The position numbers and the translations under genes were made by a program. From positions 1,550,001 through 1,614,000 of the forward strand of contig NZ_CP040887.1 of assembly GCF_006337125.1 (NCBI RefSeq): a stretch of 64,000 nucleotides of DNA. The letters are read 5' to 3'. Shown here in pieces: positions 1-64,000 of the stretch. The notes beneath the pieces are model-generated. The model was not told the DNA's origin, made no database searches, and worked only from the letters and a program-made list of their open reading frames with translations. How positions within the stretch are numbered: the stretch's first letter is position 1; each line of letters starts with the position of its first letter. Source of the stretch: Serinicoccus chungangensis (GTDB lineage: Bacteria; Actinomycetota; Actinomycetes; Actinomycetales; Dermatophilaceae).

Positions 1-153
1 GTGCAGCAGCGGGTCGTCCTCCCGGTCCTGGACGACGGGACGGAAGACGCCGACCCGGCCGCCGAGGGCGCAGAGCTGGGCGAGGAGCCCGACCGCCACC
101 GCCGACTTGCCGGAGCGGGGCTCGGCGGACGCGACATACAGGGAGGTGCTCAC
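1..153 (-). CDS. pta: Phosphate acetyltransferase, N-terminal fragment (runs off the window)
   Basis: The reverse strand from a GTG at 153 encodes 51 residues up to the window edge. They begin STSLYVASAEPRSGKSAVAV, a P-loop-like segment typical of the BioD-like N-terminal domain of long actinobacterial and enterobacterial Pta proteins. Pta converts acetyl-CoA and phosphate to acetyl phosphate in the cytoplasm and works with acetate kinase. Only the amino end is visible, so the catalytic PTA_PTB domain cannot be checked. The gene is divergent from the aminotransferase at 188 with only 34 bases between the two starts, so the two promoters must overlap. Another DRTGG/BioD-like protein is the main alternative. 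Confidence 0.62.
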   Translation of the reverse strand, partial: MSTSLYVASAEPRSGKSAVAVGLLAQLCALGGRVGVFRPVVQDREDDPLLH

Positions 154-175
154 GGGTCCCACGATAGTCACGCCT

Positions 176-181
176 TACGCT
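176..181 (+). promoter_or_regulatory. Candidate -10 element of a leaderless promoter
   Basis: TACGCT lies exactly 6 bases before the ATG at 188. Transcription starting about 7 bases after a -10 box would begin on the start codon itself, giving a leaderless mRNA. No convincing -35 hexamer or Shine-Dalgarno sequence is visible. Confidence 0.4.
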
Positions 182-187
182 GCGTCC

Positions 188-1123
188 ATGGACACGTCGA
201 GCTCGCTGACCGCTGCCGGTGGACTCTCCGCGGTGCGGGTGTGGGTGGACGGGGCGCTGGTCGGGCCGCAGGGCTCGGTGCGCGCGCTCGACCACGGGAT
301 CACCGTCGGCGACGGGGTCTTCGAGACGTGCAAGGTGGTCGACGGCGAGGTCTTCGCGCTCACGCGGCACCACGACCGGATGGACCGCTCGCTCGCAGCG
401 CTCGGACTCGAGCCGCTGGACCGGGACCGGGTGGGGGAGGGCATCGCCGCCGTGCTCGCGCAGGGAGGTATGCCGTTCGGCCGCCTGCGCTACACCGTCA
501 CCGCCGGGCTCGGACCGCTCGGGAGCGACCGGGTCGAGGGCGCGGCGACGTATGTCGTGACCGCGGTCGACCAGGAGCCGCTCGGCCCGACGACCTCGGC
601 GCTCGTGGTGCCCTGGGTCCGCAACGAGCGGGGGGCGCTGACCGGGGTGAAGTCGACGTCCTACGCGGAGAACGTCGTCGCCCTCGCGGCGGCCAAGGCG
701 CGCGGGCACTCCGAGGCGATCCTGGCCAACACCGCCGGGATGCTCTGCGAGGGGACCGGCACCAACGTCTTCGTCGTGACCGACGGGACGGTGCGCACCC
801 CGGACCTCGGGTCCGGGCCGCTGGCCGGGGTCACCCGGGGGCTCGTGGTCGAGTGGCTGCGTGAGGACGGGATCGAGGTGGTGGAGGAGCCGCTGCCGCT
901 GTCGGTGCTCGCGGAGGCCGACGAGATCTGGCTCTCGAGCAGCATCCGCGACATCACCGCCCTGCACCGGCTGGACGTCCACGACCCGGTGCTCCTCACC
1001 AACGGCGAGGAGCTGGCGGTGCCTGACCTGGCGCCGCGGGACCTGGGGGAGGAGCCCGGCCCGGTGGCCCGGCGGGCCCGGCAGATCTTCGCCGAGCGGG
1101 CCGCCCGGACGCTGGATCCTTGA
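188..1123 (+). CDS. Class IV aminotransferase (aminodeoxychorismate lyase / branched-chain aminotransferase type)
   Basis: This 311-residue PLP enzyme of fold type IV shows the expected marks: an RALDHGITVGDGVFET segment near residues 33-50, the Schiff-base lysine in GVKSTSYAEN (about Lys155) and the cofactor-binding EGTGTNVF loop near residue 190. Members include aminodeoxychorismate lyase (folate synthesis) and branched-chain or D-amino acid aminotransferases; sequence alone does not separate them. The frame is open further upstream to 107, but I chose ATG 188 because a -10-like box sits 6 bases before it and the family N-terminus starts close to here. The gene is followed by the promoter region of a secreted protease. 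Confidence 0.85.
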   Translation: MDTSSSLTAAGGLSAVRVWVDGALVGPQGSVRALDHGITVGDGVFETCKVVDGEVFALTRHHDRMDRSLAALGLEPLDRDRVGEGIAAVLAQGGMPFGRLRYTVTAGLGPLGSDRVEGAATYVVTAVDQEPLGPTTSALVVPWVRNERGALTGVKSTSYAENVVALAAAKARGHSEAILANTAGMLCEGTGTNVFVVTDGTVRTPDLGSGPLAGVTRGLVVEWLREDGIEVVEEPLPLSVLAEADEIWLSSSIRDITALHRLDVHDPVLLTNGEELAVPDLAPRDLGEEPGPVARRARQIFAERAARTLDP

Positions 1124-1147
1124 CCCAAACTTTGCCCAGGCTTGACC

Positions 1148-1161
1148 TGTAAGCCCTTACA
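1148..1161. promoter_or_regulatory. Inverted repeat TGTAAG-CC-CTTACA in the protease promoter region
   Basis: Two perfect 6-bp arms are separated by CC. TTACAT inside the right arm (1157-1162) could serve as a -35 box, with TATGGT at 1181-1186 as the -10 box at a spacing of about 18. The repeat would then sit on the promoter of the serine protease at 1238, as a repressor or activator site would. The regulator is unknown. Confidence 0.4.
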
Positions 1162-1237
1162 TGGGTGGCGCGACGAGGGCTATGGTCGAGAGAGGACGCC
1201 AACGACGGCGTCTGTCCCTCGCTCGAGGAGTTGACGA

Positions 1238-2149
1238 ATGCGTCCTGCTGGAATGCGTGCCCTGGCCCTGGTCGGATCTGGTGTCGTGGCCCTGTCCATG
1301 ATCGGTGCCACCGGCGTCGGAGCCTCTCCCGGCCACGGTGAGGGCAACGGCCAGGACCAGGCCGTCGCGAAGCACTCCGCCGCCACCACCAAGCAGGCGC
1401 AGGCCGAGGTCCGCGCCTACTGGACGAAGGAGCGGATGAACAACGCCATCCCCCGTGAGATGGCCAAGCCGGACGGCAAGGGCAAGCCCGGCGGCTCGGC
1501 GGGCTCGGCGAAGGCGGTCCAGGTGCCGGCGCAGGCCGAGCTGGGCAAGGTCTTCTTCACCCTCGGCGGCTCCAACTATTTGTGCTCGGGCACGGCGACG
1601 GACAGCGTCAACGGCGACGTCGTCACCACGGCCGGCCACTGCCTCAACGAGGGTCCGGGCGCCTACGCCACGAACTTCGCGTTCGTCCCGGCCTACGACA
1701 ACGGCGACCGGCCCTACGGCACCTGGGTCGCCGAGTCGCTCTACGCCCCCGCCTCGTGGGTCAACAGCGGCTTCAACCACGACGTGGGCTTCGCCGTCAT
1801 GGCCGAGCAGGGTGGGCAGAGCCTCACCGACGTCACCGGTGACTACCCGATCGGGTTCAACCTGGGCTACGGGCTCAGCTTCGACGCCTTCGGCTACCCG
1901 GCCGCCACGCCCTACGACGGCCAGGAGCTGTGGCGCTGCTCCGGCGTGGCGGGGCAGGACACCCGGGGCACCACCGACCACCGCCTCCCGTGCTCGATGA
2001 CCGGCGGCTCCAGCGGTGGCGGTTGGATCACCGGTGGCGTGCTGAACTCGGTGAACTCCTTCGGCTACCGCGGGGAGAAGGACGTCATGTACGGCCCCTA
2101 CTTCGGTGACGTGGAGCAGCAGGTCTACACCACCGCCAGCACCAGCTGA
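1238..2149 (+). CDS. Secreted trypsin-fold serine protease (S1/V8-like)
   Basis: The 303-residue protein starts with a typical Sec signal peptide (charged MRPAGMR, hydrophobic core, probable cleavage after GVGA near residue 29), so it is exported. The catalytic triad can be read directly: His134 in TTAGHC, Asp182 in NHDVGF and Ser259 in GGSSGGGW. The last replaces the classical GDSGGP, as often seen in glutamyl-endopeptidase-like S1B relatives. Residues 30-105 are a low-complexity, charged stretch that may be a propeptide. A GAGG ribosome site precedes ATG 1238. A strong hairpin follows the stop codon. Substrate and role (nutrition or surface maturation) are not evident. Confidence 0.88.
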   Translation: MRPAGMRALALVGSGVVALSMIGATGVGASPGHGEGNGQDQAVAKHSAATTKQAQAEVRAYWTKERMNNAIPREMAKPDGKGKPGGSAGSAKAVQVPAQAELGKVFFTLGGSNYLCSGTATDSVNGDVVTTAGHCLNEGPGAYATNFAFVPAYDNGDRPYGTWVAESLYAPASWVNSGFNHDVGFAVMAEQGGQSLTDVTGDYPIGFNLGYGLSFDAFGYPAATPYDGQELWRCSGVAGQDTRGTTDHRLPCSMTGGSSGGGWITGGVLNSVNSFGYRGEKDVMYGPYFGDVEQQVYTTASTS

Positions 2150-2164
2150 GGCGATTTCGCCGCT

Positions 2165-2200
2165 CGGGCACGGGGAGGCTAGACTGCCTCCTCGTGCCCG
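2165..2200 (+). terminator. Hairpin terminator after the protease gene
   Basis: Two 15-base arms (2165-2179 and 2186-2200) pair with a single G-T wobble around the 6-base loop TAGACT. There is no clear T-run, as is common in GC-rich actinobacteria. The loop sequence itself resembles a -10 box and could help start the tRNA transcript at 2212. Confidence 0.6.
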
Positions 2201-2211
2201 AGGGCACGTCC

Positions 2212-2285
2212 GGACGTGTAGCTCAGTTGGTTAGAGCGTTCGCTTCACACGCGAGAGGTCAGGGGTTCGAGTCCCTTCACGTCCA
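2212..2285 (+). tRNA. tRNA-Val, anticodon CAC
   Basis: All four arms fold: acceptor GGACGTG with CACGTCC, D arm GCTC/GAGC, anticodon stem TTCGC/GCGAG with loop TTCACAC (anticodon CAC), and T arm AGGGG-TTCGAGT-CCCTT. The discriminator base is A and CCA is not encoded. It reads the valine codon GUG. Its 3' end borders a run of about 10 kb of foreign-looking DNA, which makes it a plausible integration site, although I found no second copy of its 3' end. Confidence 0.95.
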
Positions 2286-2615
2286 CTCGCATCGCAGGGC
2301 CCTCACCAGCGAAGACGCGGGTGGGGGCCTTCGCTTTGCGCGGAACGTGCATCTTGCGTGTATCTCGCTGACTTACGGGTCACTGGACCGAAGGTTCGGG
2401 GTCACCTCTCGGGCCACCTTGACGGGGGCTCGGTGTGGGGCGCCGCTGCAACGAGCCGGGACGTCGCAAGCTGTGTATCGGCCTCCGACCCTCAAAGGTG
2501 TCGATACCGGTAGCGACGAGGCCGCACACGACCTCGTAGTCCGCCGGCCGCGGCGACTGCCTAGGACGTGCCCCACCGGTGGCGTGGCGCCGCGCGAAGT
2601 TCTTGACGGACTCTT
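2286..2615. other. 330-bp spacer between tRNA-Val and the IS3 element; no convincing gene
   Basis: A weak hairpin with arms 2298-2307 and 2320-2329 may end the tRNA transcript. A minus-strand open frame (about 2380-2628) gives a proline/arginine-rich peptide that I do not recognise. Its start lies inside the IS end, so it is at best a remnant of an interrupted gene. Confidence 0.4.
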
Positions 2616-2640
2616 GGGACTGCTGCACGGATAGGTGACA
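2616..2640 (+). repeat. Left inverted repeat of the IS3 element
   Basis: This 25-bp sequence containing TGCTGCACGGATAGGTGACA matches the reverse complement of 3885-3909 at every position. Confidence 0.9.
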
Positions 2641-2675
2641 CCTGAGCTGCCTAGTCTTCGGGCTGGGCTGGAAGG

Positions 2676-2978
2676 ATGTTCACCGTGACCAAGCCCTACC
2701 CCCAGGAGTTCCGCGATGATGTCGTGCGGGTCGCTCGGAACCGTGAGCCAGGTGTCGGGCTCGACCAGATCGCGAAGGACTTCGGGATCCACTTCACAAC
2801 GCTGTATTCGTGGATGAAGAAGGCCGACGAGGATGACCAGGGTGGCCGGCCTGGTGCTGCGGTCGCCTCTGCTGAGCTGCGTGAGGCCAAGAGGCGGATC
2901 CGCCTTCTCGAGCAGGAGAACGAGGTCCTGCGCCGTGCTGCGGCCTATCTATCTCAGGCGAATCTGCCGGGGAAATGA
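2676..2978 (+). CDS. IS3-family transposase OrfA (helix-turn-helix)
   Basis: This 100-residue protein has an N-terminal helix-turn-helix (residues about 8-45, with DQIAKDFGIHFTTLYSWMKK) that binds the element ends. A leucine-rich coiled segment follows (about 70-95, RIRLLEQENEVLRRAAAYL) that in IS3 elements mediates oligomerisation. The stop TGA overlaps the OrfB start as ATGA, and OrfB lies in the -1 frame, the usual arrangement for making an OrfAB fusion by -1 frameshifting. I see no canonical A6G slippery site; the local sequence is GGGGAAATGA. Re-initiation at OrfB is an alternative. The start is ATG 2676; the frame is complete. Confidence 0.9.
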   Translation: MFTVTKPYPQEFRDDVVRVARNREPGVGLDQIAKDFGIHFTTLYSWMKKADEDDQGGRPGAAVASAELREAKRRIRLLEQENEVLRRAAAYLSQANLPGK

Positions 2979-3877
2979 TGTACCCGCTCGTCCGCGAGCT
3001 GGCCGTTGACGGGATCCCCGTCACGGTGACGTGCCGGGTGCTGAAGATCGCTCGCCAGCCCTACTACCGGTGGCTGGCGAGACCGGTCACCGACACCGCG
3101 CGCGGGCAGGCCTATCGCGCGAACGCCTTGTTCGACGCGCACCTGGATGACCCGGAGTTCGGGTACCGGTTCCTGGCCGATGAGGCCCGCGACGCCGGCC
3201 AGAGCATGAGCGAGCGGACGGCGTGGCGGTTGTGCTCGGACAACGGCTGGTGGTCAGCGTTCGGCAAGAAGCGCGGCAGGAACGGGAAGAAGCCCGTCCC
3301 GCCCGTTCATGAGGACCGGTGCGCTGTGACCGACAAGAATGGCCGGACCCGGCACGCGTTCACCGCCACGACGCCGAACGAGCTGTGGGTCGGGGACATC
3401 ACCGAACACTGGACTGGTGAAGGAAAGCTGTACGTCTGCGCGTTCAAGGACGTGTACTCCAACCGGATTGTGGGCTACTCCATCGACTCCCGCATGAAGT
3501 CCCGGATCGCGGTCGCCGCACTCAACAACGCCGTCGCCCGCCGCGGGAACGTCACCGGGTGCGTGGTCCACACGGATCGCGGATCTCAATTTCGTAGCAG
3601 GAAGTTCGTCCACGCTCTCAACCGCCACGACATGGTCGGGTCAATGGGCAGAGTCGGTGCCGCGGGTGACAACGCGGCCATGGAGTCCTTCTTCGCGCTG
3701 CTGCAGAAGAACGTGTTCGACCGCCGACAGTGGGTCACCCGGGACGACCTACGCATCGCGATCGTGACCTGGATCGAACGGACCTACCACCGACGCCGTC
3801 GACAGGACGCTCTCGGGCGATTGACCCCCATCGAGTTCGAGACCATCATGACCACACCAGCCGACCAGGCTGCCTGA
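2975..3877 (+). CDS. IS3-family transposase OrfB (DDE integrase domain)
   Basis: The 300-residue frame has an N-terminal HTH_21-like segment (about 45-105) and an rve integrase core. The three catalytic acids can be read: Asp in WVGDITEHW, Asp in VVHTDRGSQF and Glu in DNAAMESFFALL, each at conventional spacing, followed by the IS3-type tail RRRRQDALGRLTPIEFE. It joins DNA as part of the OrfAB transposase. Length and motifs are complete, so this copy may be functional. It overlaps OrfA by 4 bases and ends 8 bp before the right inverted repeat. Confidence 0.93.
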   Translation: MMYPLVRELAVDGIPVTVTCRVLKIARQPYYRWLARPVTDTARGQAYRANALFDAHLDDPEFGYRFLADEARDAGQSMSERTAWRLCSDNGWWSAFGKKRGRNGKKPVPPVHEDRCAVTDKNGRTRHAFTATTPNELWVGDITEHWTGEGKLYVCAFKDVYSNRIVGYSIDSRMKSRIAVAALNNAVARRGNVTGCVVHTDRGSQFRSRKFVHALNRHDMVGSMGRVGAAGDNAAMESFFALLQKNVFDRRQWVTRDDLRIAIVTWIERTYHRRRRQDALGRLTPIEFETIMTTPADQAA

Positions 3878-3884
3878 CCGAACC

Positions 3885-3909
3885 TGTCACCTATCCGTGC
3901 AGCAGTCCC
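3885..3909 (-). repeat. Right inverted repeat of the IS3 element
   Basis: Perfect 25-bp inverted match to 2616-2640. It closes the element just after the OrfB stop codon. Confidence 0.9.
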
Positions 3910-3952
3910 GAAGACGTCGTCGTACGCGGCAAATCCGGGCGGGTACGGCTGC

Positions 3953-4237
3953 TCAGTCCCGTTCGTCTCTGACGTCTGCGAAAGCGGAGACCTCCCACCG
4001 CAGGATGGCGACGACTTGGTCCGTCTCAAGGTGCCATCGGTGACGGGTCTCTGTGTCGTCCCATCCGCTTTCCGGCAGGTGGTGGGCCTCCCAGAATGCG
4101 TAGCAGGACTGAAGCCGCTCCGTGAGCTCTGATGACAATCCGTAGTCACTCGGTTCCATGGCGTACTTGTAGGTCCCGTCCTCCCACAGCGGCCACACGT
4201 GACCGTAGTCGAACATGAAGCGGACCACTCGAGCCAT
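3953..4237 (-). CDS. Small hypothetical protein (94 aa)
   Basis: The reverse-strand frame from ATG 4237 encodes a 94-residue soluble protein rich in Trp, Tyr and Glu (MARVVRFMFDYGHVWPLWED at the start). It has neither the skewed Arg/Pro composition of shadow frames nor any membrane segment. I do not recognise the family. It resembles short conserved hypotheticals found scattered in actinobacterial accessory regions. It lies 43 bp beyond the IS3 right end and points toward it, so its 3' flank is IS-disturbed but the frame is complete. Confidence 0.55.
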   Translation of the reverse strand: MARVVRFMFDYGHVWPLWEDGTYKYAMEPSDYGLSSELTERLQSCYAFWEAHHLPESGWDDTETRHRWHLETDQVVAILRWEVSAFADVRDERD

Positions 4238-4434
4238 GCCACATTGTCGCGCAAGGCGGCATGACAGTTAGCTGGCGGCGCGCCGCCGGGGTCTACTTGC
4301 AGCCCTTCTCGCCCTCTCGGGACGACCCGAATAGTGCCTTACCGACTGGTGGTCACGGTGCAGCAGGTCCGAGGTGTAGTCGAGCCTGCACGGCTAGGCT
4401 AGTCGTTTCGGGTTCCGTGGCAGCTGGTCTACCT

Positions 4435-5589
4435 TCAGACGCTGGAATCCCACATCGGGAACCGCTGCTTCAGGCGCTCAATGGTGTGGATCCACTTGGG
4501 GTCCTGCGGCTGAGCCACGATGTTCTGGTTCCCGAAGAGCCCGACTTCGTTAAAAGCCTCAGTTGCGACGGCCACCTTGTCCAGCCACTTGACACCGACG
4601 AAATGCTCGACCGCATCGCCTTCTTCCGGTCCGTGCCAGGTGTGATTCGTCACCTCGGAAAACCGTCTCTCCTCGCCGTCTAGTGAGACCTCGAAGGCGT
4701 CCAAGGGCACTGGGGGCGCAAGGACCTGGGCAACGCCCAGGTAGCCCGTTCCAGGCGCATGCACCCAAATCCGGCTACCGACCGGCAACCGGGACAAGCC
4801 GCCACTGAAAAGGCGACCAGTAGCGCTTCGACCCCCCGCGCTGACGAAGCCGTAATCGCGGGCCTCGTCCCAGGGGCGACCGCCATAGGCAACGTACCAC
4901 TCACCGTTCCATGTGACCTTGTTGCGGCGAATCTCTTGTTCTGCCTGCTCTTTGTTGCGGACACGCACCTGGTAGTCCTCGGCTCCCTTGAACGGGATGA
5001 CCTGCAGGAAATTGAGAAGTAGTCGGTCGTCCAGTTTGTGCACTGCGAGACGGATCGCAGTCATGTCGACGCCCTTGGCGCTGAGCCACATGATGGCCGA
5101 GGTGACCTCAAGTGAGAAGTCTTCGGAAACCAGAACGATGCGCACGTCGCGGCCAAACTCCTCCTCTGGGTCCTCCGCGTCGATGTGCTCAACGATGCGA
5201 TCTCGGGCGATGTCTATCGAGACTGCCTCGCCTGTCTGCGTGAGGAACTGAGCGAAGGCTCGTGCCGCCTGATCGAGCGTCAACGTCGACACCATCGCCG
5301 CGTACCGGACTGCCTGCAAGTCCATGTGCTCCCCGCTGGCCCCGCGCTTGAGCTCGATCACCACCAGGTTGCCTTGGCGATCGACACCAAGTAGGTCTAT
5401 CCGGCGCTTTGAGTCGGCCCAGTCTGCGAACTCCTCGGCAATGACTAGCAGGTCCCGCGTGCCGTCGATCTCATGCAGGTGTTGCCGCAGGTAGAGCTGC
5501 AGATCACGACGTTCCCACAGGTGCTCGTCAGCCAACGTCGTCTGATCGAGCTTGTGGAGCCCACCAGCTATTACTTCAAAGATCGGCAT
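4435..5589 (-). CDS. NucS-like PD-(D/E)XK nuclease-domain protein (DUF91 type)
   Basis: The 384-residue protein has an N-terminal PD-(D/E)XK core. The segment RRIDLLGVDRQGNLVVIELKRG (split here: RRIDLLGVD, then RQGNLVVIELKRG) supplies Asp65, Glu79 and Lys81, the catalytic pattern of the NucS/DUF91 superfamily. The following helices (about 85-190, with EHIDAEDPEEEF) are also seen in such proteins. Residues 200-384 form a second region of unknown fold with many Trp/Gly, perhaps a DNA- or modification-reading module. NucS itself makes mismatch-directed breaks in actinobacteria, but this longer island-borne relative more likely belongs to defence or mobile-element functions; that is inference. 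Start ATG 5589. Confidence 0.72.
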   Translation of the reverse strand: MPIFEVIAGGLHKLDQTTLADEHLWERRDLQLYLRQHLHEIDGTRDLLVIAEEFADWADSKRRIDLLGVDRQGNLVVIELKRGASGEHMDLQAVRYAAMVSTLTLDQAARAFAQFLTQTGEAVSIDIARDRIVEHIDAEDPEEEFGRDVRIVLVSEDFSLEVTSAIMWLSAKGVDMTAIRLAVHKLDDRLLLNFLQVIPFKGAEDYQVRVRNKEQAEQEIRRNKVTWNGEWYVAYGGRPWDEARDYGFVSAGGRSATGRLFSGGLSRLPVGSRIWVHAPGTGYLGVAQVLAPPVPLDAFEVSLDGEERRFSEVTNHTWHGPEEGDAVEHFVGVKWLDKVAVATEAFNEVGLFGNQNIVAQPQDPKWIHTIERLKQRFPMWDSSV

Positions 5590-5908
5590 GTGCAGTCCTC
5601 GATCGTCAGGGGCTAGACAATTGACGGTAGACCCCGAACGTACCCCTGATTCCCACCCCCAGCGCGTCTCGCCGCGGAAGGACGCGTTCAGGCGACAACT
5701 CGCAGGACCTACCAGCCGGACTAGCGTGCGACCACGCTCCTGGCGGCACTGGGAAAGGCTACTGTCGCCAAGCTGTCCAGCATTCCCATCTGATCTCTAG
5801 AAGTACCGCCCAGTGAACATCCCATCGGCCAAGGACTTGTCGATGGCCCCGCCTTGCGAACTTGTCAGCTGTCTCTAGGCGCCACCCAGTGTCGCCGTGT
5901 TCGACAAG
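5590..5908. other. 319-bp spacer, no gene seen
   Basis: Stop codons in all frames leave only short open stretches, and none gives a protein-like composition. The minus-strand promoter of the NucS-like gene should lie in the 5590-5660 part, but I cannot pick out a clear pair of hexamers. Confidence 0.4.
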
Positions 5909-6913
5909 CTAGTGCTGTCCGAGTGCGCCAGTACCGGGGTGGGCGTCCGGTCCCGGCACCCCCCCGACTGTTGACAACGCCCGGCGCAGCTGGGTCTGCC
6001 GGTCTAACAGCCAGCCCAGGTATTCCGCCCACCTGGCTTCAACAGTGACGTCGGCATCTGGGAGGTACTCGGCGACCCGGCAGGCCTTGCGGCCGGGTAG
6101 CGATTGCCAGTCGAGAGGTCCCCCGTACGCGGCCTCCACTTCCGAGCGCCGGTCCGACAATGCCTCAAACCGAGCTCTGTTGACGTCCGCGTCCGGGGAC
6201 TCGAACACCAACTCGCTGGATAAGCCCTGACGGGTGAAGGCGTTGTAGTAGGTGACGTGCGGTGTCCCTGCGGTCATCGTGAACCAGGAGTCCCGGGGTG
6301 GCCGGGTTGCCCTAGACCACCCTGACCGCTCGGATTGGACCATCTCGATCCAGCGTGCCCAGAAGGAGCGGTAGAGCACTTGCTTGCCGCTCGCCTCCCC
6401 CTGACCCGTGACGCTGCGCACGGTCTTCTCCCAGTCGTTGGGCTGGGCCACCAACCTGAAGGACGGGGCCGGGGCGGAGTCCCCGATGCGCACCACCCCC
6501 AACTCCACGGCAAAGAAGCGGGTGTCCTCATCGGTGCGTGTGTTCAACCAGTCGATGGCGGCGCGGTGTTCGGACCGGAAGGCAGCGGCGACCCACACAA
6601 TCGTCGTCGGGTCTGTGCCCGCTGCGTAAGTGAGGATCTGCCCGAGGTGTCCGTGGTCAGAGGTCTCGAGCTGGTTTTCGACGATCACCACGTCCCCTGT
6701 GCTTTCATCCCGCCCCATCAGATCGAGACTGAAGCCCCCGACCGGGTGCTCCGCCACGTCCAGTACCAGTTCCATACCGAGCAGGTCGCTCAGGACGTCG
6801 ACGTTGTCCAGCAACCAAGGGGTGAAACTGTGGGCCTCGTGGGGCCACACGTCCCGAGGGGGAACGCTGACCAACCGACCGAGCGCCGGGGGACTGGAAG
6901 CGACCATGTACAC
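5909..6913 (-). CDS. DUF4268 domain protein with a PD-(D/E)XK-like N-terminus
   Basis: This 334-residue protein has two parts. Residues about 25-150 resemble a restriction-endonuclease-like fold: FSLDLMGRDESTGDVVIVENQ contains Asp64 and Glu79, but the usual lysine of ExK is replaced (ENQ), as in other DUF4268 proteins. Residues about 170-310 match the DUF4268 pattern (SFWARWIEMVQ, a KAYYN-like YYNAFTRQGLSSELVF, then an FEAL...E helix). DUF4268 genes are frequent in defence and restriction neighbourhoods, but their activity is not established. Transcription is in the same direction as the NucS-like gene 319 bp downstream, so the two might act together. Start ATG 6913; a second ATG lies two codons later. 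Confidence 0.7.
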   Translation of the reverse strand: MYMVASSPPALGRLVSVPPRDVWPHEAHSFTPWLLDNVDVLSDLLGMELVLDVAEHPVGGFSLDLMGRDESTGDVVIVENQLETSDHGHLGQILTYAAGTDPTTIVWVAAAFRSEHRAAIDWLNTRTDEDTRFFAVELGVVRIGDSAPAPSFRLVAQPNDWEKTVRSVTGQGEASGKQVLYRSFWARWIEMVQSERSGWSRATRPPRDSWFTMTAGTPHVTYYNAFTRQGLSSELVFESPDADVNRARFEALSDRRSEVEAAYGGPLDWQSLPGRKACRVAEYLPDADVTVEARWAEYLGWLLDRQTQLRRALSTVGGVPGPDAHPGTGALGQH

Positions 6914-7194
6914 AACTTGTCAGGGAAGGCCTACTCGCGCCACCGCCGCCGAAGAGCGTGTCCACTTGCCCGGAGAACGACCGACCTCTGCCAGGGTGTC
7001 GCGTACCGGGCGTGATGGTGGCTCTCATTCCAGTAAGGGGCGGATGCGCCGACGGGTGATAAGCCCAGCCACCGAGTGACGTCCGACAGGACCACCCGTA
7101 GGGGCAGTTGGGGTCGTCGCCGCAGCGAGCGTGCTAGCTCAGCGCGGCCAAGGGGACGGTGGACCGCTGGGCTCGGAACTGGCAAAGTGCACTC

Positions 7195-8092
7195 ATGGTT
7201 GACGTCCCGCCCACCGGGAGGCCTCAGGCCTTCTTTCCGAGGTGGCTTCGCAGCCTTGTTCTGGGAGTATCGGCCCTTTCCTTTGTTCTAGGGGTCATTG
7301 CGCTCTTCCTGACCTCGAATGATGCTGGCACGGCCGCGTTGCTGGCAGCGGCTGTTGCCCTGCTTGCCTTGGGAATCTTCGCTGACCGAATCTCGATAGT
7401 GGAAGCCGGGGGCTGTGAAGTTGGAGCTGTTGGCGGCGGATCAACTTGCGCTTGCTGATGTCGCCGCGCGGGAAGGACGAGACGTCGAAGCCGCGCAGCT
7501 GCGTGAGTCAGCCATGACTCTGCTGGCAGCAGCGAGGCCGGTGTCTTCTAACTTGGAGATGATTCGCCGAACCATGCCATCAAGTTGGCAGCGCACCACT
7601 GTGCTGGAAGAACTCATGCACCAGGCGCGAGGGCTGGCGAATGCTGGCACCTCGGCACAGGAGGTGAAGCGCCTGTTCGACACGGGAACAGATGGGGACC
7701 GGGTCTCGGCTATTGGGATCATGCAGGCTCGGCCCGAATTTGCTGACCTAGATTGTCTAGCCGCCGCGGTGATGCGATCGCGTAGCGCCTTCGAGCAGTA
7801 TCAGGCGCTGAGGGCTGTCGACGAGGCGGTGTCCAGGCTTCCACAAGACTCAGCCCTGCGAGCTGATCTCCTGACCATGGTCGCGGACGCGCTAGCCCGA
7901 GACACCCTCCTACGTGACAGTTCCGATCGTCGCCACCTCGCCGAACGCTTGTGCATCGGGAGCGTACGTAGCACAAACTCGTTGCGGACCGCACGGGTAA
8001 CTTGCTCTCAGGCGTCGGCGCGCGCCACGCTGCTGGCGGCATTTCAGGATGGTTCGCTCGGGGGGCAGTTGCGGGCAGAACTGCGGCGTTAA
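7195..8092 (+). pseudogene. Frameshifted two-helix membrane protein with a helical cytoplasmic domain
   Basis: ATG 7195 opens a frame with two hydrophobic helices (residues about 20-40 and 45-65) and the juxtamembrane motif FADRISIVEAGG. At about 7414 the frame runs into unrelated residues and a stop at 7458, while the +1 frame continues directly with VKLELLAADQLALAD and on to a TAA at 8090-8092. One extra base near GGGGGCTGTGAAG explains both. The soluble part is all-helical (QRTTVLEELMHQAR, then RSAFEQYQALRAVDEAV) and resembles an uncharacterised actinobacterial family as I recall it. The cause is either mutational decay, a sequencing error or, less likely, programmed shifting. The stop codon lies inside the target duplication of the following ISL3 element. 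Confidence 0.6.
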
Positions 8093-8095
8093 TGG
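8088..8095 (+). repeat. Left 8-bp target-site duplication of ISL3
   Basis: GTTAATGG here is repeated exactly at 9511-9518, on the other side of the element. Eight bases is the length expected for the ISL3 family. The TAA stop codon of the preceding gene is contained in it. Confidence 0.92.
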
Positions 8096-8119
8096 GGCTC
8101 TTCGTAGTTGAGCGGGGCG
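8096..8119 (+). repeat. Left inverted repeat of ISL3
   Basis: The 24 bases match the reverse complement of 9487-9510 without mismatch. Confidence 0.92.
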
Positions 8120-8193
8120 CCCGGTAGGTGATCGGGCTCGTGGCCCCGACATGCTGTTGGTCTCTCACCACCGACAGCGACGAGGCCACGAGC

Positions 8194-9479
8194 ATGGACG
8201 ACGGTACGGCAGTACTTCTGGGTCTGGAGGACGAGTTCACCGTCCTGCTGATCGAGCGGATCGACCCGGGGCGGGTCAAGGCGCTCATCGAGGTCAGGGT
8301 GAGCGAGGGTGCCTGCCCGGGGTGCGGGGTCCTGACGAGCAGGGTCAAGGACCGTCTGATCGTGGCGGTGAAGGACCTGAAGGTCAGCGGTCAGATCCTG
8401 GATCTGTGGTGGCGCAAGCGGCGCCTGGTCTGTCAGCAGACTGGGTGCCAGCGGGCGACGTTCACCCAGCAGTCCACCCAGATCCCGGCCCGAGCCAGGC
8501 TCAGCGCCCGGTTGCGCGCCGAGCTCGCTGCAGCGATCGCCCGGTCGAACCGGGCGGTGTCCGACGTCGCCGAGCACGGCGTGTCCTGGCACACCGCGCA
8601 CAGGCGCTCATCGCCGCGGCGACCGCATGGTTCCCCGAACCGGAGCCGACCCGGGTGCTGGGCATCGACGAGACCCGCGCCAGGTCCGTGCGGTGGGTCC
8701 TGGAAGAGGCCGGGTGGAGAAGGTCCAACCCGTGGATGACCTCCTTCGTCAACGCCGACACCAGCGCCCCGGGCGCGTTGCTGGGCCTGGTCCCGGGCAG
8801 GTCGGGGGCCTGCGTCGTCGACTGGCTCGGTGAGCAGTCCCAGGCGTTCCGCGAGGGCATCGAGCTGGTCGTCATCGACCCTTCGGCGCCGTACGCCTCC
8901 GGTGTGCGGGCCGCGCTACCGCACGCGCGGGTCGCGGTCGACAAGTGGCACCTGGTGGCACTGGCCAACCAGATGGTCACCGAGGTCCGCCAACGCGTTA
9001 CCCGGGAACGTCTGGGCCGGCGAGGCACCACCGCCGAGGCGACCTGGGCCCACCGGCAGCTGCTGCTCACCGGGTACGAACACCTCTCGACCAAGCAGGT
9101 CGCGCGCCTGCAGACCACCTTGGCGGCCGAGGACACCACCAACGAGATTGGCGCCGCGCACGCCGTCAAGGAACGCCTCAGGCTGCTCCTGGACGCCAGC
9201 GACCCGCCCGTCATCCGGGCCCGGCTGTTCGACTTCTACAACGCCGCGGCGGACTCCCACATGACCGAGACCACCCGTCTGGCCACCACGGTCCAGACCT
9301 GGTGGCCGGCCATCCTCACCGCGCTCACCGAGAACGTCACGAACGCCCGCACCGAGGGCTTCAACCGGATCATCAAGGACACCAAGAGAGTCGGCTGCGG
9401 GTACCGCAACATGGAGAACTACCGACGACGCATACTGGCCCACATCACCCTCACCCGAGGGCACAGGTCAGCAGCATGA
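8194..9479 (+). pseudogene. ISL3-family transposase, frameshifted
   Basis: The first part (from ATG 8194, MDDGTAVLLGLEDEF) has the ISL3 N-terminal zinc-binding pattern with CPGCG and a later CQQTGC, then an HTH region. Near 8602 the reading continues in the next frame, where ALIAAATAWFPEPEPTRVLGIDETRAR begins the DDE core. The catalytic acids are in GIDETRA, VVIDPSAPY and, near the C-terminus, the TEGFNRIIK region with its acidic residue. The text expected at the junction (...HTAHRALIAAA) needs one additional G, so a single base has been lost. The protein is otherwise full length (about 428 residues), so the break is recent. Transposition would need a helper copy elsewhere. Confidence 0.88.
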
Positions 9480-9486
9480 ACAGCCC

Positions 9487-9510
9487 CGCCCCGCTCAACT
9501 ACGAAGAGCC
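9487..9510 (-). repeat. Right inverted repeat of ISL3
   Basis: Perfect inverted copy of 8096-8119. It follows the transposase stop codon by 7 bases. Confidence 0.92.
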
Positions 9511-9518
9511 GTTAATGG
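9511..9518 (+). repeat. Right 8-bp target-site duplication of ISL3
   Basis: GTTAATGG, identical to 8088-8095. Confidence 0.92.
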
Positions 9519-9900
9519 TGGGTTATTGCTCAAACGTCGGTAGGTCAGCACGTCGACGCGCTCCCCGGCGAGGAGGAATCTCGTCCGCTCTGCGCCTCCC
9601 CCGCCGAAGGACGTGGCCATGGCGGATGCATCCGCAGGCAGGGACCCTGGCGTGGTGGCCCAAACGAGTAGTTCGAGGCCCCCGTCGCATAGTGCCCGCC
9701 TGTGACGCACTACCAGGGTGGCATCGCGGCCGTCCAATGTCGCCGACCACCTGAGGACGGAGCACGGGCCGTCCCTTCTAGTATACGTGGCTAGACTCGA
9801 GAGCGACCCACTTCACCGAAGACTCCATCAGGAAGAGAAAAGAAAACAAGGTCTAGTCGAGACGGAACGACCTACGGACCGTGTGGGCACCGACTCGTGA
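9519..9900. other. 382-bp spacer between ISL3 and the OLD gene; possible gene remnant
   Basis: A minus-strand frame from ATG 9737 to 9495 gives 80 residues that look moderately protein-like (DATLVVRHRRALCDG near the start, LLAGERVDVLTYRRLSN near the end). Its last codons come from the IS end, and without the IS it would run antisense into the upstream gene. I do not recognise it and would not call it a gene. Nothing else is seen. Confidence 0.3.
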
Positions 9901-11604
9901 CTAGGCGACCGGGGATGAGAGTCCATTCGCGGAACGGATGCGCCCTGCTAGGGCTCTCACTAGTTTGCGAAGACGAGGCTCGATATGTTCAGCTCGCAAT
10001 TGTGGTGCCACGACCTTTGCGATGGCAGCTTTGGCGGGGAGCTTGCACCCTGCGAACGGATCCTCATACCTACCAACGGCTACCTTGAGCCTGGACCCCT
10101 TCTCCGGATGAATTTGCTGGACCGCAGCACGCAAAATATCCCGGGGCAGCAAGTTCTCGACGGTGCGGACCCAATTTGCGACGACTAGGTCGCCAGTTGC
10201 GGACAAGTCAGCCTCCTCAACAAGCCTCAGAAGCAATGGTGGAAGCTTATCTGAGGGGCGCCTCTTATCGCTGTCTGCAATCAGCGTGCACCGTCTGCCA
10301 AATTGTAGTAGTTCTATCAGGTCAGAAGCTACGTCTTGTGCGTCGGGATGGTTTTCCGCCTTCTTGAGCTGCGCAGCCAGAGACAAGTGTGAAGCCAGTT
10401 TCCCACCGTACATCATTACTCCAAAATGCACACCCTCCTGCAATTCGGGGTCCAGTAGACTGATCCATGAACGCCAGTACAATCGGTCAGACGGTCCCTC
10501 CACCCAGATGGTGTAGTTGGCCTGCAAGATGTCCGAGGCCAAGTATCCTAGGTCTGCTGTCACGCTGGCAAGAGCGTCGCGAACCACAGGGCCTGTCACT
10601 TGTGACGAATCACCATCATGAGTAACGTGGAAAACGTGAGCTCCGGGGGTATCCAAAGCATGCGCCGAGTGTGTGGCCACCACGTACTGATTGTCAGTGG
10701 CTTCCAGTAGATAGCGCATCAGCCGCCTCTGCAGACCCGGGTGGAGGTGGATCTCCGGCTCCTCCAGAAAAATTAAGTGCTTGGAGAAGTGTGTGCAAGC
10801 GACGGCGATCATGAGTAGTTGCTTTACCCCATCGCCCAGATCGTCCAGAAGTAGGTAATCTCCGTGCTGCGCCAGACGTACTTGCAGTTCGGTATGGTCG
10901 GCCGATATGGTCACGTCGGCTAGATCGTCCTCCAGGACCTGACGCAGAAACTTCTTTACCTTCTCCCAACGCTCCTGCTTGGGGTGCCGGGACTGCAAGG
11001 TCGGTCGCTCCCAGTCGGCCAATGTCTCCAGCACTCCCGTACCGTTGGCGATTGCATCTTCGCCAGGCTTCCCGGGCTTCACACTGCGAAAAGCAGGAAG
11101 CGTGACCGCCCCGAGGAATGACGGATGTAGGGAGTCTGCTGAGAAGAGGCTGTCTTCACCCACGGATGAGGCGCGACCCAGCAAAGCACTCAGGGCTTGC
11201 CTGTTGACTCGCTGCGGTCCTATCTGAGGCACCCACATGTACGTGTCATCAAGGTCTAATACCACCCCCTCATTTCGCATTCGGTCGAGCTCCCTTTGCA
11301 TGACCGAAACATTGTTGCCGTACCAAGACTTTAGTCTTGTGGTGTCGATTGCTACGAGTTGTTCATGTTGGTTGCCGGAAGAGAAGTTCGAGGGCGACGG
11401 CGCTGCAAATTTGAGCGCTTGGCGTCCTAAGGTGGATTTTCCATGGTTGTTTCGTCCGACGAGCCGTGTTAGCGGTCCTACCCTTATCGGAGTTTGCCCT
11501 CTGAGCGCACCGACCCCAGTGACCGCATAGCCGTGCAGGTGAACTTCTTCGATATTTTCGTCCTGCATCCTTGCCCCTCCCTGCCTGGCTCTGCATTCAG
11601 TCAT
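9901..11604 (-). CDS. OLD-family ATP-dependent nuclease (AAA ATPase plus TOPRIM)
   Basis: The 567-residue protein begins with an ABC-type ATPase: Walker A GRNNHGKST (residues 50-58), a signature-like LDDLGDGVKQLLMIA and Walker B LIFLEEPEIHLHPG, followed by the H-loop ATHSAH. After it comes a TOPRIM domain with WVEGPSDRLYW and LIADSD. This order defines OLD (overcoming lysogenisation defect) nucleases, used by phage P2 and many bacterial islands against phages. No UvrD-like GajB partner is next to it, so it resembles a stand-alone class 1 OLD and not Gabija. ATG 11568 (MQDENIEE) is an alternative start 12 codons in. The gene is visibly less GC-rich than the flanking chromosome, consistent with transfer. 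Confidence 0.88.
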   Translation of the reverse strand: MTECRARQGGARMQDENIEEVHLHGYAVTGVGALRGQTPIRVGPLTRLVGRNNHGKSTLGRQALKFAAPSPSNFSSGNQHEQLVAIDTTRLKSWYGNNVSVMQRELDRMRNEGVVLDLDDTYMWVPQIGPQRVNRQALSALLGRASSVGEDSLFSADSLHPSFLGAVTLPAFRSVKPGKPGEDAIANGTGVLETLADWERPTLQSRHPKQERWEKVKKFLRQVLEDDLADVTISADHTELQVRLAQHGDYLLLDDLGDGVKQLLMIAVACTHFSKHLIFLEEPEIHLHPGLQRRLMRYLLEATDNQYVVATHSAHALDTPGAHVFHVTHDGDSSQVTGPVVRDALASVTADLGYLASDILQANYTIWVEGPSDRLYWRSWISLLDPELQEGVHFGVMMYGGKLASHLSLAAQLKKAENHPDAQDVASDLIELLQFGRRCTLIADSDKRRPSDKLPPLLLRLVEEADLSATGDLVVANWVRTVENLLPRDILRAAVQQIHPEKGSRLKVAVGRYEDPFAGCKLPAKAAIAKVVAPQLRAEHIEPRLRKLVRALAGRIRSANGLSSPVA

Positions 11605-12164
11605 GCGATTCGACCATAACTTGGTGGAAGACTAGCAAGTGGGGTAGTGCTTTGCAGTCTTCTGGGTCACCTCTACGTTGTCGCACGCCGTCAGGCCACC
11701 TCGAATGCTGCCTTGGGCGCCGGGGTAAGGCATGGAGTGAGCAGAATGAGGGCCGGGCGAGGTCAGGTTCGACCGGCTAGCACTAGTGGGGGCGCGTGCG
11801 GGCGCGGGAGACTGGAACGCCGCGGTCAGCTGGCGCTGCGAGCGCTTCACCGGGTAGGGGTAGGTCTCGGCAGTCGGCGGAGTTGGCCATCTACGGCCGG
11901 CGCCAACCGCTTGACGCGGCATGTCAGCGATGTATCACCCCCCACCGCGTCCCGATCACCGACATATTCTGGATGAGCGTTCGCTCACCGGCACATGTGC
12001 CCGTCGTCACGTCGGCTTACAAGCATCCGACTTTCGGCAGATCCGGTATGTCATGACCATGGCGGCCGGCAGTCTGGTGCACCGCGCTTCGCGTCGTCTC
12101 ACATGCGTCTCTCGGTGTGGCCGACCCTTGATCGCTCCGGCAGGCGGTCCTGCCGCACGCTGAC
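11605..12164. other. 560-bp spacer, no gene seen
   Basis: Open frames here are short and have shadow-like Arg/Pro/Ser composition. The stretch should contain the minus-strand promoter of the OLD gene and the right boundary of the island. I found no copy of the tRNA-Val 3' end, no terminal repeat and no RNA structure I can name. Confidence 0.4.
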
Positions 12165-12170
12165 TACCGT
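12165..12170 (+). promoter_or_regulatory. Candidate -10 element of a leaderless promoter
   Basis: TACCGT lies 6 bases before ATG 12177, with no room for a ribosome-binding site. Confidence 0.4.
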
Positions 12171-12176
12171 GACGGC

Positions 12177-12416
12177 ATGACTGAGCAGCAGAGCAGCGGT
12201 GCAGGAAGCGACGAGTCCGACGCCAAGCAGGAGGCCGCCGAGCACGTGGTGGACCGGGTCGAGAGCTGGGACGAAGGTGCGCAGCCCGAGACGGTCCGCG
12301 AGGACCTCGAGGAGGGGATGGCCCAGGCGCAGGTGGAGGTCGAGGACAGCGAGCTGGACCAGATGGCCGAAGAGATCCACGACGAGGGCAGCACCGACGC
12401 CCCCGAGGTCGGGTGA
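12177..12416 (+). CDS. Small acidic hypothetical protein (79 aa)
   Basis: This short protein is strongly acidic and lacks aromatic residues except one Trp. It consists of a disordered Ser/Gly/Glu-rich start followed by helices (EAAEHVVDRVESWDEGAQ, EDLEEGMAQAQVEV). I do not recognise a named family. The candidate leaderless start (TACCGT six bases upstream) and the 4-base overlap (GTGA) with the phosphodiesterase gene at 12413 support it as a real, co-transcribed gene. A helical acidic accessory protein is all that can be said. Confidence 0.65.
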   Translation: MTEQQSSGAGSDESDAKQEAAEHVVDRVESWDEGAQPETVREDLEEGMAQAQVEVEDSELDQMAEEIHDEGSTDAPEVG

Positions 12417-12925
12417 GCCAGGGGCTGCGCCTGCTTCTTCTCGCCGACACCCACGTGCCCAAGCGCGCCAAGGATCTCCCGGCGGAGGTGTGGGAGCAGG
12501 TGGGCGAGGCCGACGTCGTGGTCCACGCCGGGGACTGGGTCGACCCCGGGCTGCTCGACAGGTTGGAGGAGCGTTCGGCCCGCCTCGTCGCCGTGTGGGG
12601 CAACAACGACGGTGCCGAGCTGCGGCGCCGACTGCCGGAGGTGGCCCGGGTGGAGCTCGGGGGGATGCGGTGGGGCGTGGTGCACGAGACCGGTGACAAG
12701 AAGCGGCGTGAGGAGCGGATGCGCGCGGCATACCCCGACCTCGACGTCCTTGTCTTCGGCCACAGCCACATCCCCTGGGACACCGAGCACAAGGGTCTGC
12801 GCCTGCTCAACCCAGGCTCGCCCACGGACCGGCGGCGTCAGCCGCACTGCACCTACCTGACCTGCAGCGTCGCCGGGGGTGTGCTCAGCGAGGTCACCCT
12901 GCACCGGATCCCGGCGCTGCGCTGA
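12413..12925 (+). CDS. YfcE/MJ0936-type metallophosphoesterase
   Basis: This 170-residue calcineurin-like phosphoesterase shows the metal-binding blocks in order: LLADTHVPK (D-x-H), HAGDWVD (G-D), WGNNDG (GNND in place of GNHD), and near the end VFGHSHIPW (GHSH) with LLNPGSPTDRR. Such single-domain enzymes hydrolyse phosphodiesters or phosphomonoesters with manganese in the cytoplasm; the natural substrate is unknown. It starts with GTG overlapping the stop of the small acidic gene and is 32 bp from the next gene. Confidence 0.88.
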   Translation: MSQGLRLLLLADTHVPKRAKDLPAEVWEQVGEADVVVHAGDWVDPGLLDRLEERSARLVAVWGNNDGAELRRRLPEVARVELGGMRWGVVHETGDKKRREERMRAAYPDLDVLVFGHSHIPWDTEHKGLRLLNPGSPTDRRRQPHCTYLTCSVAGGVLSEVTLHRIPALR

Positions 12926-12945
12926 CGCGGCACGGTCGCGGCGGG

Positions 12946-12951
12946 TACGGT
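12946..12951 (+). promoter_or_regulatory. Candidate -10 element of a leaderless promoter
   Basis: TACGGT is followed by 6 bases and then the GTG start at 12958. Confidence 0.4.
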
Positions 12952-12957
12952 CGAGCC

Positions 12958-13497
12958 GTGGAACGGCGCGTCGTGCTGGTGGGAGCGGTCAACGTGGGCG
13001 GGACCGCGAAGCTGCCCATGGCCCTCTGGCGGGAGCTGGCCACGTCGCTGGGGGCGTCCGACGTCGCCACCTACATCGCCTCGGGCAACATGGTGTGCAC
13101 CCTCCCCGGCGACCCGCACGCCTTCGACTGTGTCCTCGAGCAGGCCGTCCAGGAGCGGTGCGGCTTCTTCCGCGAGGTCATCAGCCGCTCGCACGAGCAG
13201 GTCACCGCGGCCCTGGACGGGCACCCGTTCGACGTGGTCGATCCGGCCCACTCCTACGTGTGCTTCCTCGCCGACGAGCCCACCCCCGAGGGTGTCGCGG
13301 CTGCTCGCCGGCTGCCCACGGGCGAGGACCGGTGGGAGGTCGTGGGTCGCGAGATGCATGTGCGGTATGCCGGGGGCGCCGGCCGGCCTCAGATGAGCGA
13401 CGCGGCCGTGGGCCGGGCACTGGGGGTGTCGAGCACCGCGCGCAACCTCCGGACCGTGCGCCGGCTCGTCGAGATGTCCGCCCCCACGACTGCCTGA
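12958..13497 (+). CDS. DUF1697 family protein
   Basis: The 179-residue sequence follows the DUF1697 pattern: an N-terminal RRVVLVGAVNVGGTAKLPM (the family usually has RGINVGG-like residues here), then TYIASGNMVC and, in the C-terminal half, YVCFLADEP. The family is widespread and uncharacterised; no enzymatic residues are established. GTG 12958 is chosen because a TACGGT -10-like box ends 6 bases upstream. The gene ends 29 bp before a perfect hairpin shared with the convergent DoxX gene. Confidence 0.85.
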   Translation: MERRVVLVGAVNVGGTAKLPMALWRELATSLGASDVATYIASGNMVCTLPGDPHAFDCVLEQAVQERCGFFREVISRSHEQVTAALDGHPFDVVDPAHSYVCFLADEPTPEGVAAARRLPTGEDRWEVVGREMHVRYAGGAGRPQMSDAAVGRALGVSSTARNLRTVRRLVEMSAPTTA

Positions 13498-13526
13498 CGC
13501 CGTGCGGCCAGGCCCCCGGCGCAGAC

Positions 13527-13554
13527 GACAGCCCCGGCCGTGACCGGGGCTGTC
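13527..13554. terminator. Bidirectional hairpin terminator
   Basis: Perfect 11-bp arms (13527-13537 and 13544-13554, GACAGCCCCGG and its complement) enclose a 6-base loop. It lies between the convergent DUF1697 and DoxX genes and can serve both. Confidence 0.8.
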
Positions 13555-13573
13555 GTGGTGGGGGCCGGGACCG

Positions 13574-14116
13574 TCAGCGCAGTGCGGGGGGAGCGGTCCG
13601 CGCCCACCAGGTGCCGAGCCCGAGGGTGCTCCAGGCCGCCGGGATGGCGGCGATGGTGAGGAGCACCAGGGCTCCCGTGAGGTGGTCGTCCAGGAACGGG
13701 TTGTTGACGGTCGGGATGGCAGCGCCGTACATGAAGAGGTACATCAGCGTGCCCGCCAGGGCTCCGACGCGGGCGCCGGCACCGGTGATCAGCGTGACGC
13801 CGATGCCCAGCAGACCGAGCATGAACAGCCAGTCGATGACGACCATGCCCGCCATGCCGTTGTAGAAGCCGGCCAGCGGACCCTCGACACCGCTGAGGTA
13901 GCCGGTGGTGGGGCTGCCGCCGTTGATCCAGGCCCGCTCACCAGGGGTGGCGTAGCCGAGGCCGAAGGTCTTGTCCAGGAACGCCCACAGGAAGTAGAAA
14001 CCGAAGGCGATGCGCGTGATGGCCAGCATCCAGGCACCTGCCGCGGGCAAGGGAGCCTGGTCCCGAGCCGTGAGGGGGGTGGCGGTCGTGGTGGCCGAAG
14101 CTGTGGCGGAGCTCAT
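13574..14116 (-). CDS. DoxX-family membrane protein
   Basis: The 180-residue protein has four hydrophobic segments and the DoxX pattern (ITRIAFGFYFLWAFLDKTFG in the first helix, a loop with a WINGGSPTTGYL motif, then AGFYNGMAGM). Relatives include the small subunit of thiosulfate:quinone oxidoreductase and redox-linked membrane proteins of unknown activity. ATG 14116 was preferred over the in-frame ATG 14140 because GAAAGTAGG stands at a suitable distance before it. A 13-bp palindrome lies 32 bp upstream, suggesting repressor control. Confidence 0.82.
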   Translation of the reverse strand: MSSATASATTTATPLTARDQAPLPAAGAWMLAITRIAFGFYFLWAFLDKTFGLGYATPGERAWINGGSPTTGYLSGVEGPLAGFYNGMAGMVVIDWLFMLGLLGIGVTLITGAGARVGALAGTLMYLFMYGAAIPTVNNPFLDDHLTGALVLLTIAAIPAAWSTLGLGTWWARTAPPALR

Positions 14117-14147
14117 GATGCCTACTTTCGACGTGTCCAACTTGGTA

Positions 14148-14160
14148 CTACAAAGTGTAG
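14148..14160. promoter_or_regulatory. Palindrome CTACA-AAG-TGTAG upstream of the DoxX gene
   Basis: Perfect 5-bp arms around AAG, placed 32 bp before the chosen DoxX start and just past the end of the divergently oriented neighbourhood. The position and AT content suggest an operator for a small winged-helix regulator (MarR/HxlR type is my guess). No regulator gene is adjacent. Confidence 0.4.
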
Positions 14161-14163
14161 CAG

Positions 14164-14673
14164 TTAGTCCACGACGGCGTGTAGTGCTCGCGCCACCCAG
14201 GCCGACACCTCGCTGGTGAGGGGCAGCCGCGAGGTCGCGTCGGCGTCCAGCCAGACCATGCCGTAGGTCGGCGACACCTGCGGCAGGCCGTCCGGGCCCG
14301 GCCGCCAGCCCGGACGCGGCACCGCGAAGTAGATGAGGTCGATGTGCTGGTGCGGCGGGTCCTGCGAGATGTCCTCGACCTGGACGCCCTCGGGGCGCAC
14401 GAGCTGCCGGGGGGAGCCCGGGGCGTCGTGAGGTATGCCGGGGGAGCCGAGGAGGTCGACCGCCAGTCCGGTCTCCTCGAGGGTCTCGCGGCGGGCCGCG
14501 TCGTCCGGCAGCTCGTGCGGCTCGATGTGCCCACCCGGCGGCAGCCAGAGGCCGACCTTGGGGTGCGGGTGCAGCAGCACGTGTCCCGCGTGCACGACGA
14601 AGACGGCCACGGTGAAGTGCCTCGTGATGCCGTCCGGCGGCTCCCTGTCCTCGACTGCTCCCACGACGAGCAC
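14164..14673 (-). CDS. NUDIX hydrolase
   Basis: The 169-residue protein carries a complete Nudix box (GGHIEPHE, seven residues, RETLEETGL) near residues 47-69, which binds magnesium and cleaves a nucleoside diphosphate linked to another group. The preceding HPHPKVGLWLPP and the following PPHQHIDLIYFA are typical of actinobacterial Nudix proteins of unknown substrate. The start is a GTG at 14673, 45 bases from the stop of the GntR gene (14719) transcribed in the same direction, so the two may share a transcript. Confidence 0.9.
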   Translation of the reverse strand: MLVVGAVEDREPPDGITRHFTVAVFVVHAGHVLLHPHPKVGLWLPPGGHIEPHELPDDAARRETLEETGLAVDLLGSPGIPHDAPGSPRQLVRPEGVQVEDISQDPPHQHIDLIYFAVPRPGWRPGPDGLPQVSPTYGMVWLDADATSRLPLTSEVSAWVARALHAVVD

Positions 14674-14718
14674 CCTAGGTGCTCCCTGCCGTGCCGCCGG
14701 GGGAGAGGTCGGCGCGCC

Positions 14719-15393
14719 TCAGGGCGAGAAGGCGCGGACCAGCGACGGCACGGCGCGCAGGTGGGCGCGCAGCGTGGTGATGGCCGTCTCGGCGTCGTGC
14801 TCGTCGAGCGCGCGCACGATGTCGCGGTGCTCGGACTGGATGAGGCTGAAGCGCTCCGGTGCCGTCGATATCGTCCGGACCCCGACGTGCACCTGGCGCG
14901 AGCGCAGGGCGTCGTACATGTGCGTCAGCACGGTGTTGCCGTGCTGACGCACCAGCGCGAGGTGGAAGGCCTGGTCGAGCTGCGCCGACCGGTTCCACGC
15001 GCGCTCGCGGCCGGCCTGCTCCATCTGCTCGAGCAGCTCGCCGGCCTCCGGCGGGGCGCCTGCCCGCCGGTCGCAGATGCCCTGCACGGCGTGGGTCTCG
15101 ATGAGCAGGCGGGCCTCGTAGACCTCCCGCATCTCGTCCGCGGTGATGGTCCGCACCTGCGCCCCCCGGCGCGGGGCGATGTCGATGAAGCGCTCGGCGT
15201 GCAGCCGGCGCAGCGCCTCCCGGACCGGGGTGCGGGACGTGCCCACGGCCGCGGAGAGGGCCACCTCGTCGAGGAAGTCCCCCTCGGCGAAGGACCCCTC
15301 CAGGATGGCCGAGCGGATCCACGAGTAGGCCCGGTCGCTGGCCGAGGCGGCACCGCTCGCCGCGGCGGGGGCGGACTCCTTCGGCTCGGCCAT
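14719..15393 (-). CDS. GntR-family transcriptional regulator (FadR/FCD type)
   Basis: This 224-residue regulator has an N-terminal winged helix (residues about 20-85; DEVALSAAVGTSRTPVREALRRL contains the recognition helix) and a C-terminal all-helical FCD ligand domain with the expected metal-binding histidines (for example HLALVRQHGN and SEHRDIVRA). It is transcribed away from the aldolase-amidase-TRAP cluster. A perfect TTGTATACAA palindrome sits in the shared 88-bp promoter region. The likely role is a repressor of that cluster, released by the transported carboxylate or an intermediate. Ligand unknown. Confidence 0.92.
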   Translation of the reverse strand: MAEPKESAPAAASGAASASDRAYSWIRSAILEGSFAEGDFLDEVALSAAVGTSRTPVREALRRLHAERFIDIAPRRGAQVRTITADEMREVYEARLLIETHAVQGICDRRAGAPPEAGELLEQMEQAGRERAWNRSAQLDQAFHLALVRQHGNTVLTHMYDALRSRQVHVGVRTISTAPERFSLIQSEHRDIVRALDEHDAETAITTLRAHLRAVPSLVRAFSP

Positions 15394-15429
15394 GACGCCA
15401 GTCTAACCCTTTACATGACTGCACACCTG

Positions 15430-15439
15430 TTGTATACAA
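15430..15439. promoter_or_regulatory. GntR operator candidate TTGTATACAA
   Basis: A perfect 10-bp palindrome between the divergent GntR gene and the aldolase gene, 43 bp before the aldolase GTG. Palindromes with a TGTATACA-like core are commonly bound by FadR/FCD-type GntR proteins, so this is the expected binding site for the adjacent regulator. Confidence 0.7.
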
Positions 15440-15481
15440 GACGTACACAAGCCCGTGCAGCGCCGCACCATCGGAGGAACA

Positions 15482-16243
15482 GTGACCCCGGACCACCCCA
15501 CCCGCCACGCGGTCTGGCTGACCGAGCCCTCGAGCGCCGCCATCGAGATGGCCTCCCTGGCCGGGTACGACACCGTGGTCCTGGACGTCGAGCACGGACT
15601 GTTCGACCTGGCCGCCCTCGACTGGGTCGTCCCGCTGATCCGGGCCAACGGCATGCGGGCGATCGTCAAGGTCCTCGGCCCGGAGCGCGGCCCAATCCAG
15701 CAGGCCCTCGACTTCGGCGCCGACGCGGTCGCCGTGCCGCACATCGAGTCCGCAGACCACGCCCGCGTGGTCTGCGGCTTCGCCAAGTTCCCCCCGCTCG
15801 GCGACCGGTCGTTCGCCGGCGGACGCACCTCGTCGTACCGCGGCTTCACCGACGCCTGGGTCGCCGAGCAGGACGCCCGCACCCGCTGCTACCCCATGAT
15901 CGAGGACGCGTCGGCCTTCGCCGACATCGAGGGCATCCTGGCGCTCCCGGTCGTCGACGGGATCTTCGTCGGACCCTCCGACCTCTCCCTGCGCCGCGAG
16001 CGGGGCGCCTACAGCGCGGGGGAGGAGGACCTCGCCGACATCCGTACCCTCGCCCGGGCGGCGCGGGCGGCCGGCAAGGAGTGGATCCTCCCCGCCTGGA
16101 GTCCGGCCGAGCAGCGGCTGGCCCTGGAGGAGGATGCCGACGTCATCGTCATGACCATGCAGTACGGCGCCCTGCTGGGCGGCTTCACGGCCGCCATGGG
16201 CGCCCTCACCGACATCCGCGACGACCTGAGGAGGTCCGCATGA
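15482..16243 (+). CDS. HpcH/HpaI-family aldolase
   Basis: The 253-residue protein has the TIM-barrel features of class II (metal-dependent) 2-oxoacid aldolases: TVVLDVEHGLFDL near residue 30, AVAVPHIES, and the metal ligands in PMIEDASAF and VDGIFVGPSDLSL. Such enzymes cleave 2-oxo-3-deoxy or 2,4-dihydroxy acids to pyruvate plus an aldehyde. The start is GTG 15482 with GGAGG 9 bases upstream; the frame is open further up but lacks a ribosome site. It is the first gene of a cluster and overlaps the amidase gene as ATGA. Together with the TRAP transporter this points to uptake and cleavage of an organic acid. Confidence 0.9.
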   Translation: MTPDHPTRHAVWLTEPSSAAIEMASLAGYDTVVLDVEHGLFDLAALDWVVPLIRANGMRAIVKVLGPERGPIQQALDFGADAVAVPHIESADHARVVCGFAKFPPLGDRSFAGGRTSSYRGFTDAWVAEQDARTRCYPMIEDASAFADIEGILALPVVDGIFVGPSDLSLRRERGAYSAGEEDLADIRTLARAARAAGKEWILPAWSPAEQRLALEEDADVIVMTMQYGALLGGFTAAMGALTDIRDDLRRSA

Positions 16244-17043
16244 GCATCACCGTGGCCGCCCTGCAGCTGGCCCCGACCGAGGACACGGAGGCCAACCTCG
16301 ACCTCATCGAGCAGATGGTGCGCGACGCCGCCGACCGTGGCGCTCGCCTGGTCGTGCTCCCGGAGTACGCCGTCTTCACGGCCCCCGCCATGGACGACCG
16401 CTTCGTCGACTCCGCCCAGCCCCTGGACGGTCCGACGGTGACGCGGCTGACCGCGCTCTCCGAGCAGCTGGGCGTCGCCCTGGTCGTCGGCGTCAACGAG
16501 AGCGCGGGGGAGGGGCGCATCCACAACACCCTGTTGGCCCTCGACGGCGGGCAGGTGAAGGCCGTCTACCGCAAGGTCCACCTCTACGACGCCTTCGGCT
16601 ACACCGAGTCCGACCGGGTGGAGGCCGCGGAGCCGGACCTGCCCGAGACCTTCGAGGTCGACGGCCTGCGGGTGGGGATGCAGACCTGCTACGACCTGCG
16701 CTTCCCGGAGACCACGCGCATGCTCGTGGACGCCGGTGCCGACGTCGTCGCGCTCCCCGCCGAGTGGGTCCCCGGCCCGCTCAAGGAGGACCACTGGCGC
16801 ACCCTGGTGCGCGCCCGCGCCATCGAGAACACCGTGCACGTCGTGGCGGCCGGGCAGTGCGCCCCGACGGGAGCCGGCAACACCATGGTGGTCGACCCCA
16901 TGGGCATCGTGCTCGCGAGCCTCGGCGAGGCGCCGGGCACGGCGCTCGCGCAGGTCGACCCCGAGCGCACCGCGCAGGTCCGCCGCACCAACCCCGCCCT
17001 GTCGCTGCGTCGCTACCACGTCCTCCCGGGAGCACCCCGGTGA
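16240..17043 (+). CDS. Carbon-nitrogen hydrolase (nitrilase superfamily amidase)
   Basis: This 267-residue enzyme shows the Glu-Lys-Cys triad: Glu in VVLPEYAVF, Lys in YRKVHLYD and Cys in MQTCYDLRFPE, with a second conserved stretch LPAEWVPGPLKEDHW. The architecture fits the Nit/omega-amidase and general amidase branches, which hydrolyse a carboxamide to acid plus ammonia. Its position between an aldolase and a TRAP transporter suggests that it frees a carboxylate from an imported amide or from an intermediate such as an alpha-keto acid amide; that is inference. It is coupled by ATGA to the aldolase and by GTGA to dctP. Confidence 0.9.
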   Translation: MSITVAALQLAPTEDTEANLDLIEQMVRDAADRGARLVVLPEYAVFTAPAMDDRFVDSAQPLDGPTVTRLTALSEQLGVALVVGVNESAGEGRIHNTLLALDGGQVKAVYRKVHLYDAFGYTESDRVEAAEPDLPETFEVDGLRVGMQTCYDLRFPETTRMLVDAGADVVALPAEWVPGPLKEDHWRTLVRARAIENTVHVVAAGQCAPTGAGNTMVVDPMGIVLASLGEAPGTALAQVDPERTAQVRRTNPALSLRRYHVLPGAPR

Positions 17044-18125
17044 GCGTCACCGCCGGTCGACGGGTCCTGCTCGCAGCGGGCCTGGGGGCGACGTGCCTCG
17101 GCGCGGCAGCGTGCTCGGGTCCGGGGCAGGAGTCCTACGTGCTGGAGTACTCGACCTACTCGACGGCCACGTCCGACCAGTCCCGCACCGTCCAGGCCTG
17201 GGCGCAGGAGGTCGAGCAGCTCACCGACGGAGGCGTCACCGTGCGCTTCCACTACTCCCAGAGCCTCGTCGGTGCCGACGAGGCCATCCAGGCCTCGCTC
17301 GACGGACGCACCGACCTGGCCCAGGTCGGCTCGCTCTACGCCGCGTCCGACCTCGCGATGTACACCGTCATCGAGCTGCCCTTCGAGACGACCAACCCCG
17401 AGGTCCAGATGAGGGCCATCGAGCGGCTCTACGAGGAGAACGACACCTACCGCGAGGACTTCGACCGTCAGGGCATCCGCCTGCTCTACCCGCTGCCCCT
17501 GGGCAGCGCGCTGGTCGGTCTCAACGACCCGGTCGAGAGCCCGGACGACCTCGCGGGGCTGAGCATCCGCTCCGGCGGCCTGACCTCCGAGGCCCTGCTC
17601 ACCGTCGGCGCCAACCCGGTCGCGATGACGGCCACCGACGTCTACGAGTCCATGGAGCGCGGGGTCATCGACGGCTACACCTCGCTCGCCCTGGCCAACC
17701 TGCCCACCTTCGGGCTCTCCGACTCCACCCCCTACCTGCTGGAGCCGGGCATCGGCGTCTACGCCTCCTCGATCGTCGTCATCAACGAGGACCTCTTCGA
17801 CTCCATGCCCCCGGACTACCAGGACGCTCTGCTGGAGGCCTCCGGGTCGTCCATCGAGACCGGCCTGGAGGAGATGGACGCCCTCGGGGGCGAGGCCTGC
17901 CAGGAGGTCACCGCGGCCGGCACCGAGTTCTCCAGCTTCACCGACGAGCAGGTGCAGGACTGGAAGCAGCGCAGCGGTCTCGCCGAGGCCTGGGTGGCCC
18001 GCAACGCCGAGCGCGGCTACGACGCCCAGGGCGTGCTGGACGACTACCGCCGCATCATCACCGAGGAGAGTCCCGTGTCGACCTACGCCGACCCGCTCGT
18101 GGCCTGCATGGAGGAGGCGTCGTGA
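17040..18125 (+). CDS. TRAP transporter solute-binding lipoprotein (DctP family)
   Basis: The 361-residue precursor has a lipoprotein signal ending in LGAAAC (Cys about residue 24), so it should be anchored to the outer face of the membrane, as needed in a Gram-positive cell. The remainder follows the DctP fold: LEYSTYSTATSDQSRTVQAW, a FHYSQSLVG segment, and the TDVYESMERGVIDGYTS motif that is highly characteristic of DctP proteins. The binding protein usually holds the carboxylate through a conserved Arg, here probably in LAGLSIRSGG. It starts with GTG overlapping the amidase stop. Confidence 0.93.
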   Translation: MSVTAGRRVLLAAGLGATCLGAAACSGPGQESYVLEYSTYSTATSDQSRTVQAWAQEVEQLTDGGVTVRFHYSQSLVGADEAIQASLDGRTDLAQVGSLYAASDLAMYTVIELPFETTNPEVQMRAIERLYEENDTYREDFDRQGIRLLYPLPLGSALVGLNDPVESPDDLAGLSIRSGGLTSEALLTVGANPVAMTATDVYESMERGVIDGYTSLALANLPTFGLSDSTPYLLEPGIGVYASSIVVINEDLFDSMPPDYQDALLEASGSSIETGLEEMDALGGEACQEVTAAGTEFSSFTDEQVQDWKQRSGLAEAWVARNAERGYDAQGVLDDYRRIITEESPVSTYADPLVACMEEAS

Positions 18126-18613
18126 GCGTCGCCGGGGTGCCCCGCCCCCTGCGGGTGCTCGCCGGCGGTATGCACGTCGTCGCCGGCGTGCTGCTGCTCG
18201 TCATCGCCGTGCTCACCGTCGCCGACGTCCTCAGCCGCACGCTGCGGGACACCTCGATCCTCGGCACCGCCGAGATCTCGGCCCAGCTGCTCGTGGCCGT
18301 GGCCTTCCTCGGGCTCGCCTCGGCCGAGCTGCACGGCCGCCACGTCAGCGTCGGACTGCTGACCGACCGTCTCGGGCCGAAGGGGTCGGCGGTCGCCGCG
18401 GGCATCCGCACCGTCGTGCTGGTGCTCGTCGGGGCCGTCCTCGTGTGGGGCCTCGTGCAGGTCCTGATCAGCGGCGTCGAGCGCGGTGAGACCACGAACG
18501 GCATCCTGCGGCTCGCGACCTGGCCCGCGAAGGCGACCCTGCTGCTGTCGTTCGCCCTGTTCTTCGTCGTGGCGATCGGCCGGTCGGTCGCCGAGTGGAG
18601 GGAGACCCGATGA
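18122..18613 (+). CDS. TRAP transporter small permease subunit (DctQ)
   Basis: The 163-residue protein has four hydrophobic helices and the DctQ signature region (LTVADVLSRTLRDTSILGTAEIS, split by a short loop, then HVSVGLLTD). DctQ pairs with DctM and is essential for the sodium-driven TRAP cycle. The gene overlaps dctP by GTGA and dctM by ATGA, so all three are translationally coupled. Confidence 0.92.
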   Translation: MSVAGVPRPLRVLAGGMHVVAGVLLLVIAVLTVADVLSRTLRDTSILGTAEISAQLLVAVAFLGLASAELHGRHVSVGLLTDRLGPKGSAVAAGIRTVVLVLVGAVLVWGLVQVLISGVERGETTNGILRLATWPAKATLLLSFALFFVVAIGRSVAEWRETR

Positions 18614-19986
18614 GCACCACCGCTCTGCTGGCCCTGCTCGTCGTCCTGCTGGTCTTCGGCGCGCTGCTGGCGCTGCGCCTGCACATCGGGCTGGCGCTCG
18701 TGGCCGCGGGCTTCACCGGTGTGGTCCTGCTCCGCAGCACCGACGCCGCCGTGAGCACCGTCTCCAACCAGCCGTACTCCTCGGCCGCCGACTACTCGCT
18801 GACGATCGTGCCCCTGTTCATCCTCATGGGGGTGCTCGCGGTCCGGGCCGGGCTGGCCCAGGCCGGCTTCGACCTCGCCTCCCGCGTGCTGCGCCGCCTC
18901 CCCGGGGGCCCGGCGCTCGCCTCGCTCGCCGGCTCCGGCATGTTCGCCGCGGTCACCGGCTCCTCGGTCGCCACCGTGGCGACGATGGCCCGGGTGTCCA
19001 CCCAGGCGATCGTGCGCGCCGGCCTCAGCGTCCGTCTCGCGGCCGGCGTGGTCTGCGCGGGCGGCACCCTCGGGGTGCTCATCCCGCCCTCCATCGTGCT
19101 GGTGCTCTACGGCGTCGTCACCGAGGAGAGCATCGGGCACCTGCTGCTCGCCGGCATCGGGCCCGGCCTGCTGACGATCCTGGCCTACGCGGTGACGGTG
19201 GTCCTCGTCGTCGTGTCGAGCCGGCGGTCGGGACGTGCGAGGACCGACGACGAGACCGCCCTGCTGGGCGACGACGCCCAGGACGACGCGTCGGGCGACG
19301 GGCTGCGCGTCCGGCCCGGCCAGCTCGACCCGGTCGGCTTCGCCTACCTCGTCGTCATCTTCGCCGTCTCCATCGGCACCATCTACCTCGGCATCGCCAC
19401 CCCCACCGAGGCCGCGTCGTTCGGCGCGCTCACCGCGCTCGTCGTGCTGCTGCTGCGCGTGCGTCCCCCGCGCTGGCTGCGGGCGCTGCGCGACGCCCTG
19501 GGCGAGGCCGTCGGCCTCACCGCGATGACCTTCCTGCTCATCACCGGGGCCGGGGTGTTCACCTACTTCCTCGCCCTCTCGGGTGCCAGCTCGGCGCTCG
19601 TGGGCACGGTCGTCGGTGCGGAGCTGTCGCCCTACCTGGTGCTCGTCCTGTGCCTGCTCCTGCTGCTGCCTCTCGGCATGTTCCTCGACGGCATCTCGAT
19701 GATCCTCATCGCGGCGCCGCTGCTGCACCCGATCCTCACGGAGTACGGCTTCGACGGCATCTGGATCGGCGTGCTCGTCGTCAAGGTGGCCGAGATGGCG
19801 CTCATCACCCCGCCGGTCGGCATGAACGCCTTCGTCTACAGCGGGGCGGTGCCCCGGGCCGGTCTCGGTCGGGTGTTCCGCGGGATCGTGCCGTTCATCG
19901 TCGCGGACCTCGTCGTGGTGGCCGTGCTCATCGCGGTGCCCGGGATCGTCACCTGGCTGCCCTACCTGTCCAGCGCCCAGGGCTGA
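18610..19986 (+). CDS. TRAP transporter large permease subunit (DctM)
   Basis: The 458-residue subunit has about twelve hydrophobic segments and the two-fold repeat pattern of the DctM family: [14 protein letters not shown] and [16 protein letters not shown] in the first half, [20 protein letters not shown] and [16 protein letters not shown] in the second. These stretches carry the sodium-binding serines, glycines and asparagines. A poorly conserved cytoplasmic loop (residues about 205-235, rich in Asp) separates the halves. The gene closes the GntR-regulated cluster; substrate unknown. Confidence 0.94.
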
Positions 19987-20110
19987 CCCGTCCGGCGCGC
20001 CGTGCGCGGCCCGATATCCGGTGCCGGCACGCGCGGCCCGGCGGGTAGGGTTGGGCGACCCGACGGGCGCGCGCGGCGCACGTCATACCCCACCTCCGAG
20101 GAGCACCAGC
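19987..20110. other. Promoter region of thrS
   Basis: TAGGGT at 20046-20051 could be a -10 box, giving a leader of about 50 bases with GAGGAG before the GTG at 20111. I see no T-box, terminator-antiterminator pair or other riboswitch in this short spacer. Confidence 0.35.
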
Positions 20111-22096
20111 GTGTCCACCCAGATCACCGTCAGTGTCGCAGGCAGCGAGCGAGCGGTCGAGCAGGGCACGACCGCGGGCGACCTCGTCGGCGACGACCGT
20201 CAGGTGGTCGTCGCGCGGATCGGCGGCGAGCTGCGCGACCTGCACCACGAGCTCGCCGACGGCGACGTCGTCGAGCCGGTGCTCGTCACCGAGCCGGACG
20301 GGCTGGACGTGCTCCGGCACTCCTGCGCGCACGTGCTGGCCCAGGCCGTCCAGCAGACCTGGCCCGAGGCCCGCCTCGGCATCGGGCCGCCGGTGCGCGA
20401 CGGCTTCTACTACGACTTCGACGTCGCCGAGCCGTTCACCCCCGACGACCTCAAGCGCCTCGAGAAGGCGATGCAGCGCATCATCAACAGCGGGCAGACC
20501 TTCGCCCGGCGCGAGATCGACGACGACGCGGCCCGCGAGGAGCTGGCCGCCGAGCCCTACAAGCTCGAGCTCATCGGCCTCAAGGGCGGCGCCGCCTCCG
20601 ACGCGGCCGACGGCGCCGACGTCGAGGTCGGCGGGAGCCAGCTCACCATCTACGACAACCTCGACCGGACCGGCGAGAGGGTCTGGGGCGACCTGTGCCG
20701 TGGCCCGCACCTGCCGAGCACCAAGATCATCGGCAACGCCTTCAAGCTCATGCGCAGCGCCGCGGCCTACTGGCGGGGCAGCGAGAAGAACCCGCAGCTG
20801 CAGCGCATCTACGGCACCGCGTGGCCCTCGAAGGACGAGCTCAAGGCCTACCTCGACCGGCTCGCGGAGGCCGAGAAGCGCGACCACCGCCGCCTCGGCG
20901 CCGAGATGGACCTCTACTCCTTCCCCGAGGAGCTCGGCGCGGGCCTGCCGGTCTTCCACCCCAAGGGCGGCGTGCTCAAGCGGGTCATGGAGGACTACCT
21001 GCGCCAGCGGCACATCGACGAGGGCTTCGAGTACGTCGGGACCCCCCACGTGGCCAAGGAGGGGTTGTTCCACACCTCCGGGCACCTGCCGTACTACGAG
21101 GACACCATGTTCCCGCCGATGGAGGAGGACGGGCAGCGCTACTTCCTCAAGGCGATGAACTGCCCGATGCACAACCTCATCTACCGCAGCCAGCAGCGCT
21201 CCTACCGCGACCTGCCGCTGCGGCTGTTCGAGTTCGGCCACGTCTACCGCTACGAGAAGTCCGGGGTGGTCCACGGGCTGACCCGGGTGCGCGGCCTGGA
21301 GATGGACGACTCGCACTCCTACGTCACCCGCGAGCAGGCCCCGGGCGAGATCCGGCACCTGCTGACCTTCGTGCTCGGAGTGCTGCGCGACTTCGGCCTG
21401 GACGACTTCTACCTCGAGCTGTCGACCCGCGACGAGGTGGGGGAGAAGAAGGACAAGTTCATCGGGACCGACGAGCAGTGGGCCGAGGCGACCGCCGTGC
21501 TGGAGGAGGTCGCGCGCGACTCCGGCCTGGAGCTCGTGCCCGACCCCGGCGGTGCCGCGTTCTACGGCCCCAAGATCTCCGTGCAGGCCCGGGACGCGAT
21601 CGGCCGGACCTGGCAGATGTCGACCGTGCAGTACGACTTCAACCAGCCGGAGCGCTTCGGGCTGGAGTACTCCGCCGCGGACGGCACCCGGCAGCAGCCG
21701 GTGATGATCCACTCGGCCAAGCTGGGCTCGGTCGAGCGCTTCATGGGCGTCCTCATCGAGCACTACGCCGGGCAGCTGCCGCCGTGGCTGGCGCCGGTCC
21801 AGGTGGTCGGCGTGCCGGTGGCCGAGGAGTTCGAGGGCTACCTCGACGAGGTGGCCGCACGGCTGCGCGCCCAGGGCGTCCGGGTCGAGGTGGACCGCGG
21901 CGACGACCGCTTCCCCAAGAAGATCCGCAACGCCAGCCGGTCCAAGGCGCCGTTCATCCTCATCGCCGGGGGAGAGGATCGGGACGCCGGGGCGGTGTCC
22001 TTCCGGTTCCGCGACGGCTCCCAGGAGAACTCGGTGCCGGTGGACCAGGCGGTCGAGCGGATCGTCACCGCCGTGCGCGACCGCGTCCAGGTCTGA
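20111..22096 (+). CDS. thrS: Threonyl-tRNA synthetase
   Basis: This 661-residue class II synthetase shows the whole domain set: TGS (about 1-60), the second additional domain with editing-type motif ([13 protein letters not shown] near 75), the catalytic core with [12 protein letters not shown] and [16 protein letters not shown] (motif 2), and a C-terminal anticodon domain. In the core the zinc ligand Cys in NCPMH and later His residues in DDSHSY and MIHSAKLGS are present. The HxxxH of the editing site is HSCAH. GTG 20111 follows GAGGAG at a good distance. A strong hairpin follows the gene. Confidence 0.97.
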
Positions 22097-22127
22097 GCCA
22101 CCGGCGCCGGTCCGCCCTGCCCGACCC

Positions 22128-22164
22128 CGCCTGACCTGGGACGGACGCCGCCCCGGGTCAGGCG
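22128..22164 (+). terminator. Hairpin terminator downstream of thrS
   Basis: Arms of 13 bases (22128-22140 and 22152-22164) pair with one G-T wobble around an 11-base loop. It stands 32 bp after the thrS stop. Confidence 0.65.
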
Positions 22165-22209
22165 GAGGGTGGCTAGGATCACGCATACCCGAGGGATCAG
22201 GAGAGCGGT

Positions 22210-22698
22210 ATGCCGACGCTGGGCGAGCTGGCCGACGCCGTCCGGGTGCGCGTCGTGAACGACGACGAGGCGCTGCTCCTGGGCGCGCTGCACAAGCAGG
22301 TGCTGCTGCGCGCCGGGACGGACCCGGACCCCGAGCGCCCGAAGCACGTGCGCGCCTTCGCCAGCGCCTGGCACCCGCGTGCCGCGGACCTGCCGGCCTG
22401 GGTGGCCGAGCACGACGGCCAGCACGTGGGGATGGCGCTGCTGCGCCGCACGATGCTGCCGCACCTGCCCGGCGCCGCGCCGCGGCTGCTGGTGCTCTCC
22501 GCGCTCGGCCCCGGCACCGGGGCCGGCGAGGAGGCGGTGTGTCTCGCGCTGGTCCGGCAGGTCGTCGGCTGGGCGCGCCAGCGAGGTGCGGACCGGGTCG
22601 AGGTCGCCGACGACGTCGCCCTGCCCGGCCCCGTGCTGGACGCCGTGCGCGCGAGCGTGCGCCAGGTGCGCTCCGTCTCCCTCCCGACGCAGCCCTAG
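22210..22698 (+). CDS. GNAT-like hypothetical protein
   Basis: This 162-residue protein resembles an N-acetyltransferase fold: LPAWVAEHDGQHVGMALLRR looks like the central strands, and a C-terminal helix region follows (VCLALVRQVVGWARQRGADRVEV). The acetyl-CoA-binding RxxGxG/A loop is poorly kept (GPGTGAGEEA). It could be a degenerate GNAT or a related fold. TAGGAT at 22173-22178 and a GGAG ribosome site support the start ATG 22210. It ends 4 bp into the convergent reductase gene. Confidence 0.6.
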   Translation: MPTLGELADAVRVRVVNDDEALLLGALHKQVLLRAGTDPDPERPKHVRAFASAWHPRAADLPAWVAEHDGQHVGMALLRRTMLPHLPGAAPRLLVLSALGPGTGAGEEAVCLALVRQVVGWARQRGADRVEVADDVALPGPVLDAVRASVRQVRSVSLPTQP

Positions 22699-23177
22699 GC
22701 GAGCGGCTCGAGCACGAAGACCGGGATGAGCCGGTCGGTGTTCTCCTGGTAGTCGGCGTAGCTGGGGAAGGCCGCCACGGCCCGCTCCCACCACGCGTCC
22801 CGCTCGGGCCCGTCCGCCAGCTCCCGCGCGCGCAGCGCCTGCTGGCTCGTGCCGTCCTGCACCAGCACGTCCGGGTTCTTGGCGAGGTTGTAGTACCACG
22901 CCGGGTGCTCCGGCGCCCCGCCCTTGCTGGCCACCGCGAGGTAGGCCCCGTCGTGCTCGACCCGCATCAGCGGCACCCGGCGCAGCATGCCGCTGCGCGC
23001 CCCGCGCATGGTGATGACCATGACCGGCCGGTCCTGGATGGTGGCGGCCGCGGTGTCGCCCGCCGCGTCGATGTCGCGCAGCTGGCTGGCCACCCACTCG
23101 CTCTTCTCCGGCAGGTATGCCGTGGGGTCACCGATGGCGGCGTCGTGCAGGTCGTGCTGAGGCTGGTTGTCGTCCAT
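22695..23177 (-). CDS. F420/deazaflavin-dependent nitroreductase-family protein (DDN type)
   Basis: The 160-residue protein has the split-barrel pattern of DDN proteins: a short N-terminal helix with LPEKSEWVASQL, then GARSGMLRRVPLMRVEHDGAYL, AVASKGGAPEHPAWYYNLAKNPDVLVQ and a YADYQENTDRLIPVF tail. KGGAPEHPAWYYNL is the hallmark of actinobacterial F420H2-dependent reductases, which reduce quinones or nitro compounds. I chose ATG 23177 (MDDNQPQHD) over the in-frame ATG 23201. It overlaps the end of the ATP-grasp gene by 50 bp on the same strand, so the two are probably co-transcribed. Confidence 0.88.
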   Translation of the reverse strand: MDDNQPQHDLHDAAIGDPTAYLPEKSEWVASQLRDIDAAGDTAAATIQDRPVMVITMRGARSGMLRRVPLMRVEHDGAYLAVASKGGAPEHPAWYYNLAKNPDVLVQDGTSQQALRARELADGPERDAWWERAVAAFPSYADYQENTDRLIPVFVLEPLA

Positions 23178-24015
23178 GCTGGGGCAACTCGCCGCGGTCA
23201 CCGGCTGTTCCCGCCCGGTCGGCGACGAGGTCGGCCAGGGCCTGCGGCGGGCCGGGCACCCCGCGGTAGCCGGGGAAGGCGTTGACGTCGACCAGCACCG
23301 GCCCGGCGGGCCCGATGACCACGTCGACCCCGGCGAGGTCCAGGCGGCAGGTGCGGGCGGCGGTCAGGGCCAGCTCCTCGAGGAGGGCGGGCACCTCGAA
23401 GGGCGCCCCGGTCGGCACGTGCCCGCCGCCCAGCGGTGACGGCTTGAGCAGCCCGGTGACGCGGTCGCCGACGACGTAGAGCTTGCGGTCCAGGCCGTCG
23501 TTCGGCACGAACGGCTGGGTGACGTAGGGCCCGGGGAAGGGCGGCTCGGCCGGGAGGTCGCGCGTCCGGCCGGCGAGCACCTCCGCGCCCCGGCCCCGGC
23601 CGCGGCGGCCCCGCTTCACCACCCGCTCCTCCTCCTCGGCGTCCGCCAGCACGCCGGTCCAGGTCGGCACGGGCCGCGAGGGCGGCACCGGCAGTCCCGC
23701 CCGGGCCAGCCGCTCCTCGAGACGCTGGTGCCGCCGCAGCAGCCGGACCGCGGGCACCGGGTCCACGACGGCCACGCCCTCCGCCGCGAGCCCCTCGACG
23801 ACGCCCAGCGCGGCCGGGCGCAGACCCCGGTGGACCACGAGCGTGACCTGCGCGGGAGGCGGGGGCGCCTGCCCGTCGTGCGGCAGGCATACCTCCACCC
23901 GGACGCCGCGGTCCCGCAGGAGCGCGAAGACCTCCGGGAAGATGCTGGAGGACGACGGCGGCTTGCCCAGCACGAAGAGGACGAGCGGCCCGCGGTCGGG
24001 GCGGGGGTCGGCCAT
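23128..24015 (-). CDS. ATP-grasp domain protein (RimK-like)
   Basis: The 295-residue protein has an N-terminal pre-ATP-grasp fold (LVLFVLGKPPSSSSIFPEVF), a lysine-bearing loop (ERVVKRGRRGRG) and the ATP-grasp metal site near the C-terminus (LVDVNAFPGYRGV; Asp and Asn bind magnesium). Such enzymes ligate a carboxylate to an amine or thiol using ATP. The DVNxFPGYRG ending is typical of a common but unassigned actinobacterial group. Start ATG 24015 follows GAGGA. The region after residue 270 is Arg-rich and probably disordered. It overlaps the downstream DDN-type gene. Confidence 0.78.
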   Translation of the reverse strand: MADPRPDRGPLVLFVLGKPPSSSSIFPEVFALLRDRGVRVEVCLPHDGQAPPPPAQVTLVVHRGLRPAALGVVEGLAAEGVAVVDPVPAVRLLRRHQRLEERLARAGLPVPPSRPVPTWTGVLADAEEEERVVKRGRRGRGRGAEVLAGRTRDLPAEPPFPGPYVTQPFVPNDGLDRKLYVVGDRVTGLLKPSPLGGGHVPTGAPFEVPALLEELALTAARTCRLDLAGVDVVIGPAGPVLVDVNAFPGYRGVPGPPQALADLVADRAGTAGDRGELPQHGRQPASARPARRRHR

Positions 24016-24083
24016 GCGTCCTCCTCGGGAGGCGGTCGCGGCCAGCATCGCGGACGCGCGTGAGGGGCCGATGAGAGCCGCCC

Positions 24084-24089
24084 TAGACT
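24084..24089 (+). promoter_or_regulatory. Candidate -10 element of a leaderless promoter
   Basis: TAGACT precedes ATG 24097 by 7 bases; no ribosome-binding site fits in between. Confidence 0.42.
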
Positions 24090-24096
24090 GCCTGCC

Positions 24097-24645
24097 ATGA
24101 CGGGGCAGCTGCAGCCGGAGGACGCGACCTCCTTCGCCGGGTCGCAGGACGGGTTCGAGCGGCTCTGGACACCGCACCGGATGGCCTACGTCCGTGGCGA
24201 GCGTCCGAGCGCGGACGCGGGCGACGGCTGCCCGTTCTGCTCGGCGACGTCCGGCGCGGGCGGGGACGACCTCGTCGTGCACCGCGGGGAGCACTGCTAC
24301 GTCATCCTCAACCTCTTCCCCTACAACCCGGGCCACCTGCTCATCTGCCCCTACCGGCACGTCCCGCTCTACCTCGACCTCACCGACGAGGAGACGGCCG
24401 AGTTCACCGCGCTGACCAAGGCGGCCATCCGGGCGATCCAGGCGGCGAGCAACCCGGCAGGCTTCAACCTGGGGATGAACCAGGGCGAGGTCGCCGGCGC
24501 CGGCGTCGCGGCCCACCTGCACCAGCACGTCGTGCCGCGCTGGATGGGCGACGCCAACTTCCTGCCGATCGTCGGGCAGACCAAGGCGCTCCCGCAGCTG
24601 CTCGCCGACGTCCGGGAGCAGCTCGCCGCCGCCTGGCCGGCCTGA
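24097..24645 (+). CDS. HIT-domain protein (AP4A phosphorylase/hydrolase type)
   Basis: The 182-residue protein carries the histidine triad HLHQHVVPRW near residue 140 and an N-terminal CPFC zinc motif (residues 47-50). Both are usual in the actinobacterial branch to which the mycobacterial AP4A phosphorylase belongs. The LNLFPYNPGHLLICPYRH stretch is the family fingerprint. The predicted activity is cleavage of diadenosine tetraphosphate or related nucleotides. Its place just before pdxST is common in actinobacteria. The start is probably leaderless. Confidence 0.92.
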   Translation: MTGQLQPEDATSFAGSQDGFERLWTPHRMAYVRGERPSADAGDGCPFCSATSGAGGDDLVVHRGEHCYVILNLFPYNPGHLLICPYRHVPLYLDLTDEETAEFTALTKAAIRAIQAASNPAGFNLGMNQGEVAGAGVAAHLHQHVVPRWMGDANFLPIVGQTKALPQLLADVREQLAAAWPA

Positions 24646-24709
24646 GCGCCCGCCGGTGCACCTGCGCGCGGGGGCGGCATACCTGGTCCGGGGGCGGGTC
24701 TGCGGTCCG

Positions 24710-24715
24710 TAGACT
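24710..24715 (+). promoter_or_regulatory. Candidate -10 element of the pdxST promoter
   Basis: TAGACT lies so that transcription would begin at about 24721-24722, exactly where an in-frame GTG occurs. The transcript could therefore start leaderless at GTG 24721 or carry a leader of about 57 bases to ATG 24778. Confidence 0.4.
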
Positions 24716-24777
24716 GGGACGTGCGGCGCCCCCCGACCGCCGCGCCGTCCCCGATCGAGCACGAGAGGCCCCCAGGC

Positions 24778-25677
24778 ATGTCCGAGCCCACCCAGCCCAC
24801 CACCGGCACCACCCGCGTCAAGCGCGGCATGGCCGACATGCTCAAGGGCGGCGTCATCATGGACGTCGTCACCCCCGAGCAGGCCAAGATCGCCGAGGAC
24901 GCGGGAGCCGTCGCCGTCATGGCTCTGGAGCGGGTGCCGGCCGACATCCGCGCGCAGGGCGGGGTCTCGCGGATGAGCGACCCGGACATGATCGACGGCA
25001 TCATCGAGGCCGTCTCCATCCCGGTCATGGCCAAGGCCCGGATCGGCCACTTCGTCGAGGCGCAGGTGCTGCAGAGCCTGGGGGTCGACTACGTCGACGA
25101 GTCCGAGGTGCTCACCCCGGCCGACTACGCCCACCACATCGACAAGTGGGCCTTCACCGTGCCCTTCGTCTGCGGCGCCACCAACCTCGGGGAGGCCCTG
25201 CGCCGGATCACCGAGGGGGCGGCGATGATCCGCTCCAAGGGCGAGGCCGGCACCGGTGACGTGTCCAACGCGACCACCCACATGCGCTCGATCCGCGGCG
25301 AGATCAACCGGCTCTCCTCGCTGGCCGACGACGAGCTCTACGTCGCGGCCAAGGAGCTGCAGGCGCCCTACGACCTCGTCAAGGAGGTCGCGCGGGCCGG
25401 GAAGCTCCCGGTCGTGCTCTTCACCGCCGGCGGCATCGCCACCCCGGCCGACGCCGCGATGATGATGCAGCTCGGGGCCGAGGGCGTCTTCGTCGGCTCG
25501 GGCATCTTCAAGGCCGGCAACCCCGCGCAGCGGGCGGCCGCCATCGTCAAGGCCACGACCTTCCACGACGACCCCGACACCCTCGCCGAGGTCTCCCGCG
25601 GCCTGGGCGAGGCCATGGTCGGGATCAACGTCGACGACATCCCGCAGCCGCACCGGCTCGCCGAGCGCGGCTGGTGA
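24778..25677 (+). CDS. pdxS: Pyridoxal 5'-phosphate synthase lyase subunit PdxS
   Basis: The 299-residue protein contains the highly conserved PdxS stretches [46 protein letters not shown] and [13 protein letters not shown]. It condenses ribose 5-phosphate, glyceraldehyde 3-phosphate and ammonia to PLP as a dodecamer of TIM barrels. The catalytic lysines are in MAKARIGH and in the later [18 protein letters not shown] region. ATG 24778 matches the family start. An in-frame GTG at 24721, just after a -10-like TAGACT, could add 19 residues if the message is leaderless. pdxS overlaps pdxT by GTGA. Confidence 0.97.
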
Positions 25678-26318
25678 GCGAGGCCGACGAGCAGCCGGCC
25701 GGCGTGCCGGCCGACGGGCAGCCCGCGCCCCGGCCCCCGGTCGTCGGCGTCCTCGCCGTCCAGGGCGACGTGCGCGAGCACGTCGCCGCCCTGCGTGCCT
25801 GCGGGGCCGATGCGCGGCTGGTCCGGCGCCCCCGGGAGCTGGAGGGCCTGGACGGCCTCGTGGTGCCGGGCGGTGAGTCCACGACCATCGACCGGTTGTG
25901 CCGCATCTTCGGGCTGCACGAGCCGATCCGTCGCCTCGTCGCCGAGGGGCTGCCGGTCTACGGCTCCTGCGCGGGGATGATCCAGCTCGCCGACGAGATC
26001 CTCGACGGGCACCCGGAGCAGCAGACCTTCGGCGGCATCGACATGACCGTGCGGCGCAACGCCTTCGGCCGCCAGGTCGACAGCTTCGAGACCGACCTGG
26101 AGATCGCCGGCCTGCCCGACCCGGACCGGCCGTTCCCCGCCGTCTTCATCCGGGCGCCCTGGGTGGAGCGGGTCGGCCACGACGTCGAGGTGCTCGCCGC
26201 CGTGGAGGGCCACCCGGTCGCCGTCCGCCAGGGCGGCCTGCTGGCCACGAGCTTCCACCCCGAGGTCACCGGCGACCACCGGGTCCACGCCCTCTTCGTG
26301 CAGCTCTGCTCAGGCTGA
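25674..26318 (+). CDS. pdxT: Pyridoxal 5'-phosphate synthase glutaminase subunit PdxT
   Basis: This 214-residue class I amidotransferase feeds ammonia to PdxS. The nucleophile Cys is in [11 protein letters not shown] and the partner His-Glu in [22 protein letters not shown] and PGGESTTI are PdxT signatures. The first 20 residues are extra compared with the usual family start and rich in Ala/Pro, so translation might begin later, but the GTGA overlap with pdxS supports GTG 25674. The 3' end overlaps the convergent GNAT gene by 9 bp. Confidence 0.95.
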
Positions 26319-26843
26319 GTCCGGCAGGACCATGAGGACGAGGTCGTCCGCGTGGTCAGGCACCCAGCCCGGCCGCAGGGTGGCGACGTCGCGCCAGCCC
26401 CGGCGCAGGTAGAGCGCCCGCGCGGCCGCGTGGCCGGGGAAGACGTCGAGCACCGGCAGCAGCCCCTGCTCGCGTGCCCAGCCGACGGCGGTCTCCAGCA
26501 GGCGTCCGCCCAGGCCGAGCCCCGCCCGACCGGGCCCGACGAAGAGCGTGGAGACGGAGCCGAGGCGGGCCAGCGGCATACCGGTGGCGGCGAGGAAGCC
26601 CCGGCCGATCTCGCCGTCCTCCACCCGGTCGACCGCGACGTGACCGGCGAGCGCCCCGTCCACCTCCACGACCCAGGCGGCCAGGTCGCGGGGCCGGGCG
26701 ACGAACTGCTCGCCCGGCATCGGCAGCGGGTCGCGCATGGGGTAGCCGGTGGCCGGCTGCTGGGCGAGGAGCATCCGCGCGAGCTCGGGGACGTCCTCGT
26801 CCGCGCGCGGGCGCAGGAGGACACCGTCGGGGGAGGAGGGCAC
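26310..26843 (-). CDS. GNAT-family N-acetyltransferase
   Basis: The 177-residue protein starts with the typical GNAT opening [18 protein letters not shown]. It has the acetyl-CoA pyrophosphate loop in [23 protein letters not shown] (Q/RxxGxG/A form GRAGLGLG near residue 120) and ends with [24 protein letters not shown], the standard last helix and strand. The substrate is unknown. GTG 26843 is the start. It is convergent with pdxT and overlaps its end. Confidence 0.9.
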
Positions 26844-26884
26844 GACGCGAGCCTAGGCCGTGCCCCGACGGTATGCCGACGGTC

Positions 26885-29227
26885 TCAGCGCAGGTGGCGC
26901 CCCAGGGCCGCCATCGTGGTGTCGGTGATCCCCGAGTCGCCGCCGAGGACGTACATCGAGCCCGGCTGCAGGTGGGTGAGCGCCAGCTCGGCGCCCCGGG
27001 CCACCTTGTCGCCGCGGGTCAGCACCAGCGGGGCGTCGTGCCGCCCGGCGAGGGCGGCCGCGACCAGGGCGTCCGGGAAGTCGGTGCCGATCGCCACGAA
27101 CGCGGGGTCGGTGCCCTGCGGGAAGGTCGCCGCGACCTTGGCCGCGGTCCGGTAACGGTCCGTGCCGGCCCAGCGCTGCGCCCCGACGGAGGCGTAGCGA
27201 CCGGCCTCGCGCATGACCGTCGCCGAGACCGCGCCGTCGCCGCCCAGGACGACGACCTCGCGCGGGCGCAGCCGCTCCAGGGCACGTCGGGTGCTGGGGT
27301 GCAGCTCGTCGCCCCGCGTGAGGAGCAGCGGCACCTGCTCGCCGTTGGCGACGGCGGCCCCGGCCAGGGCGTCCGGGAACGCCTGACCGCTGGCGAGCAG
27401 CACCCGGTCGACGCGGGAGGGGTAGTAGTCGGAGAGCGCGGCCGCGGTGGCGTAGCGGTCGGTCCCGGCCACCCGGTCCACCCGGCCGGTGCGGGCGTAG
27501 GAGCGCAGCTCCCTCAGCACCGTGTCGCCGACCGCCTCGGTGCCGCCGAGCACGACCAGCCGGTCCGGGCGCAGGCGCGTCAGCGCCCGTCGCGTGGCAC
27601 CGGGGAGGTCGTCGGCCCGGCTCAGCAGGATCGGGGCGTCGTAGACCCCGGCCCGGGCCGAGGCGGCCAGGGCGTCGGGGTAGTCCTGGCCGGAGACGAC
27701 GTAGACCACCTCGAGGCCGGGGGACCACTGCTCTGCCACGGTCGCCGCCGTGCCATAGCGGTCGGTGCCGCCGAGGCGCACCGGCCCGGTCGGCGTCGGC
27801 TCGGGCGCCGGGGCCGGGGCGGCGAAGGTGAAGTAGTCCGAGGACAGCCCGTCGGACCACGTCGGCCAGTAGCGGGCCAGCATGAGGCCGGTGCCGGTGG
27901 CGTGGGCGTAGGTGTACTGCCCGCCGGCGGTGAAGCCCTCGACCCGGGCGGTGAGCACCCGCCCGCCCCAGGCGCCCACGCCGTCGCGGGTGAGGACCTG
28001 GATGCGCTCGACCCGGTGGATGCCGTAGCGCTGCTGCAGCGCGGTGCGCGGCAGCGAGGCGCTCCAGCGGTGCCGCGGGTTCGCCGCCACCGCGTCGTAG
28101 GGGTCGCGCTGGGCGGTGAGGTAGTCGTGCCCGTTGCCCGAGGCGATGGTCTGGCCGCCGGTCGAGGCGGAGTACATCGTCGTCGCCAGCCGGCGGCCGT
28201 TGGGGAAGGCGAAGGTCAGCACCTGCCCGGCCGTCGCGTCCACGGCCGAGGTGTTGGCGGTGTACTCGTAGGAGCTGATGCTGCCGTCGCCCCGGCGCAC
28301 CCCGCGCCCGCGGTAGGCCTGGCACGCGGTGGTGTCGCAGATGTCGTAGTAGCTGGTGCTGGCGCTGCGCTGGGCGTAGGTCCGGGCGGCGACGGACTGC
28401 GCCTGGAGCGCCTCGGGGTGGAAGGACGGGCCCATCTCGGCCGCGACCACCGAGCGCAGGTAGTGCTCGAGGGGCAGGTGGTTGACGCTCGCGAGGGACG
28501 TGCTCCCCCGGTACGTCGCCGTGACGGCACCGCGGTAGATGCGCCGCGACCCGTCGGGGAGCACGAGGTCCACCGTCTGCTCCGAGGGGGAGCTGAAGGT
28601 GACCGGGCAGCGGCGGGACATGCCCGAGGGCCACCACGTCGACCACGAGGACCCGTCATACCCCTGCAGGACGCAGGACGACGCCGAGCCGCTGGTCGCG
28701 CGGACCCGCCACTGGCTGCGGCCGGACGGGAGGGCGTAGGTCGTGCCGCCGGCCGTCGCGCCCACGCGCAGCCCGCTGCGGTGCGCGACCTGGGTCACGC
28801 CGTCGTGGTCGATGGTGATGCCCACGGAGATGTCCGACGGGGCCCAGGTCTCCAGTCGGGTGCCGGGGTAGTAGAAGGAGATGATCCGCTCGTGCGACAG
28901 GCCCTGCTGGCCCGCGCCGTGCGCCCCCCACTGGGACATGCCGATCCGGTGGCCGAAACCGCCCCCGGTGATGTCGTAGCTCCCGTCGGCCGGGACGGGG
29001 TAGACCTCCGAGCCGGGCACGGGGGCCGGCAGCACGGAGGCGTCCGTCACCACCGTGGTCTCCCCGAGCTCCTCGGGGGTCTCGACGGCGTCGACCGACT
29101 CGGCCTGCTGGGCGTAGGGGAGGGCGTCCTGCGCCGCGTCCGGCTCCTGCGGCGCGGCCGTGGCGGGCGCACCGGTGAGGGAGAGGACGACAGCGAGGGT
29201 GAGGCCGACGAGGGACGGTCGTCGCAC
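26885..29227 (-). CDS. Secreted SpoIID/LytB-like protein with three cell-wall-binding type 2 repeats
   Basis: The 780-residue precursor starts at GTG 29227 after GGAG. It has a signal peptide (RRPSLVGLTLAVVLSLTG, cut near APATAAPQ). Residues about 90-450 are a SpoIID-type domain: FGHRIGMSQWGAHGAGQQGL, HLPLEHYLRSVVAAEM and QSVAARTYAQR are its fingerprints, followed by SASTGGQTI. This domain in SpoIID cleaves peptidoglycan glycan strands lacking stem peptides, and LytB is a modifier of wall hydrolases. A short Pro-rich linker then leads to three CWB2 repeats with GTDRY cores (RLGGTDRYGTA, RVAGTDRYATA, RWAGTDRYRTA), which hold proteins to the wall. The organism is not expected to sporulate, so a role in wall remodelling is likely. 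Confidence 0.9.
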   Translation of the reverse strand: MRRPSLVGLTLAVVLSLTGAPATAAPQEPDAAQDALPYAQQAESVDAVETPEELGETTVVTDASVLPAPVPGSEVYPVPADGSYDITGGGFGHRIGMSQWGAHGAGQQGLSHERIISFYYPGTRLETWAPSDISVGITIDHDGVTQVAHRSGLRVGATAGGTTYALPSGRSQWRVRATSGSASSCVLQGYDGSSWSTWWPSGMSRRCPVTFSSPSEQTVDLVLPDGSRRIYRGAVTATYRGSTSLASVNHLPLEHYLRSVVAAEMGPSFHPEALQAQSVAARTYAQRSASTSYYDICDTTACQAYRGRGVRRGDGSISSYEYTANTSAVDATAGQVLTFAFPNGRRLATTMYSASTGGQTIASGNGHDYLTAQRDPYDAVAANPRHRWSASLPRTALQQRYGIHRVERIQVLTRDGVGAWGGRVLTARVEGFTAGGQYTYAHATGTGLMLARYWPTWSDGLSSDYFTFAAPAPAPEPTPTGPVRLGGTDRYGTAATVAEQWSPGLEVVYVVSGQDYPDALAASARAGVYDAPILLSRADDLPGATRRALTRLRPDRLVVLGGTEAVGDTVLRELRSYARTGRVDRVAGTDRYATAAALSDYYPSRVDRVLLASGQAFPDALAGAAVANGEQVPLLLTRGDELHPSTRRALERLRPREVVVLGGDGAVSATVMREAGRYASVGAQRWAGTDRYRTAAKVAATFPQGTDPAFVAIGTDFPDALVAAALAGRHDAPLVLTRGDKVARGAELALTHLQPGSMYVLGGDSGITDTTMAALGRHLR

Positions 29228-29485
29228 GATGACTCCATGAGGATGGGAAGGGTGCCCGAGCAGGGACGTTGCCCAGGCGCTCATTACTATGCGGTACGAG
29301 ATGTGCCTGGGGCAAGAGTGGCGGGTGATCCCGCCGACCGGTCGGCGCGTGCTCCCCGGGCCTCGTCGGACCCGTCGGGCTTCCGGCCTGCCGGACCTCG
29401 GCAGGTAACCTGAGGAGCTGGTGCCGCCCCGACCCGGACGGGCGCGGCATCCCTGACCGTCACGTCGACAGATCGAGGAGCAACG
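29228..29485. other. 258-bp divergent promoter region of the SpoIID-like gene and yebC
   Basis: GGTAACCT at 29404 lies in the yebC leader, and GAGGAGCAACG precedes the yebC ATG as its ribosome site. I see no gene and no recognisable RNA element. Confidence 0.35.
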
Positions 29486-30256
29486 ATGAGTGGCCACTCC
29501 AAGTGGGCGACGACCAAGCACAAGAAGGCCGCGATCGACGCCAAGCGGGGCAAGCTCTTCGCCAAGCTCATCAAGAACATCGAGGTCGCGGCCCGGATGG
29601 GCGGGGGAGACCCGGCCGGCAACCCGACCCTCTACGACGCCATCCAGAAGGCCAAGAAGAGCTCGGTCCCCAACGACAACATCGACCGGGCCGTCAAGCG
29701 CGGCTCCGGCGCCGAGGCCGGCGGCGCGAGCTACGAGGCCCTGGTCTACGAGGGCTACGCCCCGGGGGGTGTGGCGCTCTACATCGAGTGCCTGACCGAC
29801 AACAAGAACCGTGCGGTCATGGAGGTGCGCACGGCCCTGACCCGCAACGGCGGCTCGATGGCCGACAGCGGCTCGGTGGCCTACCTCTTCGAGCGCAAGG
29901 GCCAGGTCGTCGTGCCCAAGGAGCAGGAGAGCGGGGAGACCAGCGAGGACGCGCTGCTGGAGATCGTGCTCGAGTCCGGCGCCGAGGAGGTCGAGGACGT
30001 GGGCGAGTCCTTCGAGGTCATCTCCGAGGCCGGCGACGTCGTGGCGGTCCGGACGGCGCTCCAGGACGCGGGCCTGGACTACGACTCCGCCGAGACGACT
30101 TTCGTGCCCAGCATGCAGGTCCCGCTGGACGCCGACGGCGCCAAGAAGGTCATCCGGGTCGTGGACGCCCTCGAGGACTGCGACGACGTCCAGAACGTCT
30201 ACTCCAACGCCGACATCTCCGACGAGGTCCTCGCCGAGCTCGACGCGCAGGACTGA
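29486..30256 (+). CDS. yebC: YebC/PmpR-family translational/transcriptional regulator
   Basis: The 256-residue protein shows the invariant start [22 protein letters not shown], split over three known domains, with [16 protein letters not shown] in the middle and [17 protein letters not shown] residues ([16 protein letters not shown]) at the end. YebC-type proteins bind DNA or the ribosome. Recent work on the family links them to easing proline-rich stalling, while older reports describe repression of ruvC and quorum genes. Directly upstream of ruvCAB is the usual place in bacteria. The ATG follows a strong GAGGAG. Confidence 0.95.
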
Positions 30257-30353
30257 CCCCTCCCTCCGGAGGGCGTGTCGCGCCCGGGGCCGGTCGCGCC
30301 GGACTTGTAGCGTGGTGTCCGAACATCTGTCCACACCACCGAACGGGAGCGGT

Positions 30354-31019
30354 ATGCGCGTGCTCGGCGTCGACCCCGGCCTCACCCGCTGCGGCCTCGG
30401 GGTCGTCGAGGGGCTCCCGGGGCGCTCGCTGCGCCTGGTCGAGGTGGGGGTCGTGCGCACCCCGCCGGGCGACGAGCCGGCCGAGCGGCTGCTCACCCTG
30501 CAGACCGAGATCGACGAGTGGCTGGCCCGCACCCGCCCCGACGCTGTGGCGGTGGAGCGGGTCTTCGCCAGCACCCGCAACAGCAGCATCATGGGCGTGG
30601 CGCAGGCCTCCGCCGTGCCGATGCTGGCCGCGGCCCGGCTCGGGCTGCCCCTCGTGCTGCACACGCCCTCGGAGGTCAAGGCCGCCGTCACCGGCAACGG
30701 CCGGGCCGACAAGGCGCAGGTCACCCACATGGTGACGCGCATCCTCACCCTCGAGCAGGCCCCTCGGCCCGCCGACGCCGCCGACGCGCTGGCGCTGGCG
30801 ATCTGTCACCTCTGGCGCGGAGCCGCACGTGGCCTGCCCGAGGACGCCGCGGGCGGCCGCAACCGTCTGCAGGACGCCGAGGACCAGGCGTCCCGTGCCG
30901 CCCCCAACCGGCTCGCCCAGCTGCACGCCGAGCACCGCACCGCCCGCGCGGCCAGCGCCCGTGCCTCGGCGCGCGGCGGGCGTGCCACCACCGTCAGCAG
31001 CAGGAGGAACCCCCGGTGA
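30354..31019 (+). CDS. ruvC: Holliday junction endonuclease RuvC
   Basis: The 221-residue resolvase has an RNase H-like core with the acidic catalytic residues in [13 protein letters not shown] (Asp), [11 protein letters not shown] (Glu) and [15 protein letters not shown] (two Asp). The C-terminal 45 residues are an Arg/Ala-rich extension beyond the usual 170-180 residue length, frequent in actinobacteria. It cuts the crossed strands of Holliday junctions moved by RuvAB. TAGCGT at 30307-30312 may be its -10 box. The end overlaps ruvA by GTGA. Confidence 0.96.
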
Positions 31020-31633
31020 TCGCCTCGGTCCGCGGACCCGTCCGCCACGTCGGTCTCGACCACGTCGTCGTCGAGGTCGGGGGCGTGGGTCTGCTCGTCC
31101 ACACCACCCCGGAGACCGCGTCCGGCTGCCGGACCGGGCAGGAGCTCACCCTGGAGACCACCCTCGTGGTCCGGGAGGAGTCGCTGACCCTCTACGGCTT
31201 CGCCGGTGCGGACGCCAAGGCCCTCTTCGAGCAGGTCCAGACGGTGAGCGGGGTCGGCCCCCGGCTGGCCCTGGCCATGCTGTCCGTCCACTCGCCCGGG
31301 GACGTCCGGGCCGCGCTGGCCCAGGGCGACCTCGTGGCCCTCACCAAGGTGCCGGGCATCGGCCGCAAGTCCGCCGAGCGGCTGGTCCTGGAGCTCAAGG
31401 ACAAGATCCTGGCGATGGGCGTCGAGCCCGGTCTGGCCGGCGGCGCGGGGGCGGCACCGGGCGGTGCGGCCGGCGAGGACGCGGTGCACACCCAGGTCCG
31501 GGAGGCCCTGCAGGGGCTGGGCTGGACCACCCGGCAGGCGGACGGCGCGCTGACCGCCGTGACCAAGGGCGCCGACGCGCCCACCGACGTGGCCGCGCTG
31601 CTGCGGGCGACGCTGCGGGAGCTGGGCCGGTGA
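31016..31633 (+). CDS. ruvA: Holliday junction DNA helicase subunit RuvA
   Basis: The 205-residue protein follows the three-domain RuvA plan: an OB fold ([22 protein letters not shown]), a double helix-hairpin-helix region ([14 protein letters not shown] and [19 protein letters not shown]), then a flexible Gly/Ala linker and domain III ([18 protein letters not shown]), which touches RuvB. RuvA tetramers hold the junction in a flat square shape. Start GTG overlaps the ruvC stop; the gene overlaps ruvB by GTGA. Confidence 0.96.
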
Positions 31634-32784
31634 GCGGCGCCGACGAGACGACGACCGACGGGTCCTACGAGGTCGACGTGCCGCCGGAGGCCTACGGCGA
31701 CCCCGAGCGGGTCGTCGACCCCTCCGGCACCGACGAGGAGCGCCGCATCGAGGCGGCCCTGCGGCCGCGCCGGCTCGCGGAGTTCCCCGGGCAGCGGCGG
31801 GTGCGGGACCAGCTCGGCCTCGTCCTCGAGGCGGCCCGGCGGCGCGGCAGCCCGCCCGACCACGTCCTGCTCTCCGGCCCGCCCGGGCTGGGCAAGACCA
31901 CGTTGGCCATGATCATCGCCGGCGAGCTCGAGCAGCCGATCCGCATCACCAGCGGCCCCGCCATCCAGCACGCCGGCGACCTGGCGGCCGTGCTGTCCTC
32001 GCTGGTGGAGGGCGAGGTCCTCTTCCTCGACGAGATCCACCGCATGTCCCGGCCGGCCGAGGAGATGCTCTACCTCGCGATGGAGGACTTCCGGGTCGAC
32101 GTCATCGTCGGCAAGGGCCCGGGCGCCACGGCCATCCCGCTGGAGCTGCCGCCGTTCACCGTGGTCGGGGCCACGACCCGCGCGGGGCTGCTGCCCGCGC
32201 CGCTGCGCGACCGCTTCGGCTTCACCGGGCACCTCGACTACTACGCCACCGAGGACCTCGTGGCCATCCTGCGCCGCAACGCCGCGCTCCTGGAGATCGA
32301 GGCGGACGAGCCGGGCATCACCCAGATCGCCTCCCGGTCCCGGGGGACGCCGCGCATCGCCAACCGGCTCCTCCGCCGGGTCCGTGACTGGGCGCAGGTC
32401 CACGGCCAGCACGTCGTGGACGAGGCGGCCGCCCACGAGGCGCTGGCGCTCTTCGACGTCGACGAGCTGGGGCTGGACCGGCTCGACCGGGCGGTGCTCG
32501 AGGCCCTGTGCACCCGCTTCCGCGGGGGCCCGGTGGGGCTGTCCACGCTCGCCGTGGCCGTCGGGGAGGAGCCCGACACCGTGGAGACGGTGGCCGAGCC
32601 CTACCTCGTCCGCGAGGGCTTCATGATCCGCACCCCGCGCGGGCGCGCCGCGAGCCCCGCCGCCTGGGAGCACCTCGGGCTGACCGCCCCGCCCGAGGCC
32701 GGGGCCGCGGTGCCCGGGCACGGCGCGACGGGCCGCTTCGGCGGGGACGACCCCCAGGCCGGCACCCTGCCGCTGGGCGACTGA
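31630..32784 (+). CDS. ruvB: Holliday junction branch migration ATPase RuvB
   Basis: The 384-residue AAA+ motor has Walker [16 protein letters not shown] (about residue 80), Walker [11 protein letters not shown], sensor 1 [11 protein letters not shown], the arginine finger in PLRDRFGF and sensor 2 [16 protein letters not shown], then the winged-helix domain. The first 30 residues and the last 25 are low-complexity additions, so the protein is longer than the usual 340-350. It pumps DNA through RuvA-bound junctions. It closes the ruvCAB set. Confidence 0.97.
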
Positions 32785-32852
32785 CCGTGGACGTGCTGCC
32801 GCGGCGGGGGTTCCTCGGTCGGGCGGCGCGGGTGACCGTGGACGTGCTGCCG
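32782..32852. repeat. 20-bp direct repeat pair between ruvB and yajC
   Basis: TGACCGTGGACGTGCTGCCG occurs at 32782-32801, starting on the ruvB stop codon, and again at 32833-32852. The 51-bp offset shows a partial local duplication; the sequence between the copies does not match further. Confidence 0.7.
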
Positions 32853-32996
32853 GGGACACGGCACACCGGCCTCTTTGGCCGCCCCAGGGGACTCACCTAG
32901 ACTGCCCGGGGTGCCTGCCGCGCGCGTCAGCGTGCGCAGCGGGACGACGGCGTCGCACCGGCGCCCCACGAGACACGCTTTCTGAAGGGTCACTCC

Positions 32997-33362
32997 ATGA
33001 CACTGGCGACCGGCGCCGCTGCGGGCACGGGAGGCTCCGGCCTCACGGTGCTCATCCTGGCACTGCCGATCCTCTTCCTGCTGTTCCTCATGTTCAGCCA
33101 GCGTCGGCGGGCCAGGGCCGTCACCGACGCCCAGGGACAGCTGCAGCCGGGGCAGGAGGTCATGACGACCTCGGGGATGTACGGCGTCGTGCGCGCCATC
33201 GAGGATGACGTCGTGCACCTGGAGGCCGGGGGCTCGGTCTTCCGCTTCCAGCGCCGGGCGATCCTGCCCCTGTCCATGGTGGGTGGCGGCTCGACGTCCC
33301 GGGGGGCAGCGGCCGACCAGGGCGCCGAGGGCACGGACGGCGACGAGGAGCCCCAGCGATGA
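32997..33362 (+). CDS. yajC: Preprotein translocase accessory subunit YajC
   Basis: The 121-residue protein has one N-terminal membrane helix (residues about 16-34) followed by the YajC motif FSQRRRARAVTDAQGQLQPGQEVMTTSGMYGVV, here split at FSQRRRARA and GQLQPGQEVMTTSGMYG, and a small beta domain ending in FQRRAILPL. The C-terminal 20 residues are Gly/Glu-rich. It accompanies SecDF in the holotranslocon. The preceding 212 bases hold a short direct repeat pair and the leader. It overlaps secD by ATGA. Confidence 0.93.
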   Translation: MTLATGAAAGTGGSGLTVLILALPILFLLFLMFSQRRRARAVTDAQGQLQPGQEVMTTSGMYGVVRAIEDDVVHLEAGGSVFRFQRRAILPLSMVGGGSTSRGAAADQGAEGTDGDEEPQR

Positions 33363-35380
33363 CGACGTCCACCCCGGCCCCGCGCCGGGACGAGGACCTC
33401 GCCGGCGACGCCGACCGCGGCGGACGCCGGCAGCGGGGCGGCGGCTCCGGCCGCGGTCGCACCCCGCGCCGGCGCAACGCCCGGATGCGCGGTCCGCTCC
33501 GCACGCTCGCCAGCCTGCTCATGATCATCCTGCTGCTCTTCGCGAGCATCGGCGGAGCGCGCCTGTGGGCCGAGCCGGCCGCCTCGCTCACCCCTCAGCT
33601 GGGCCTGGACCTCGCCGGCGGTCGCCAGATCGTCCTGGAGCCGCGGACCGAGGAGGGGGCCTCGGTCTCGGCCGACCAGCTCGAGCAGGCCATCGACATC
33701 ATCCGCCGCCGCATCGACGGCGGGGGCGTCGCCGAGGCCGAGGTGACCCGCAGCGGTCAGAACGTCTCGGTCGCCATCCCCGGCAACCCCTCCGCCGCCC
33801 AGGTCGAGGCGCTCAGCCGCTCCTCGCAACTGCAGTTCCGCCCGGTCCTCGTGGCCCAGCCCACCGGCCCGCAGGCCGAGGTGCCCCCGCAGCGCACCCT
33901 CCCGCTGCCGCCGAGCGTGCTCGAGGAGCAGCTCCAGCAGGCCGAGGAGCAGACCGGTGGCGGCGAGGACAGCGTCGACGACGGCTCGGGCGACGAGGCC
34001 GAGCAGACCGAGGGCAACCGCGGTGGCACCCGGCTGGACGGGGCCGCGGGTGTCAGCGCGGCCGACGACCCCCTCGCCGGCCAGCCGGTGTCCGCCGGTG
34101 ACTCCGACGGCGCGGCCACGCAGGAGCCCGGAGCCCCGGCCGGTGACGACGCCGACTCCACGGCACCGCCCCAGGACGAGGCCGTGCCGCCCGCCGACGC
34201 CTCCAGCCTCGAGCAGATCACCCCGGAGCTGTCCGAGGAGTTCACCTCCCTCGACTGCTCCGCCCCCGGCGTCGCGGGCGAGGTCGCGGCGGCCCCGGCC
34301 GACGAGCCGACGGTCGCCTGCTCGGCCGAGGGCGACGAGAAGTTCATCCTCGGCCCGGTCGAGCTGACCGGCAGCAGCGTCACCGACGCCAACGCCGGCC
34401 CCGAGACGGTCCAGGGCGGGGCGGTGACCGGCCGCTGGCAGGTCAACCTCACCTTCGACGGCGAGGGCGGCCAGACCTTCGCCGAGATCACCTCCCGGCT
34501 CTACGGCTACCCGCAGGGCCAGGCGCAGAACCGCTTCGCGACGATCCTCGATGGCGAGGTCATCACCGCCCCGACCGTCAACGGCGTCATCTCCGGCGGC
34601 ACCGCGACCATCTCCGGCGACTTCACGCCCGAGGAGGCCCAGGCCCTGGCCAACCAGCTCGAGTTCGGCGCCCTGCCGCTGAGCTTCGAGGTCCAGACCT
34701 CCGAGCAGATCAGCCCCACCCTGGGCGGCGAGCAGCTGCGCTGGGGCGTGGTGGCCGGGATCATCGGCCTGCTGCTGGTCTTCGCCTACATGCTGGTGCA
34801 GTACCACGCGCTCGGCCTGGTGGCGATCGGCTCGCTCATCATCGCCGCGCTGCTCGCCTACGGCTCGGTCACCCTGCTGGGGTGGGCCAACAACTTCCGG
34901 CTCACGATGGCCGGGGTCACCGGCCTCATCGTCGCCATCGGCATCACGGCGGACAGCTTCATCGTCTACTTCGAGCGCATCCGCGACGAGGTGCGGGCCG
35001 GCCGGCCGCTGCGGTACGCCGTGGACACCGGCTGGGACCGGGCGCGCCGGACGCTCATCATCTCCGACGTCGTCAACCTGCTGGCCGCGGCGGTCCTCTA
35101 CCTGCTCTCCGAGTCGGGCGTGCGGGCCTTCGCCTTCGCGCTGGGGCTGACCACGGTGATCGACCTCCTCGTCGTCTTCATGTTCACCCACCCGCTGGTG
35201 AGCATCCTGGCCGACACCCGCTTCTTCGGCGAGGGCCGCAAGTGGTCCGGGATGGAGCCCGAGCGGCTCGGTGCCAAGCGCTCGGCCTACCTCGGCCGTG
35301 GCCGCGTGCGCGAGCCCGACGTCATCGCCCCCGGGCGCAGACGGCATACCCGCGAAGAGCTGGAAGGTGGTGTGGTCTGA
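33359..35380 (+). CDS. secD: Protein translocase subunit SecD
   Basis: SecD and SecF use the proton gradient to pull secreted proteins out of the SecYEG channel. The 673-residue protein has a basic disordered N-terminus, TM1 (about residues 47-65), the periplasmic P1 region starting with LTPQLGLDLAGGRQIVLEP, and five C-terminal TM helices with ITADSFIVYFERIRDEVRAG (the GITxDS motif with the proton-path Asp). P1 carries an unusually long low-complexity insert (about residues 190-290), rich in Asp/Glu/Gly/Pro. It overlaps yajC upstream (ATGA) and secF by one base (TGATG). Confidence 0.95.
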   Translation: MTTSTPAPRRDEDLAGDADRGGRRQRGGGSGRGRTPRRRNARMRGPLRTLASLLMIILLLFASIGGARLWAEPAASLTPQLGLDLAGGRQIVLEPRTEEGASVSADQLEQAIDIIRRRIDGGGVAEAEVTRSGQNVSVAIPGNPSAAQVEALSRSSQLQFRPVLVAQPTGPQAEVPPQRTLPLPPSVLEEQLQQAEEQTGGGEDSVDDGSGDEAEQTEGNRGGTRLDGAAGVSAADDPLAGQPVSAGDSDGAATQEPGAPAGDDADSTAPPQDEAVPPADASSLEQITPELSEEFTSLDCSAPGVAGEVAAAPADEPTVACSAEGDEKFILGPVELTGSSVTDANAGPETVQGGAVTGRWQVNLTFDGEGGQTFAEITSRLYGYPQGQAQNRFATILDGEVITAPTVNGVISGGTATISGDFTPEEAQALANQLEFGALPLSFEVQTSEQISPTLGGEQLRWGVVAGIIGLLLVFAYMLVQYHALGLVAIGSLIIAALLAYGSVTLLGWANNFRLTMAGVTGLIVAIGITADSFIVYFERIRDEVRAGRPLRYAVDTGWDRARRTLIISDVVNLLAAAVLYLLSESGVRAFAFALGLTTVIDLLVVFMFTHPLVSILADTRFFGEGRKWSGMEPERLGAKRSAYLGRGRVREPDVIAPGRRRHTREELEGGVV

Positions 35381-36591
35381 TGTCGCGCTTCTCCCGGTTG
35401 GGCAACGACCTCTACTCGGGGGCCCGGTCTTTCGACATCGTCGGTCGCCGTCGCTTCTGGTACGCCCTGTCGGCCGTGCTCATGCTCGTCTCGCTCTTCG
35501 GCCTCGTCGGCCGCGGGCTGAACTTCGGCATCGAGTTCAGCGGCGGCTCCGAGCTGCGGGTCAGCGGGGTCAGCAGCGCCGAGATGGAGGACTACGAGCA
35601 GACCGCCGACGAGGCGCTCGAGGCCGTCGACCCCGGCGGCACGACGACCATCACCCGCATCGGCGACGACACCGTCCGGGTGCAGACCGGCGAGCTCGAC
35701 AACACCGAGGCGGAGACGGCCCGCGCCGACCTCGCCGAGGCCTTCGACGTCGACACGGCCGCCGTCACCAGCTCGTTCGTCGGCCCCTCGTGGGGCGAGA
35801 CGGTCACCCAGCGGGCCGGCATCGCCCTGGCGGTCTTCCTCGCGCTCGTCACGCTGGTGCTGACGTTCTACTTCCACACGTGGAAGATGGCGGTGGCCGC
35901 CCTCGTCGCCCTGGTGCACGACGTGCTCTTCACGGTGGGCATCTACGCTCTGGTGGGCATCGAGGTCTCGCCGGCGTCGGTCATCGGCTTCCTCACCATC
36001 CTGGGCTACTCGATCTACGACACCATCGTCGTCTTCGACAAGGTCCGGGAGAACACCGACCACGCCTTCGACACCAAGCGGCAGACGTATGCCGAGGCGG
36101 CCAACCAGGCGGTGAACCAGACCCTGGTCCGCTCGATCAACACCTCGGTCGTCGCGCTCCTGCCGGTGGCCGTCATCCTGGTCGTCGGGGTCACCCTCAT
36201 CGGTCCCGGGACGCTCGTCGACCTGTCGTGGGCGCTGTTCATCGGCATCACGGTCGGCACCTTCTCCTCGATCTTCATCGCCACCCCGCTCCTGGTGCAG
36301 CTGCGCCAGGGCGAGCTGGTCGTGCGCCGGCACGACGCGCAGGTGACCCGCCGTCGCGAGCGCCGCGAGGCGCGGTCGTCGCACGCCGACGACGAGCTGC
36401 TGGAGACCGAGGACGAGGGGCAGGAGGGCGCCCTGGTGGGTGCCCCCGCGGGTGCCCAGGACGAGGCGACGAGCCCCGCCGGGACCGGTGCGACGTCGGC
36501 CCGGGGGGAGCAGGCGCCCGGGCGTCAGCTGCACCCCTACGCCCAGCGTGGGCCGCGCAACCAGCCCAAGCGCAAGCGCCGTGGGCGCTGA
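35380..36591 (+). CDS. secF: Protein translocase subunit SecF
   Basis: The 403-residue partner of SecD shows TM1 (WYALSAVLMLVSLFGL), the signature LNFGIEFSGGSEL and the TM4-5 motif GYSIYDTIVVFDKVREN with its conserved Asp. The C-terminal 85 residues form a charged, Pro/Arg-rich cytoplasmic tail that ends in a strongly basic stretch (QPKRKRRGR), which may touch membrane lipids or ribosomes. The ATG overlaps the secD stop, and apt follows after 16 bases. Confidence 0.95.
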   Translation: MSRFSRLGNDLYSGARSFDIVGRRRFWYALSAVLMLVSLFGLVGRGLNFGIEFSGGSELRVSGVSSAEMEDYEQTADEALEAVDPGGTTTITRIGDDTVRVQTGELDNTEAETARADLAEAFDVDTAAVTSSFVGPSWGETVTQRAGIALAVFLALVTLVLTFYFHTWKMAVAALVALVHDVLFTVGIYALVGIEVSPASVIGFLTILGYSIYDTIVVFDKVRENTDHAFDTKRQTYAEAANQAVNQTLVRSINTSVVALLPVAVILVVGVTLIGPGTLVDLSWALFIGITVGTFSSIFIATPLLVQLRQGELVVRRHDAQVTRRRERREARSSHADDELLETEDEGQEGALVGAPAGAQDEATSPAGTGATSARGEQAPGRQLHPYAQRGPRNQPKRKRRGR

Positions 36592-36607
36592 GGCGGGGGT
36601 CGGACCG

Positions 36608-37144
36608 ATGACAGCTCCCGACGCGCGGCTGGCGGCGGACGTCCTCACGGGGATGCGGGACATCCCCGACTTCCCGGAGGAGGGCGTGGTCTTCAAGGAC
36701 TTCACGCCGGTGCTGCTCGACCGCGGGCTGCGCGACCGGATCATCATCGACACGGTGCAGCGTCGGCAGGGCCAGGTCGACGTCGTGGCCGGCATCGAGG
36801 CCCGCGGGTTCATCCTCGGGTCGATGGTGGCGCACGCCCTCGGCGTCGGCTTCGTGCCGGTGCGCAAGGCCGGCAAGCTGCCGGCGGCCGTGCACAGCCA
36901 GTCCTACACGCTGGAGTACGGCACGGCCACCCTGGAGATCCACCAGGATGCCGTCTCCCACCACGAGCGGGTGCTCGTCGTCGACGACGTGCTCGCCACC
37001 GGCGGAACGCTGGCCGCGACCTGCGAGCTCATCGAGCGGTGCGGCGCCAGCGTCGCGGCGATCGAGCTCGTGCTGGAGATCGAGGCGCTGGGCGGCCGGG
37101 GCCGGCTGGGCGGCTACGACCTGCACTGCCTCACCAGCGTCTGA
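36608..37144 (+). CDS. apt: Adenine phosphoribosyltransferase
   Basis: The 178-residue enzyme makes AMP from adenine and PRPP. The fingerprints are MRDIPDFPEEGVVFKDFTP, VAGIEARGFILGS and the PRPP-binding loop VLVVDDVLATGGTLAAT, with the LEYGTATLEIHQDA stretch in the flexible hood. ATG 36608 matches the usual family start and the gene lies between secF and rel, a very common actinobacterial order. The ribosome site before it is weak (GGGGGTCGGACC), so it may rely on coupling to secF. Confidence 0.95.
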   Translation: MTAPDARLAADVLTGMRDIPDFPEEGVVFKDFTPVLLDRGLRDRIIIDTVQRRQGQVDVVAGIEARGFILGSMVAHALGVGFVPVRKAGKLPAAVHSQSYTLEYGTATLEIHQDAVSHHERVLVVDDVLATGGTLAATCELIERCGASVAAIELVLEIEALGGRGRLGGYDLHCLTSV

Positions 37145-37195
37145 GCGCGCCGCGCACGCGCCTCACCGGGCTGCTGGCGTGCTCCGGCCAGCGCC

Positions 37196-37201
37196 TATGA
37201 T
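37196..37201 (+). promoter_or_regulatory. Consensus-like -10 element of a leaderless promoter for rel
   Basis: TATGAT, matching the extended -10 consensus closely, ends 6 bases before ATG 37208. This is the clearest example of a pattern seen at eight genes here. No -35 box is evident. Confidence 0.55.
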
Positions 37202-37207
37202 CTGTGC

Positions 37208-39526
37208 ATGAGCGAGCCCGCAGCCACGACACCGCCCGCCAGGGTGGGTGGCGGGCTGCGGCCGCGGTGGGCCCGGCTGGGCGGCACCCGCACCACGGCC
37301 AACCCCGCCCTCGAGCCGCTGCTGCGCTCGGTGCGGGCCACCCACCCCAAGGCCGACCTCGCGCTCATCGAGCGCGCCTACGCGGTGGCCGAGGAGATGC
37401 ACAAGGGCCAGCTGCGCAAGAGCGGCGACGCCTACATCACCCACCCCCTGGCGGTGGCGACGATCCTCGCCGAGCTGGGGATGACCCCCTCGACCATCGC
37501 CGCGGCGCTGCTGCACGACACGGTGGAGGACACGCCATACTCGCTGCCGCAGCTGCGCCGCGACTTCGGCGACGAGATCGCGATGATGGTGGACGGGGTC
37601 ACCAAGCTCGACAAGATGACCTACGGCGACGCGGCGCAGGCGGAGACCGTCCGCAAGATGGTGGTCGCGATGGCTCGCGACATCCGGGTCCTCGTCATCA
37701 AGCTCGCCGACCGGCTGCACAACGCCCGGACCTGGCGCTACGTCTCGCCCGAGAGCGCGGCGCGCAAGGCCTCGGAGACGCTGGAGATCTACGCCCCGCT
37801 GGCGCACCGGCTGGGGATGAACACCATCAAGTGGGAGCTGGAGGACCTGTCCTTCGCCCAGCTCTACCCCAAGGTCTACGACGAGATCGTGCGGATGGTC
37901 GCCGACCGCGCCCCCGCCCGCGAGGAGATGCTGTCGCGGATCCGCGGCGAGATCTCCGAGGAGCTGCGCACGGCCAAGATCCGGGCGACGGTGACCGGCC
38001 GGCCCAAGCACTACTACTCCGTCTACCAGAAGATGATCGTGCGGGGGCACGACTTCGAGAAGATCTACGACCTCGTCGGCGTGCGGGTGCTCGTCGACTC
38101 CATCCAGGACTGCTACGCGGTGCTCGGCGCCCTGCACAACCGGTGGAACCCGGTGCCGGGGCGGTTCAAGGACTACATCGCGATGCCGAAGTTCAACATG
38201 TACCAGTCGCTGCACACCACGGTCATCGGCCCGGGGGGCAAGCCGGTGGAGATCCAGATCCGCACCTTCCAGATGCACCGGCGTGCGGAGTACGGCGTGG
38301 CGGCGCACTGGAAGTACAAGGAGCAGGGGCCGGACGGCTCCCGTGCGGTCGCCGGCGCGGACGGCGCGCCGGGCGCCCTGGAGGGCATGCAGTGGCTGCG
38401 CCAGCTCATCGACTGGCAGCAGGAGACCTCCGACCCCGGTGAGTTCCTCGACTCGCTGCGCTTCGAGATGGGGGCGGCCGAGGTCTACGTCTTCACCCCG
38501 GACGGCGACGTCATGGCGCTGCCCGCGGGGGCGACGCCGGTCGACTTCGCCTACGCCGTCCACACCGAGGTCGGCCACCGCTGCGTCGGCGGCCGGGTCA
38601 ACGGCAAGCTGGTGTCGCTGGACTCCGAGCTCAGCAACGGCGACGTCTGCGAGATCATCACCAGCAAGGCCCAGGACGCCGGCCCGAGCCGGGACTGGCT
38701 GAGCTTCGTCAAGAGCGCGCGCGCCCGCAACAAGATCCGGCAGTGGTTCACCCGCGAGCGGCGCGAGGAGATGGTCGACTCCGGCAAGGACGAGATCGCC
38801 AAGGTGCTGCGCAAGCAGAATGCCCCGCTGCAGCGGCTCATGAGTCACGACACCCTCACCGCGGTGGCGCAGGGGCTCAACTACAAGGACATCGACGGGC
38901 TCTTCGCCGCGGTGGGCGAGGGCCACGTCTCGGCACAGCACGTCGTCAAGCAGCTCACCTCCACCCTCGGCGGCGAGGACGGCACCGAGGAGGACCTCGC
39001 CGAGGGCGTGCGCCCGCGGCGCGGCCGGGTGGCGCACGCCGACCCCGGCGTGACGGTCGTCGGCGCGGACGACGTCTGGGTCAAGATCGCCAAGTGCTGC
39101 ACGCCCGTGCCCGGCGACCCCATTCTCGGCTTCGTCACCCACGGCAAGGGCGTCTCGGTCCACCGCACCGACTGCACCAACGCCGCCGACCTGCAGGCCA
39201 CGGCACCCGAGCGCATCATCCGGGTCGCCTGGGCCCCGACCGCGAGCAGCCTGTTCCTCGTCAACATGCAGGTCGAGGCCCTGGACCGCTCGGCGCTGCT
39301 CTCCGACATCACCCGGGTGCTCTCCGAGCAGCACGTCAACATCCTGTCCGCCTCCGTGCAGACGAGCCGCGACCGGGTGGCCCTGTCGAAGTTCACCTTC
39401 GAGATGGCCGACCCCTCCCACCTCGAGTCCGTCCTGCGCGCGGTCCGCCGCATCCCCGCCGTGCTCGACGCCTACCGGGTCACCGGCACGACCAGCACCG
39501 ACCCGCACCGCCGCAGCCACGTCTGA
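37208..39526 (+). CDS. rel: Bifunctional (p)ppGpp synthetase/hydrolase (Rel)
   Basis: The 772-residue stringent-response enzyme has an N-terminal HD hydrolase domain ([23 protein letters not shown], with [12 protein letters not shown]), a synthetase domain ([20 protein letters not shown], and [15 protein letters not shown]), a TGS domain ([24 protein letters not shown]) and, after a helical region, a zinc-finger-like CCTPVPGD and a C-terminal ACT domain. Both catalytic halves look intact. It senses uncharged tRNA on the ribosome and makes or removes alarmones. The start codon lies 6 bases after TATGAT. Confidence 0.97.
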
Positions 39527-39539
39527 GCCCCGCCCCCGC

Positions 39540-39595
39540 CCGTTCTGGACATTAGGTTCTGGGGGACGGGGCCCACTTTCCTCTGTCCAGAACGG
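39540..39595. repeat. Long inverted repeat downstream of rel
   Basis: Twelve-base arms CCGTTCTGGACA (39540-39551) and TGTCCAGAACGG (39584-39595) are perfect and enclose 32 bases that themselves contain TTCTGGGGGACGGGG. It could terminate transcription between the convergent rel and M18 genes, but the long loop and the symmetric TTCTGGACA motif look more like an extragenic palindromic element. Just downstream, GTCCGCCGTCGGG occurs twice (39600 and 39656). Confidence 0.6.
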
Positions 39596-39677
39596 CGGGG
39601 TCCGCCGTCGGGAGCCGCGCGCGGGGGCAGGCCGGGGGTAGACGCCCTCGGGGAGTCCGCCGTCGGGGGACGGGGCG

Positions 39678-41018
39678 TCAGGCGGGGGTGAGGAAGGCGG
39701 CCAGCGCCGCGGCATACCCGGCCTGGTCGAGGGTGCCGCAGATCTCGCGCGTGGAGTGCATCGACAGGACCGGGGCCCCGAAGTCGACCGTGGTGGCGCC
39801 GGTCAGCGCCGAGGTCATCGGCCCGACGGTGGACCCGCACGGGAGGTCGGAGCGGGTGACGAAGGTCTGCATCGGCACCCCCGCCCGCTCGCACGCCAGG
39901 GTGAAGGCGGCCGCGCCGGGGGAGTCGGTGGCGTAGCGCAGGTTGGTGTTGACCTTGAGGACCGGCCCGCCGTTCATGAGGATCGGGTGCTCCGGCTCGT
40001 GCCGCTCGGGGTAGTTGGGGTGGGTCGCGTGCGCCATGTCGCCGGAGGCGACGACCGTGCCCGCCAGCGCCCGCCAGTAGTCCTCCCGGGTGCCGCCGGC
40101 CGCCAGGACGATCCGCTCCAGCCAGGAGGGCAGGAAGGTGGACTGCGCGCCGCGCTCGGAGGTGCTGCCGACCTCCTCGTGGTCGAAGAGCACGATGACC
40201 GGCACCGTGGGCGTGGCTCCCTCGCCCGGCTCGGCCACGGCCTGCAGCAGCGCCCGCACGGCGGCGTAGGACGTCGCCAGGTTGTCCAGGCGGGCGGAGG
40301 CGAGCAGCTCGCCGTCGCCGCCGATGCGCCGGGCCGGGGTGAGGTCGTGCGTCATCGCGTCGAAGCCCAGGAGGTCCTCGCGGGGGACCTCGACCCGGGC
40401 GGCCAGCCAGTCGCTGAACCCACCGTCGGCCCCGCCCCCGGGGCTCCAGTGCGGGGCCAGGTGCTGCTGGTCGTTGAGCCGGAGCCCCTCGGTGCGGACC
40501 GTCCGGTCGAGGTGGATGGCCAGCTGGGACACCCGCAGCAGCGGGTCGTCGCAGCGCCAGAGCCGCTGGCGGACGCCACCGGGGGCCGAGGCGTCGCGGA
40601 CCGCGACCCGCCCGGAGAGCCCGAGGTCGCGGTCCAGCCACGAGTTCGTCAGCGCCCCGCCGTAGACCTCGACGCCCAGCATCCGCCACCCGGCCCGGGT
40701 CCAGTCCGGGTGCGGCTTGACCCGCAGGTTGGGGGAGTCGGTGTGGGCGCCGACGACGCGGTATGCCGTGTGCGCCGGGCGGTCGGCCGGCAGGTGGGCT
40801 GTCGACCAGGCCAGCAGCGACCCGCCGCGGCGGACCACGTAGTGCCCGGGCGCCGTGGGGGTCGCGTCGACCTCGTCGACCTCGGTGAACCCGGCGGCAC
40901 CCAGCAGGCCGGCTGCGGTGTCGACCGCGTGGAAGGGCGAGGGCGAGGCGTCGAGGTAGGCGCACAGCCCGTCCGCGACCTCGCCGACCTCGGTCGCGAG
41001 GCGGGTGAGGGAGCTCAC
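39678..41018 (-). CDS. M18-family aspartyl aminopeptidase
   Basis: The 446-residue enzyme shows the M18 pattern: an N-terminal ASPSPFHAVDTAA, metal ligands in VGAHTDSPNLRVKP (His and Asp), FDHEEVGSTS (Glu-Glu), ASGDMAHATHPNY (Asp) and a late MHSTREICG (His). These bind two zinc or cobalt ions and remove N-terminal Asp/Glu from peptides as a large dodecamer. GTG 41018 overlaps the stop of the DUF349 gene (GTGA), which supports this start and co-transcription. Confidence 0.94.
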   Translation of the reverse strand: MSSLTRLATEVGEVADGLCAYLDASPSPFHAVDTAAGLLGAAGFTEVDEVDATPTAPGHYVVRRGGSLLAWSTAHLPADRPAHTAYRVVGAHTDSPNLRVKPHPDWTRAGWRMLGVEVYGGALTNSWLDRDLGLSGRVAVRDASAPGGVRQRLWRCDDPLLRVSQLAIHLDRTVRTEGLRLNDQQHLAPHWSPGGGADGGFSDWLAARVEVPREDLLGFDAMTHDLTPARRIGGDGELLASARLDNLATSYAAVRALLQAVAEPGEGATPTVPVIVLFDHEEVGSTSERGAQSTFLPSWLERIVLAAGGTREDYWRALAGTVVASGDMAHATHPNYPERHEPEHPILMNGGPVLKVNTNLRYATDSPGAAAFTLACERAGVPMQTFVTRSDLPCGSTVGPMTSALTGATTVDFGAPVLSMHSTREICGTLDQAGYAAALAAFLTPA

Positions 41019-42658
41019 CGGCTCAGACCGCCGCGGGCGGAGTCCAGCCAGACCTGCTTGGTGGCTAGCTCGGACTCCAGGGCGCCGACCTTGCGGTCGT
41101 CCCCGGCCGCCCGGGCGGCCTCGAGGTCGGACTCCAGGCCCTGCACGGCCCGCTCGAGCTGGTCCACCATGGACCGGGCCCGGGCGTCCAGCTCGGGGTC
41201 GCTGCGCCGCCACTGCGAGTCCTCGATGTCGCGGACCTTCTGCTCGACGGCGCGCAGCCGGTTCTCCACCCGCTTGATGTCGCCGCGCGGCACCTTGCCG
41301 GCCGCGTCCCAGCGGTCCTGCACCTTGCGCAGCTCGGCCTTGGCCTGGTCGAGGTGGGCCTCGTCGACGGTGATGGCCTCGGCCTCGACGAGCAGGGCCT
41401 CCTTGACCTTGAGGTTCTCCGAGTACTCCGCCTCCTCGGCGGCCACCACCTCGTCCTTGGCGTCGAAGAAGGAGTCCTGCGCGGCCTTGAACCGCGCCCA
41501 CAGCGCGTCGTCGTCGGCGCGCGAGGCCCGGCCGGCCCGCTTCCAGTCCTGCATGAGCCGCTTGAAGGCCCCGGCCGTCGCGCCCCAGTCCTTGCTCGCC
41601 GCGAGGGTCTCGGCCTCGCGGACCAGCCGCTCCTTGGTGGCCTTGGCCTGGCCGTGCTCCTCGTCGAGCTGCGCGAACCACGTCTTGCGCATCTTGTCGA
41701 AGGAGGACCGGGCCTGGCTGAACCGCTGCCAGAGGGCGTTCTCGGCCTCCTTGTCCAGGCGGGGGCCGGAGCGCTGGTGCGCCTTCCACTCGTCGAGCAG
41801 CTCGCGGACGCGGGCGCTGCTCTGCTTCCACTGGATCCGGCCCGGGTCGGTCGCCGCCAGCTCCTCGGCCTCGGCCACGAGGCGCTCGCGCTCCTGCGCG
41901 GCCTGGGCCTTGGCCTTGAGCCGCTCCTCCTGCTCGGTGCGCGAGCGGGCCTTCACCTCCGCCTCGAGCTCCTTGACGACCGCCTGCAGGGCCGCCAGGT
42001 CGCCGACGACGTGGGCCTCGCCGATCTGCTCCTTGAGGTGGGCCAGGGACTGACGGGCGTCGTGCGCCGACACCTCGGTGCCGGCGAGGCGTGCCTTGAG
42101 CAGGTCGGCGGAGGCGAGCATCTCGTCGTACTTCCGGGCGAAGTAGGCCAGCGCCTCCTCGGCGCTCGCGCCGGGGTAGGACCCGACCTCACGCTCGGTG
42201 CCGTCGGCGAGGATGACGAAGACCGTGCCGTCCTCGGCCACCCGGCCGTGCTTCATCGACTCGGTGGGGTCCGGGTGGGGCTCCGGGGCCACGGCCGGTG
42301 AGCCGCCGGCAGGACGCGGGGCCGCCGGCTTGCGCGCGGCGAACATGGCGGGGGAGGGCGCGGCCGGGCGCGGAGCCGCTGCGGGCTCGGCGGGTGCCTC
42401 GGGCTCGGCGGGTGCTGCGGGCTCGGCGGGTGCTGCGGGCTCGGCGGGTGCTGCGGGCTCGGCGGGTGCTGCGGGCTCGGCCGGTGCCTCGGGCTCGTCC
42501 GGTGCCTCCGCCGTCTCGGCGGGTGCTTCCGTCTCGGCGGGTGCCTCGGCCTGCTCGGGGTCCGGTGCGCCGGTGGGCTCGACGTCCTGGGTCGCCGCGA
42601 CCTGGGGCTCGGCGCCCTGGTCGTCGGGCTCGGTGGGGGAGGGCGTCTGCTCGGACAC
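41015..42658 (-). CDS. DUF349-repeat protein with an acidic proline-rich N-terminus
   Basis: The 547-residue protein starts (GTG 42658, after GAGAGG; ATG 42676 is an alternative) with about 130 residues rich in Pro/Ala/Glu containing tandem AEPAAP units. Then comes a short domain (EDGTVFVILADGTEREVGSYPG) and at least four DUF349 helical repeats recognisable by W-containing cores such as RELLDEWKAHQRSG, KRLMQDWKRAGRAS and RKVQDRWDAAGKV. DUF349 proteins are coiled and cytoplasmic; their function is unknown. Rel lies nearby, as is common in actinobacteria. Confidence 0.9.
   Translation of the reverse strand: MSEQTPSPTEPDDQGAEPQVAATQDVEPTGAPDPEQAEAPAETEAPAETAEAPDEPEAPAEPAAPAEPAAPAEPAAPAEPAAPAEPEAPAEPAAAPRPAAPSPAMFAARKPAAPRPAGGSPAVAPEPHPDPTESMKHGRVAEDGTVFVILADGTEREVGSYPGASAEEALAYFARKYDEMLASADLLKARLAGTEVSAHDARQSLAHLKEQIGEAHVVGDLAALQAVVKELEAEVKARSRTEQEERLKAKAQAAQERERLVAEAEELAATDPGRIQWKQSSARVRELLDEWKAHQRSGPRLDKEAENALWQRFSQARSSFDKMRKTWFAQLDEEHGQAKATKERLVREAETLAASKDWGATAGAFKRLMQDWKRAGRASRADDDALWARFKAAQDSFFDAKDEVVAAEEAEYSENLKVKEALLVEAEAITVDEAHLDQAKAELRKVQDRWDAAGKVPRGDIKRVENRLRAVEQKVRDIEDSQWRRSDPELDARARSMVDQLERAVQGLESDLEAARAAGDDRKVGALESELATKQVWLDSARGGLSR
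42374..42500 (-). repeat. 18-bp coding tandem repeats in the DUF349 gene
   Basis: An 18-base unit (GCTCGGCGGGTGCTGCGG as read on the plus strand) is repeated about five to seven times. The central copies are identical and the edges diverged (GCCTCGG for GCTGCGG). It encodes the hexapeptide AEPAAP or AEPEAP. Identical central copies indicate recent slippage, so copy number probably varies between strains. Confidence 0.8.
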
Positions 42659-42784
42659 GGTGGTGGCCTCTCGCATAGGGACCGCGAGCGCGGCCATCGG
42701 GGCCGCCTCGACATGACGTTGACCCCTCGACCCTACCCAACGCGCCGGTCCGCGACCGGGACGAGGTCGGGCGGCGACGGTGCG

Positions 42785-42790
42785 TAGGGT
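42785..42790 (+). promoter_or_regulatory. Candidate -10 element of a leaderless promoter
   Basis: TAGGGT precedes ATG 42798 by 7 bases. Confidence 0.42.
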
Positions 42791-42797
42791 CGGTCCC

Positions 42798-43508
42798 ATG
42801 TTCGTCCGCAGCATCGTCGCCGACGCCTTCGGCACCAACTGCTACGTCGTGGCCCCTGCCGAGGGGGAGGAGTGCGTCGTCGTCGACCCGGGGATCGGTG
42901 TCGAGCGACGGGTGCAGGACGTCCTCGCCGAGCACCGGCTCCGCCCGGCCGCCGTCCTGCTCACGCACGGCCACCTGGACCACGTGTATGCCGTGACCCC
43001 GGTCTGCGCGGGCACCACCGCGGTCCGCCCATACATCCACACGGACGACCGCTACCGGCTGCAGGACCCGTTGTCCTCGCTGGGCCCCGAGCTCGTCCTG
43101 GCGATGGAGCAGCAGTTCGGTCGTCGGGCCACCTGGACCGAGCCGGAGGAGGTCGTCGAGCTGGCCGACGCGCAGGACCTCGAGATCGCCGGTCTGCGGA
43201 TCGGCGTGGCGCACGCGCCGGGCCACACCGAGGGCTCGGTGCTGTTCACCACCGCGGGGGTGCCCGACGGCATACCGGGCCAGGAGCTGGACCGGACCGT
43301 CATCTCCGGCGACGTCCTCTTCGCCGGGTCGATCGGTCGCACCGACCTGCCGGGCGGCGACGGCGCGGCGATGCGGCGCAGCCTGCGTGACGTGGTGCTG
43401 CCGCTGGCCGACTCCTCGCTCGTGCTGCCCGGTCACGGGCCGGCCACGACCATGGCGCGGGAGCGGGCCACCAACCCCTACCTCAGCGGTCTGTCGACCA
43501 GCGGCTGA
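42798..43508 (+). CDS. MBL-fold metallo-hydrolase (glyoxalase II-like)
   Basis: The 236-residue protein has the metallo-beta-lactamase metal motif THGHLDHVYAV (about residue 58), a second His in HAPGHTEGSVLF, Asp in ISGDVLFAGSIGRTDLPGGD and a final His in LPGHGPAT. These bind two metals. The GRTDLPGGD stretch is typical of actinobacterial members annotated as hydroxyacylglutathione hydrolase-like; the native thioester is uncertain because these bacteria use mycothiol. A -10-like TAGGGT ends 7 bases before the ATG. It is convergent with the small alarmone synthetase gene, with only 3 bases between the stops. Confidence 0.9.
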   Translation: MFVRSIVADAFGTNCYVVAPAEGEECVVVDPGIGVERRVQDVLAEHRLRPAAVLLTHGHLDHVYAVTPVCAGTTAVRPYIHTDDRYRLQDPLSSLGPELVLAMEQQFGRRATWTEPEEVVELADAQDLEIAGLRIGVAHAPGHTEGSVLFTTAGVPDGIPGQELDRTVISGDVLFAGSIGRTDLPGGDGAAMRRSLRDVVLPLADSSLVLPGHGPATTMARERATNPYLSGLSTSG

Positions 43509-43511
43509 CGG

Positions 43512-44210
43512 CTACGCCCGCGCTTCCGGGCTGCCGCCGTGCAGCTCGCGGTGCAGCCGCTGCATCCGGGCGTCCAGCTCGGCGGCGCTGGTCGCGGCGT
43601 CCTTGAGCTCGGTGAGCAGGCCCTCGGGGACGTTGCCGTCGTACTTGTAGTGGATCTTGTGCTCGGTGCTGGCCCAGAAGTCCATGGCGATGGTGCGCAG
43701 CTGCACCTCGACGGGCACGTCGACACGCCCGGTGGAGAGGTAGACCGGCACCTCGACGATGGCGTGCAGGCTCTTGTAGCCGTTCGTCTTGGGCTGGGCG
43801 ATGTAGTCCGAGACGCGGCGGATGGTGATGTCGTCCTGCTGGGTGAGCAGGTCGAAGATCCGGTAGGCGTCGGTGACGAAGCTGCACGACACCCGGATGC
43901 CGGCGATGTCGGTGATCTCGCGCCGGATGGTCTCGAGGTCCAGGGTCAGGCCGCGCCGGAGCACCTTGTCGCGCAGGCTGTCCGGGGACTTGACCCGGCT
44001 GGAGACGTGCTCGATGGGGTTGTAGTCGTGCATGTGGGCGAACTCGTCGCGCAGGATCTCGATCTTGGTCTCGACCTCGCGCAGCCCGAACTCGTACTCC
44101 AGCAGGAAGCGCTGCAGCTGGCTGCCCACCTCCCGCAGCTGGGCGGGGGTGATGCCACCCTCCGTGGCCAGGGCGAGGGAGGGCGGCTCGGCGGCGGCAG
44201 CGGTGCTCAT
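43512..44210 (-). CDS. Small alarmone synthetase (RelQ/YjbM-like GTP pyrophosphokinase)
   Basis: The 232-residue protein contains only the RelA/SpoT synthetase domain: SPDSLRDKVLRRG, IRREITDIAGIRVSCSFVTDAYRIFDLL, KTNGYKSLHAIVEVPVYL and VEVQLRTIAMDFWASTEHKIHYK. The last is the classic C-terminal signature of single-domain synthetases, which also form tetramers. No HD hydrolase domain is present. It probably makes (p)ppGpp or pGpp from transcription-level or stress cues, complementing the ribosome-bound Rel encoded 6 kb away. Start ATG 44210 follows TGGAGG. A Pro/Ala-rich N-terminal stretch of about 20 residues precedes the domain. Confidence 0.92.
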   Translation of the reverse strand: MSTAAAAEPPSLALATEGGITPAQLREVGSQLQRFLLEYEFGLREVETKIEILRDEFAHMHDYNPIEHVSSRVKSPDSLRDKVLRRGLTLDLETIRREITDIAGIRVSCSFVTDAYRIFDLLTQQDDITIRRVSDYIAQPKTNGYKSLHAIVEVPVYLSTGRVDVPVEVQLRTIAMDFWASTEHKIHYKYDGNVPEGLLTELKDAATSAAELDARMQRLHRELHGGSPEARA

Positions 44211-44282
44211 GTCCTCCACTATGCCCCGCGTCGGCGTCGCGTGCCCGTGCGCGGGGCGGCGGGGGCACGGCATACCGCTCGA

Positions 44283-44288
44283 TAGACT
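44283..44288 (+). promoter_or_regulatory. Candidate -10 element of a leaderless promoter for hisS
   Basis: TAGACT ends 6 bases before the GTG start at 44295. Confidence 0.45.
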
Positions 44289-44294
44289 CCTGCG

Positions 44295-45692
44295 GTGATC
44301 TCCCCGCGCACGCCCTCCGGTGTCCTCGAGCTGCTGCCGCCGGAGCAGGTCGCCTTCCAGAGGATGCTGGACGCGATCCGCTCCGGCTACGAGCGGTTCG
44401 GCTTCCTCCCGATCGAGACGCCGGTCTTCGAGCGCTCCGACGTGCTGCTCACCAAGACCGGCGGCGAGACCGAACGCCAGGTCTACTTCGTGCAGTCCAC
44501 CGGTGCGCTCGACAAGGCGCGCGCCGAGGGCGGCGACGAGGGGCTGCCCGATCTCGCGCTGCGCTTCGACCTCACGGTGCCGCTCGCGCGCTACGTCGCC
44601 GAGCACGAGCACCAGCTGACCTTCCCGTTCCGGCGCTACCAGATGCAGCGCGTCTACCGCGGCGAGCGGCCGCAGCGAGGGCGGTTCCGCGAGTTCTACC
44701 AGTGCGACGTCGACATCATCGGCTCCGGCGAGCTGTCCGTCCGCCACGACGCCGAGGCGCCGGCGATCATCAACGCGATCTTCACCGACCTGGCGATCGG
44801 CACCTTCACCATCCAGATCAACAACCGCCGGCTGCTCCGCGGGTTCTACGAGGACCTGGGCATCACCGACGGCGACGTCCAGGCGGCCGTGCTGCGCGAG
44901 GTCGACAAGCTCGACAAGCGGGGCGCCGACTACCTGCGCAGCACCCTGACGGGGGAGGGCTTCGGGCTGGCCGACGAGGTCGTGGAGCGCATCCTGTCGT
45001 TCGTGCAGACGCGCTCGACCGGCCACGCGGACGCCCTGGCCCGGCTCTCCGAGGTGGAGGCGGCCTCCACCGGCAGCAGCGCGCTGGCCGAGGGGGTCGC
45101 CGAGCTGCGCGAGGTGCTCGCCCTCGTCCGCGCGCTCGGTGTCCCGGAGAGCAACTACTGCCTCAACTTCTCCATCGCCCGCGGGCTGGACTACTACACC
45201 GGCACGGTCTACGAGACGACCCTCGACGAGCACCCCGAGCTGGGCTCGATCTGCTCCGGCGGCCGCTACGACGACCTGGCCGGCCAGTACACCCGTTCGC
45301 GCCTGCCCGGGGTGGGCATCTCCATCGGGCTGTCCCGGTTGTTCTGGCAGCTGCGCGAGGCGGGTCTCATCGACGCCTCGGCGGGGGAGTCGACCGTGCA
45401 GGTGCTCGTGCCCCAGGTCGACCCCGAGCTGCTCGACGACCAGCTCGCGCTCGCCTCCCAGCTGCGGCACGGCGGCATCAACACCGAGGCGGTCCTCGAC
45501 GGCGGCAAGCTGGGCAAGCAGCTGCGGTATGCCGACCGCGCCGGCATCCGCTTCGTCGCCCTGCTCGGCGCCCAGGAGGTCGCCGACGGCACGGTCACCC
45601 TCAAGGACCTGCGCCGCCAGGACCAGTTCACCGTGCCGCGGGACGAGGTCGTCAGCGCGCTGCGGGTCGAGCTGGCCCAGCCCCTGGTCTGA
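44295..45692 (+). CDS. hisS: Histidyl-tRNA synthetase
   Basis: This 465-residue class II synthetase carries motif 1 ([16 protein letters not shown]), motif 2 ([16 protein letters not shown] and [25 protein letters not shown]), the histidine-binding segments [13 protein letters not shown] and [12 protein letters not shown], and motif 3 ([13 protein letters not shown]), followed by the anticodon domain. The inserted domain and the gap between motifs are of usual length. The [25 protein letters not shown] stretch is longer than in E. coli but common in actinobacteria. GTG 44295 follows a -10-like TAGACT by 6 bases. The gene stands alone and is followed by tandem repeats. Confidence 0.96.
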
Positions 45693-45713
45693 GGCGCGCT
45701 GGGCGCGCGCCCG

Positions 45714-45823
45714 GTGCGTACGGCATACACGTCGGGTGTGTGCTGAACGCGCGTCCGGTGTGTGCTGAACGCGCGTCCGGTGTGTGCTGACCACGCGTCC
45801 GGTGCGCGCGGACCACGCGTCCT
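45714..45823. repeat. 22-bp tandem repeats downstream of hisS
   Basis: Units 45736-45757 and 45758-45779 (GTGTGTGCTGAACGCGCGTC plus CG) are identical. 45780-45801 and 45802-45823 are increasingly diverged copies, and 45714-45735 is a degenerate fifth. The array fills the space between the hisS stop and the convergent cyclophilin gene. It contains no spacer structure, so it is not a CRISPR. A protein-binding array or slippage product are the options. Confidence 0.8.
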
Positions 45824-45839
45824 GTGCAGGGGGGCGCGG

Positions 45840-46532
45840 TCAGTCGTCGACGGTCACCGACAGGATGCTGATCGGCTGGGCGGGGGCGCCGTCGCCGCCG
45901 CCGGAGCCGGTGCCCTCGGCGGCGACGCCCTCGACGATGTCCAGGCCCTCGGTGACCCGGCCGAAGATGCTGTAGCCGCCGCCCTCCACGGGCAGCTGGG
46001 TGTCGTCGTAGACGACGAAGAACTGGCCCCCGTTGCTGTCCGGGTCCTGGGTGCGGGCCATCGCCAGCGTGCCGGGTGGGTACATCCCCGTCTCCGGGGC
46101 GTTCTCGATGCCGTAGCCGTAGCCCGGGCCGCCCTGGCCCGTGCCGGTGGGGTCGCCGCACTGCAGCACGTAGATCCCGCTGGTCGTGAGCCGGTGGCAC
46201 GGGCTGTCCTGCCAGTAGCCCTCCTCGGCGAGGAAGGCGAAGGACGCCACGGTCTGGGGCGCGTCCGCGGCGTACAGCTCGAGCCCGATGTCGCCGCAGG
46301 TGGTCTCCAGCGTGGCGGTGACCGTCGCCGGGTCGCCGCCCAGCGGCTCCGGGAGGTCCTGCGGGGAGTAGGTCGTCACGTCGGCGGGCGGCTCCGGGGC
46401 CTCCTCGCACGACAGGGGCGCCGGGGAGGCGTCGGACCCCTCCTCCTCGAGCTGCAGACCCGGGGACGCCCCGTCCCCGCAGGCGGTGAGCAGGAGGAGG
46501 CTGGCGGCGAGGGGCGCGAGTCGGCGGTGCAC
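45840..46532 (-). CDS. Cyclophilin-type peptidyl-prolyl isomerase lipoprotein
   Basis: The 230-residue precursor has a lipoprotein signal ending LLLLTAC (Cys about residue 18), then an acidic linker and a cyclophilin domain: LAMARTQDPDSNGGQFFVVYDD and YSIFGRVTEGLDIVEGVA are its fingerprints, and the catalytic Arg is in SPCHRLTTSG. It would act outside the membrane on prolines of secreted proteins. The C-terminal ten residues after the barrel include a Gly-rich stretch (GTGSGGGDGAP). The start is GTG 46532. Similar lipoproteins lie next to hisS or rel in many actinobacteria. Confidence 0.92.
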   Translation of the reverse strand: MHRRLAPLAASLLLLTACGDGASPGLQLEEEGSDASPAPLSCEEAPEPPADVTTYSPQDLPEPLGGDPATVTATLETTCGDIGLELYAADAPQTVASFAFLAEEGYWQDSPCHRLTTSGIYVLQCGDPTGTGQGGPGYGYGIENAPETGMYPPGTLAMARTQDPDSNGGQFFVVYDDTQLPVEGGGYSIFGRVTEGLDIVEGVAAEGTGSGGGDGAPAQPISILSVTVDD

Positions 46533-46647
46533 CCGGGCATCCTCGCACGTCTTTTTGGAGCCCCCCGTGGCAGCGTGTTAGCGTGATAGCACGTTGATAC
46601 ACCCCCGGCGGGGCGAACCCCGTCCGGTCGAGCACGGAAGGACGCGC
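46533..46647. other. Divergent promoter region of the cyclophilin gene and the his cluster
   Basis: The spacer contains AT-richer sequence with TTAGCGTGATAGCACG at 46577-46592. Its AGCGTGATAGCACG part has near-dyad symmetry (GCGTGATAGCACG read either way differs in few positions), and a -10 like GATAGC is possible. It may be the operator of the YerC-like repressor. A GAAGGA ribosome site precedes ATG 46648. Confidence 0.4.
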
Positions 46648-46983
46648 ATGAAGCAGCGGGACACCCACGGCTCCGCGCTCGCCACCCGTGCCCGGGTGCG
46701 GGCCGACCTCGCCCACGTCCTCGCCGCCCTGCGCGACCCCGCGTCCGTGGACGCCTTCCTGGACGACCTGTGCACCCCCGCCGAGATCGAGGCGCTGGCC
46801 GACCGCTGGTCGGTGGTGCCCCTGCTCGCCGAGGGGATGTCGTACCGCCAGATCCACGACGTCACCGGCGTCAGCGTGACCACGGTCGGGCGGATCGCCC
46901 GGTGCGTGGAGGGTGGCGCCGGCGGGTACCGTGCCGCCCTGGAGCATCGTCGTGCGCACCCGGCGGGCGCCTCCACCGCCTGA
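46648..46983 (+). CDS. YerC/YecD family TrpR-related regulator
   Basis: The 111-residue protein has the TrpR-like helical fold: an N-terminal helix, [29 protein letters not shown] and the helix-turn-helix [19 protein letters not shown], followed by YRAALEHRR. YerC-type proteins are DNA-binding repressors; in Bacillus a relative controls histidine genes. Its place 88 bp upstream of hisG in the same direction strongly suggests that it represses this his operon, sensing histidine or a related compound. As I recall, a TrpR-like gene also stands before hisG in xanthomonads, which fits the transfer hypothesis for the entire operon. Confidence 0.85.
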
Positions 46984-47071
46984 GGCACCCGCCGGCCTGC
47001 GCCGCCCCCGTTCCCCCGCCCCTCCTGAGCACCGCACCCGGTGCGGGAGCCCAGAGCCCCGAAAGGCCCCG
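46984..47071. other. Leader between the YerC-like gene and hisG
   Basis: This 88-bp gap contains GAAAGG 6 bases before the hisG ATG as a ribosome site. I see no run of His codons of the enteric attenuator type and no terminator hairpin, so regulation by attenuation is not supported. Confidence 0.4.
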
Positions 47072-47980
47072 ATGACCCCGCCTGCCCAGCCCCGCGAGCG
47101 CCTGCGCGTGGCGATCCAGAAGTCCGGCCGCCTCGGCGACCCGGCCCGCGAGCTGCTCGCCTCCTGCGGGCTGACCTGGCGCGAGAGCCGGGACCGGCTG
47201 TTCTGCTACGGCGAGAGCCTGCCGGTGGACCTGCTGCTGGTGCGCGACGACGACATCCCCGGGCTCATCGCCGACGGCGTGTGCGACCTCGGCATCGTCG
47301 GGCGCAACGTGCTCGTGGAGCACGGGCTGGCCCGGGAGGCCCAGGGTCGCGGCGTCGAGCTCACCGAGTGGCGCCAGCTCGGGTGGGGCACCTGCCGCCT
47401 CGACATCGCCATCGACGAGGAGCAGGAGTGGACCGGGCCCGAGCAGCTGGCCGGCCTGCGGATCGCCACGTCCTACCCGCACACCCTGGGCCGGTGGCTG
47501 GCCGAGCAGGGCGTGCAGGCCGACCCGGTCGTGCTCAACGGCTCGGTGGAGATCGCCCCCCGCCTGGGCCAGGCCGACGTCGTCTGCGACCTCGTCTCCA
47601 CGGGCGGCACGCTGCGCGCCAACCAGCTCACCCCGGTGACGACGATCCTGCACAGCGAGGCCGTCATCGCCGGGCCCGGGCGGACCCTGGACGACGGGCG
47701 CCAGGAGATCGCCGACCTGCTGCTGCGCCGCCTCGACGGGGCCGTGCAGCTCAAGGAGTCCCGGCTGCTCATGCTGCGCACCGCGCGCAGCGGTCTCGAC
47801 ACCGTCCTCGGGCTGCTGCCCGAGGGCCACGAGCCGACGGTCATGGCGGTGGAGGGGCGCGACGAGGTGGCGCTGCAGATGCTCGTGCACGGCCCGGTGT
47901 CGTGGGCCCGGCTCGAGGACCTCAAGCGCTCCGGGGCGCACAACCTCATGGTGCTGCCGGTGGAGGGGATGCTGGCATGA
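47072..47980 (+). CDS. hisG: ATP phosphoribosyltransferase HisG (long form)
   Basis: The 302-residue long-form HisG catalyses the first histidine step, ATP plus PRPP. Fingerprints are [81 protein letters not shown] (PRPP loop) and a C-terminal ACT-like regulatory domain with [32 protein letters not shown] and SYPHTL are shared with the enteric proteins as I recall them. Actinobacterial HisG proteins normally start differently. It is the first structural gene of the operon and overlaps hisD by ATGA. Confidence 0.95.
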
Positions 47981-49290
47981 ACATCCTCACCTGGGCCGAC
48001 CTCGACGACACCCAGCGACGCGAGGCGCTGCGGCGCGGGACCGCGGCCGCCGGGCCGGAGGTCACCGCCGGCGTCGCCCAGATCCTGCAGCAGGTGCGCG
48101 AGGGCGGGGACGAGGCGCTGCTCGAGCTCACCGCGCGCCTGGACGGAGCCCGTCCCGCCGCGCTGCGGGTCCCCGTCGCCGACCGGGACGCCGCGGCCGC
48201 CGCGCTGGACCCCGGGCTGCGCGCCGCGATCGCCGAGGCGGCCGGCCGCATCCGCACCTTCCACGAGGCCGGCATGCAGCAGGGGTATGCCGTCGAGACC
48301 GCCCCCGGTGTCGTCTGCCGGCGGGTGGTGCGCCCGATCCGCCGGGTCGGCCTCTACGTCCCCGCGGGGTCGGCCCCGCTGCCCAGCACGGCGCTCATGC
48401 TGGGCGTCCCCGCCCAGCTCGCGGGCTGCCCCGAGGTCGTGCTCTGCACGCCGCCGCGGCCCGACGGCACCGCCGACCCGGCCGTCCTGGCGGCGGCGGC
48501 CGAGTGCGGCATCGAGGACGTCTTCGTCGTCGGGGGAGCCCAGGCGGTGGCCGCGATGGCCTACGGCACCGCCTCGGTCCCGGCCTGCGACAAGCTCTTC
48601 GGGCCGGGCAACGCGTGGGTGACCGAGGCCAAGCGGCAGGTGAGCACCGCGGAGGGCGGCCCCGGCATCGACATGCCGGCCGGTCCCTCCGAGGTGCTCG
48701 TCATCGCCGACGCGGGCGCCGACCCCGAGTTCGTCGCGGCCGACCTGCTCTCGCAGGCCGAGCACGGCCCGGACAGCCAGGTCGTCCTGCTCACCGACAG
48801 CCCGCAGCTCGCGTCCGCCGTCGCCGCCCAGGTCGCCGAGCAGGTCGAGTCGCTGCCGCGGGCCGACATCGCCCGCAAGGCGCTGGCGTCCTCCCGCCTC
48901 GTCGTCACCGCCGACCTCGACCAGGCGGTCGAGGTGTCCAACGACTACGCCCCCGAGCACCTCATCCTGGCCCTGCGCGACGCCGAGGACTGGGTGGGCC
49001 GCATCGACCGGGCCGGGTCGGTCTTCCTCGGCGACCACACGCCGGAGACGCTGGGCGACTACTGCTCGGGCACCAACCACGTGCTCCCCACGGCCGGCGC
49101 GGCGCGCTTCACCGGCGGGGTCAACGTCGCCGCCTTCCAGATCGCCATGACCGTCCAGCAGGCCACGCCCCGGGGGCTGGCCGCGGTGGGGCCCTGCGCG
49201 GTGACCCTGTCCGAGGCCGAGGCGCTGCACGCCCACCAGCGCGCGGTGACCCGTCGCCTCGCCCGGCTCCCCGAGGGGGCGGCGACATGA
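47977..49290 (+). CDS. hisD: Histidinol dehydrogenase
   Basis: The 437-residue enzyme carries out the last two oxidations to histidine with NAD and zinc. Visible are [72 protein letters not shown], and the zinc/catalytic region [15 protein letters not shown] (Gln and His), YAPEHLIL (Glu-His) and [23 protein letters not shown]. All fit. [15 protein letters not shown] and [11 protein letters not shown] resemble proteobacterial HisD more than typical actinobacterial ones, which fits the operon-wide pattern. It is coupled on both sides by ATGA overlaps. Confidence 0.95.
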
Positions 49291-50471
49291 GCCCGGCACG
49301 CGGGGAGCTGGCCTTCCCCACCGACCTCCTGCGGCCCGACCTGCGCGGCTTCGCCGGCTACTCCTCGGCCCGCACCAGCACCCCCACCGGCGCGGCGGAC
49401 CGCATCTGGCTCAACGCCAACGAGTCCGGCGTCGCCAACCCCGCCGACGCCTCGGGGGCCTCGCGGCGCTACCCGGACCCCCAGCCCGCCGAGCTCGTCG
49501 AGGCGTTCGCCGACCTGTGGGCGACCACCCCCGACCGGGTCGTCGTCGGACGTGGCAGCGACGAGGCGATCGAGCTGCTCGTGCGCAGCCTGTGCCGCCC
49601 CGGCGGGGACGGCGTCGTCGTCACCTCCCCGACCTTCGGGATGTATGCCGTGTCCGCCCGGCTGCACGGCGTGCCCGTCGTCGACGTGCCGCAGGTCGAC
49701 GACGGCCTGCGCTGGCACGTCGACACCGCCGCCGTCGCCCGCGCGGCCCGGGAGCACGGCGCCCGCGTCGTCTTCCTCGCCTCGCCCGGCAACCCGACCG
49801 GGTCGGTGGTGCCGCTGCGCGAGGTCGCCCGGCTCGCCGAGGAGCTCGCCGACCAGGCGGTCGTCGTGGTCGACGAGGCCTACGGCGAGTTCGCCGCGCA
49901 GCGCTCGGCCGTGACCCTGCTCGAGGAGCACCCCACGCTGGTCGTCCTGCGCACCCTGTCCAAGGCGCACGCCCTGGCCGGCGCCCGCGTCGGCATCGCG
50001 CTGGCGCACCCCGACCTCACCGCGGTGCTGCGTCGGGTGCAGGCGCCCTACCCGCTGCCGGAGCCGGTGACGAGGCTCGCGCTGCAGGCCCTGGCCCCGC
50101 AGGCCCGGCAGGCGACGGGGGAGCACGTCGGCGACGTGCTGCGCCTGCGGGACGAGGTCGGGCGGTGGCTGCGCGACCTGCCCGAGGTGCGCACCGTCTA
50201 CGCCAGCGAGGCCAACTTCTTCCTGGTCCGGTGCGACGACCCGGACGCGCTGCTGCATACCCTGGACACCGCCGGGATCGTGGTGCGCGACATGCGCCAC
50301 CTGCCCGGCCTGGACGACGCGCTGCGCATCACCATCGGCACCGGCCCGGAGATGCGGACCCTGCGCGGCGCCCTGGCCGGTCCCGCCGACGACACCACCG
50401 CGGCACCCGGCCCGGCCGGCGGCCGCGCGCCGACCGAGACCCCCACCCCGACCGAGGAGACCCCCGCATGA
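49287..50471 (+). CDS. hisC: Histidinol-phosphate aminotransferase
   Basis: The 394-residue PLP enzyme shows [12 protein letters not shown] near the start, the cofactor cradle [40 protein letters not shown] and the Schiff-base lysine in [16 protein letters not shown] (about residue 228). HisC transfers the amino group of glutamate to imidazole-acetol phosphate. The last 35 residues ([20 protein letters not shown]) are a disordered tail not usual for the family. It overlaps hisD and hisB by ATGA. Confidence 0.94.
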
Positions 50472-51538
50472 GCCCCCGCCCGATCTGCTTCGTCGACCGC
50501 GACGGCACGATCATCACCGAGCCGCACGACCACCAGGTGGACGCGCTCGAGAAGGTGGCCTTCGTCGACGGGGTCATCCCCGCCCTGCTGCGGATCCAGG
50601 CGGCCGGGTTCGACCTCGTCATGGTGAGCAACCAGGACGGCCTGGGCACGGAGTCCTTCCCCCAGGCCGACTTCGACGCCGCGCACGGCCTGGTCATGCA
50701 GGTCCTCGGCAGCCAGGGCGTCACCTTCCGGGACGTCTTCGTCGACCCGCACCACGCGGGCCCGGACGCGCCGTGGACCCGCAAGCCCGGCATCGGCATG
50801 GTCGTGCACCTGCTCAAGGACCGCGGCGTCGACTGGGAGCGCTCGGTCATGGTCGGCGACCGGGAGACCGACCGGGAGTTCGGCGACAACCTCGGCATCC
50901 GCACCTACCTGCTGCCGGGGGACGACTGGGCGCAGATCGCGCACGAGCTCGCCGACGCCCCGCGCACCGCCCGGGTGGAACGGGCGACCTCCGAGACCAG
51001 CATCACCGTCGAGGTGGACCTCGACGCGACCGGGGGCAGCGAGATCTCCACCGGCATCGGCTTCTACGACCACATGCTCGACCAGCTGGCCAAGCACGGC
51101 GGCTTCCGGATGCGGGTCGCCTGCAGCGGTGACCTGCACATCGACGACCACCACACCGTCGAGGACGTCGCCCTCGCGGTCGGCGAGGCGATCCGGACGG
51201 CGCTGGGCGACAAGCGGGGCATCGGCCGCTACGGCTTCACCCTGCCGATGGACGAGGCCCAGGCCACCGCGGCGCTCGACCTGTCCGGGCGGCCCTACTT
51301 CGCCTACGAGGGCAGCTTCGAGCGGGAGAGCGTCGGCGACTTCTCCACCGAGATGGTCGAGCACTTCTGGCGCTCCTTCGCCGACGCCATGCGCTGCACC
51401 CTGCACCTGTCGGTGACCGGCAGCAACACCCACCACATGATCGAGGTCGGCTTCAAGGCGGTCGCCCGCGCGCTGCGGATGGGCATCGCCCGGCAGGGGG
51501 ACTCGGCCGAGCTGCCCTCGACCAAGGGCGTCCTGTGA
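50468..51538 (+). CDS. hisB: Bifunctional histidinol-phosphatase / imidazoleglycerol-phosphate dehydratase HisB
   Basis: The 356-residue protein fuses an N-terminal HAD phosphatase (CFVDRDGTIITEP with Asp10 and Asp12, then VSNQDGLGTESFPQADFD, GDRETDREFG) to a C-terminal dehydratase (GFYDHMLDQLAKHGGF, IDDHHTVEDVALAVGEAI, GIGRYGFTLPMDEA, then FKAVARALRMGI). The length is that of the enteric/xanthomonad fused protein. Actinobacteria normally have a dehydratase alone and a separate HisN phosphatase, so this fusion is unexpected. The zinc loop of E. coli HisB (Cys93, His95, Cys101, Cys103) reads DPHHAGPDAPW here, keeping only His95. The gene is coupled to hisC and hisH. Confidence 0.95.
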   Translation: MSPRPICFVDRDGTIITEPHDHQVDALEKVAFVDGVIPALLRIQAAGFDLVMVSNQDGLGTESFPQADFDAAHGLVMQVLGSQGVTFRDVFVDPHHAGPDAPWTRKPGIGMVVHLLKDRGVDWERSVMVGDRETDREFGDNLGIRTYLLPGDDWAQIAHELADAPRTARVERATSETSITVEVDLDATGGSEISTGIGFYDHMLDQLAKHGGFRMRVACSGDLHIDDHHTVEDVALAVGEAIRTALGDKRGIGRYGFTLPMDEAQATAALDLSGRPYFAYEGSFERESVGDFSTEMVEHFWRSFADAMRCTLHLSVTGSNTHHMIEVGFKAVARALRMGIARQGDSAELPSTKGVL

Positions 51539-52137
51539 GGGTCGCGCTCGTCGACGGCGGCGGCACCAACATCGGCTCGGTCAGCTACGCCCTCGAACGT
51601 CTCGGCGCGACGAGCCGGCTCACCGCCGACGCCGGCGACATCCTGGCGGCGGACCGGGTCATCCTCCCCGGCGTCGGCGCCGCCGGGGCGGGCATGCGCC
51701 GGCTGCGCGAGCTCGGGCTCGTCGACGTGCTGCACCAGGTGGAGGCTCCGCTGCTCGGGGTGTGCCTGGGGATGCAGCTGCTCTTCGAGCGCTCCGCCGA
51801 GGACGGCGGTGTCGAGACCCTCGGTCTCGTCCCGGGCGAGGTGCGCGGCATACCGCCCCGTCCTGGCGTCCGGGTGCCGCACATGGGCTGGAACTCCCTG
51901 GTCGACCTCGTCGAGGACCCGCTGCTCATTGGGATCGAGGAGGGTGAGCGGGCCTACTTCGTCCACTCCTACGCCGCGCCGGCCGGGGCGTCCACGCTGG
52001 CCGCGACCGAGCACGGGGGCCGGTGGAGCGCGGTGGTGCGCTCCGGCCGGCGGTGGGGCGCGCAGTTCCACCCGGAGCGGTCTGCCGGGCTCGGGGCGAG
52101 GTTTCTGCGAAACTTCCTCCACGAGGTCGAACGATGA
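51535..52137 (+). CDS. hisH: Imidazole glycerol phosphate synthase glutaminase subunit HisH
   Basis: The 200-residue class I amidotransferase supplies ammonia to HisF. The nucleophile Cys is in [14 protein letters not shown] and the partner His-Glu in [23 protein letters not shown] and YFVHSYAAP are also visible. The stretch [19 protein letters not shown] and the ending GARFLRNFL resemble gamma-proteobacterial HisH as I remember it, and differ from the actinobacterial form, which has an N-terminal LDYGSGNVRS-like start. It begins with GTG overlapping hisB and overlaps hisA by ATGA. Confidence 0.95.
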
Positions 52138-52934
52138 CACGACGCATGGCCCCCGCAGCCGACACCGGAGAGATCCACGTGACCCACACCGGACCGTTCA
52201 CCGTCTACCCCGCGATCGACGTGCGCGGCGGGGCCGTGGTCCGCCTGCTCCGGGGCGACTACGACCAGGAGACCCGCTACACCGACAACCCGGTGGCGGT
52301 CGCCGAGAACTACGCCCGCTCCGGCGCCGCCTGGCTGCACCTCGTCGACCTCGACGCGGCTCGGGCCGGGGGCTACACCCTCGGCGAGACGCTCACGAGG
52401 ATCGTCGAGACCACCGGGCTGCGGGTGCAGACCGGGGGAGGGGCGCGCAGCCTCGAGGACGTCCAGCAGCTGCTCGACGCCGGGGCCGAGCGGGTCGTCG
52501 TCGGCTCGCTGGCGGTGCGGGAGCCGGAGACGGTCGCGGGGTGGCTGGACCACCTCGGCCCGGACCGCATCACCGTCGCCCTCGACACGAGGATCGGCGA
52601 GGACGGGCGCTGGGTGCTGCCGACCTCCGGCTGGACGTCGGTGGGCGAGCAGGACCTCACGACCACCCTGCACCACTACCAGGGCTCCGGGCTGCGCCAC
52701 GTGCTGTGCACCGACATCGGCCGCGACGGGACCCTCTCGGGCCCCAACTTCCACCTCTACACGATGCTCACCCGGTCCAACCCGGCGCTGCAGGTCCAGG
52801 CCTCGGGCGGGGCGCGGTCCGTGGACGACGTCCGCGCGGCCAAGAAGCACGGATGCGCCGGGATCATCCTCGGCAAGGCGCTGCTCGAGGGCCGGCTCAC
52901 CGTCGGCGACGCGGTCCAGGAGGAGCAGGTATGA
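52134..52934 (+). CDS. hisA: ProFAR isomerase HisA
   Basis: The 266-residue TIM barrel isomerises ProFAR to PRFAR. It has [19 protein letters not shown] (catalytic Asp), [49 protein letters not shown] (second Asp) and [21 protein letters not shown]. Two starts are possible. ATG 52134 overlaps hisH as ATGA, like the other operon junctions. GTG 52179, after GGAGAG, gives the usual family N-terminus ([14 protein letters not shown]). Actinobacteria normally use PriA, which also does TrpF, whereas this sequence has the proteobacterial HisA look. Whether TrpF is encoded elsewhere cannot be seen. Confidence 0.93.
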
Positions 52935-53737
52935 CGCTCGCCCGCCGCATCATCCCCTGCCTCGACGTCCGCGAGGGCCGGGTGGTCAAGGGCACCCGCT
53001 TCCGCGACCACCGGGACATGGGCGACATCGTCGAGCTCGCCCGGCGCTACGCCGCCTCGGGCGCCGACGAGCTCGTCTTCTACGACATCACCGCCAGCCC
53101 GGAGGGGCGGGGCGTCGACGTCGGCTGGGTGGAGCGGGTCGCCCGCAGCATCGACATCCCCTTCTGCGTCGCCGGCGGGATCCGCTCGGTGTCGACCGCA
53201 CGGGCCGTCCTGCACGCGGGGGCCGACAAGGTCTCGGTCAACACCCCCGCCACGCAACGCCCCGAGCTGGTGGGCGAGCTCGCCGAGGCCTTCGGGGTCC
53301 AGTGCGTGGTCGTCGGCGTCGACAGCCTGCGCGACGCGGACGGCCACTGGCGGATCCGGCAGTTCACCGGCAGCCCGGACGCCACGCGGGCGCTGGAGGT
53401 GACGACCCTGGACTGGGTCCGCCGGGTCGTCGACCTGGGGGCGGGCGAGGTGGTGCTCAACTGCATGGGCTCGGACGGCGTCCGCGACGGCTACGACCTC
53501 GAGCAGCTGGCGGCCGTGCGCGCGCAGTGCCCGGTGCCGCTCGTGGCCAGCGGGGGTGCGGGGACGCCGCAGCACTTCGTCGACGTCTTCCGCGAGGCCG
53601 ACGTCGACGGCGCCCTCGCCGCCACCGTCTTCCACGACGGGTCCATCCCCATCCCCGCGCTCAAGCAGACCCTGGCGCAGGCCGGCGTCGAGGTGCGCCT
53701 GGACGCGTCCCCCACCCCCACGCAGGAGGCCTCGTGA
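52931..53737 (+). CDS. hisF: Imidazole glycerol phosphate synthase cyclase subunit HisF
   Basis: The 268-residue TIM barrel makes imidazole glycerol phosphate and AICAR from PRFAR and ammonia. Fingerprints are [20 protein letters not shown] (catalytic Asp), [60 protein letters not shown] (second Asp) and [41 protein letters not shown] and [10 protein letters not shown] match the proteobacterial type, since the actinobacterial one has GDPVELAxxY and EADGTKDGYD-like residues. It is coupled to hisA and hisIE by overlaps. Confidence 0.95.
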
Positions 53738-54438
53738 GCGACTCCCCGGCACCCCGCGAGGACGGCGGCGGCCCCGACCACCACGACGCCCCCGACCGCG
53801 GCGCAGGACCCACGGGCCCGGCGTCGGTGGAGGTCGGCTTCGCGGTCACAGACGTCGACTTCGCCAAGACCGACGGCATCGTGCCGGGGGTGGTCCAGCA
53901 CGCGAGGACCGGCCAGGTGCTCATGGTCGGCTTCCTCGACGAGCAGGCGCTGAGGACCACCCTCGACACCGGCCTGGCGACCTTCCACAGCCGCAGCCGG
54001 GGGACGCTGTGGACCAAGGGCGAGACGAGCGGCAACGTGCTGCGCGTCGAGGCGGTCGAGCTCGACTGCGACCGGGACACCCTGCTGCTGCACGCCCTGC
54101 CCTCCGGCCCGACGTGCCACACGGGGGAGCGGACGTGCTTCGACCCCGGTGCACGCCCCGGGTCCTTCGTGCACGAGCTGGACGAGGTCGTGCGGGGGCG
54201 GCAGCTGGAGCTGCCCGAGGGGTCCTACACCACCACGCTGTTCACCGGCGGGGTGCGCAGGGTCGCGCAGAAGGTGGGCGAGGAGGGCGTCGAGACCGCG
54301 CTCGCGGCGGTCGCCCAGGACGACGAGGCGCTGCTGGGGGAGTCGGCCGACCTCGTCTACCACCTGCTCGTGCTGCTGCGCTCGAGGGACCTGGGGCTGG
54401 CCGACGTCGAGCGGGTGCTCCGGAGACGGCACGGCTGA
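53734..54438 (+). CDS. hisI: Bifunctional phosphoribosyl-AMP cyclohydrolase / phosphoribosyl-ATP pyrophosphatase HisIE
   Basis: The 234-residue fused protein has the HisI domain (about 35-130: [46 protein letters not shown] with metal-binding Asp and Cys) and the HisE domain (about 135-230: [30 protein letters not shown]). The two carry out steps 2 and 3 of the pathway. The fusion is typical for proteobacteria; most actinobacteria have hisI and hisE apart. The first 33 residues are a disordered Asp/Gly/Pro stretch. GTG 53734 overlaps hisF. Two hairpins follow. Confidence 0.94.
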
Positions 54439-54439
54439 G

Positions 54440-54493
54440 CCCGCCGACCCCCGGCGGGGTGCTGCCGCGCCGGGACGAGCCGACCCGGCGCGG
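54440..54493. terminator. Double hairpin at the end of the his operon
   Basis: A small hairpin (54440-54458, arms CCCGCCG/CGGCGGG) is followed by a perfect 10-bp one (54465-54474 with 54484-54493, CCGCGCCGGG). They lie between the convergent hisIE and membrane-protein genes and probably terminate both. Confidence 0.6.
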
Positions 54494-54498
54494 ACCGG

Positions 54499-55113
54499 TC
54501 AGCCGGGGCCGGGGCGTGCGCGCAGACCGACCTCGGCGAGCTCCAGGTCGGCGAGGGCGCGGATCGTGGCCGGGTCGCCCGAGCGCCAGGCGGCGACGGG
54601 GTCGTCGGAGAGCTGCTGCAGGCGCCGCGGGTGCTGGTGGACCAGGGCCCGCAGGGCGAGCAGCTCCTGCGACCGCGGGTCGTGCAGCTCACGACCGAGG
54701 GAGCGGGCACGCCGCACCCAGGAGAGCCGGAGCACCAGCCAGAGCAGGACGACGATGAGCACGGGGGTCACGGTCGACAGCACGCTGACCAGCCAGGCCA
54801 CGGTCCGGACCCCGGTCTCGAGCCGGTCGGCCGCGGTGACCAGGTCGGTCCCGACGCCCGCGGCGCCGGTGAAGGGTGCGTCCAGCTCGTCACCGACCAG
54901 GGGGATCTCGGTCACCCGGCCCGCGACCTCCTCCATCCGGGACTCGAGGCCGGTGCCTGCTGCCCGCAACGGGACCGCCGGCGCGGCGAGCGTCATGACG
55001 AGGTCGAAGACCAGGCGACCGACGAGCACCCAGAGGACCACCCAGCCCAGGACGAGCAGGTCGGCGAGGACCTGACGGGAGCGGCGGGCGGGAGCATCGG
55101 CGTACCAGCGCAT
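54499..55113 (-). CDS. Hypothetical two-helix membrane protein
   Basis: The 204-residue protein has TM segments at about residues 15-40 and 100-125, a periplasmic-side helical loop between them (LESRMEEVAGRVTEIPLVGD) and a basic cytoplasmic tail (LSWVRRARSLGRELHD, then LLALRALVHQHP). I recognise no named domain, although similar two-helix proteins near xerD are common in actinobacteria. ATG 55113 (MRWYADAPARR) was chosen over the in-frame ATG 55215. It is divergent from xerD. Confidence 0.75.
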   Translation of the reverse strand: MRWYADAPARRSRQVLADLLVLGWVVLWVLVGRLVFDLVMTLAAPAVPLRAAGTGLESRMEEVAGRVTEIPLVGDELDAPFTGAAGVGTDLVTAADRLETGVRTVAWLVSVLSTVTPVLIVVLLWLVLRLSWVRRARSLGRELHDPRSQELLALRALVHQHPRRLQQLSDDPVAAWRSGDPATIRALADLELAEVGLRARPGPG

Positions 55114-55232
55114 GAGGGCAGTTTCCCCCACCCGCACCGGACGTGCGGCGGTGCCGCACCGCACGGGCGTCGTGCTCCGCCGGGTGCGCGTCACGCGACC
55201 GCGGTGTGCCGCCACCTGAGAGGATCGCGTCC

Positions 55233-56219
55233 GTGAGCACGTCCGCCGCCCAGAGCACCCAGCGCACGCCGCTGGCGCGCGCGGCCGGCGACTGGCTGGA
55301 CCACCTGAGGGTGGAGCGGGGCCGGTCCGACCACACGCTGCGCGCCTACCGTCGCGACCTCGACCGCTACCTGGGCTACCTGGACGGCCTGGGCGTGCGG
55401 ACGCCCGAGGACGTGCGCGAGCAGCACGTGACCGGTTTCCTGGCCCACCTGCGCACCGGCGACGACGGGCACCAGCCGCTCGCGGCCACGTCGGCGGCGC
55501 GGGCCGTCGTGGCGGTGCGCGGCCTGCACACCTTCCTCGCGGTGGAGGGGCAGGCCGCGGCCGACCCCGCCCGCGAGGTCACCCCGCCGACGCCGCCTCG
55601 CCGGCTGCCCACGGCGCTGACCGTGCGCGACGTGGAGCGGCTGCTGCAGGCCGCCGCCCTGGGCGACACCCCGGCCGCGCTCCGCGACCGGGCGCTGCTG
55701 GAGGTGCTCTACGGGTGCGGTGCCCGGGTGAGCGAGGCGATCGCCCTCGACGTCGACGACCTGGAGCTCGGCCGCGAGGACGGGGGCAGCGGCGGTGTGC
55801 TGCGGCTGTTCGGCAAGGGACGCAAGGAACGCGTCGTGCCGATGGGGCGGTATGCCCGGGACGCCGTCGACACCTGGCTGGTCCGGGGCCGCCCGGAGCT
55901 CGCCCGGCGCGGCGCGGGCACCCCCGCCGTGTTCGTCAACGCGCGGGGCGGCCGGCTCTCGCGGCAGTCCGCCTGGACCGCGATCAAGGCCGCGGCCGAC
56001 CGGGCGGGCCTGCGCGGCGAGATCTCGCCGCACACCCTCCGTCACTCCTTCGCCACCCACCTGCTCGACGGCGGCGCGGACGTCCGGGTCGTCCAGGAGC
56101 TGCTCGGCCACGCCTCGGTCGCGACGACCCAGATCTACACCCACGTGTCGACCCAGCACCTGCGGGAGGTGTACGCCCAGGCGCACCCGCGCGCCCGCAC
56201 CGCCCCGGACCGGGCCTGA
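55233..56219 (+). CDS. xerD: Tyrosine recombinase XerD/XerC
   Basis: The 328-residue recombinase has the SAM-like N-terminal domain ([27 protein letters not shown], split here by a helix break) and the catalytic residues in order: Arg in [15 protein letters not shown], Lys in [12 protein letters not shown], His-x-x-Arg in [18 protein letters not shown], His in [15 protein letters not shown] (Tyr at YTH). XerD resolves chromosome dimers at dif with XerC. The position upstream of parA and scpAB is the canonical actinobacterial xerD site. The start is GTG 55233; GAGGAT lies 7 bases before it, so the message may be leaderless. Confidence 0.94.
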
Positions 56220-56372
56220 CGCCCGTCCGGTGCGGCCAACCCCGCCGTCCGGTCCGGGAAGTCTCAACCTCAGGTCGAGGTGCAGGCGGATGGCCCTCAC
56301 CTGGACCCGTGGATTAGGGTCGGATCGATCGGCGGGACGCCGACCACGACCACCACGCACTGGAGACACCAC
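56220..56372. other. Promoter and leader of the parA-scpAB-rluB genes
   Basis: TTAGGGT at 56314-56320 is a plausible -10 box. A ribosome site GGAGA is 8 bases before GTG 56373. Nothing else is visible in this 153-bp gap. Confidence 0.4.
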
Positions 56373-57257
56373 GTGACCCACGACCGGCTGCCCGGTACCG
56401 AGACCTCGGGCGTGGGGCAGGAAGGCCCCACCGGCCGCCCGTTGCCCGACTTCGCCGTGCCCCCGCCGCTGGCCAGCCACGGCCCCGCGCGCGTCATCGC
56501 GATGTGCAACCAGAAGGGCGGCGTCGGCAAGACCACCACGACGATCAACCTGGGCGCCGCGCTGGCGGAGTACGGCCGCCGGGTGCTCATGGTCGACTTC
56601 GACCCGCAGGGGGCGCTCTCGGTGGGGTTCGGCGTCCGCGCCCACGACCTCGACGTGACGATCTACAACCTGCTCGTCGAGCGCGGCCACGACGTCCGGG
56701 ACGTCATCCAGCCGACCCGGTTCCCGAACATCGACATCCTCCCGACCAACATCGACCTCTCGGCCGCGGAGGTGCAGCTCGTGGGCGAGGTCGCCCGGGA
56801 GCAGGTCCTGGCGCGCGTCCTGCGCCCGGTGCTGGACGACTACGACGTGGTCTTCATCGACTGCCAGCCCTCGCTGGGCCTGCTGACCGTCAACGCGCTC
56901 ACCGCGGCGCACGGCGTCGTCATCCCGCTCGAGACCGAGTTCTTCGCCATGCGCGGGGTCGCCCTGCTCATCGAGACGATCGAGAAGATCACCGACCGGC
57001 TCAACCCGCGCCTGGAGATCGACGGCATCCTCGCCACGATGTACGACGGCCGCACCCTGCACTCCCGCGAGGTCGTCCGCAGCGTCGTCGACCACTTCGG
57101 CGACACGGTCTTCCACACGGTCATCAGCCGCACGGTGAAGTTCCCGGACGCCACCCTCGCGGCCGAGCCGATCACGACCTACGCCAGCACGCACTCGGGC
57201 GCAGAGGCCTACCGCCAGCTCGCCCGCGAGCTCGTCTCCCGCGGCGGCGCCCCCTGA
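56373..57257 (+). CDS. ParA/Soj-family ATPase
   Basis: The 294-residue P-loop ATPase has the deviant Walker A CNQKGGVGKTTTTINLGAAL, the VLMVDFDPQGALS motif and DVVFIDCQPSLGLLTVNAL. Its length and the adjacent scpAB place it in the chromosomal ParA-like group found beside the condensin genes in actinobacteria, distinct from the parAB pair at the origin. As no ParB gene follows, its partner is unclear; it may position SMC/ScpAB complexes or chromosome segments. The start is GTG 56373 after TGGAGA. A disordered 40-residue N-terminus precedes the domain. Confidence 0.9.
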   Translation: MTHDRLPGTETSGVGQEGPTGRPLPDFAVPPPLASHGPARVIAMCNQKGGVGKTTTTINLGAALAEYGRRVLMVDFDPQGALSVGFGVRAHDLDVTIYNLLVERGHDVRDVIQPTRFPNIDILPTNIDLSAAEVQLVGEVAREQVLARVLRPVLDDYDVVFIDCQPSLGLLTVNALTAAHGVVIPLETEFFAMRGVALLIETIEKITDRLNPRLEIDGILATMYDGRTLHSREVVRSVVDHFGDTVFHTVISRTVKFPDATLAAEPITTYASTHSGAEAYRQLARELVSRGGAP

Positions 57258-57316
57258 GCGAGGTCGGTACGCCGCCCGTCACCGGTCCCGGGCCCGAGAC
57301 GCCGGGCGGGGTCCTG

Positions 57317-58135
57317 GTGGCCGGGCGGGCCGGGTTCGAGGTGCACCTCGACGTCTTCTCCGGGCCCTTCGAGCTCCTGCTGGGGCTCATCGCCAAGCAC
57401 AAGCTGGACGTCACCGAGATCGCCCTGGCCCGGGTGACCGACGAGTTCGTCGCCTACCTCCGCGCGGCCCAGGAGGGCGGCGGGGAGTGGGACCTGTCGC
57501 AGGCGAGCGAGTTCGTGCTCATCGCCGCGACCCTGCTCGACCTCAAGGCGGCGCGGCTGCTGCCCAGCGCCCGGGAGGACGACGAGGAGGACCTCGCGCT
57601 CATCGAGGCCAGGGACCTGCTCTTCGCGCGGCTGCTGCAGTACCGCGCCTTCAAGAAGGTCGCCGACGAGCTGCGGCTGCAGATGGAGGGCAAGGGCCGC
57701 ATCTTCGCCCGCGACGTCGGTGTCGAGGAGCGCTTCGCCTCCCTGCTGCCCGAGCTCGTGCTGACGATCACCCCGGAGCAGCTGGCGATGATCGCGGGCC
57801 GGGCCATGATCCCCAAGCCACCGCCCACGGTCGGCGTGGACCACCTGCACGCCGCGCAGGTGTCGGTGCGGGAGCAGGCCTCGATCGTCGTGTCCCGGCT
57901 GCGTGAGCGGGGCAGCGCGAGCTTCCGCGAGCTGGTCGCCGACGCCGACTCCACGCTCGTCATCGTCGCCCGGTTCCTCTCCCTCCTGGAGCTCTTCCGG
58001 GACACCGTCGTCGCCCTGGAGCAGGACGAGGCGCTGGGGGAGCTCACCGTGCGCTGGACCGGCCCGCAGAGTGGTGACGTGGCCCAGGTGGGGGCCGAGT
58101 TCGACGAGGAGGTGGCCGATGAGCCGGTCGGATGA
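57317..58135 (+). CDS. scpA: Segregation and condensation protein ScpA
   Basis: The 272-residue kleisin shows FEVHLDVFSGPFELLLGLIAKHKLDVTEIALA at its start, an EFVLIAATLLDLKAARLLP helix in the middle and a C-terminal winged helix with LVIVARFLSLLELFRDTV. It bridges SMC heads with ScpB. The start is uncertain. A CTG or other non-standard codon at 57254 would overlap the parA stop, while the GTG at 57317 is the first regular one before the conserved domain and was chosen here. It overlaps scpB by 17 bases. Confidence 0.92.
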   Translation: MAGRAGFEVHLDVFSGPFELLLGLIAKHKLDVTEIALARVTDEFVAYLRAAQEGGGEWDLSQASEFVLIAATLLDLKAARLLPSAREDDEEDLALIEARDLLFARLLQYRAFKKVADELRLQMEGKGRIFARDVGVEERFASLLPELVLTITPEQLAMIAGRAMIPKPPPTVGVDHLHAAQVSVREQASIVVSRLRERGSASFRELVADADSTLVIVARFLSLLELFRDTVVALEQDEALGELTVRWTGPQSGDVAQVGAEFDEEVADEPVG

Positions 58136-58823
58136 GCAGGAGGCGACCCCGGTGGGGGCCAGCGACCCGGTGGGGGCCGACGACACGGCGCGGCCCGGCG
58201 AGCCGGCGCCGCACCCCGACCCCGCGCCGCCCGCCGAGCAGGAGCCCGAGACCCTCGACGTCGCCAGCCTGCCCGGCGGCCTGCGCTCGGCCGTCGAGGC
58301 GGTGCTCATGGTCGTCGACGAGCCGGTGACGGAGGAGACGCTGGCCGGCGCCCTCGGGGTGCCGATCGAGGAGGTCGGCGCGACGCTCGACGCGCTCGCC
58401 CAGGAGTATGCCGACGGTCACCGCGGCTTCATGCTGCGCCGGCTCGGTGGCGGCTGGCGGGTCTACAGCCGCCCGGAATACGCACCGGTGGTGGAGAAGT
58501 TCCTCCTGGGAGGCCAGCAGGCGCGGTTGACCCAGGCCGCCCTGGAGACCTTGGCGGTCATCGCCTACCGGCAACCCATCAGCCGGGCCCGCATCGGCGC
58601 CATCCGCGGGGTCAACGTGGACGGCGTCGTGCGGACCCTCCTGGCCCGCGGCATGGTGACCGAGGCCGGGCAGGACCCGACCGGCGGCGCCGTGCTCTAC
58701 GGCACGACGGACCTGTTCCTGCAGCGCATGGGCCTGGACAGCCTGGACGACCTGCCGGCCCTGGCCCCCTATCTCCCCTCGGCCGAGGTGCTCGAGGAGC
58801 TCGCATCGGAAGGACTCGCATGA
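58119..58823 (+). CDS. scpB: Segregation and condensation protein ScpB
   Basis: The 234-residue protein has the two winged-helix halves of ScpB: LRSAVEAVLMVVDEPVTEETLAGALG and QAALETLAVIAYRQPISRARIGAIRGVNVDGVVRTLLARGM, the latter being the most conserved part. An acidic, Pro-rich N-terminus of about 50 residues precedes them. ScpB dimers regulate the ScpA kleisin in SMC condensin. The ATG lies inside the end of scpA, so translation is coupled, and its stop overlaps rluB by ATGA. Confidence 0.94.
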   Translation: MSRSDEQEATPVGASDPVGADDTARPGEPAPHPDPAPPAEQEPETLDVASLPGGLRSAVEAVLMVVDEPVTEETLAGALGVPIEEVGATLDALAQEYADGHRGFMLRRLGGGWRVYSRPEYAPVVEKFLLGGQQARLTQAALETLAVIAYRQPISRARIGAIRGVNVDGVVRTLLARGMVTEAGQDPTGGAVLYGTTDLFLQRMGLDSLDDLPALAPYLPSAEVLEELASEGLA

Positions 58824-59770
58824 GCAACGGCAAGCAGCAGCGCCCCGGATCCCGTGGCGGTGGCAAGGGCGCACCCCGCGGGGGTGGTCGCTCCGGAGGT
58901 GGCCGCTCCGGCGGACGTGGCGCCGGCCCCGGCGTCCCCGCCCAGGGAGGTGGCGCCGGTCCCCGCCGGGCCGGAGGCAGCCGGCCCCCGCGCCGCCGCC
59001 GGCCCAGCACCCCCCCGGACCCGGCGTCCCGCGACGTCCACAGCCCGGAGGGCGTGCGCCTGCAGAAGCTGCTGGCGGGCGCCGGCTTCGGCAGCCGCCG
59101 GGCCTGCGAGAAGCTCATCGAGGAGGGCCGGGTCGAGGTCGACGGGCAGGTCGTCGTCGAGCTCGGGGTCCGCGTGGACCCCTCCCGGCAGACCGTGCAC
59201 GTCGACGGCGACCGGGTCGTCGTGGACACCGACAAGGTCTACCTCGCCTTCAACAAGCCGGCCGGCGTGGTCTCCACCATGGAGGACGACGAGGGACGCC
59301 CCTGCCTGACCGACTACGTCGGGCACCTGTCCCAGCGCCTCTTCCACGTGGGCCGTCTCGACGTCGACACCGAGGGCCTGCTGCTGCTCACCAACGACGG
59401 TGACCTCGCGCACAAGCTGCAGCACCCGGCCTACGGCGTCCCCAAGACCTACGTCGCCCAGGTGCACGGCGTCGTCGGGCCGGGGGTCGGCAAGCAGCTG
59501 CGCGACGGCGTCCAGCTCGAGGACGGCGTCGCGAAGGCGGACAGCTTCCGCCTGGTCGACGACATCCCGGGCCACTCCATCGTCGAGGTGGTGCTGCACG
59601 AGGGTCGCAAGCACATCGTGCGGCGGATGATGGAGGAGGTCGGCTACCCCGTCGAGGCTCTCTCCCGGGTCCAGATCGGCCCGATCCGGCTCGCCGAGCT
59701 GCGCTCCGGCAAGTACCGCGCGCTGTCCGCCGAGGAGGTCGCCCAGCTCTACCGCTCGGCGGGGGAGTAG
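58820..59770 (+). CDS. rluB: rRNA pseudouridine synthase (RsuA/RluB family)
   Basis: The 316-residue enzyme begins with a basic Gly/Arg/Ser-rich tail of about 70 residues, then an S4 RNA-binding domain (VRLQKLLAGAGFGSRRACEKLIEEGRV) and the RsuA-type catalytic domain: GRLDVDTEGLLLLTNDG contains the catalytic Asp, followed by KTYVAQVHG and EGRKHIVRRMMEEVG. It converts uridine in 23S or 16S rRNA to pseudouridine. The arginine-glycine N-terminus resembles RNA-binding RGG tails and is longer than usual. It is in the conserved scpB-rluB-cmk-der order. Confidence 0.94.
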   Translation: MSNGKQQRPGSRGGGKGAPRGGGRSGGGRSGGRGAGPGVPAQGGGAGPRRAGGSRPPRRRRPSTPPDPASRDVHSPEGVRLQKLLAGAGFGSRRACEKLIEEGRVEVDGQVVVELGVRVDPSRQTVHVDGDRVVVDTDKVYLAFNKPAGVVSTMEDDEGRPCLTDYVGHLSQRLFHVGRLDVDTEGLLLLTNDGDLAHKLQHPAYGVPKTYVAQVHGVVGPGVGKQLRDGVQLEDGVAKADSFRLVDDIPGHSIVEVVLHEGRKHIVRRMMEEVGYPVEALSRVQIGPIRLAELRSGKYRALSAEEVAQLYRSAGE

Positions 59771-59816
59771 GGGCGTCCCGGACGCCGGGGCGGGGGATGC
59801 CGCCCTCCCCGCCGGG

Positions 59817-59822
59817 TAGGGT
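59817..59822 (+). promoter_or_regulatory. Candidate -10 element of a leaderless promoter for cmk
   Basis: TAGGGT ends 6 bases before GTG 59829. Confidence 0.42.
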
Positions 59823-59828
59823 GGCGGC

Positions 59829-60563
59829 GTGTCCGCACCACCTCTCACCGTCGCCATCGACGGGCCCTCCGGGTCCGGCAAGTCCTCCGTGTCCCGGGCG
59901 GTCGCCCGGCAGCTCGGCCTGGCCTACCTGGACACCGGCGCGATGTACCGCGCGCTGGCGTGGCACTGCCTGGACCGGGGCCTGGACCTGGACGACGGCG
60001 AGGCCGTGGCGCAGGCGGCGCGCGACCTGCCGCTCGACGTGCCGACCGACCCGGACGGGCAGACCGTCACCGTGGCGGGCACCGACGTCACCGGCGCGAT
60101 CCGCGAGCCGCGGGTCACCGAGCAGGTGTCGGCCGTCGCGACCAACCTCGACGTGCGGGCGGAGCTGCGCCGCCGCCAGCGGGAGGTCATCAACGCCCAG
60201 CGCGAGGCGCGCGGCGGCATCGTCGCCGAGGGCCGCGACATCACCACCGTCGTCGCCCCGGACGCCGAGCACCGTGTCCTGCTGACGGCCTCCGAGGAGG
60301 CCCGGCTGGCGCGGCGGTCCACCGAGCTGCACGGCGGCGCCGATGAGGAGCAGGTGGCCGCCACCCGCGACCAGATCGTCCGTCGCGACGAGCAGGACTC
60401 CACCGTCAGCGCCTTCATGGAAGCCGCGGACGGGGTCGTGACGTTGGACACCTCAGACCTGACCTTCGACGAGGTCGTCGCGGCCGTGCTCGCCCTGGTC
60501 CGGGGCGAGGTCGCGCCGCGGACCGAGCCGTCGGCACCGCACACCCCTGACCCCGACGCCTGA
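59829..60563 (+). CDS. cmk: Cytidylate kinase
   Basis: The 244-residue kinase shows the P-loop VAIDGPSGSGKSSVSRAVAR, YLDTGAMYRALAW and VAEGRDITTVVAPDAEHRVLLTAS, all typical of Cmk, which phosphorylates CMP and dCMP. It lies downstream of rluB, as usual in actinobacteria, but der, which often follows directly, is here separated by two sulfur-transfer genes. Its own -10-like TAGGGT, 6 bases before GTG 59829, suggests an independent leaderless promoter. A disordered 20-residue tail ends the protein. Confidence 0.95.
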   Translation: MSAPPLTVAIDGPSGSGKSSVSRAVARQLGLAYLDTGAMYRALAWHCLDRGLDLDDGEAVAQAARDLPLDVPTDPDGQTVTVAGTDVTGAIREPRVTEQVSAVATNLDVRAELRRRQREVINAQREARGGIVAEGRDITTVVAPDAEHRVLLTASEEARLARRSTELHGGADEEQVAATRDQIVRRDEQDSTVSAFMEAADGVVTLDTSDLTFDEVVAAVLALVRGEVAPRTEPSAPHTPDPDA

Positions 60564-60572
60564 GGAGCACCC

Positions 60573-61436
60573 ATGAGCATGAGCACCAGCGACAAGATCG
60601 CGGCCTACGCCCACCCCGAGCGGCTGGTCACCACCGCGTGGCTGGCCGAGCACCTGGACGACGAGGGCGTGGTCGTCCTGGAGTCCGACGAGGACGTCCT
60701 GCTCTACGACACCGGGCACATCCCCGGCGCCCGCAAGCTGGACTGGCACACCGACCTCAACGACCCCCTCACCCGGGACTACGTGGACGGCGAGCGGTTC
60801 GCCCAGGTGATGTCCGAGCGGGGCATCGCGCGCGACACCACGGTCGTCATCTACGGCGACAAGTCCAACTGGTGGGCCGCCTACGCGCTGTGGGTGATGA
60901 CCCTCTTCGGCCACGAGGACGTGCGGCTGCTCGACGGCGGCCGGGCCACGTGGGTCGACGAGGGCCGCGAGCTCACCACCGACGTGCCCGAGGTCGCCCC
61001 CGCCGACTACCCCGTGGTGGACCGTGACGACAGCTCCGTGCGGGCGTTCAAGGCCGACGTGCTCGACCACCTCGGCTCGCCCATGGTCGACGTGCGCTCT
61101 CCCGGGGAGTACTCCGGCGAGCTGCTGCACATGCCGGACTACCCCCAGGAGGGTGCCATGCGCGGCGGGCACATCCCGGGTGCCAGGTCCGTGCCCTGGG
61201 CCCGCGCGGCCAACGAGGACGGCACCTTCCGCTCCCGCGAGGAGCTCGAGGCCCTCTACCTCGAGGAGCAGGGGCTCTCCACGACCGACGACGTGGTCGC
61301 CTACTGCCGGATCGGCGAGCGCTCGAGCCACACCTGGTTCGTCCTCACCCACCTGCTCGGCTTCGAGAAGGTGCGCAACTACGACGGCAGCTGGACCGAG
61401 TGGGGCAACTCCGTCGGCGTGCCCGTGGAGCGGTGA
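60573..61436 (+). CDS. Thiosulfate/3-mercaptopyruvate sulfurtransferase (two rhodanese domains)
   Basis: The 287-residue protein has two rhodanese domains. The first (about residues 15-140) lacks an active Cys; the second (about 165-285) has the catalytic loop [14 protein letters not shown] (Cys about residue 244). [24 protein letters not shown] is characteristic of actinobacterial SseA/CysA proteins. It moves sulfane sulfur from thiosulfate or mercaptopyruvate to an acceptor such as SufE. A GAGGAG ribosome site is 6 bases before ATG 60573. It pairs with the sufE-like gene that follows 3 bases later. Confidence 0.92.
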
Positions 61437-61439
61437 GGT

Positions 61440-61922
61440 ATGCCTGAGGACAGCGGGCGGACCGACCTCCCCGAGGCGATGGCCGAGCTCGCCGAGGACT
61501 TCCACGCGGTGAGCCAGCCCGAGCGGCTGCAGCTGCTGCTGGAGCTCTCGCGCGAGCTGCCGGCCCTGCCCGAGCGCTTCGACGGGAGCCTGGAGACCAT
61601 GGAGCGGGTCGACGAGTGCCAGTCACCCCTCTTCCTGGCGGTCGAGGTCGAGGACGACCCGGAGCACACGGTCCGGTTGTTCTTCGACGCCCCGGCCGAG
61701 GCGCCCACGACGCGCGGCTTCGCCGGGATCCTCCACGAGAGCCTGGACGGGCTGCCGGCCCGACAGGTCCTGGACGTCCCCGACGACGCCCCCTACCGGT
61801 TCGGGCTGGCCGAGGCCGTGTCCCCGCTGCGCATGCGGGGGATGGTCGGCATGCTGGGCCGGATCAAGCGACAGGTGCGGCTGCGTCACGACGCCCGCAC
61901 CGCCGAGCAGGAGAGCGCATGA
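61440..61922 (+). CDS. SufE-like sulfur acceptor protein
   Basis: The 160-residue protein has the SufE pattern: [17 protein letters not shown], the loop with the acceptor Cys in [16 protein letters not shown] (about residue 60) and the C-terminal helix [17 protein letters not shown]. SufE-type proteins take persulfide sulfur from SufS or rhodaneses and hand it to Fe-S or other sulfur-carrying proteins. The adjacency to a rhodanese is well known in actinobacteria. No suf cluster is near. It overlaps der by ATGA. Confidence 0.9.
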
Positions 61923-63448
61923 GCGAGCCGCACGACGACGGCGACGTCCAGGTCGAGTGGACCGGCGGTGACCCCGACGCGCTGCCCGACCTCGAGCCCA
62001 CCGAGCAGGACGAGGCGCTGGAGCAGGCGCTGCGGGCCGGGCTCGTCGACTTCGAGCTCTCCGAGGAGGACCGGGCCCTGGTCGAGCGCGGCGAGCTCCC
62101 CGACGACGAGGAGACCGCCGCGGGCGGCCGCCCGGTCGTCGCGATCGTCGGCCGCCCCAACGTCGGAAAGTCCAGCCTGGTCAACCGGATCCTCGGACGC
62201 CGCGAGGCGGTCGTCGAGGACGTGCCCGGGGTCACCCGGGACCGGGTCGCCTACGACGCGGAGTGGTCCGGTCGGCGGTTCACCGTGGTCGACACCGGCG
62301 GCTGGGAGGTCGACGCGCAGGGCATCCACCTGCGGGTCGCCGAGCAGGCCGAGGTCGCGGTGGAGCTGGCCGACGCGGTGATGTTCGTCGTCGACGCCAC
62401 CGTCGGCGCGACCGACACCGACGAGCAGGTGGTCCGGCTGCTGCGGCGCGCCGGCAAGCCGGTCGTCCTGGTCGCCAACAAGGTGGACGACCAGCGCTTC
62501 GAGGCGGACGCCGCCGTGCTGTGGAGCCTGGGCCTCGGGCAGCCGTGGCCGGTGTCGGCCCTGCACGGCCGCGGCTCGGGCGACGTCCTCGACGCGCTGC
62601 TCGAGGTGCTGCCGCAGACCTCGTCGGTGGCCGGGCCCCACGAGCGTGGTGGCCCGCGACGGGTCGCCCTCCTCGGGCGCCCCAACGTCGGCAAGAGCTC
62701 CCTGCTCAACAAGCTCGCGGGGACCGAGCGGGTCGTCGTGGACGAGGTCGCCGGGACCACCCGCGACCCGGTCGACGAGCTCATCGAGCTCGGCGACGAC
62801 GGGAGGGTGTGGCGCTTCGTCGACACCGCGGGCATCCGCCGGCGGGTGCACCAGACCAAGGGCGCCGACTTCTACGCCTCGCTGCGCACCCAGGCCGCGC
62901 TGGAGAAGGCCGAGGTGGCCGTCGTCCTGGTGGACGTCTCCGAGCCCATCGCCGAGCAGGACATCCGGGTGATCCAGCAGGTCGTGGATGCCGGGCGGGC
63001 CCTGGTCGTGGCCTACAACAAGTGGGACGCCCTGGACGAGGAGCGGCGCTACTACCTCGAGCGGGAGATCGAGCGCGAGCTGGTCCAGATCACCTGGGCC
63101 CCGCGGGTCAACATCTCCGCGGCCACCGGGCGCAACGTCGCCAAGCTCGTCCCCGCGCTCGACACGGCGCTCGCCTCGTGGGACAGCCGGATCCCGACGG
63201 CCCGGCTCAACGCCTTCCTGGGCGAGGTCGTGGCCGGGCAGCCGCACCCGGTGCGCAGCGGCAAGCAGCCGAGGGTGCTCTTCGCGACGCAGGCCGACAC
63301 CCGCCCGCCCAAGTTCGTCATCTTCGCCTCGGGCTTCATCGAGGCGGGCTACCGGCGCTTCCTGGAGCGCCGGCTGCGGGAGCAGTTCGGGTTCGCCGGC
63401 ACGCCGATCGAGATCTCCGTGCGGGTCCGGGAGAAGCGCCGCCGCTGA
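61919..63448 (+). CDS. der: Ribosome biogenesis GTPase Der (EngA)
   Basis: The 509-residue GTPase has two G domains in a row: G1 in [18 protein letters not shown] (about residue 80) and [17 protein letters not shown] (about 250), G3 in VVDTGGWE and [10 protein letters not shown]4 NKVD and NKWD, followed by the KH-like C-terminal domain ([20 protein letters not shown]). The 65-residue acidic N-terminal extension is an actinobacterial addition. Der is needed for 50S ribosome assembly. It is the last gene before tRNA-Pro. Confidence 0.96.
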
Positions 63449-63524
63449 CCGACCGGGGGATTGGGTCAGCCGGGCACCGATGGGCTAACCTGATCCTCGC
63501 CCAGCCGGGCGGACAACAGAACAA

Positions 63525-63598
<74 letters not shown>

Positions 63599-63602
63599 CG
63601 AA

Positions 63603-63637
63603 AAGCCCTGGTGAGAGGTCCTCTCTCACCAGGGCTT
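63603..63637 (+). terminator. Hairpin terminator after tRNA-Pro
   Basis: Perfect 15-base arms AAGCCCTGGTGAGAG and its complement enclose a 5-base loop. TTCGTCGTGT follows without a T-run. Confidence 0.85.
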
Positions 63638-63787
63638 CGTCGTGTCCGGGGGAGGTCGGACGCGGCACAGCCCCGGAGGCCGCTGTTAGTGTCGGCCCAC
63701 ACCGGCCCCCGGGGTCGGACCCCGCCCGGCGCGCCACCTGTGCGCCAGGGTCTCGACACCGCGACGACTCCCGAGAAGGCCACCGTC
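63638..63787. other. Promoter and leader of the terminal transporter gene
   Basis: TTAGTGT near 63686 could be a -10 box. GAGAAGG lies 7 bases before the ATG. Several GC-rich inverted stretches occur, but I can assign none to a known riboswitch. Confidence 0.3.
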
Positions 63788-64000
63788 ATGGCAGAGGACC
63801 GACGACCGCCCCGCACCACGCGTGCCGCCGACGCCCGCCGGGCCGGACGACGGGCCAGCGCCTCCCTCGGCAAGCTCGACTACCAGCGCCCGAGGTACCC
63901 GCACGGCATCCATCCGGCCCTGGTGCCGGGGATCTCGGTGGACGAGCAGCGGCGCCGCTACGGCCTGAGCATGACGGTCTTCGCGCTGGCCGGCGTGCTC
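63788..64000 (+). CDS. Probable BCCT-family transporter, N-terminal fragment (runs off the window)
   Basis: Only the first 71 residues are present: a basic disordered stretch (Arg/Ala-rich to about residue 28), then YPHGIHPALVPGISVDEQRR and the start of a hydrophobic helix (LSMTVFALAGVL). The HPALxPGIS-V-xxQRRxYG pattern before the first membrane helix is what I associate with betaine/choline/carnitine transporters of actinobacteria. That family imports osmoprotectants with sodium. The fragment is too short for certainty. Confidence 0.5.
   Translation, partial: MAEDRRPPRTTRAADARRAGRRASASLGKLDYQRPRYPHGIHPALVPGISVDEQRRRYGLSMTVFALAGVL

Follow-up and report, generated by a model that had tools for sequence, protein, structure and literature searches.

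What is a complete histidine operon of xanthomonad type doing in an actinobacterium, and what became of the native pathway? The question is raised by a window of 64,000 nucleotides (the whole stretch of DNA analysed here) from Serinicoccus chungangensis, in which a preliminary description had placed, at 46648..54438, a TrpR/YerC-like gene followed by hisG-D-C-B-H-A-F-IE in the enteric order, with tight junctions and with fused HisB and HisIE. All nine genes were found at that place and in that order:

46648..46983, + strand, hisR/yerC, TrpR-family regulator heading the operon as in Xanthomonadales (TIGR02531, PF01371)
47072..47980, + strand, hisG, long form with C-terminal domain
47977..49290, + strand, hisD, the sole hisD found in the genome
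49287..50471, + strand, hisC
50468..51538, + strand, hisB, fused histidinol-phosphatase/IGP dehydratase (NF003937)
51535..52137, + strand, hisH
52134..52934, + strand, hisA, HisA-only type (profile scores, residues)
52931..53737, + strand, hisF
53734..54438, + strand, hisIE, fused cyclohydrolase-pyrophosphohydrolase (NF002747)

Gene content of the operon

With the starts as annotated, all seven his-his junctions are 4-base ATGA or GTGA overlaps, while yerC and hisG are separated by 88 bases. Both fusions were confirmed, since HisB scores above the curated threshold of NF003937, the model for the bifunctional phosphatase-dehydratase (512.6 vs 443 bits), and HisIE that of the fused model NF002747 (249.4 vs 187 bits); in addition, YerC reaches 56.7 bits for a TIGR02531 cut-off of 42.2 and matches PF01371. 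The HisA of the window passes the HisA model (238.9 vs a cut-off of 228.95 bits), falls below the cut-off of TIGR01919 for PriA, the dual HisA/TrpF enzyme (157.9 vs 306.45 bits), keeps Trp145 and lacks the Arg143 of PriA.

The hisR(yerC)-hisGDCBHAFIE operon of Xanthomonadales shares with the window its gene order, the HisB and HisIE fusions, the long HisG, the TrpR-family regulator in first position, a proteobacterial-type HisR operator and a hisS shortly upstream (0.2-4 kb 5' of yerC in 14 of the 22 fetched loci with yerC). Note that a yerC match was found in 22 of 23 Xanthomonadales loci, and that the contig of the 23rd (L056) starts inside hisD. In contrast to its Xanthomonadales counterpart, the operon of the window occupies the native hisS site of an actinobacterium, follows a diverged operator and has the GC3 of its neighbours (0.92-0.99 in the his genes vs 0.93-0.99 in the flanks). 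GC and GC3, the latter proposed earlier as a test of amelioration, were discarded as they give no signal.

Distribution and phylogeny

The operon is not peculiar to the window genome, and related genomes do share it. Among 186 genomes of the family, a fused HisB above the cut-off occurs in 33, namely 31 of 31 in the window's genus (g1), 2 of 2 in a sister genus (g57) and none of the 153 others; among 396 genomes sampled across the phylum it occurs in the window's own and in 0 of the 395 others. Assembly contamination was rejected, the genome being one contig (99.99% complete, 0.3% contamination) and 33 genomes being in agreement.

A concatenation of eight His proteins (an alignment of 61 rows and 2367 columns, FastTree) places g1+g57 (support 1.0) within Xanthomonadales, and IQ-TREE on 28 rows gives 100/100 both for g1+g57 and for its grouping with the Lysobacter-type core. 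A topology with Xanthomonadales excluding g1+g57 was rejected (delta lnL 349, AU 4e-64, the constrained tree being searched in fast mode). Within the Lysobacter-type core, g1+g57 is the sister of the core in FastTree and stands beside L191 in IQ-TREE (UFBoot 77); we infer any donor below the rank of order. In the single-gene trees (44-141 rows), g1 and g57 group together for 9 of the 10 families. Rows with internal stops, low coverage or short stretches were removed from the trees (e.g., 21 of 24 g1 rows were kept for hisS and 23 of 24 for hisC), and HisF matches in native loci, which are cross-hits (25%, read as PriA), were left out of the HisF tree. The Xanthomonadales loci are those with a full-length HisB, about 20 of 151 Xanthomonadales genomes matching the dehydratase half alone, and for L185-L204 the name of the order rests on that assigned to Lysobacter silvestris (G208). 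Altogether, trees, distribution and synteny support the earlier proposal that the whole operon, with its regulator, was laterally transferred, the source being a Xanthomonadales lineage.

The genomic site and hisS

The span 46648..54438 holds for the nine genes but is too narrow for the transfer, because hisS (44295-45692) appears to be part of the same transferred block, which sits at the native hisS locus (MBL-hisS-xerD-parA). The surrounding features are:

42780..43508, + strand, MBL-fold hydrolase gene, native left flank, outside the transfer (beside native hisS in 15/15 loci of other genera; Pfam)
44295..45692, + strand, hisS, histidyl-tRNA synthetase of Lysobacteraceae type, at the native actinobacterial hisS site (identities, best database matches)
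45840..46532, - strand, cyclophilin-type peptidyl-prolyl isomerase gene between hisS and yerC, outside the transfer (near the native site in 10/15 loci of other genera)
54499..55215, - strand, conserved unknown gene, native right flank, outside the transfer (between native hisS and xerD in 13/15 loci of other genera)
55143..56219, + strand, gene for a xerD-type recombinase (longest frame) with parA next to it, native right flank, outside the transfer

The hisS product, encoded by a single copy in the genome, is 63-71% identical to those of 14 Xanthomonadales loci versus 41-45% to those of 15 native loci in other genera of the family. Among its best 120 database matches, the named ones below Ornithinimicrobium, Serinicoccus and Ornithinicoccus are Lysobacter, Novilysobacter, Cognatilysobacter, Vulcaniibacterium and a Lysobacterales MAG, and two more are labelled soil metagenome. 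In the other genera of the family the native site comprises relA, DUF349, MBL, native hisS, xerD and parA in 15 of 15 loci. Of 18 g1 loci with the block, 13 have the MBL gene next to hisS and 16 have the right-flank gene, for which a Pfam search gave no match. In g57 the block lies away from the native hisS site, which is there without hisS, and therefore a later move or a separate integration is needed.

The native his locus and the retained priA

The preliminary description had also proposed to check whether the native hisDCB-priA operon and hisN are missing. The native locus of other genera reads glnA-glnE-[hisDCBH]-priA-sseB-infC (or glnE-hisD-C-B-x-hisH-priA-sseB), and 18 of 18 family loci share this arrangement of hisD, C, B, H and priA. 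At this place g1 (20 of 20 loci, of 31 genomes) and g57 (2 of 2) read glnE-x8316-priA'-sseB. Of the native genes, hisD, C, B and H are gone, while priA is retained in place in 31 of 31 g1 and 2 of 2 g57 genomes and looks TrpF-specialised:

G000:C1:1906765-1907451 (window genome, outside the window), PriA' gene

As for hisN, it is not cleanly missing, although the best matches in 29 g1 congeners lie below the HisN cut-off. Indeed, HisN passes it in 0 of 29 g1 and 0 of 2 g57 genomes vs 124 of 153 other family genomes; since weaker matches, including paralogues, occur in every genome, loss or decay of hisN in g1 and g57 is only suggestive.

In PriA', R85, T105, W145 and T170 are changed (ProFAR-contact residues lost), the residues for the TrpF reaction are retained, with D11, D130, R143 and D175 kept, and loop 1 is shortened from 15 to 8-10 residues; T105S is weak evidence because the HisA enzymes here usually carry the same residue. 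A trpF gene was found in 6 of 184 family genomes, none of them in g1 or g57. PriA' now seems to serve tryptophan synthesis alone.

An enzyme of this kind, SubTrpF2, was described from Ornithinimicrobiaceae in 2026 (PMC13055916), whose main text reports for O. murale only that the two enzymes show HisA-only and TrpF-only activities and that SubTrpF2 complements trpF, not hisA. PriA' fits that enzyme in co-occurring with HisA, in the absence of trpF, in its changed ProFAR-contact residues and in the residues kept; the shorter loop 1 extends the published description. Note that R19Q is counted there among the SubTrpF2 changes, and that 18 of the 20 native PriA sequences from relatives already have Gln at position 19. 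A comparable reduction is described for SubTrpF of Actinomyces (PMC5404923), in which PriA also fell to TrpF activity and lost the loop-5 tryptophan; the driver there was gene loss in reduced genomes, whereas in g1 and g57 the his pathway was replaced.

A predicted HisR operator

Upstream of the regulator gene lies a candidate binding site:

46582..46601, no strand, predicted HisR operator, CGTGATAGCACGTTGATACA, an imperfect palindrome of 20 bp situated 46 bp 5' of yerC/hisR (motif match)

This site shows 3 mismatches on both strands to the proteobacterial HisR motif in its published wording, TGTAnTArnnnnyTnTTACA, for which 0.15 matches are expected in 64 kb; one other 3-mismatch match occurs at 11244-11263, and the Firmicutes/Actinobacteria HisR motif has 0 matches in the 64-kb window. 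An operator-like site with at most 4 mismatches is found upstream of yerC in 24 of 24 g1 and 2 of 2 g57 loci, and most Xanthomonadales have 0-2 mismatches vs the 3 of the window, a diverged copy. The operon is probably still under its own repressor, with HisR and histidine acting at the predicted operator.

Alternative explanations

The strongest alternative to a single entry is that g1 and g57 each acquired the block on their own, the donors being related Xanthomonadales, or that g57 obtained it from g1. Two transfers would agree with the different genomic sites of the block, with a species tree of one outgroup in which g57 is basal, outside the other genera, and with the HisS trees, the best of which (37 rows, sole outgroup on a branch of 2.5) leaves g57 outside g1+Xanthomonadales. 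However, g1 and g57 are sisters in the His concatenation (100/100) and in housekeeping-gene trees with more outgroups (0.989 in FastTree with 11 outgroups and 42 rows; 98.6/97 in IQ-TREE with 8 outgroups and 27 rows), in which several deeper family nodes are weak. In addition, both genera alike lack hisDCBH and keep x8316 and priA', and PriA' forms a single clade, within which g57 has a long branch placed at low support. Taken alone, the HisS tree does not put g1+g57 within Xanthomonadales; grouping the two as a clade is neither preferred nor rejected by the AU test (0.48, no close outgroup), and this tree by itself does not settle the direction of transfer. An independent gain in g57, raised by the differing site and the one-outgroup tree, was rejected since g57 is the sister of g1 with 11 and 8 outgroups, and we regard two transfers as unlikely.

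It is somewhat less probable again that hisS and the his operon arrived separately and became neighbours by chance or selection. The hisS phylogeny alone does not resolve this and the hisS-yerC spacing varies, but hisS precedes yerC in the 14 Xanthomonadales loci mentioned above, both parts are Lysobacteraceae-like, and this hisS type and the his operon are confined, in the family searches, to the same g1+g57 set.

The main text of PMC13055916 attributes SubTrpF2 to a hisA duplication and a new gene neighbourhood, on the basis of a tree of PriA and HisA and of the genes nearby. Against this, PriA' shares 44% identity with native PriA and 31% with the HisA of the operon; HisA groups within Xanthomonadales and the PriA' clade falls on the PriA side of the tree (99.8/100, 61 rows); and the 'new' neighbourhood corresponds to the his locus of other genera minus four genes. 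We consider this origin highly improbable, and our data point to transfer of the whole pathway and subsequent pruning of the native operon, a course of events in which SubTrpF2 would be the native priA at its ancestral place. The main text of PMC13055916 contains no 'HGT', 'xenolog', 'hisS' or 'Xanthomonad', that of PMC9413887 no 'Ornithinimicrobium', 'Serinicoccus' or 'Micrococcales', and a literature search among open-licence papers found no earlier report of this transfer. Finally, that the fused enteric-type operon is ancestral and gave way to a PriA-type operon in all other genera is hardly credible in spite of its universality in the genus (31/31), given the absence of a fused HisB above the cut-off from the 153 other family and 395 other sampled phylum genomes, the nesting of the His proteins within Xanthomonadales and the persistence of priA' in a pruned native locus.

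Proposed history

Gene content, phylogeny, genomic site, the absence of hisDCBH beside a kept priA, the residue changes and a conserved operator-like site are all directly in hand, and it is very probable that a hisS-his block passed from Xanthomonadales into the ancestor of g1+g57 at the native hisS site, that the native operon was pruned and that priA became TrpF-only. The common ancestor, from which Ornithinimicrobium and Serinicoccus descend, would have received from a probably Lysobacter-like donor a block of ~10 kb, hisS-[HisR operator]-hisR-hisG-D-C-B-H-A-F-IE, which would have replaced native hisS in the interval bounded by the MBL hydrolase gene and xerD-parA; we infer the recombination mechanism and the order of the losses. 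As the incoming pathway supplied every histidine step, native hisS, hisD, hisC, hisB, hisH and hisF would have become dispensable and been lost. In actinobacteria without trpF, PriA also supplies the phosphoribosylanthranilate isomerase of tryptophan synthesis, and because of this the native priA could presumably not be lost. Freed of its histidine reaction, it would have shed ProFAR-contact residues and part of loop 1 to become a TrpF-only enzyme (SubTrpF2), while HisR, binding histidine and the operator, would shut off hisR-his.

It is likely, with less assurance than for the history itself, that a complete histidine module, comprising the tRNA-charging enzyme, the repressor, the operator and all the biosynthetic enzymes, crossed phyla as a unit, took the place of the native synthetase gene at its own locus and thereby cost the bifunctional PriA one of its two activities. 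Since the block entered at hisS, selection may first have acted on the synthetase, or on a recombination event at its gene, and the operon may have come along as a passenger. In Corynebacterium, where PriA became SubHisA, the trp genes are reportedly what was transferred. According to the accounts of that case in PMC5404923 and PMC13055916 (Noda-Garcia 2013), horizontal transfer relieved native PriA of one reaction and it subfunctionalised, keeping the HisA reaction, whereas in g1 and g57 the his operon arrived and PriA kept the TrpF reaction. If true, our reading would be the mirror image of SubHisA and would correct the published duplication model for SubTrpF2. A cross-phylum swap of a whole pathway, apparently with its cognate synthetase, regulator and operator, is seldom so readable, since one can see together the order of the donor, the site and the trace left by the former operon. 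A published enzyme subfunctionalisation would thereby become a natural experiment with a known trigger, comprising 33 genomes, for which the remaining genera of the family, being unaffected, serve as controls.

The transferred histidine operon and its donor

Our analysis confirmed the operon proposed in the preliminary description, since nine genes, yerC-hisG-D-C-B-H-A-F-IE, occupy positions 46648-54438, and adjacent his genes overlap by 4 bases at each of the seven junctions. Indeed, HisB and HisIE are both of the claimed fused type (512.6 bits vs a curated cut-off of 443, and 249.4 vs 187, respectively), and the HisA, identified there as HisA rather than PriA, remains below the PriA cut-off (157.9 vs 306.45 bits). 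The genome (G000) is assembled in one 3.46-Mb contig and has one copy each of hisD and hisS. Note that at about 9000-12000 the GC content is 0.58-0.61 vs 0.70-0.77 in most of the window beyond 12 kb, and this stretch may be a younger insertion.

The nearest HisB sequences belong to uncultured Serinicoccus (96%), S. kebangsaanensis (86%) and Ornithinimicrobium (77-80%). Fused HisB exceeded the cut-off in 33 of 186 family (Dermatophilaceae) genomes, namely 31/31 of the window's genus (g1), 2/2 of one sister genus (g57) and 0/153 of the others (4 of these without any HisB match); the operon is thus shared by related genomes, and the lack of fused HisB over the cut-off in the 153 argues against an ancestral state in the family, the alternative to transfer. 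Among 396 sampled genomes of the phylum (45 without HisB match), the window's own was the only one over the cut-off, and 26 of 27 family or order relatives outside g1 had a HisB match, at best 43-52% identity and in the dehydratase half.

The top non-actinobacterial HisB matches were a Lysobacterales MAG, a proteobacterial MAG and Lysobacter silvestris (60-63%), followed by other Gammaproteobacteria at 56% and less. Within the order of L. silvestris, HisB was matched in 145/151 genomes (dehydratase half only in about 20), and 20 loci with full-length matches only were fetched.

Mean identity (%) of window proteins to Xanthomonadales / other Gammaproteobacteria / native (actinobacterial-type) family loci
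HisD: 61 / 50 / 42
HisC: 50 / 39 / 35
HisB: 59 / 54 / 46
HisH: 58 / 44 / 40
HisA: 54 / 44 / 35
HisG: 58 / 44 / native comparison absent
HisF: 70 / 59 / native comparison absent
HisIE: 57 / 50 / native comparison absent

In a tree from eight concatenated His proteins (61 rows, 2367 columns), g1 and g57 fell within Xanthomonadales, and Gammaproteobacteria as well as other Xanthomonadales branched outside. With IQ-TREE (28 rows), support was 100/100 for g1+g57 and also for their grouping with a Lysobacter-type core; their place within this grouping is weak (sister of the core with FastTree vs beside one locus, L191, with UFBoot 77 in IQ-TREE). Constraining Xanthomonadales to exclude g1+g57, in a fast-mode search, was 349 log-likelihood units worse (AU 4e-64), which supports the claimed lateral transfer from a gamma-proteobacterium. 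Single-gene trees recovered g1+g57 in 9/10 families, the exception being HisS.

The transferred block appears to exceed the limits given in the preliminary description and to include hisS (44295-45692). This gene shares 63-71% identity with Xanthomonadales hisS near yerC vs 41-45% with native hisS (15 loci of other family genera). In 14/22 fetched yerC-bearing Xanthomonadales loci, hisS lies upstream of yerC, 0.2-4 kb away, and the other eight have none within the fetched stretch. Of the named sequences among the best 120 HisS hits, those ranking below Ornithinimicrobium, Serinicoccus and Ornithinicoccus come from Lysobacter and its near relatives, except for two labelled 'soil metagenome'. 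In the family search, the window-type gene was full-length in 27/29 g1 genomes examined (in pieces in G004, a weak fragment in G023) and present in 2/2 g57, other listed genera reaching 42-48%. The best HisS tree has g57 outside g1+Xanthomonadales, with a long outgroup branch (length 2.5), and a topology that unites g1 with g57 fits just as well (AU 0.48). A structure search with the window HisS gave 3net (366 bits), a cytoplasmic enzyme that we take to be human (239 bits) and 1kmm, presumably the E. coli histidyl-tRNA synthetase (109 bits); the enzyme of Xanthomonadales would seem to differ in type from that of E. coli.

Insertion site and predicted operator

In other family genera, all 15 loci carry, in this order, relA, DUF349, an MBL hydrolase gene, native hisS, xerD and parA, with cyclophilin before MBL in 10/15 and a homologue of 54499-55215 after hisS in 13/15. 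The g1 block takes the place of native hisS, because hisS-hisR-his lies there between the same flanks: MBL adjoins hisS in 13/18 fetched loci (missing in L134; stretch cut or MBL absent from it in L137, L140, L147 and L150), and the right-flank gene is present in 16/18. A cyclophilin gene separates hisS from yerC in the window's own subclade. In g57 the block is at another place, and the native site consists of MBL and xerD-parA with no hisS match. Additional frames were observed beside hisS:

43512-44240 (window), minus strand: small RelA/SpoT-domain gene between MBL and hisS
1417-3018 (g57 locus L132), minus strand: frame between hisS and yerC
1477-3099 (g57 locus L133), minus strand: frame between hisS and yerC

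The g57 frames have 533-540 codons. The RelA/SpoT-domain gene, found at the same position in L149, L150 and L224 and seen in none of the 15 other-genus loci, may have been inserted there at a later time.

The proteobacterial HisR motif, taken from the available text of PMC9413887, matches 46582-46601, 46 bp before yerC, with three mismatches on both strands (0.15 chance matches expected in the window); a second three-mismatch site is at 11244-11263, and the Firmicutes/Actinobacteria motif had 0 matches in the window. The roughly 260 bp before yerC contain a site with four or fewer mismatches in 24/24 g1, 2/2 g57, 19/22 Xanthomonadales and 6/6 other gammaproteobacterial loci. Shuffled sequence equalled the match in 0-6 of 100 trials in g1, and in 22 of 100 (chance level) for L204, one of the 19 Xanthomonadales sites. 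As proposed for the regulator, HisR and its predicted proteobacterial-type operator appear to have moved together with the operon; in the same text, the only actinobacterial HisR described are those of Coriobacteriales and Eggerthellales.

Loss of native genes and the retained PriA

In other family genera, native hisD, hisC, hisB, hisH, priA and sseB occur in this order in 18/18 loci, some with inserted genes, with a small gene (x8316) between hisB and hisH in 15/18 and glnE upstream within the stretch in 9/18. All 20 loci fetched from the 31 g1 genomes and both g57 loci read glnA-glnE-x8316-priA'-sseB, with no match to hisD, hisC, hisB or hisH at that place (priA' in L231, L232 and L241 and native priA in L155, hidden by overlapping queries, were extracted separately). 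The native operon, whose possible absence the preliminary description raised, is therefore gone for these four genes, priA being still in place. In each of the 29 g1 and 2 g57 genomes examined, the PriA model had three matches and no more, all below the cut-off passed by 147/184 family genomes; we read them as HisA, HisF and priA', so that a native HisF would be absent. HisN, whose possible absence was likewise raised there, exceeded its cut-off in 0/29 g1 and 0/2 g57 vs 124/153 others, consistent with release from selection, with weaker matches in every genome and paralogues that blur the comparison.

Of 184 family genomes searched, 6 contain trpF (PF00697), none of them from g1 or g57. Two genomes of the family (G078 and G079, genus g37, rated 100% complete) have trpF and no HisB or PriA match; their lineage has apparently given up PriA as well as histidine synthesis and depends on trpF, the reverse of the g1/g57 situation, and G080 (g37) retains HisB and PriA. 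Four others (G088, G154, G105 and G124) combine a trpF match with PriA over the cut-off and are candidates for PriA specialising towards HisA.

The retained copy is present in 31/31 g1 and 2/2 g57 genomes:

C1:1906765-1907451 (G000, outside the window): priA'

In a 61-row PriA/HisA tree, priA' (20 g1, 2 g57) forms one clade on the PriA side (99.8/100), within which g57 has a long branch and low support, and the operon HisA falls among Xanthomonadales. PriA' shares 44% identity with native PriA and 31% with the operon HisA. It diverges quickly, its mean pairwise identity being 0.55 within g1 vs 0.69 among six HisA of g1 and 0.77 among native PriA (18 other-genus loci). In the M. tuberculosis PriA numbering used in PMC13055916, D11, D130, R143 and D175 are retained in 22/22 PriA', and R85, T105, W145 and T170, present in 20/20 native PriA, are lost in 22/22; loop 1 has 8-10 residues vs 15. 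Window-type HisA is the complement, with W145 present and R143 missing in 8/8 rows. Note that Gln is already at position 19 in 18/20 native PriA, while the literature lists Arg19 among the changes, and that the aligned HisA enzymes carry Ser105 too.

In trees of housekeeping genes from the glnA-pheS region, g57 and g1 came out as sisters (support 98.6/97 for 27 rows with 8 outgroups, 0.989 for 42 rows with 11 outgroups), g57 lying outside in an earlier tree with one outgroup. This sisterhood, the shared hisDCBH loss and the His trees favour one transfer in the common ancestor of g1 and g57, the block being relocated later in g57. The block would have entered by recombination around hisS and made the native his genes redundant; these would then have been lost, and priA kept since it alone would supply the TrpF step. 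The operon is probably still under HisR control.

Altogether, our data show the content of the transfer, its donor order, site, scar and residue changes. The accessible part of Rosas-Becerra et al. 2026 (PMC13055916) describes HisA and PriA co-occurring in all examined Ornithinimicrobium/Serinicoccus genomes, with E. coli mutants in which O. murale HisA complemented hisA alone and its PriA, named SubTrpF2, trpF alone. For its origin, that text gives hisA duplication and a new gene neighbourhood; in contrast, in the present data HisA came with a foreign operon, and the priA' neighbourhood is the ancestral his locus minus four genes. The g1/g57 case mirrors SubHisA of Corynebacterium, which, as far as the available texts describe it, likewise follows horizontal transfer (PMC5404923, PMC13055916).
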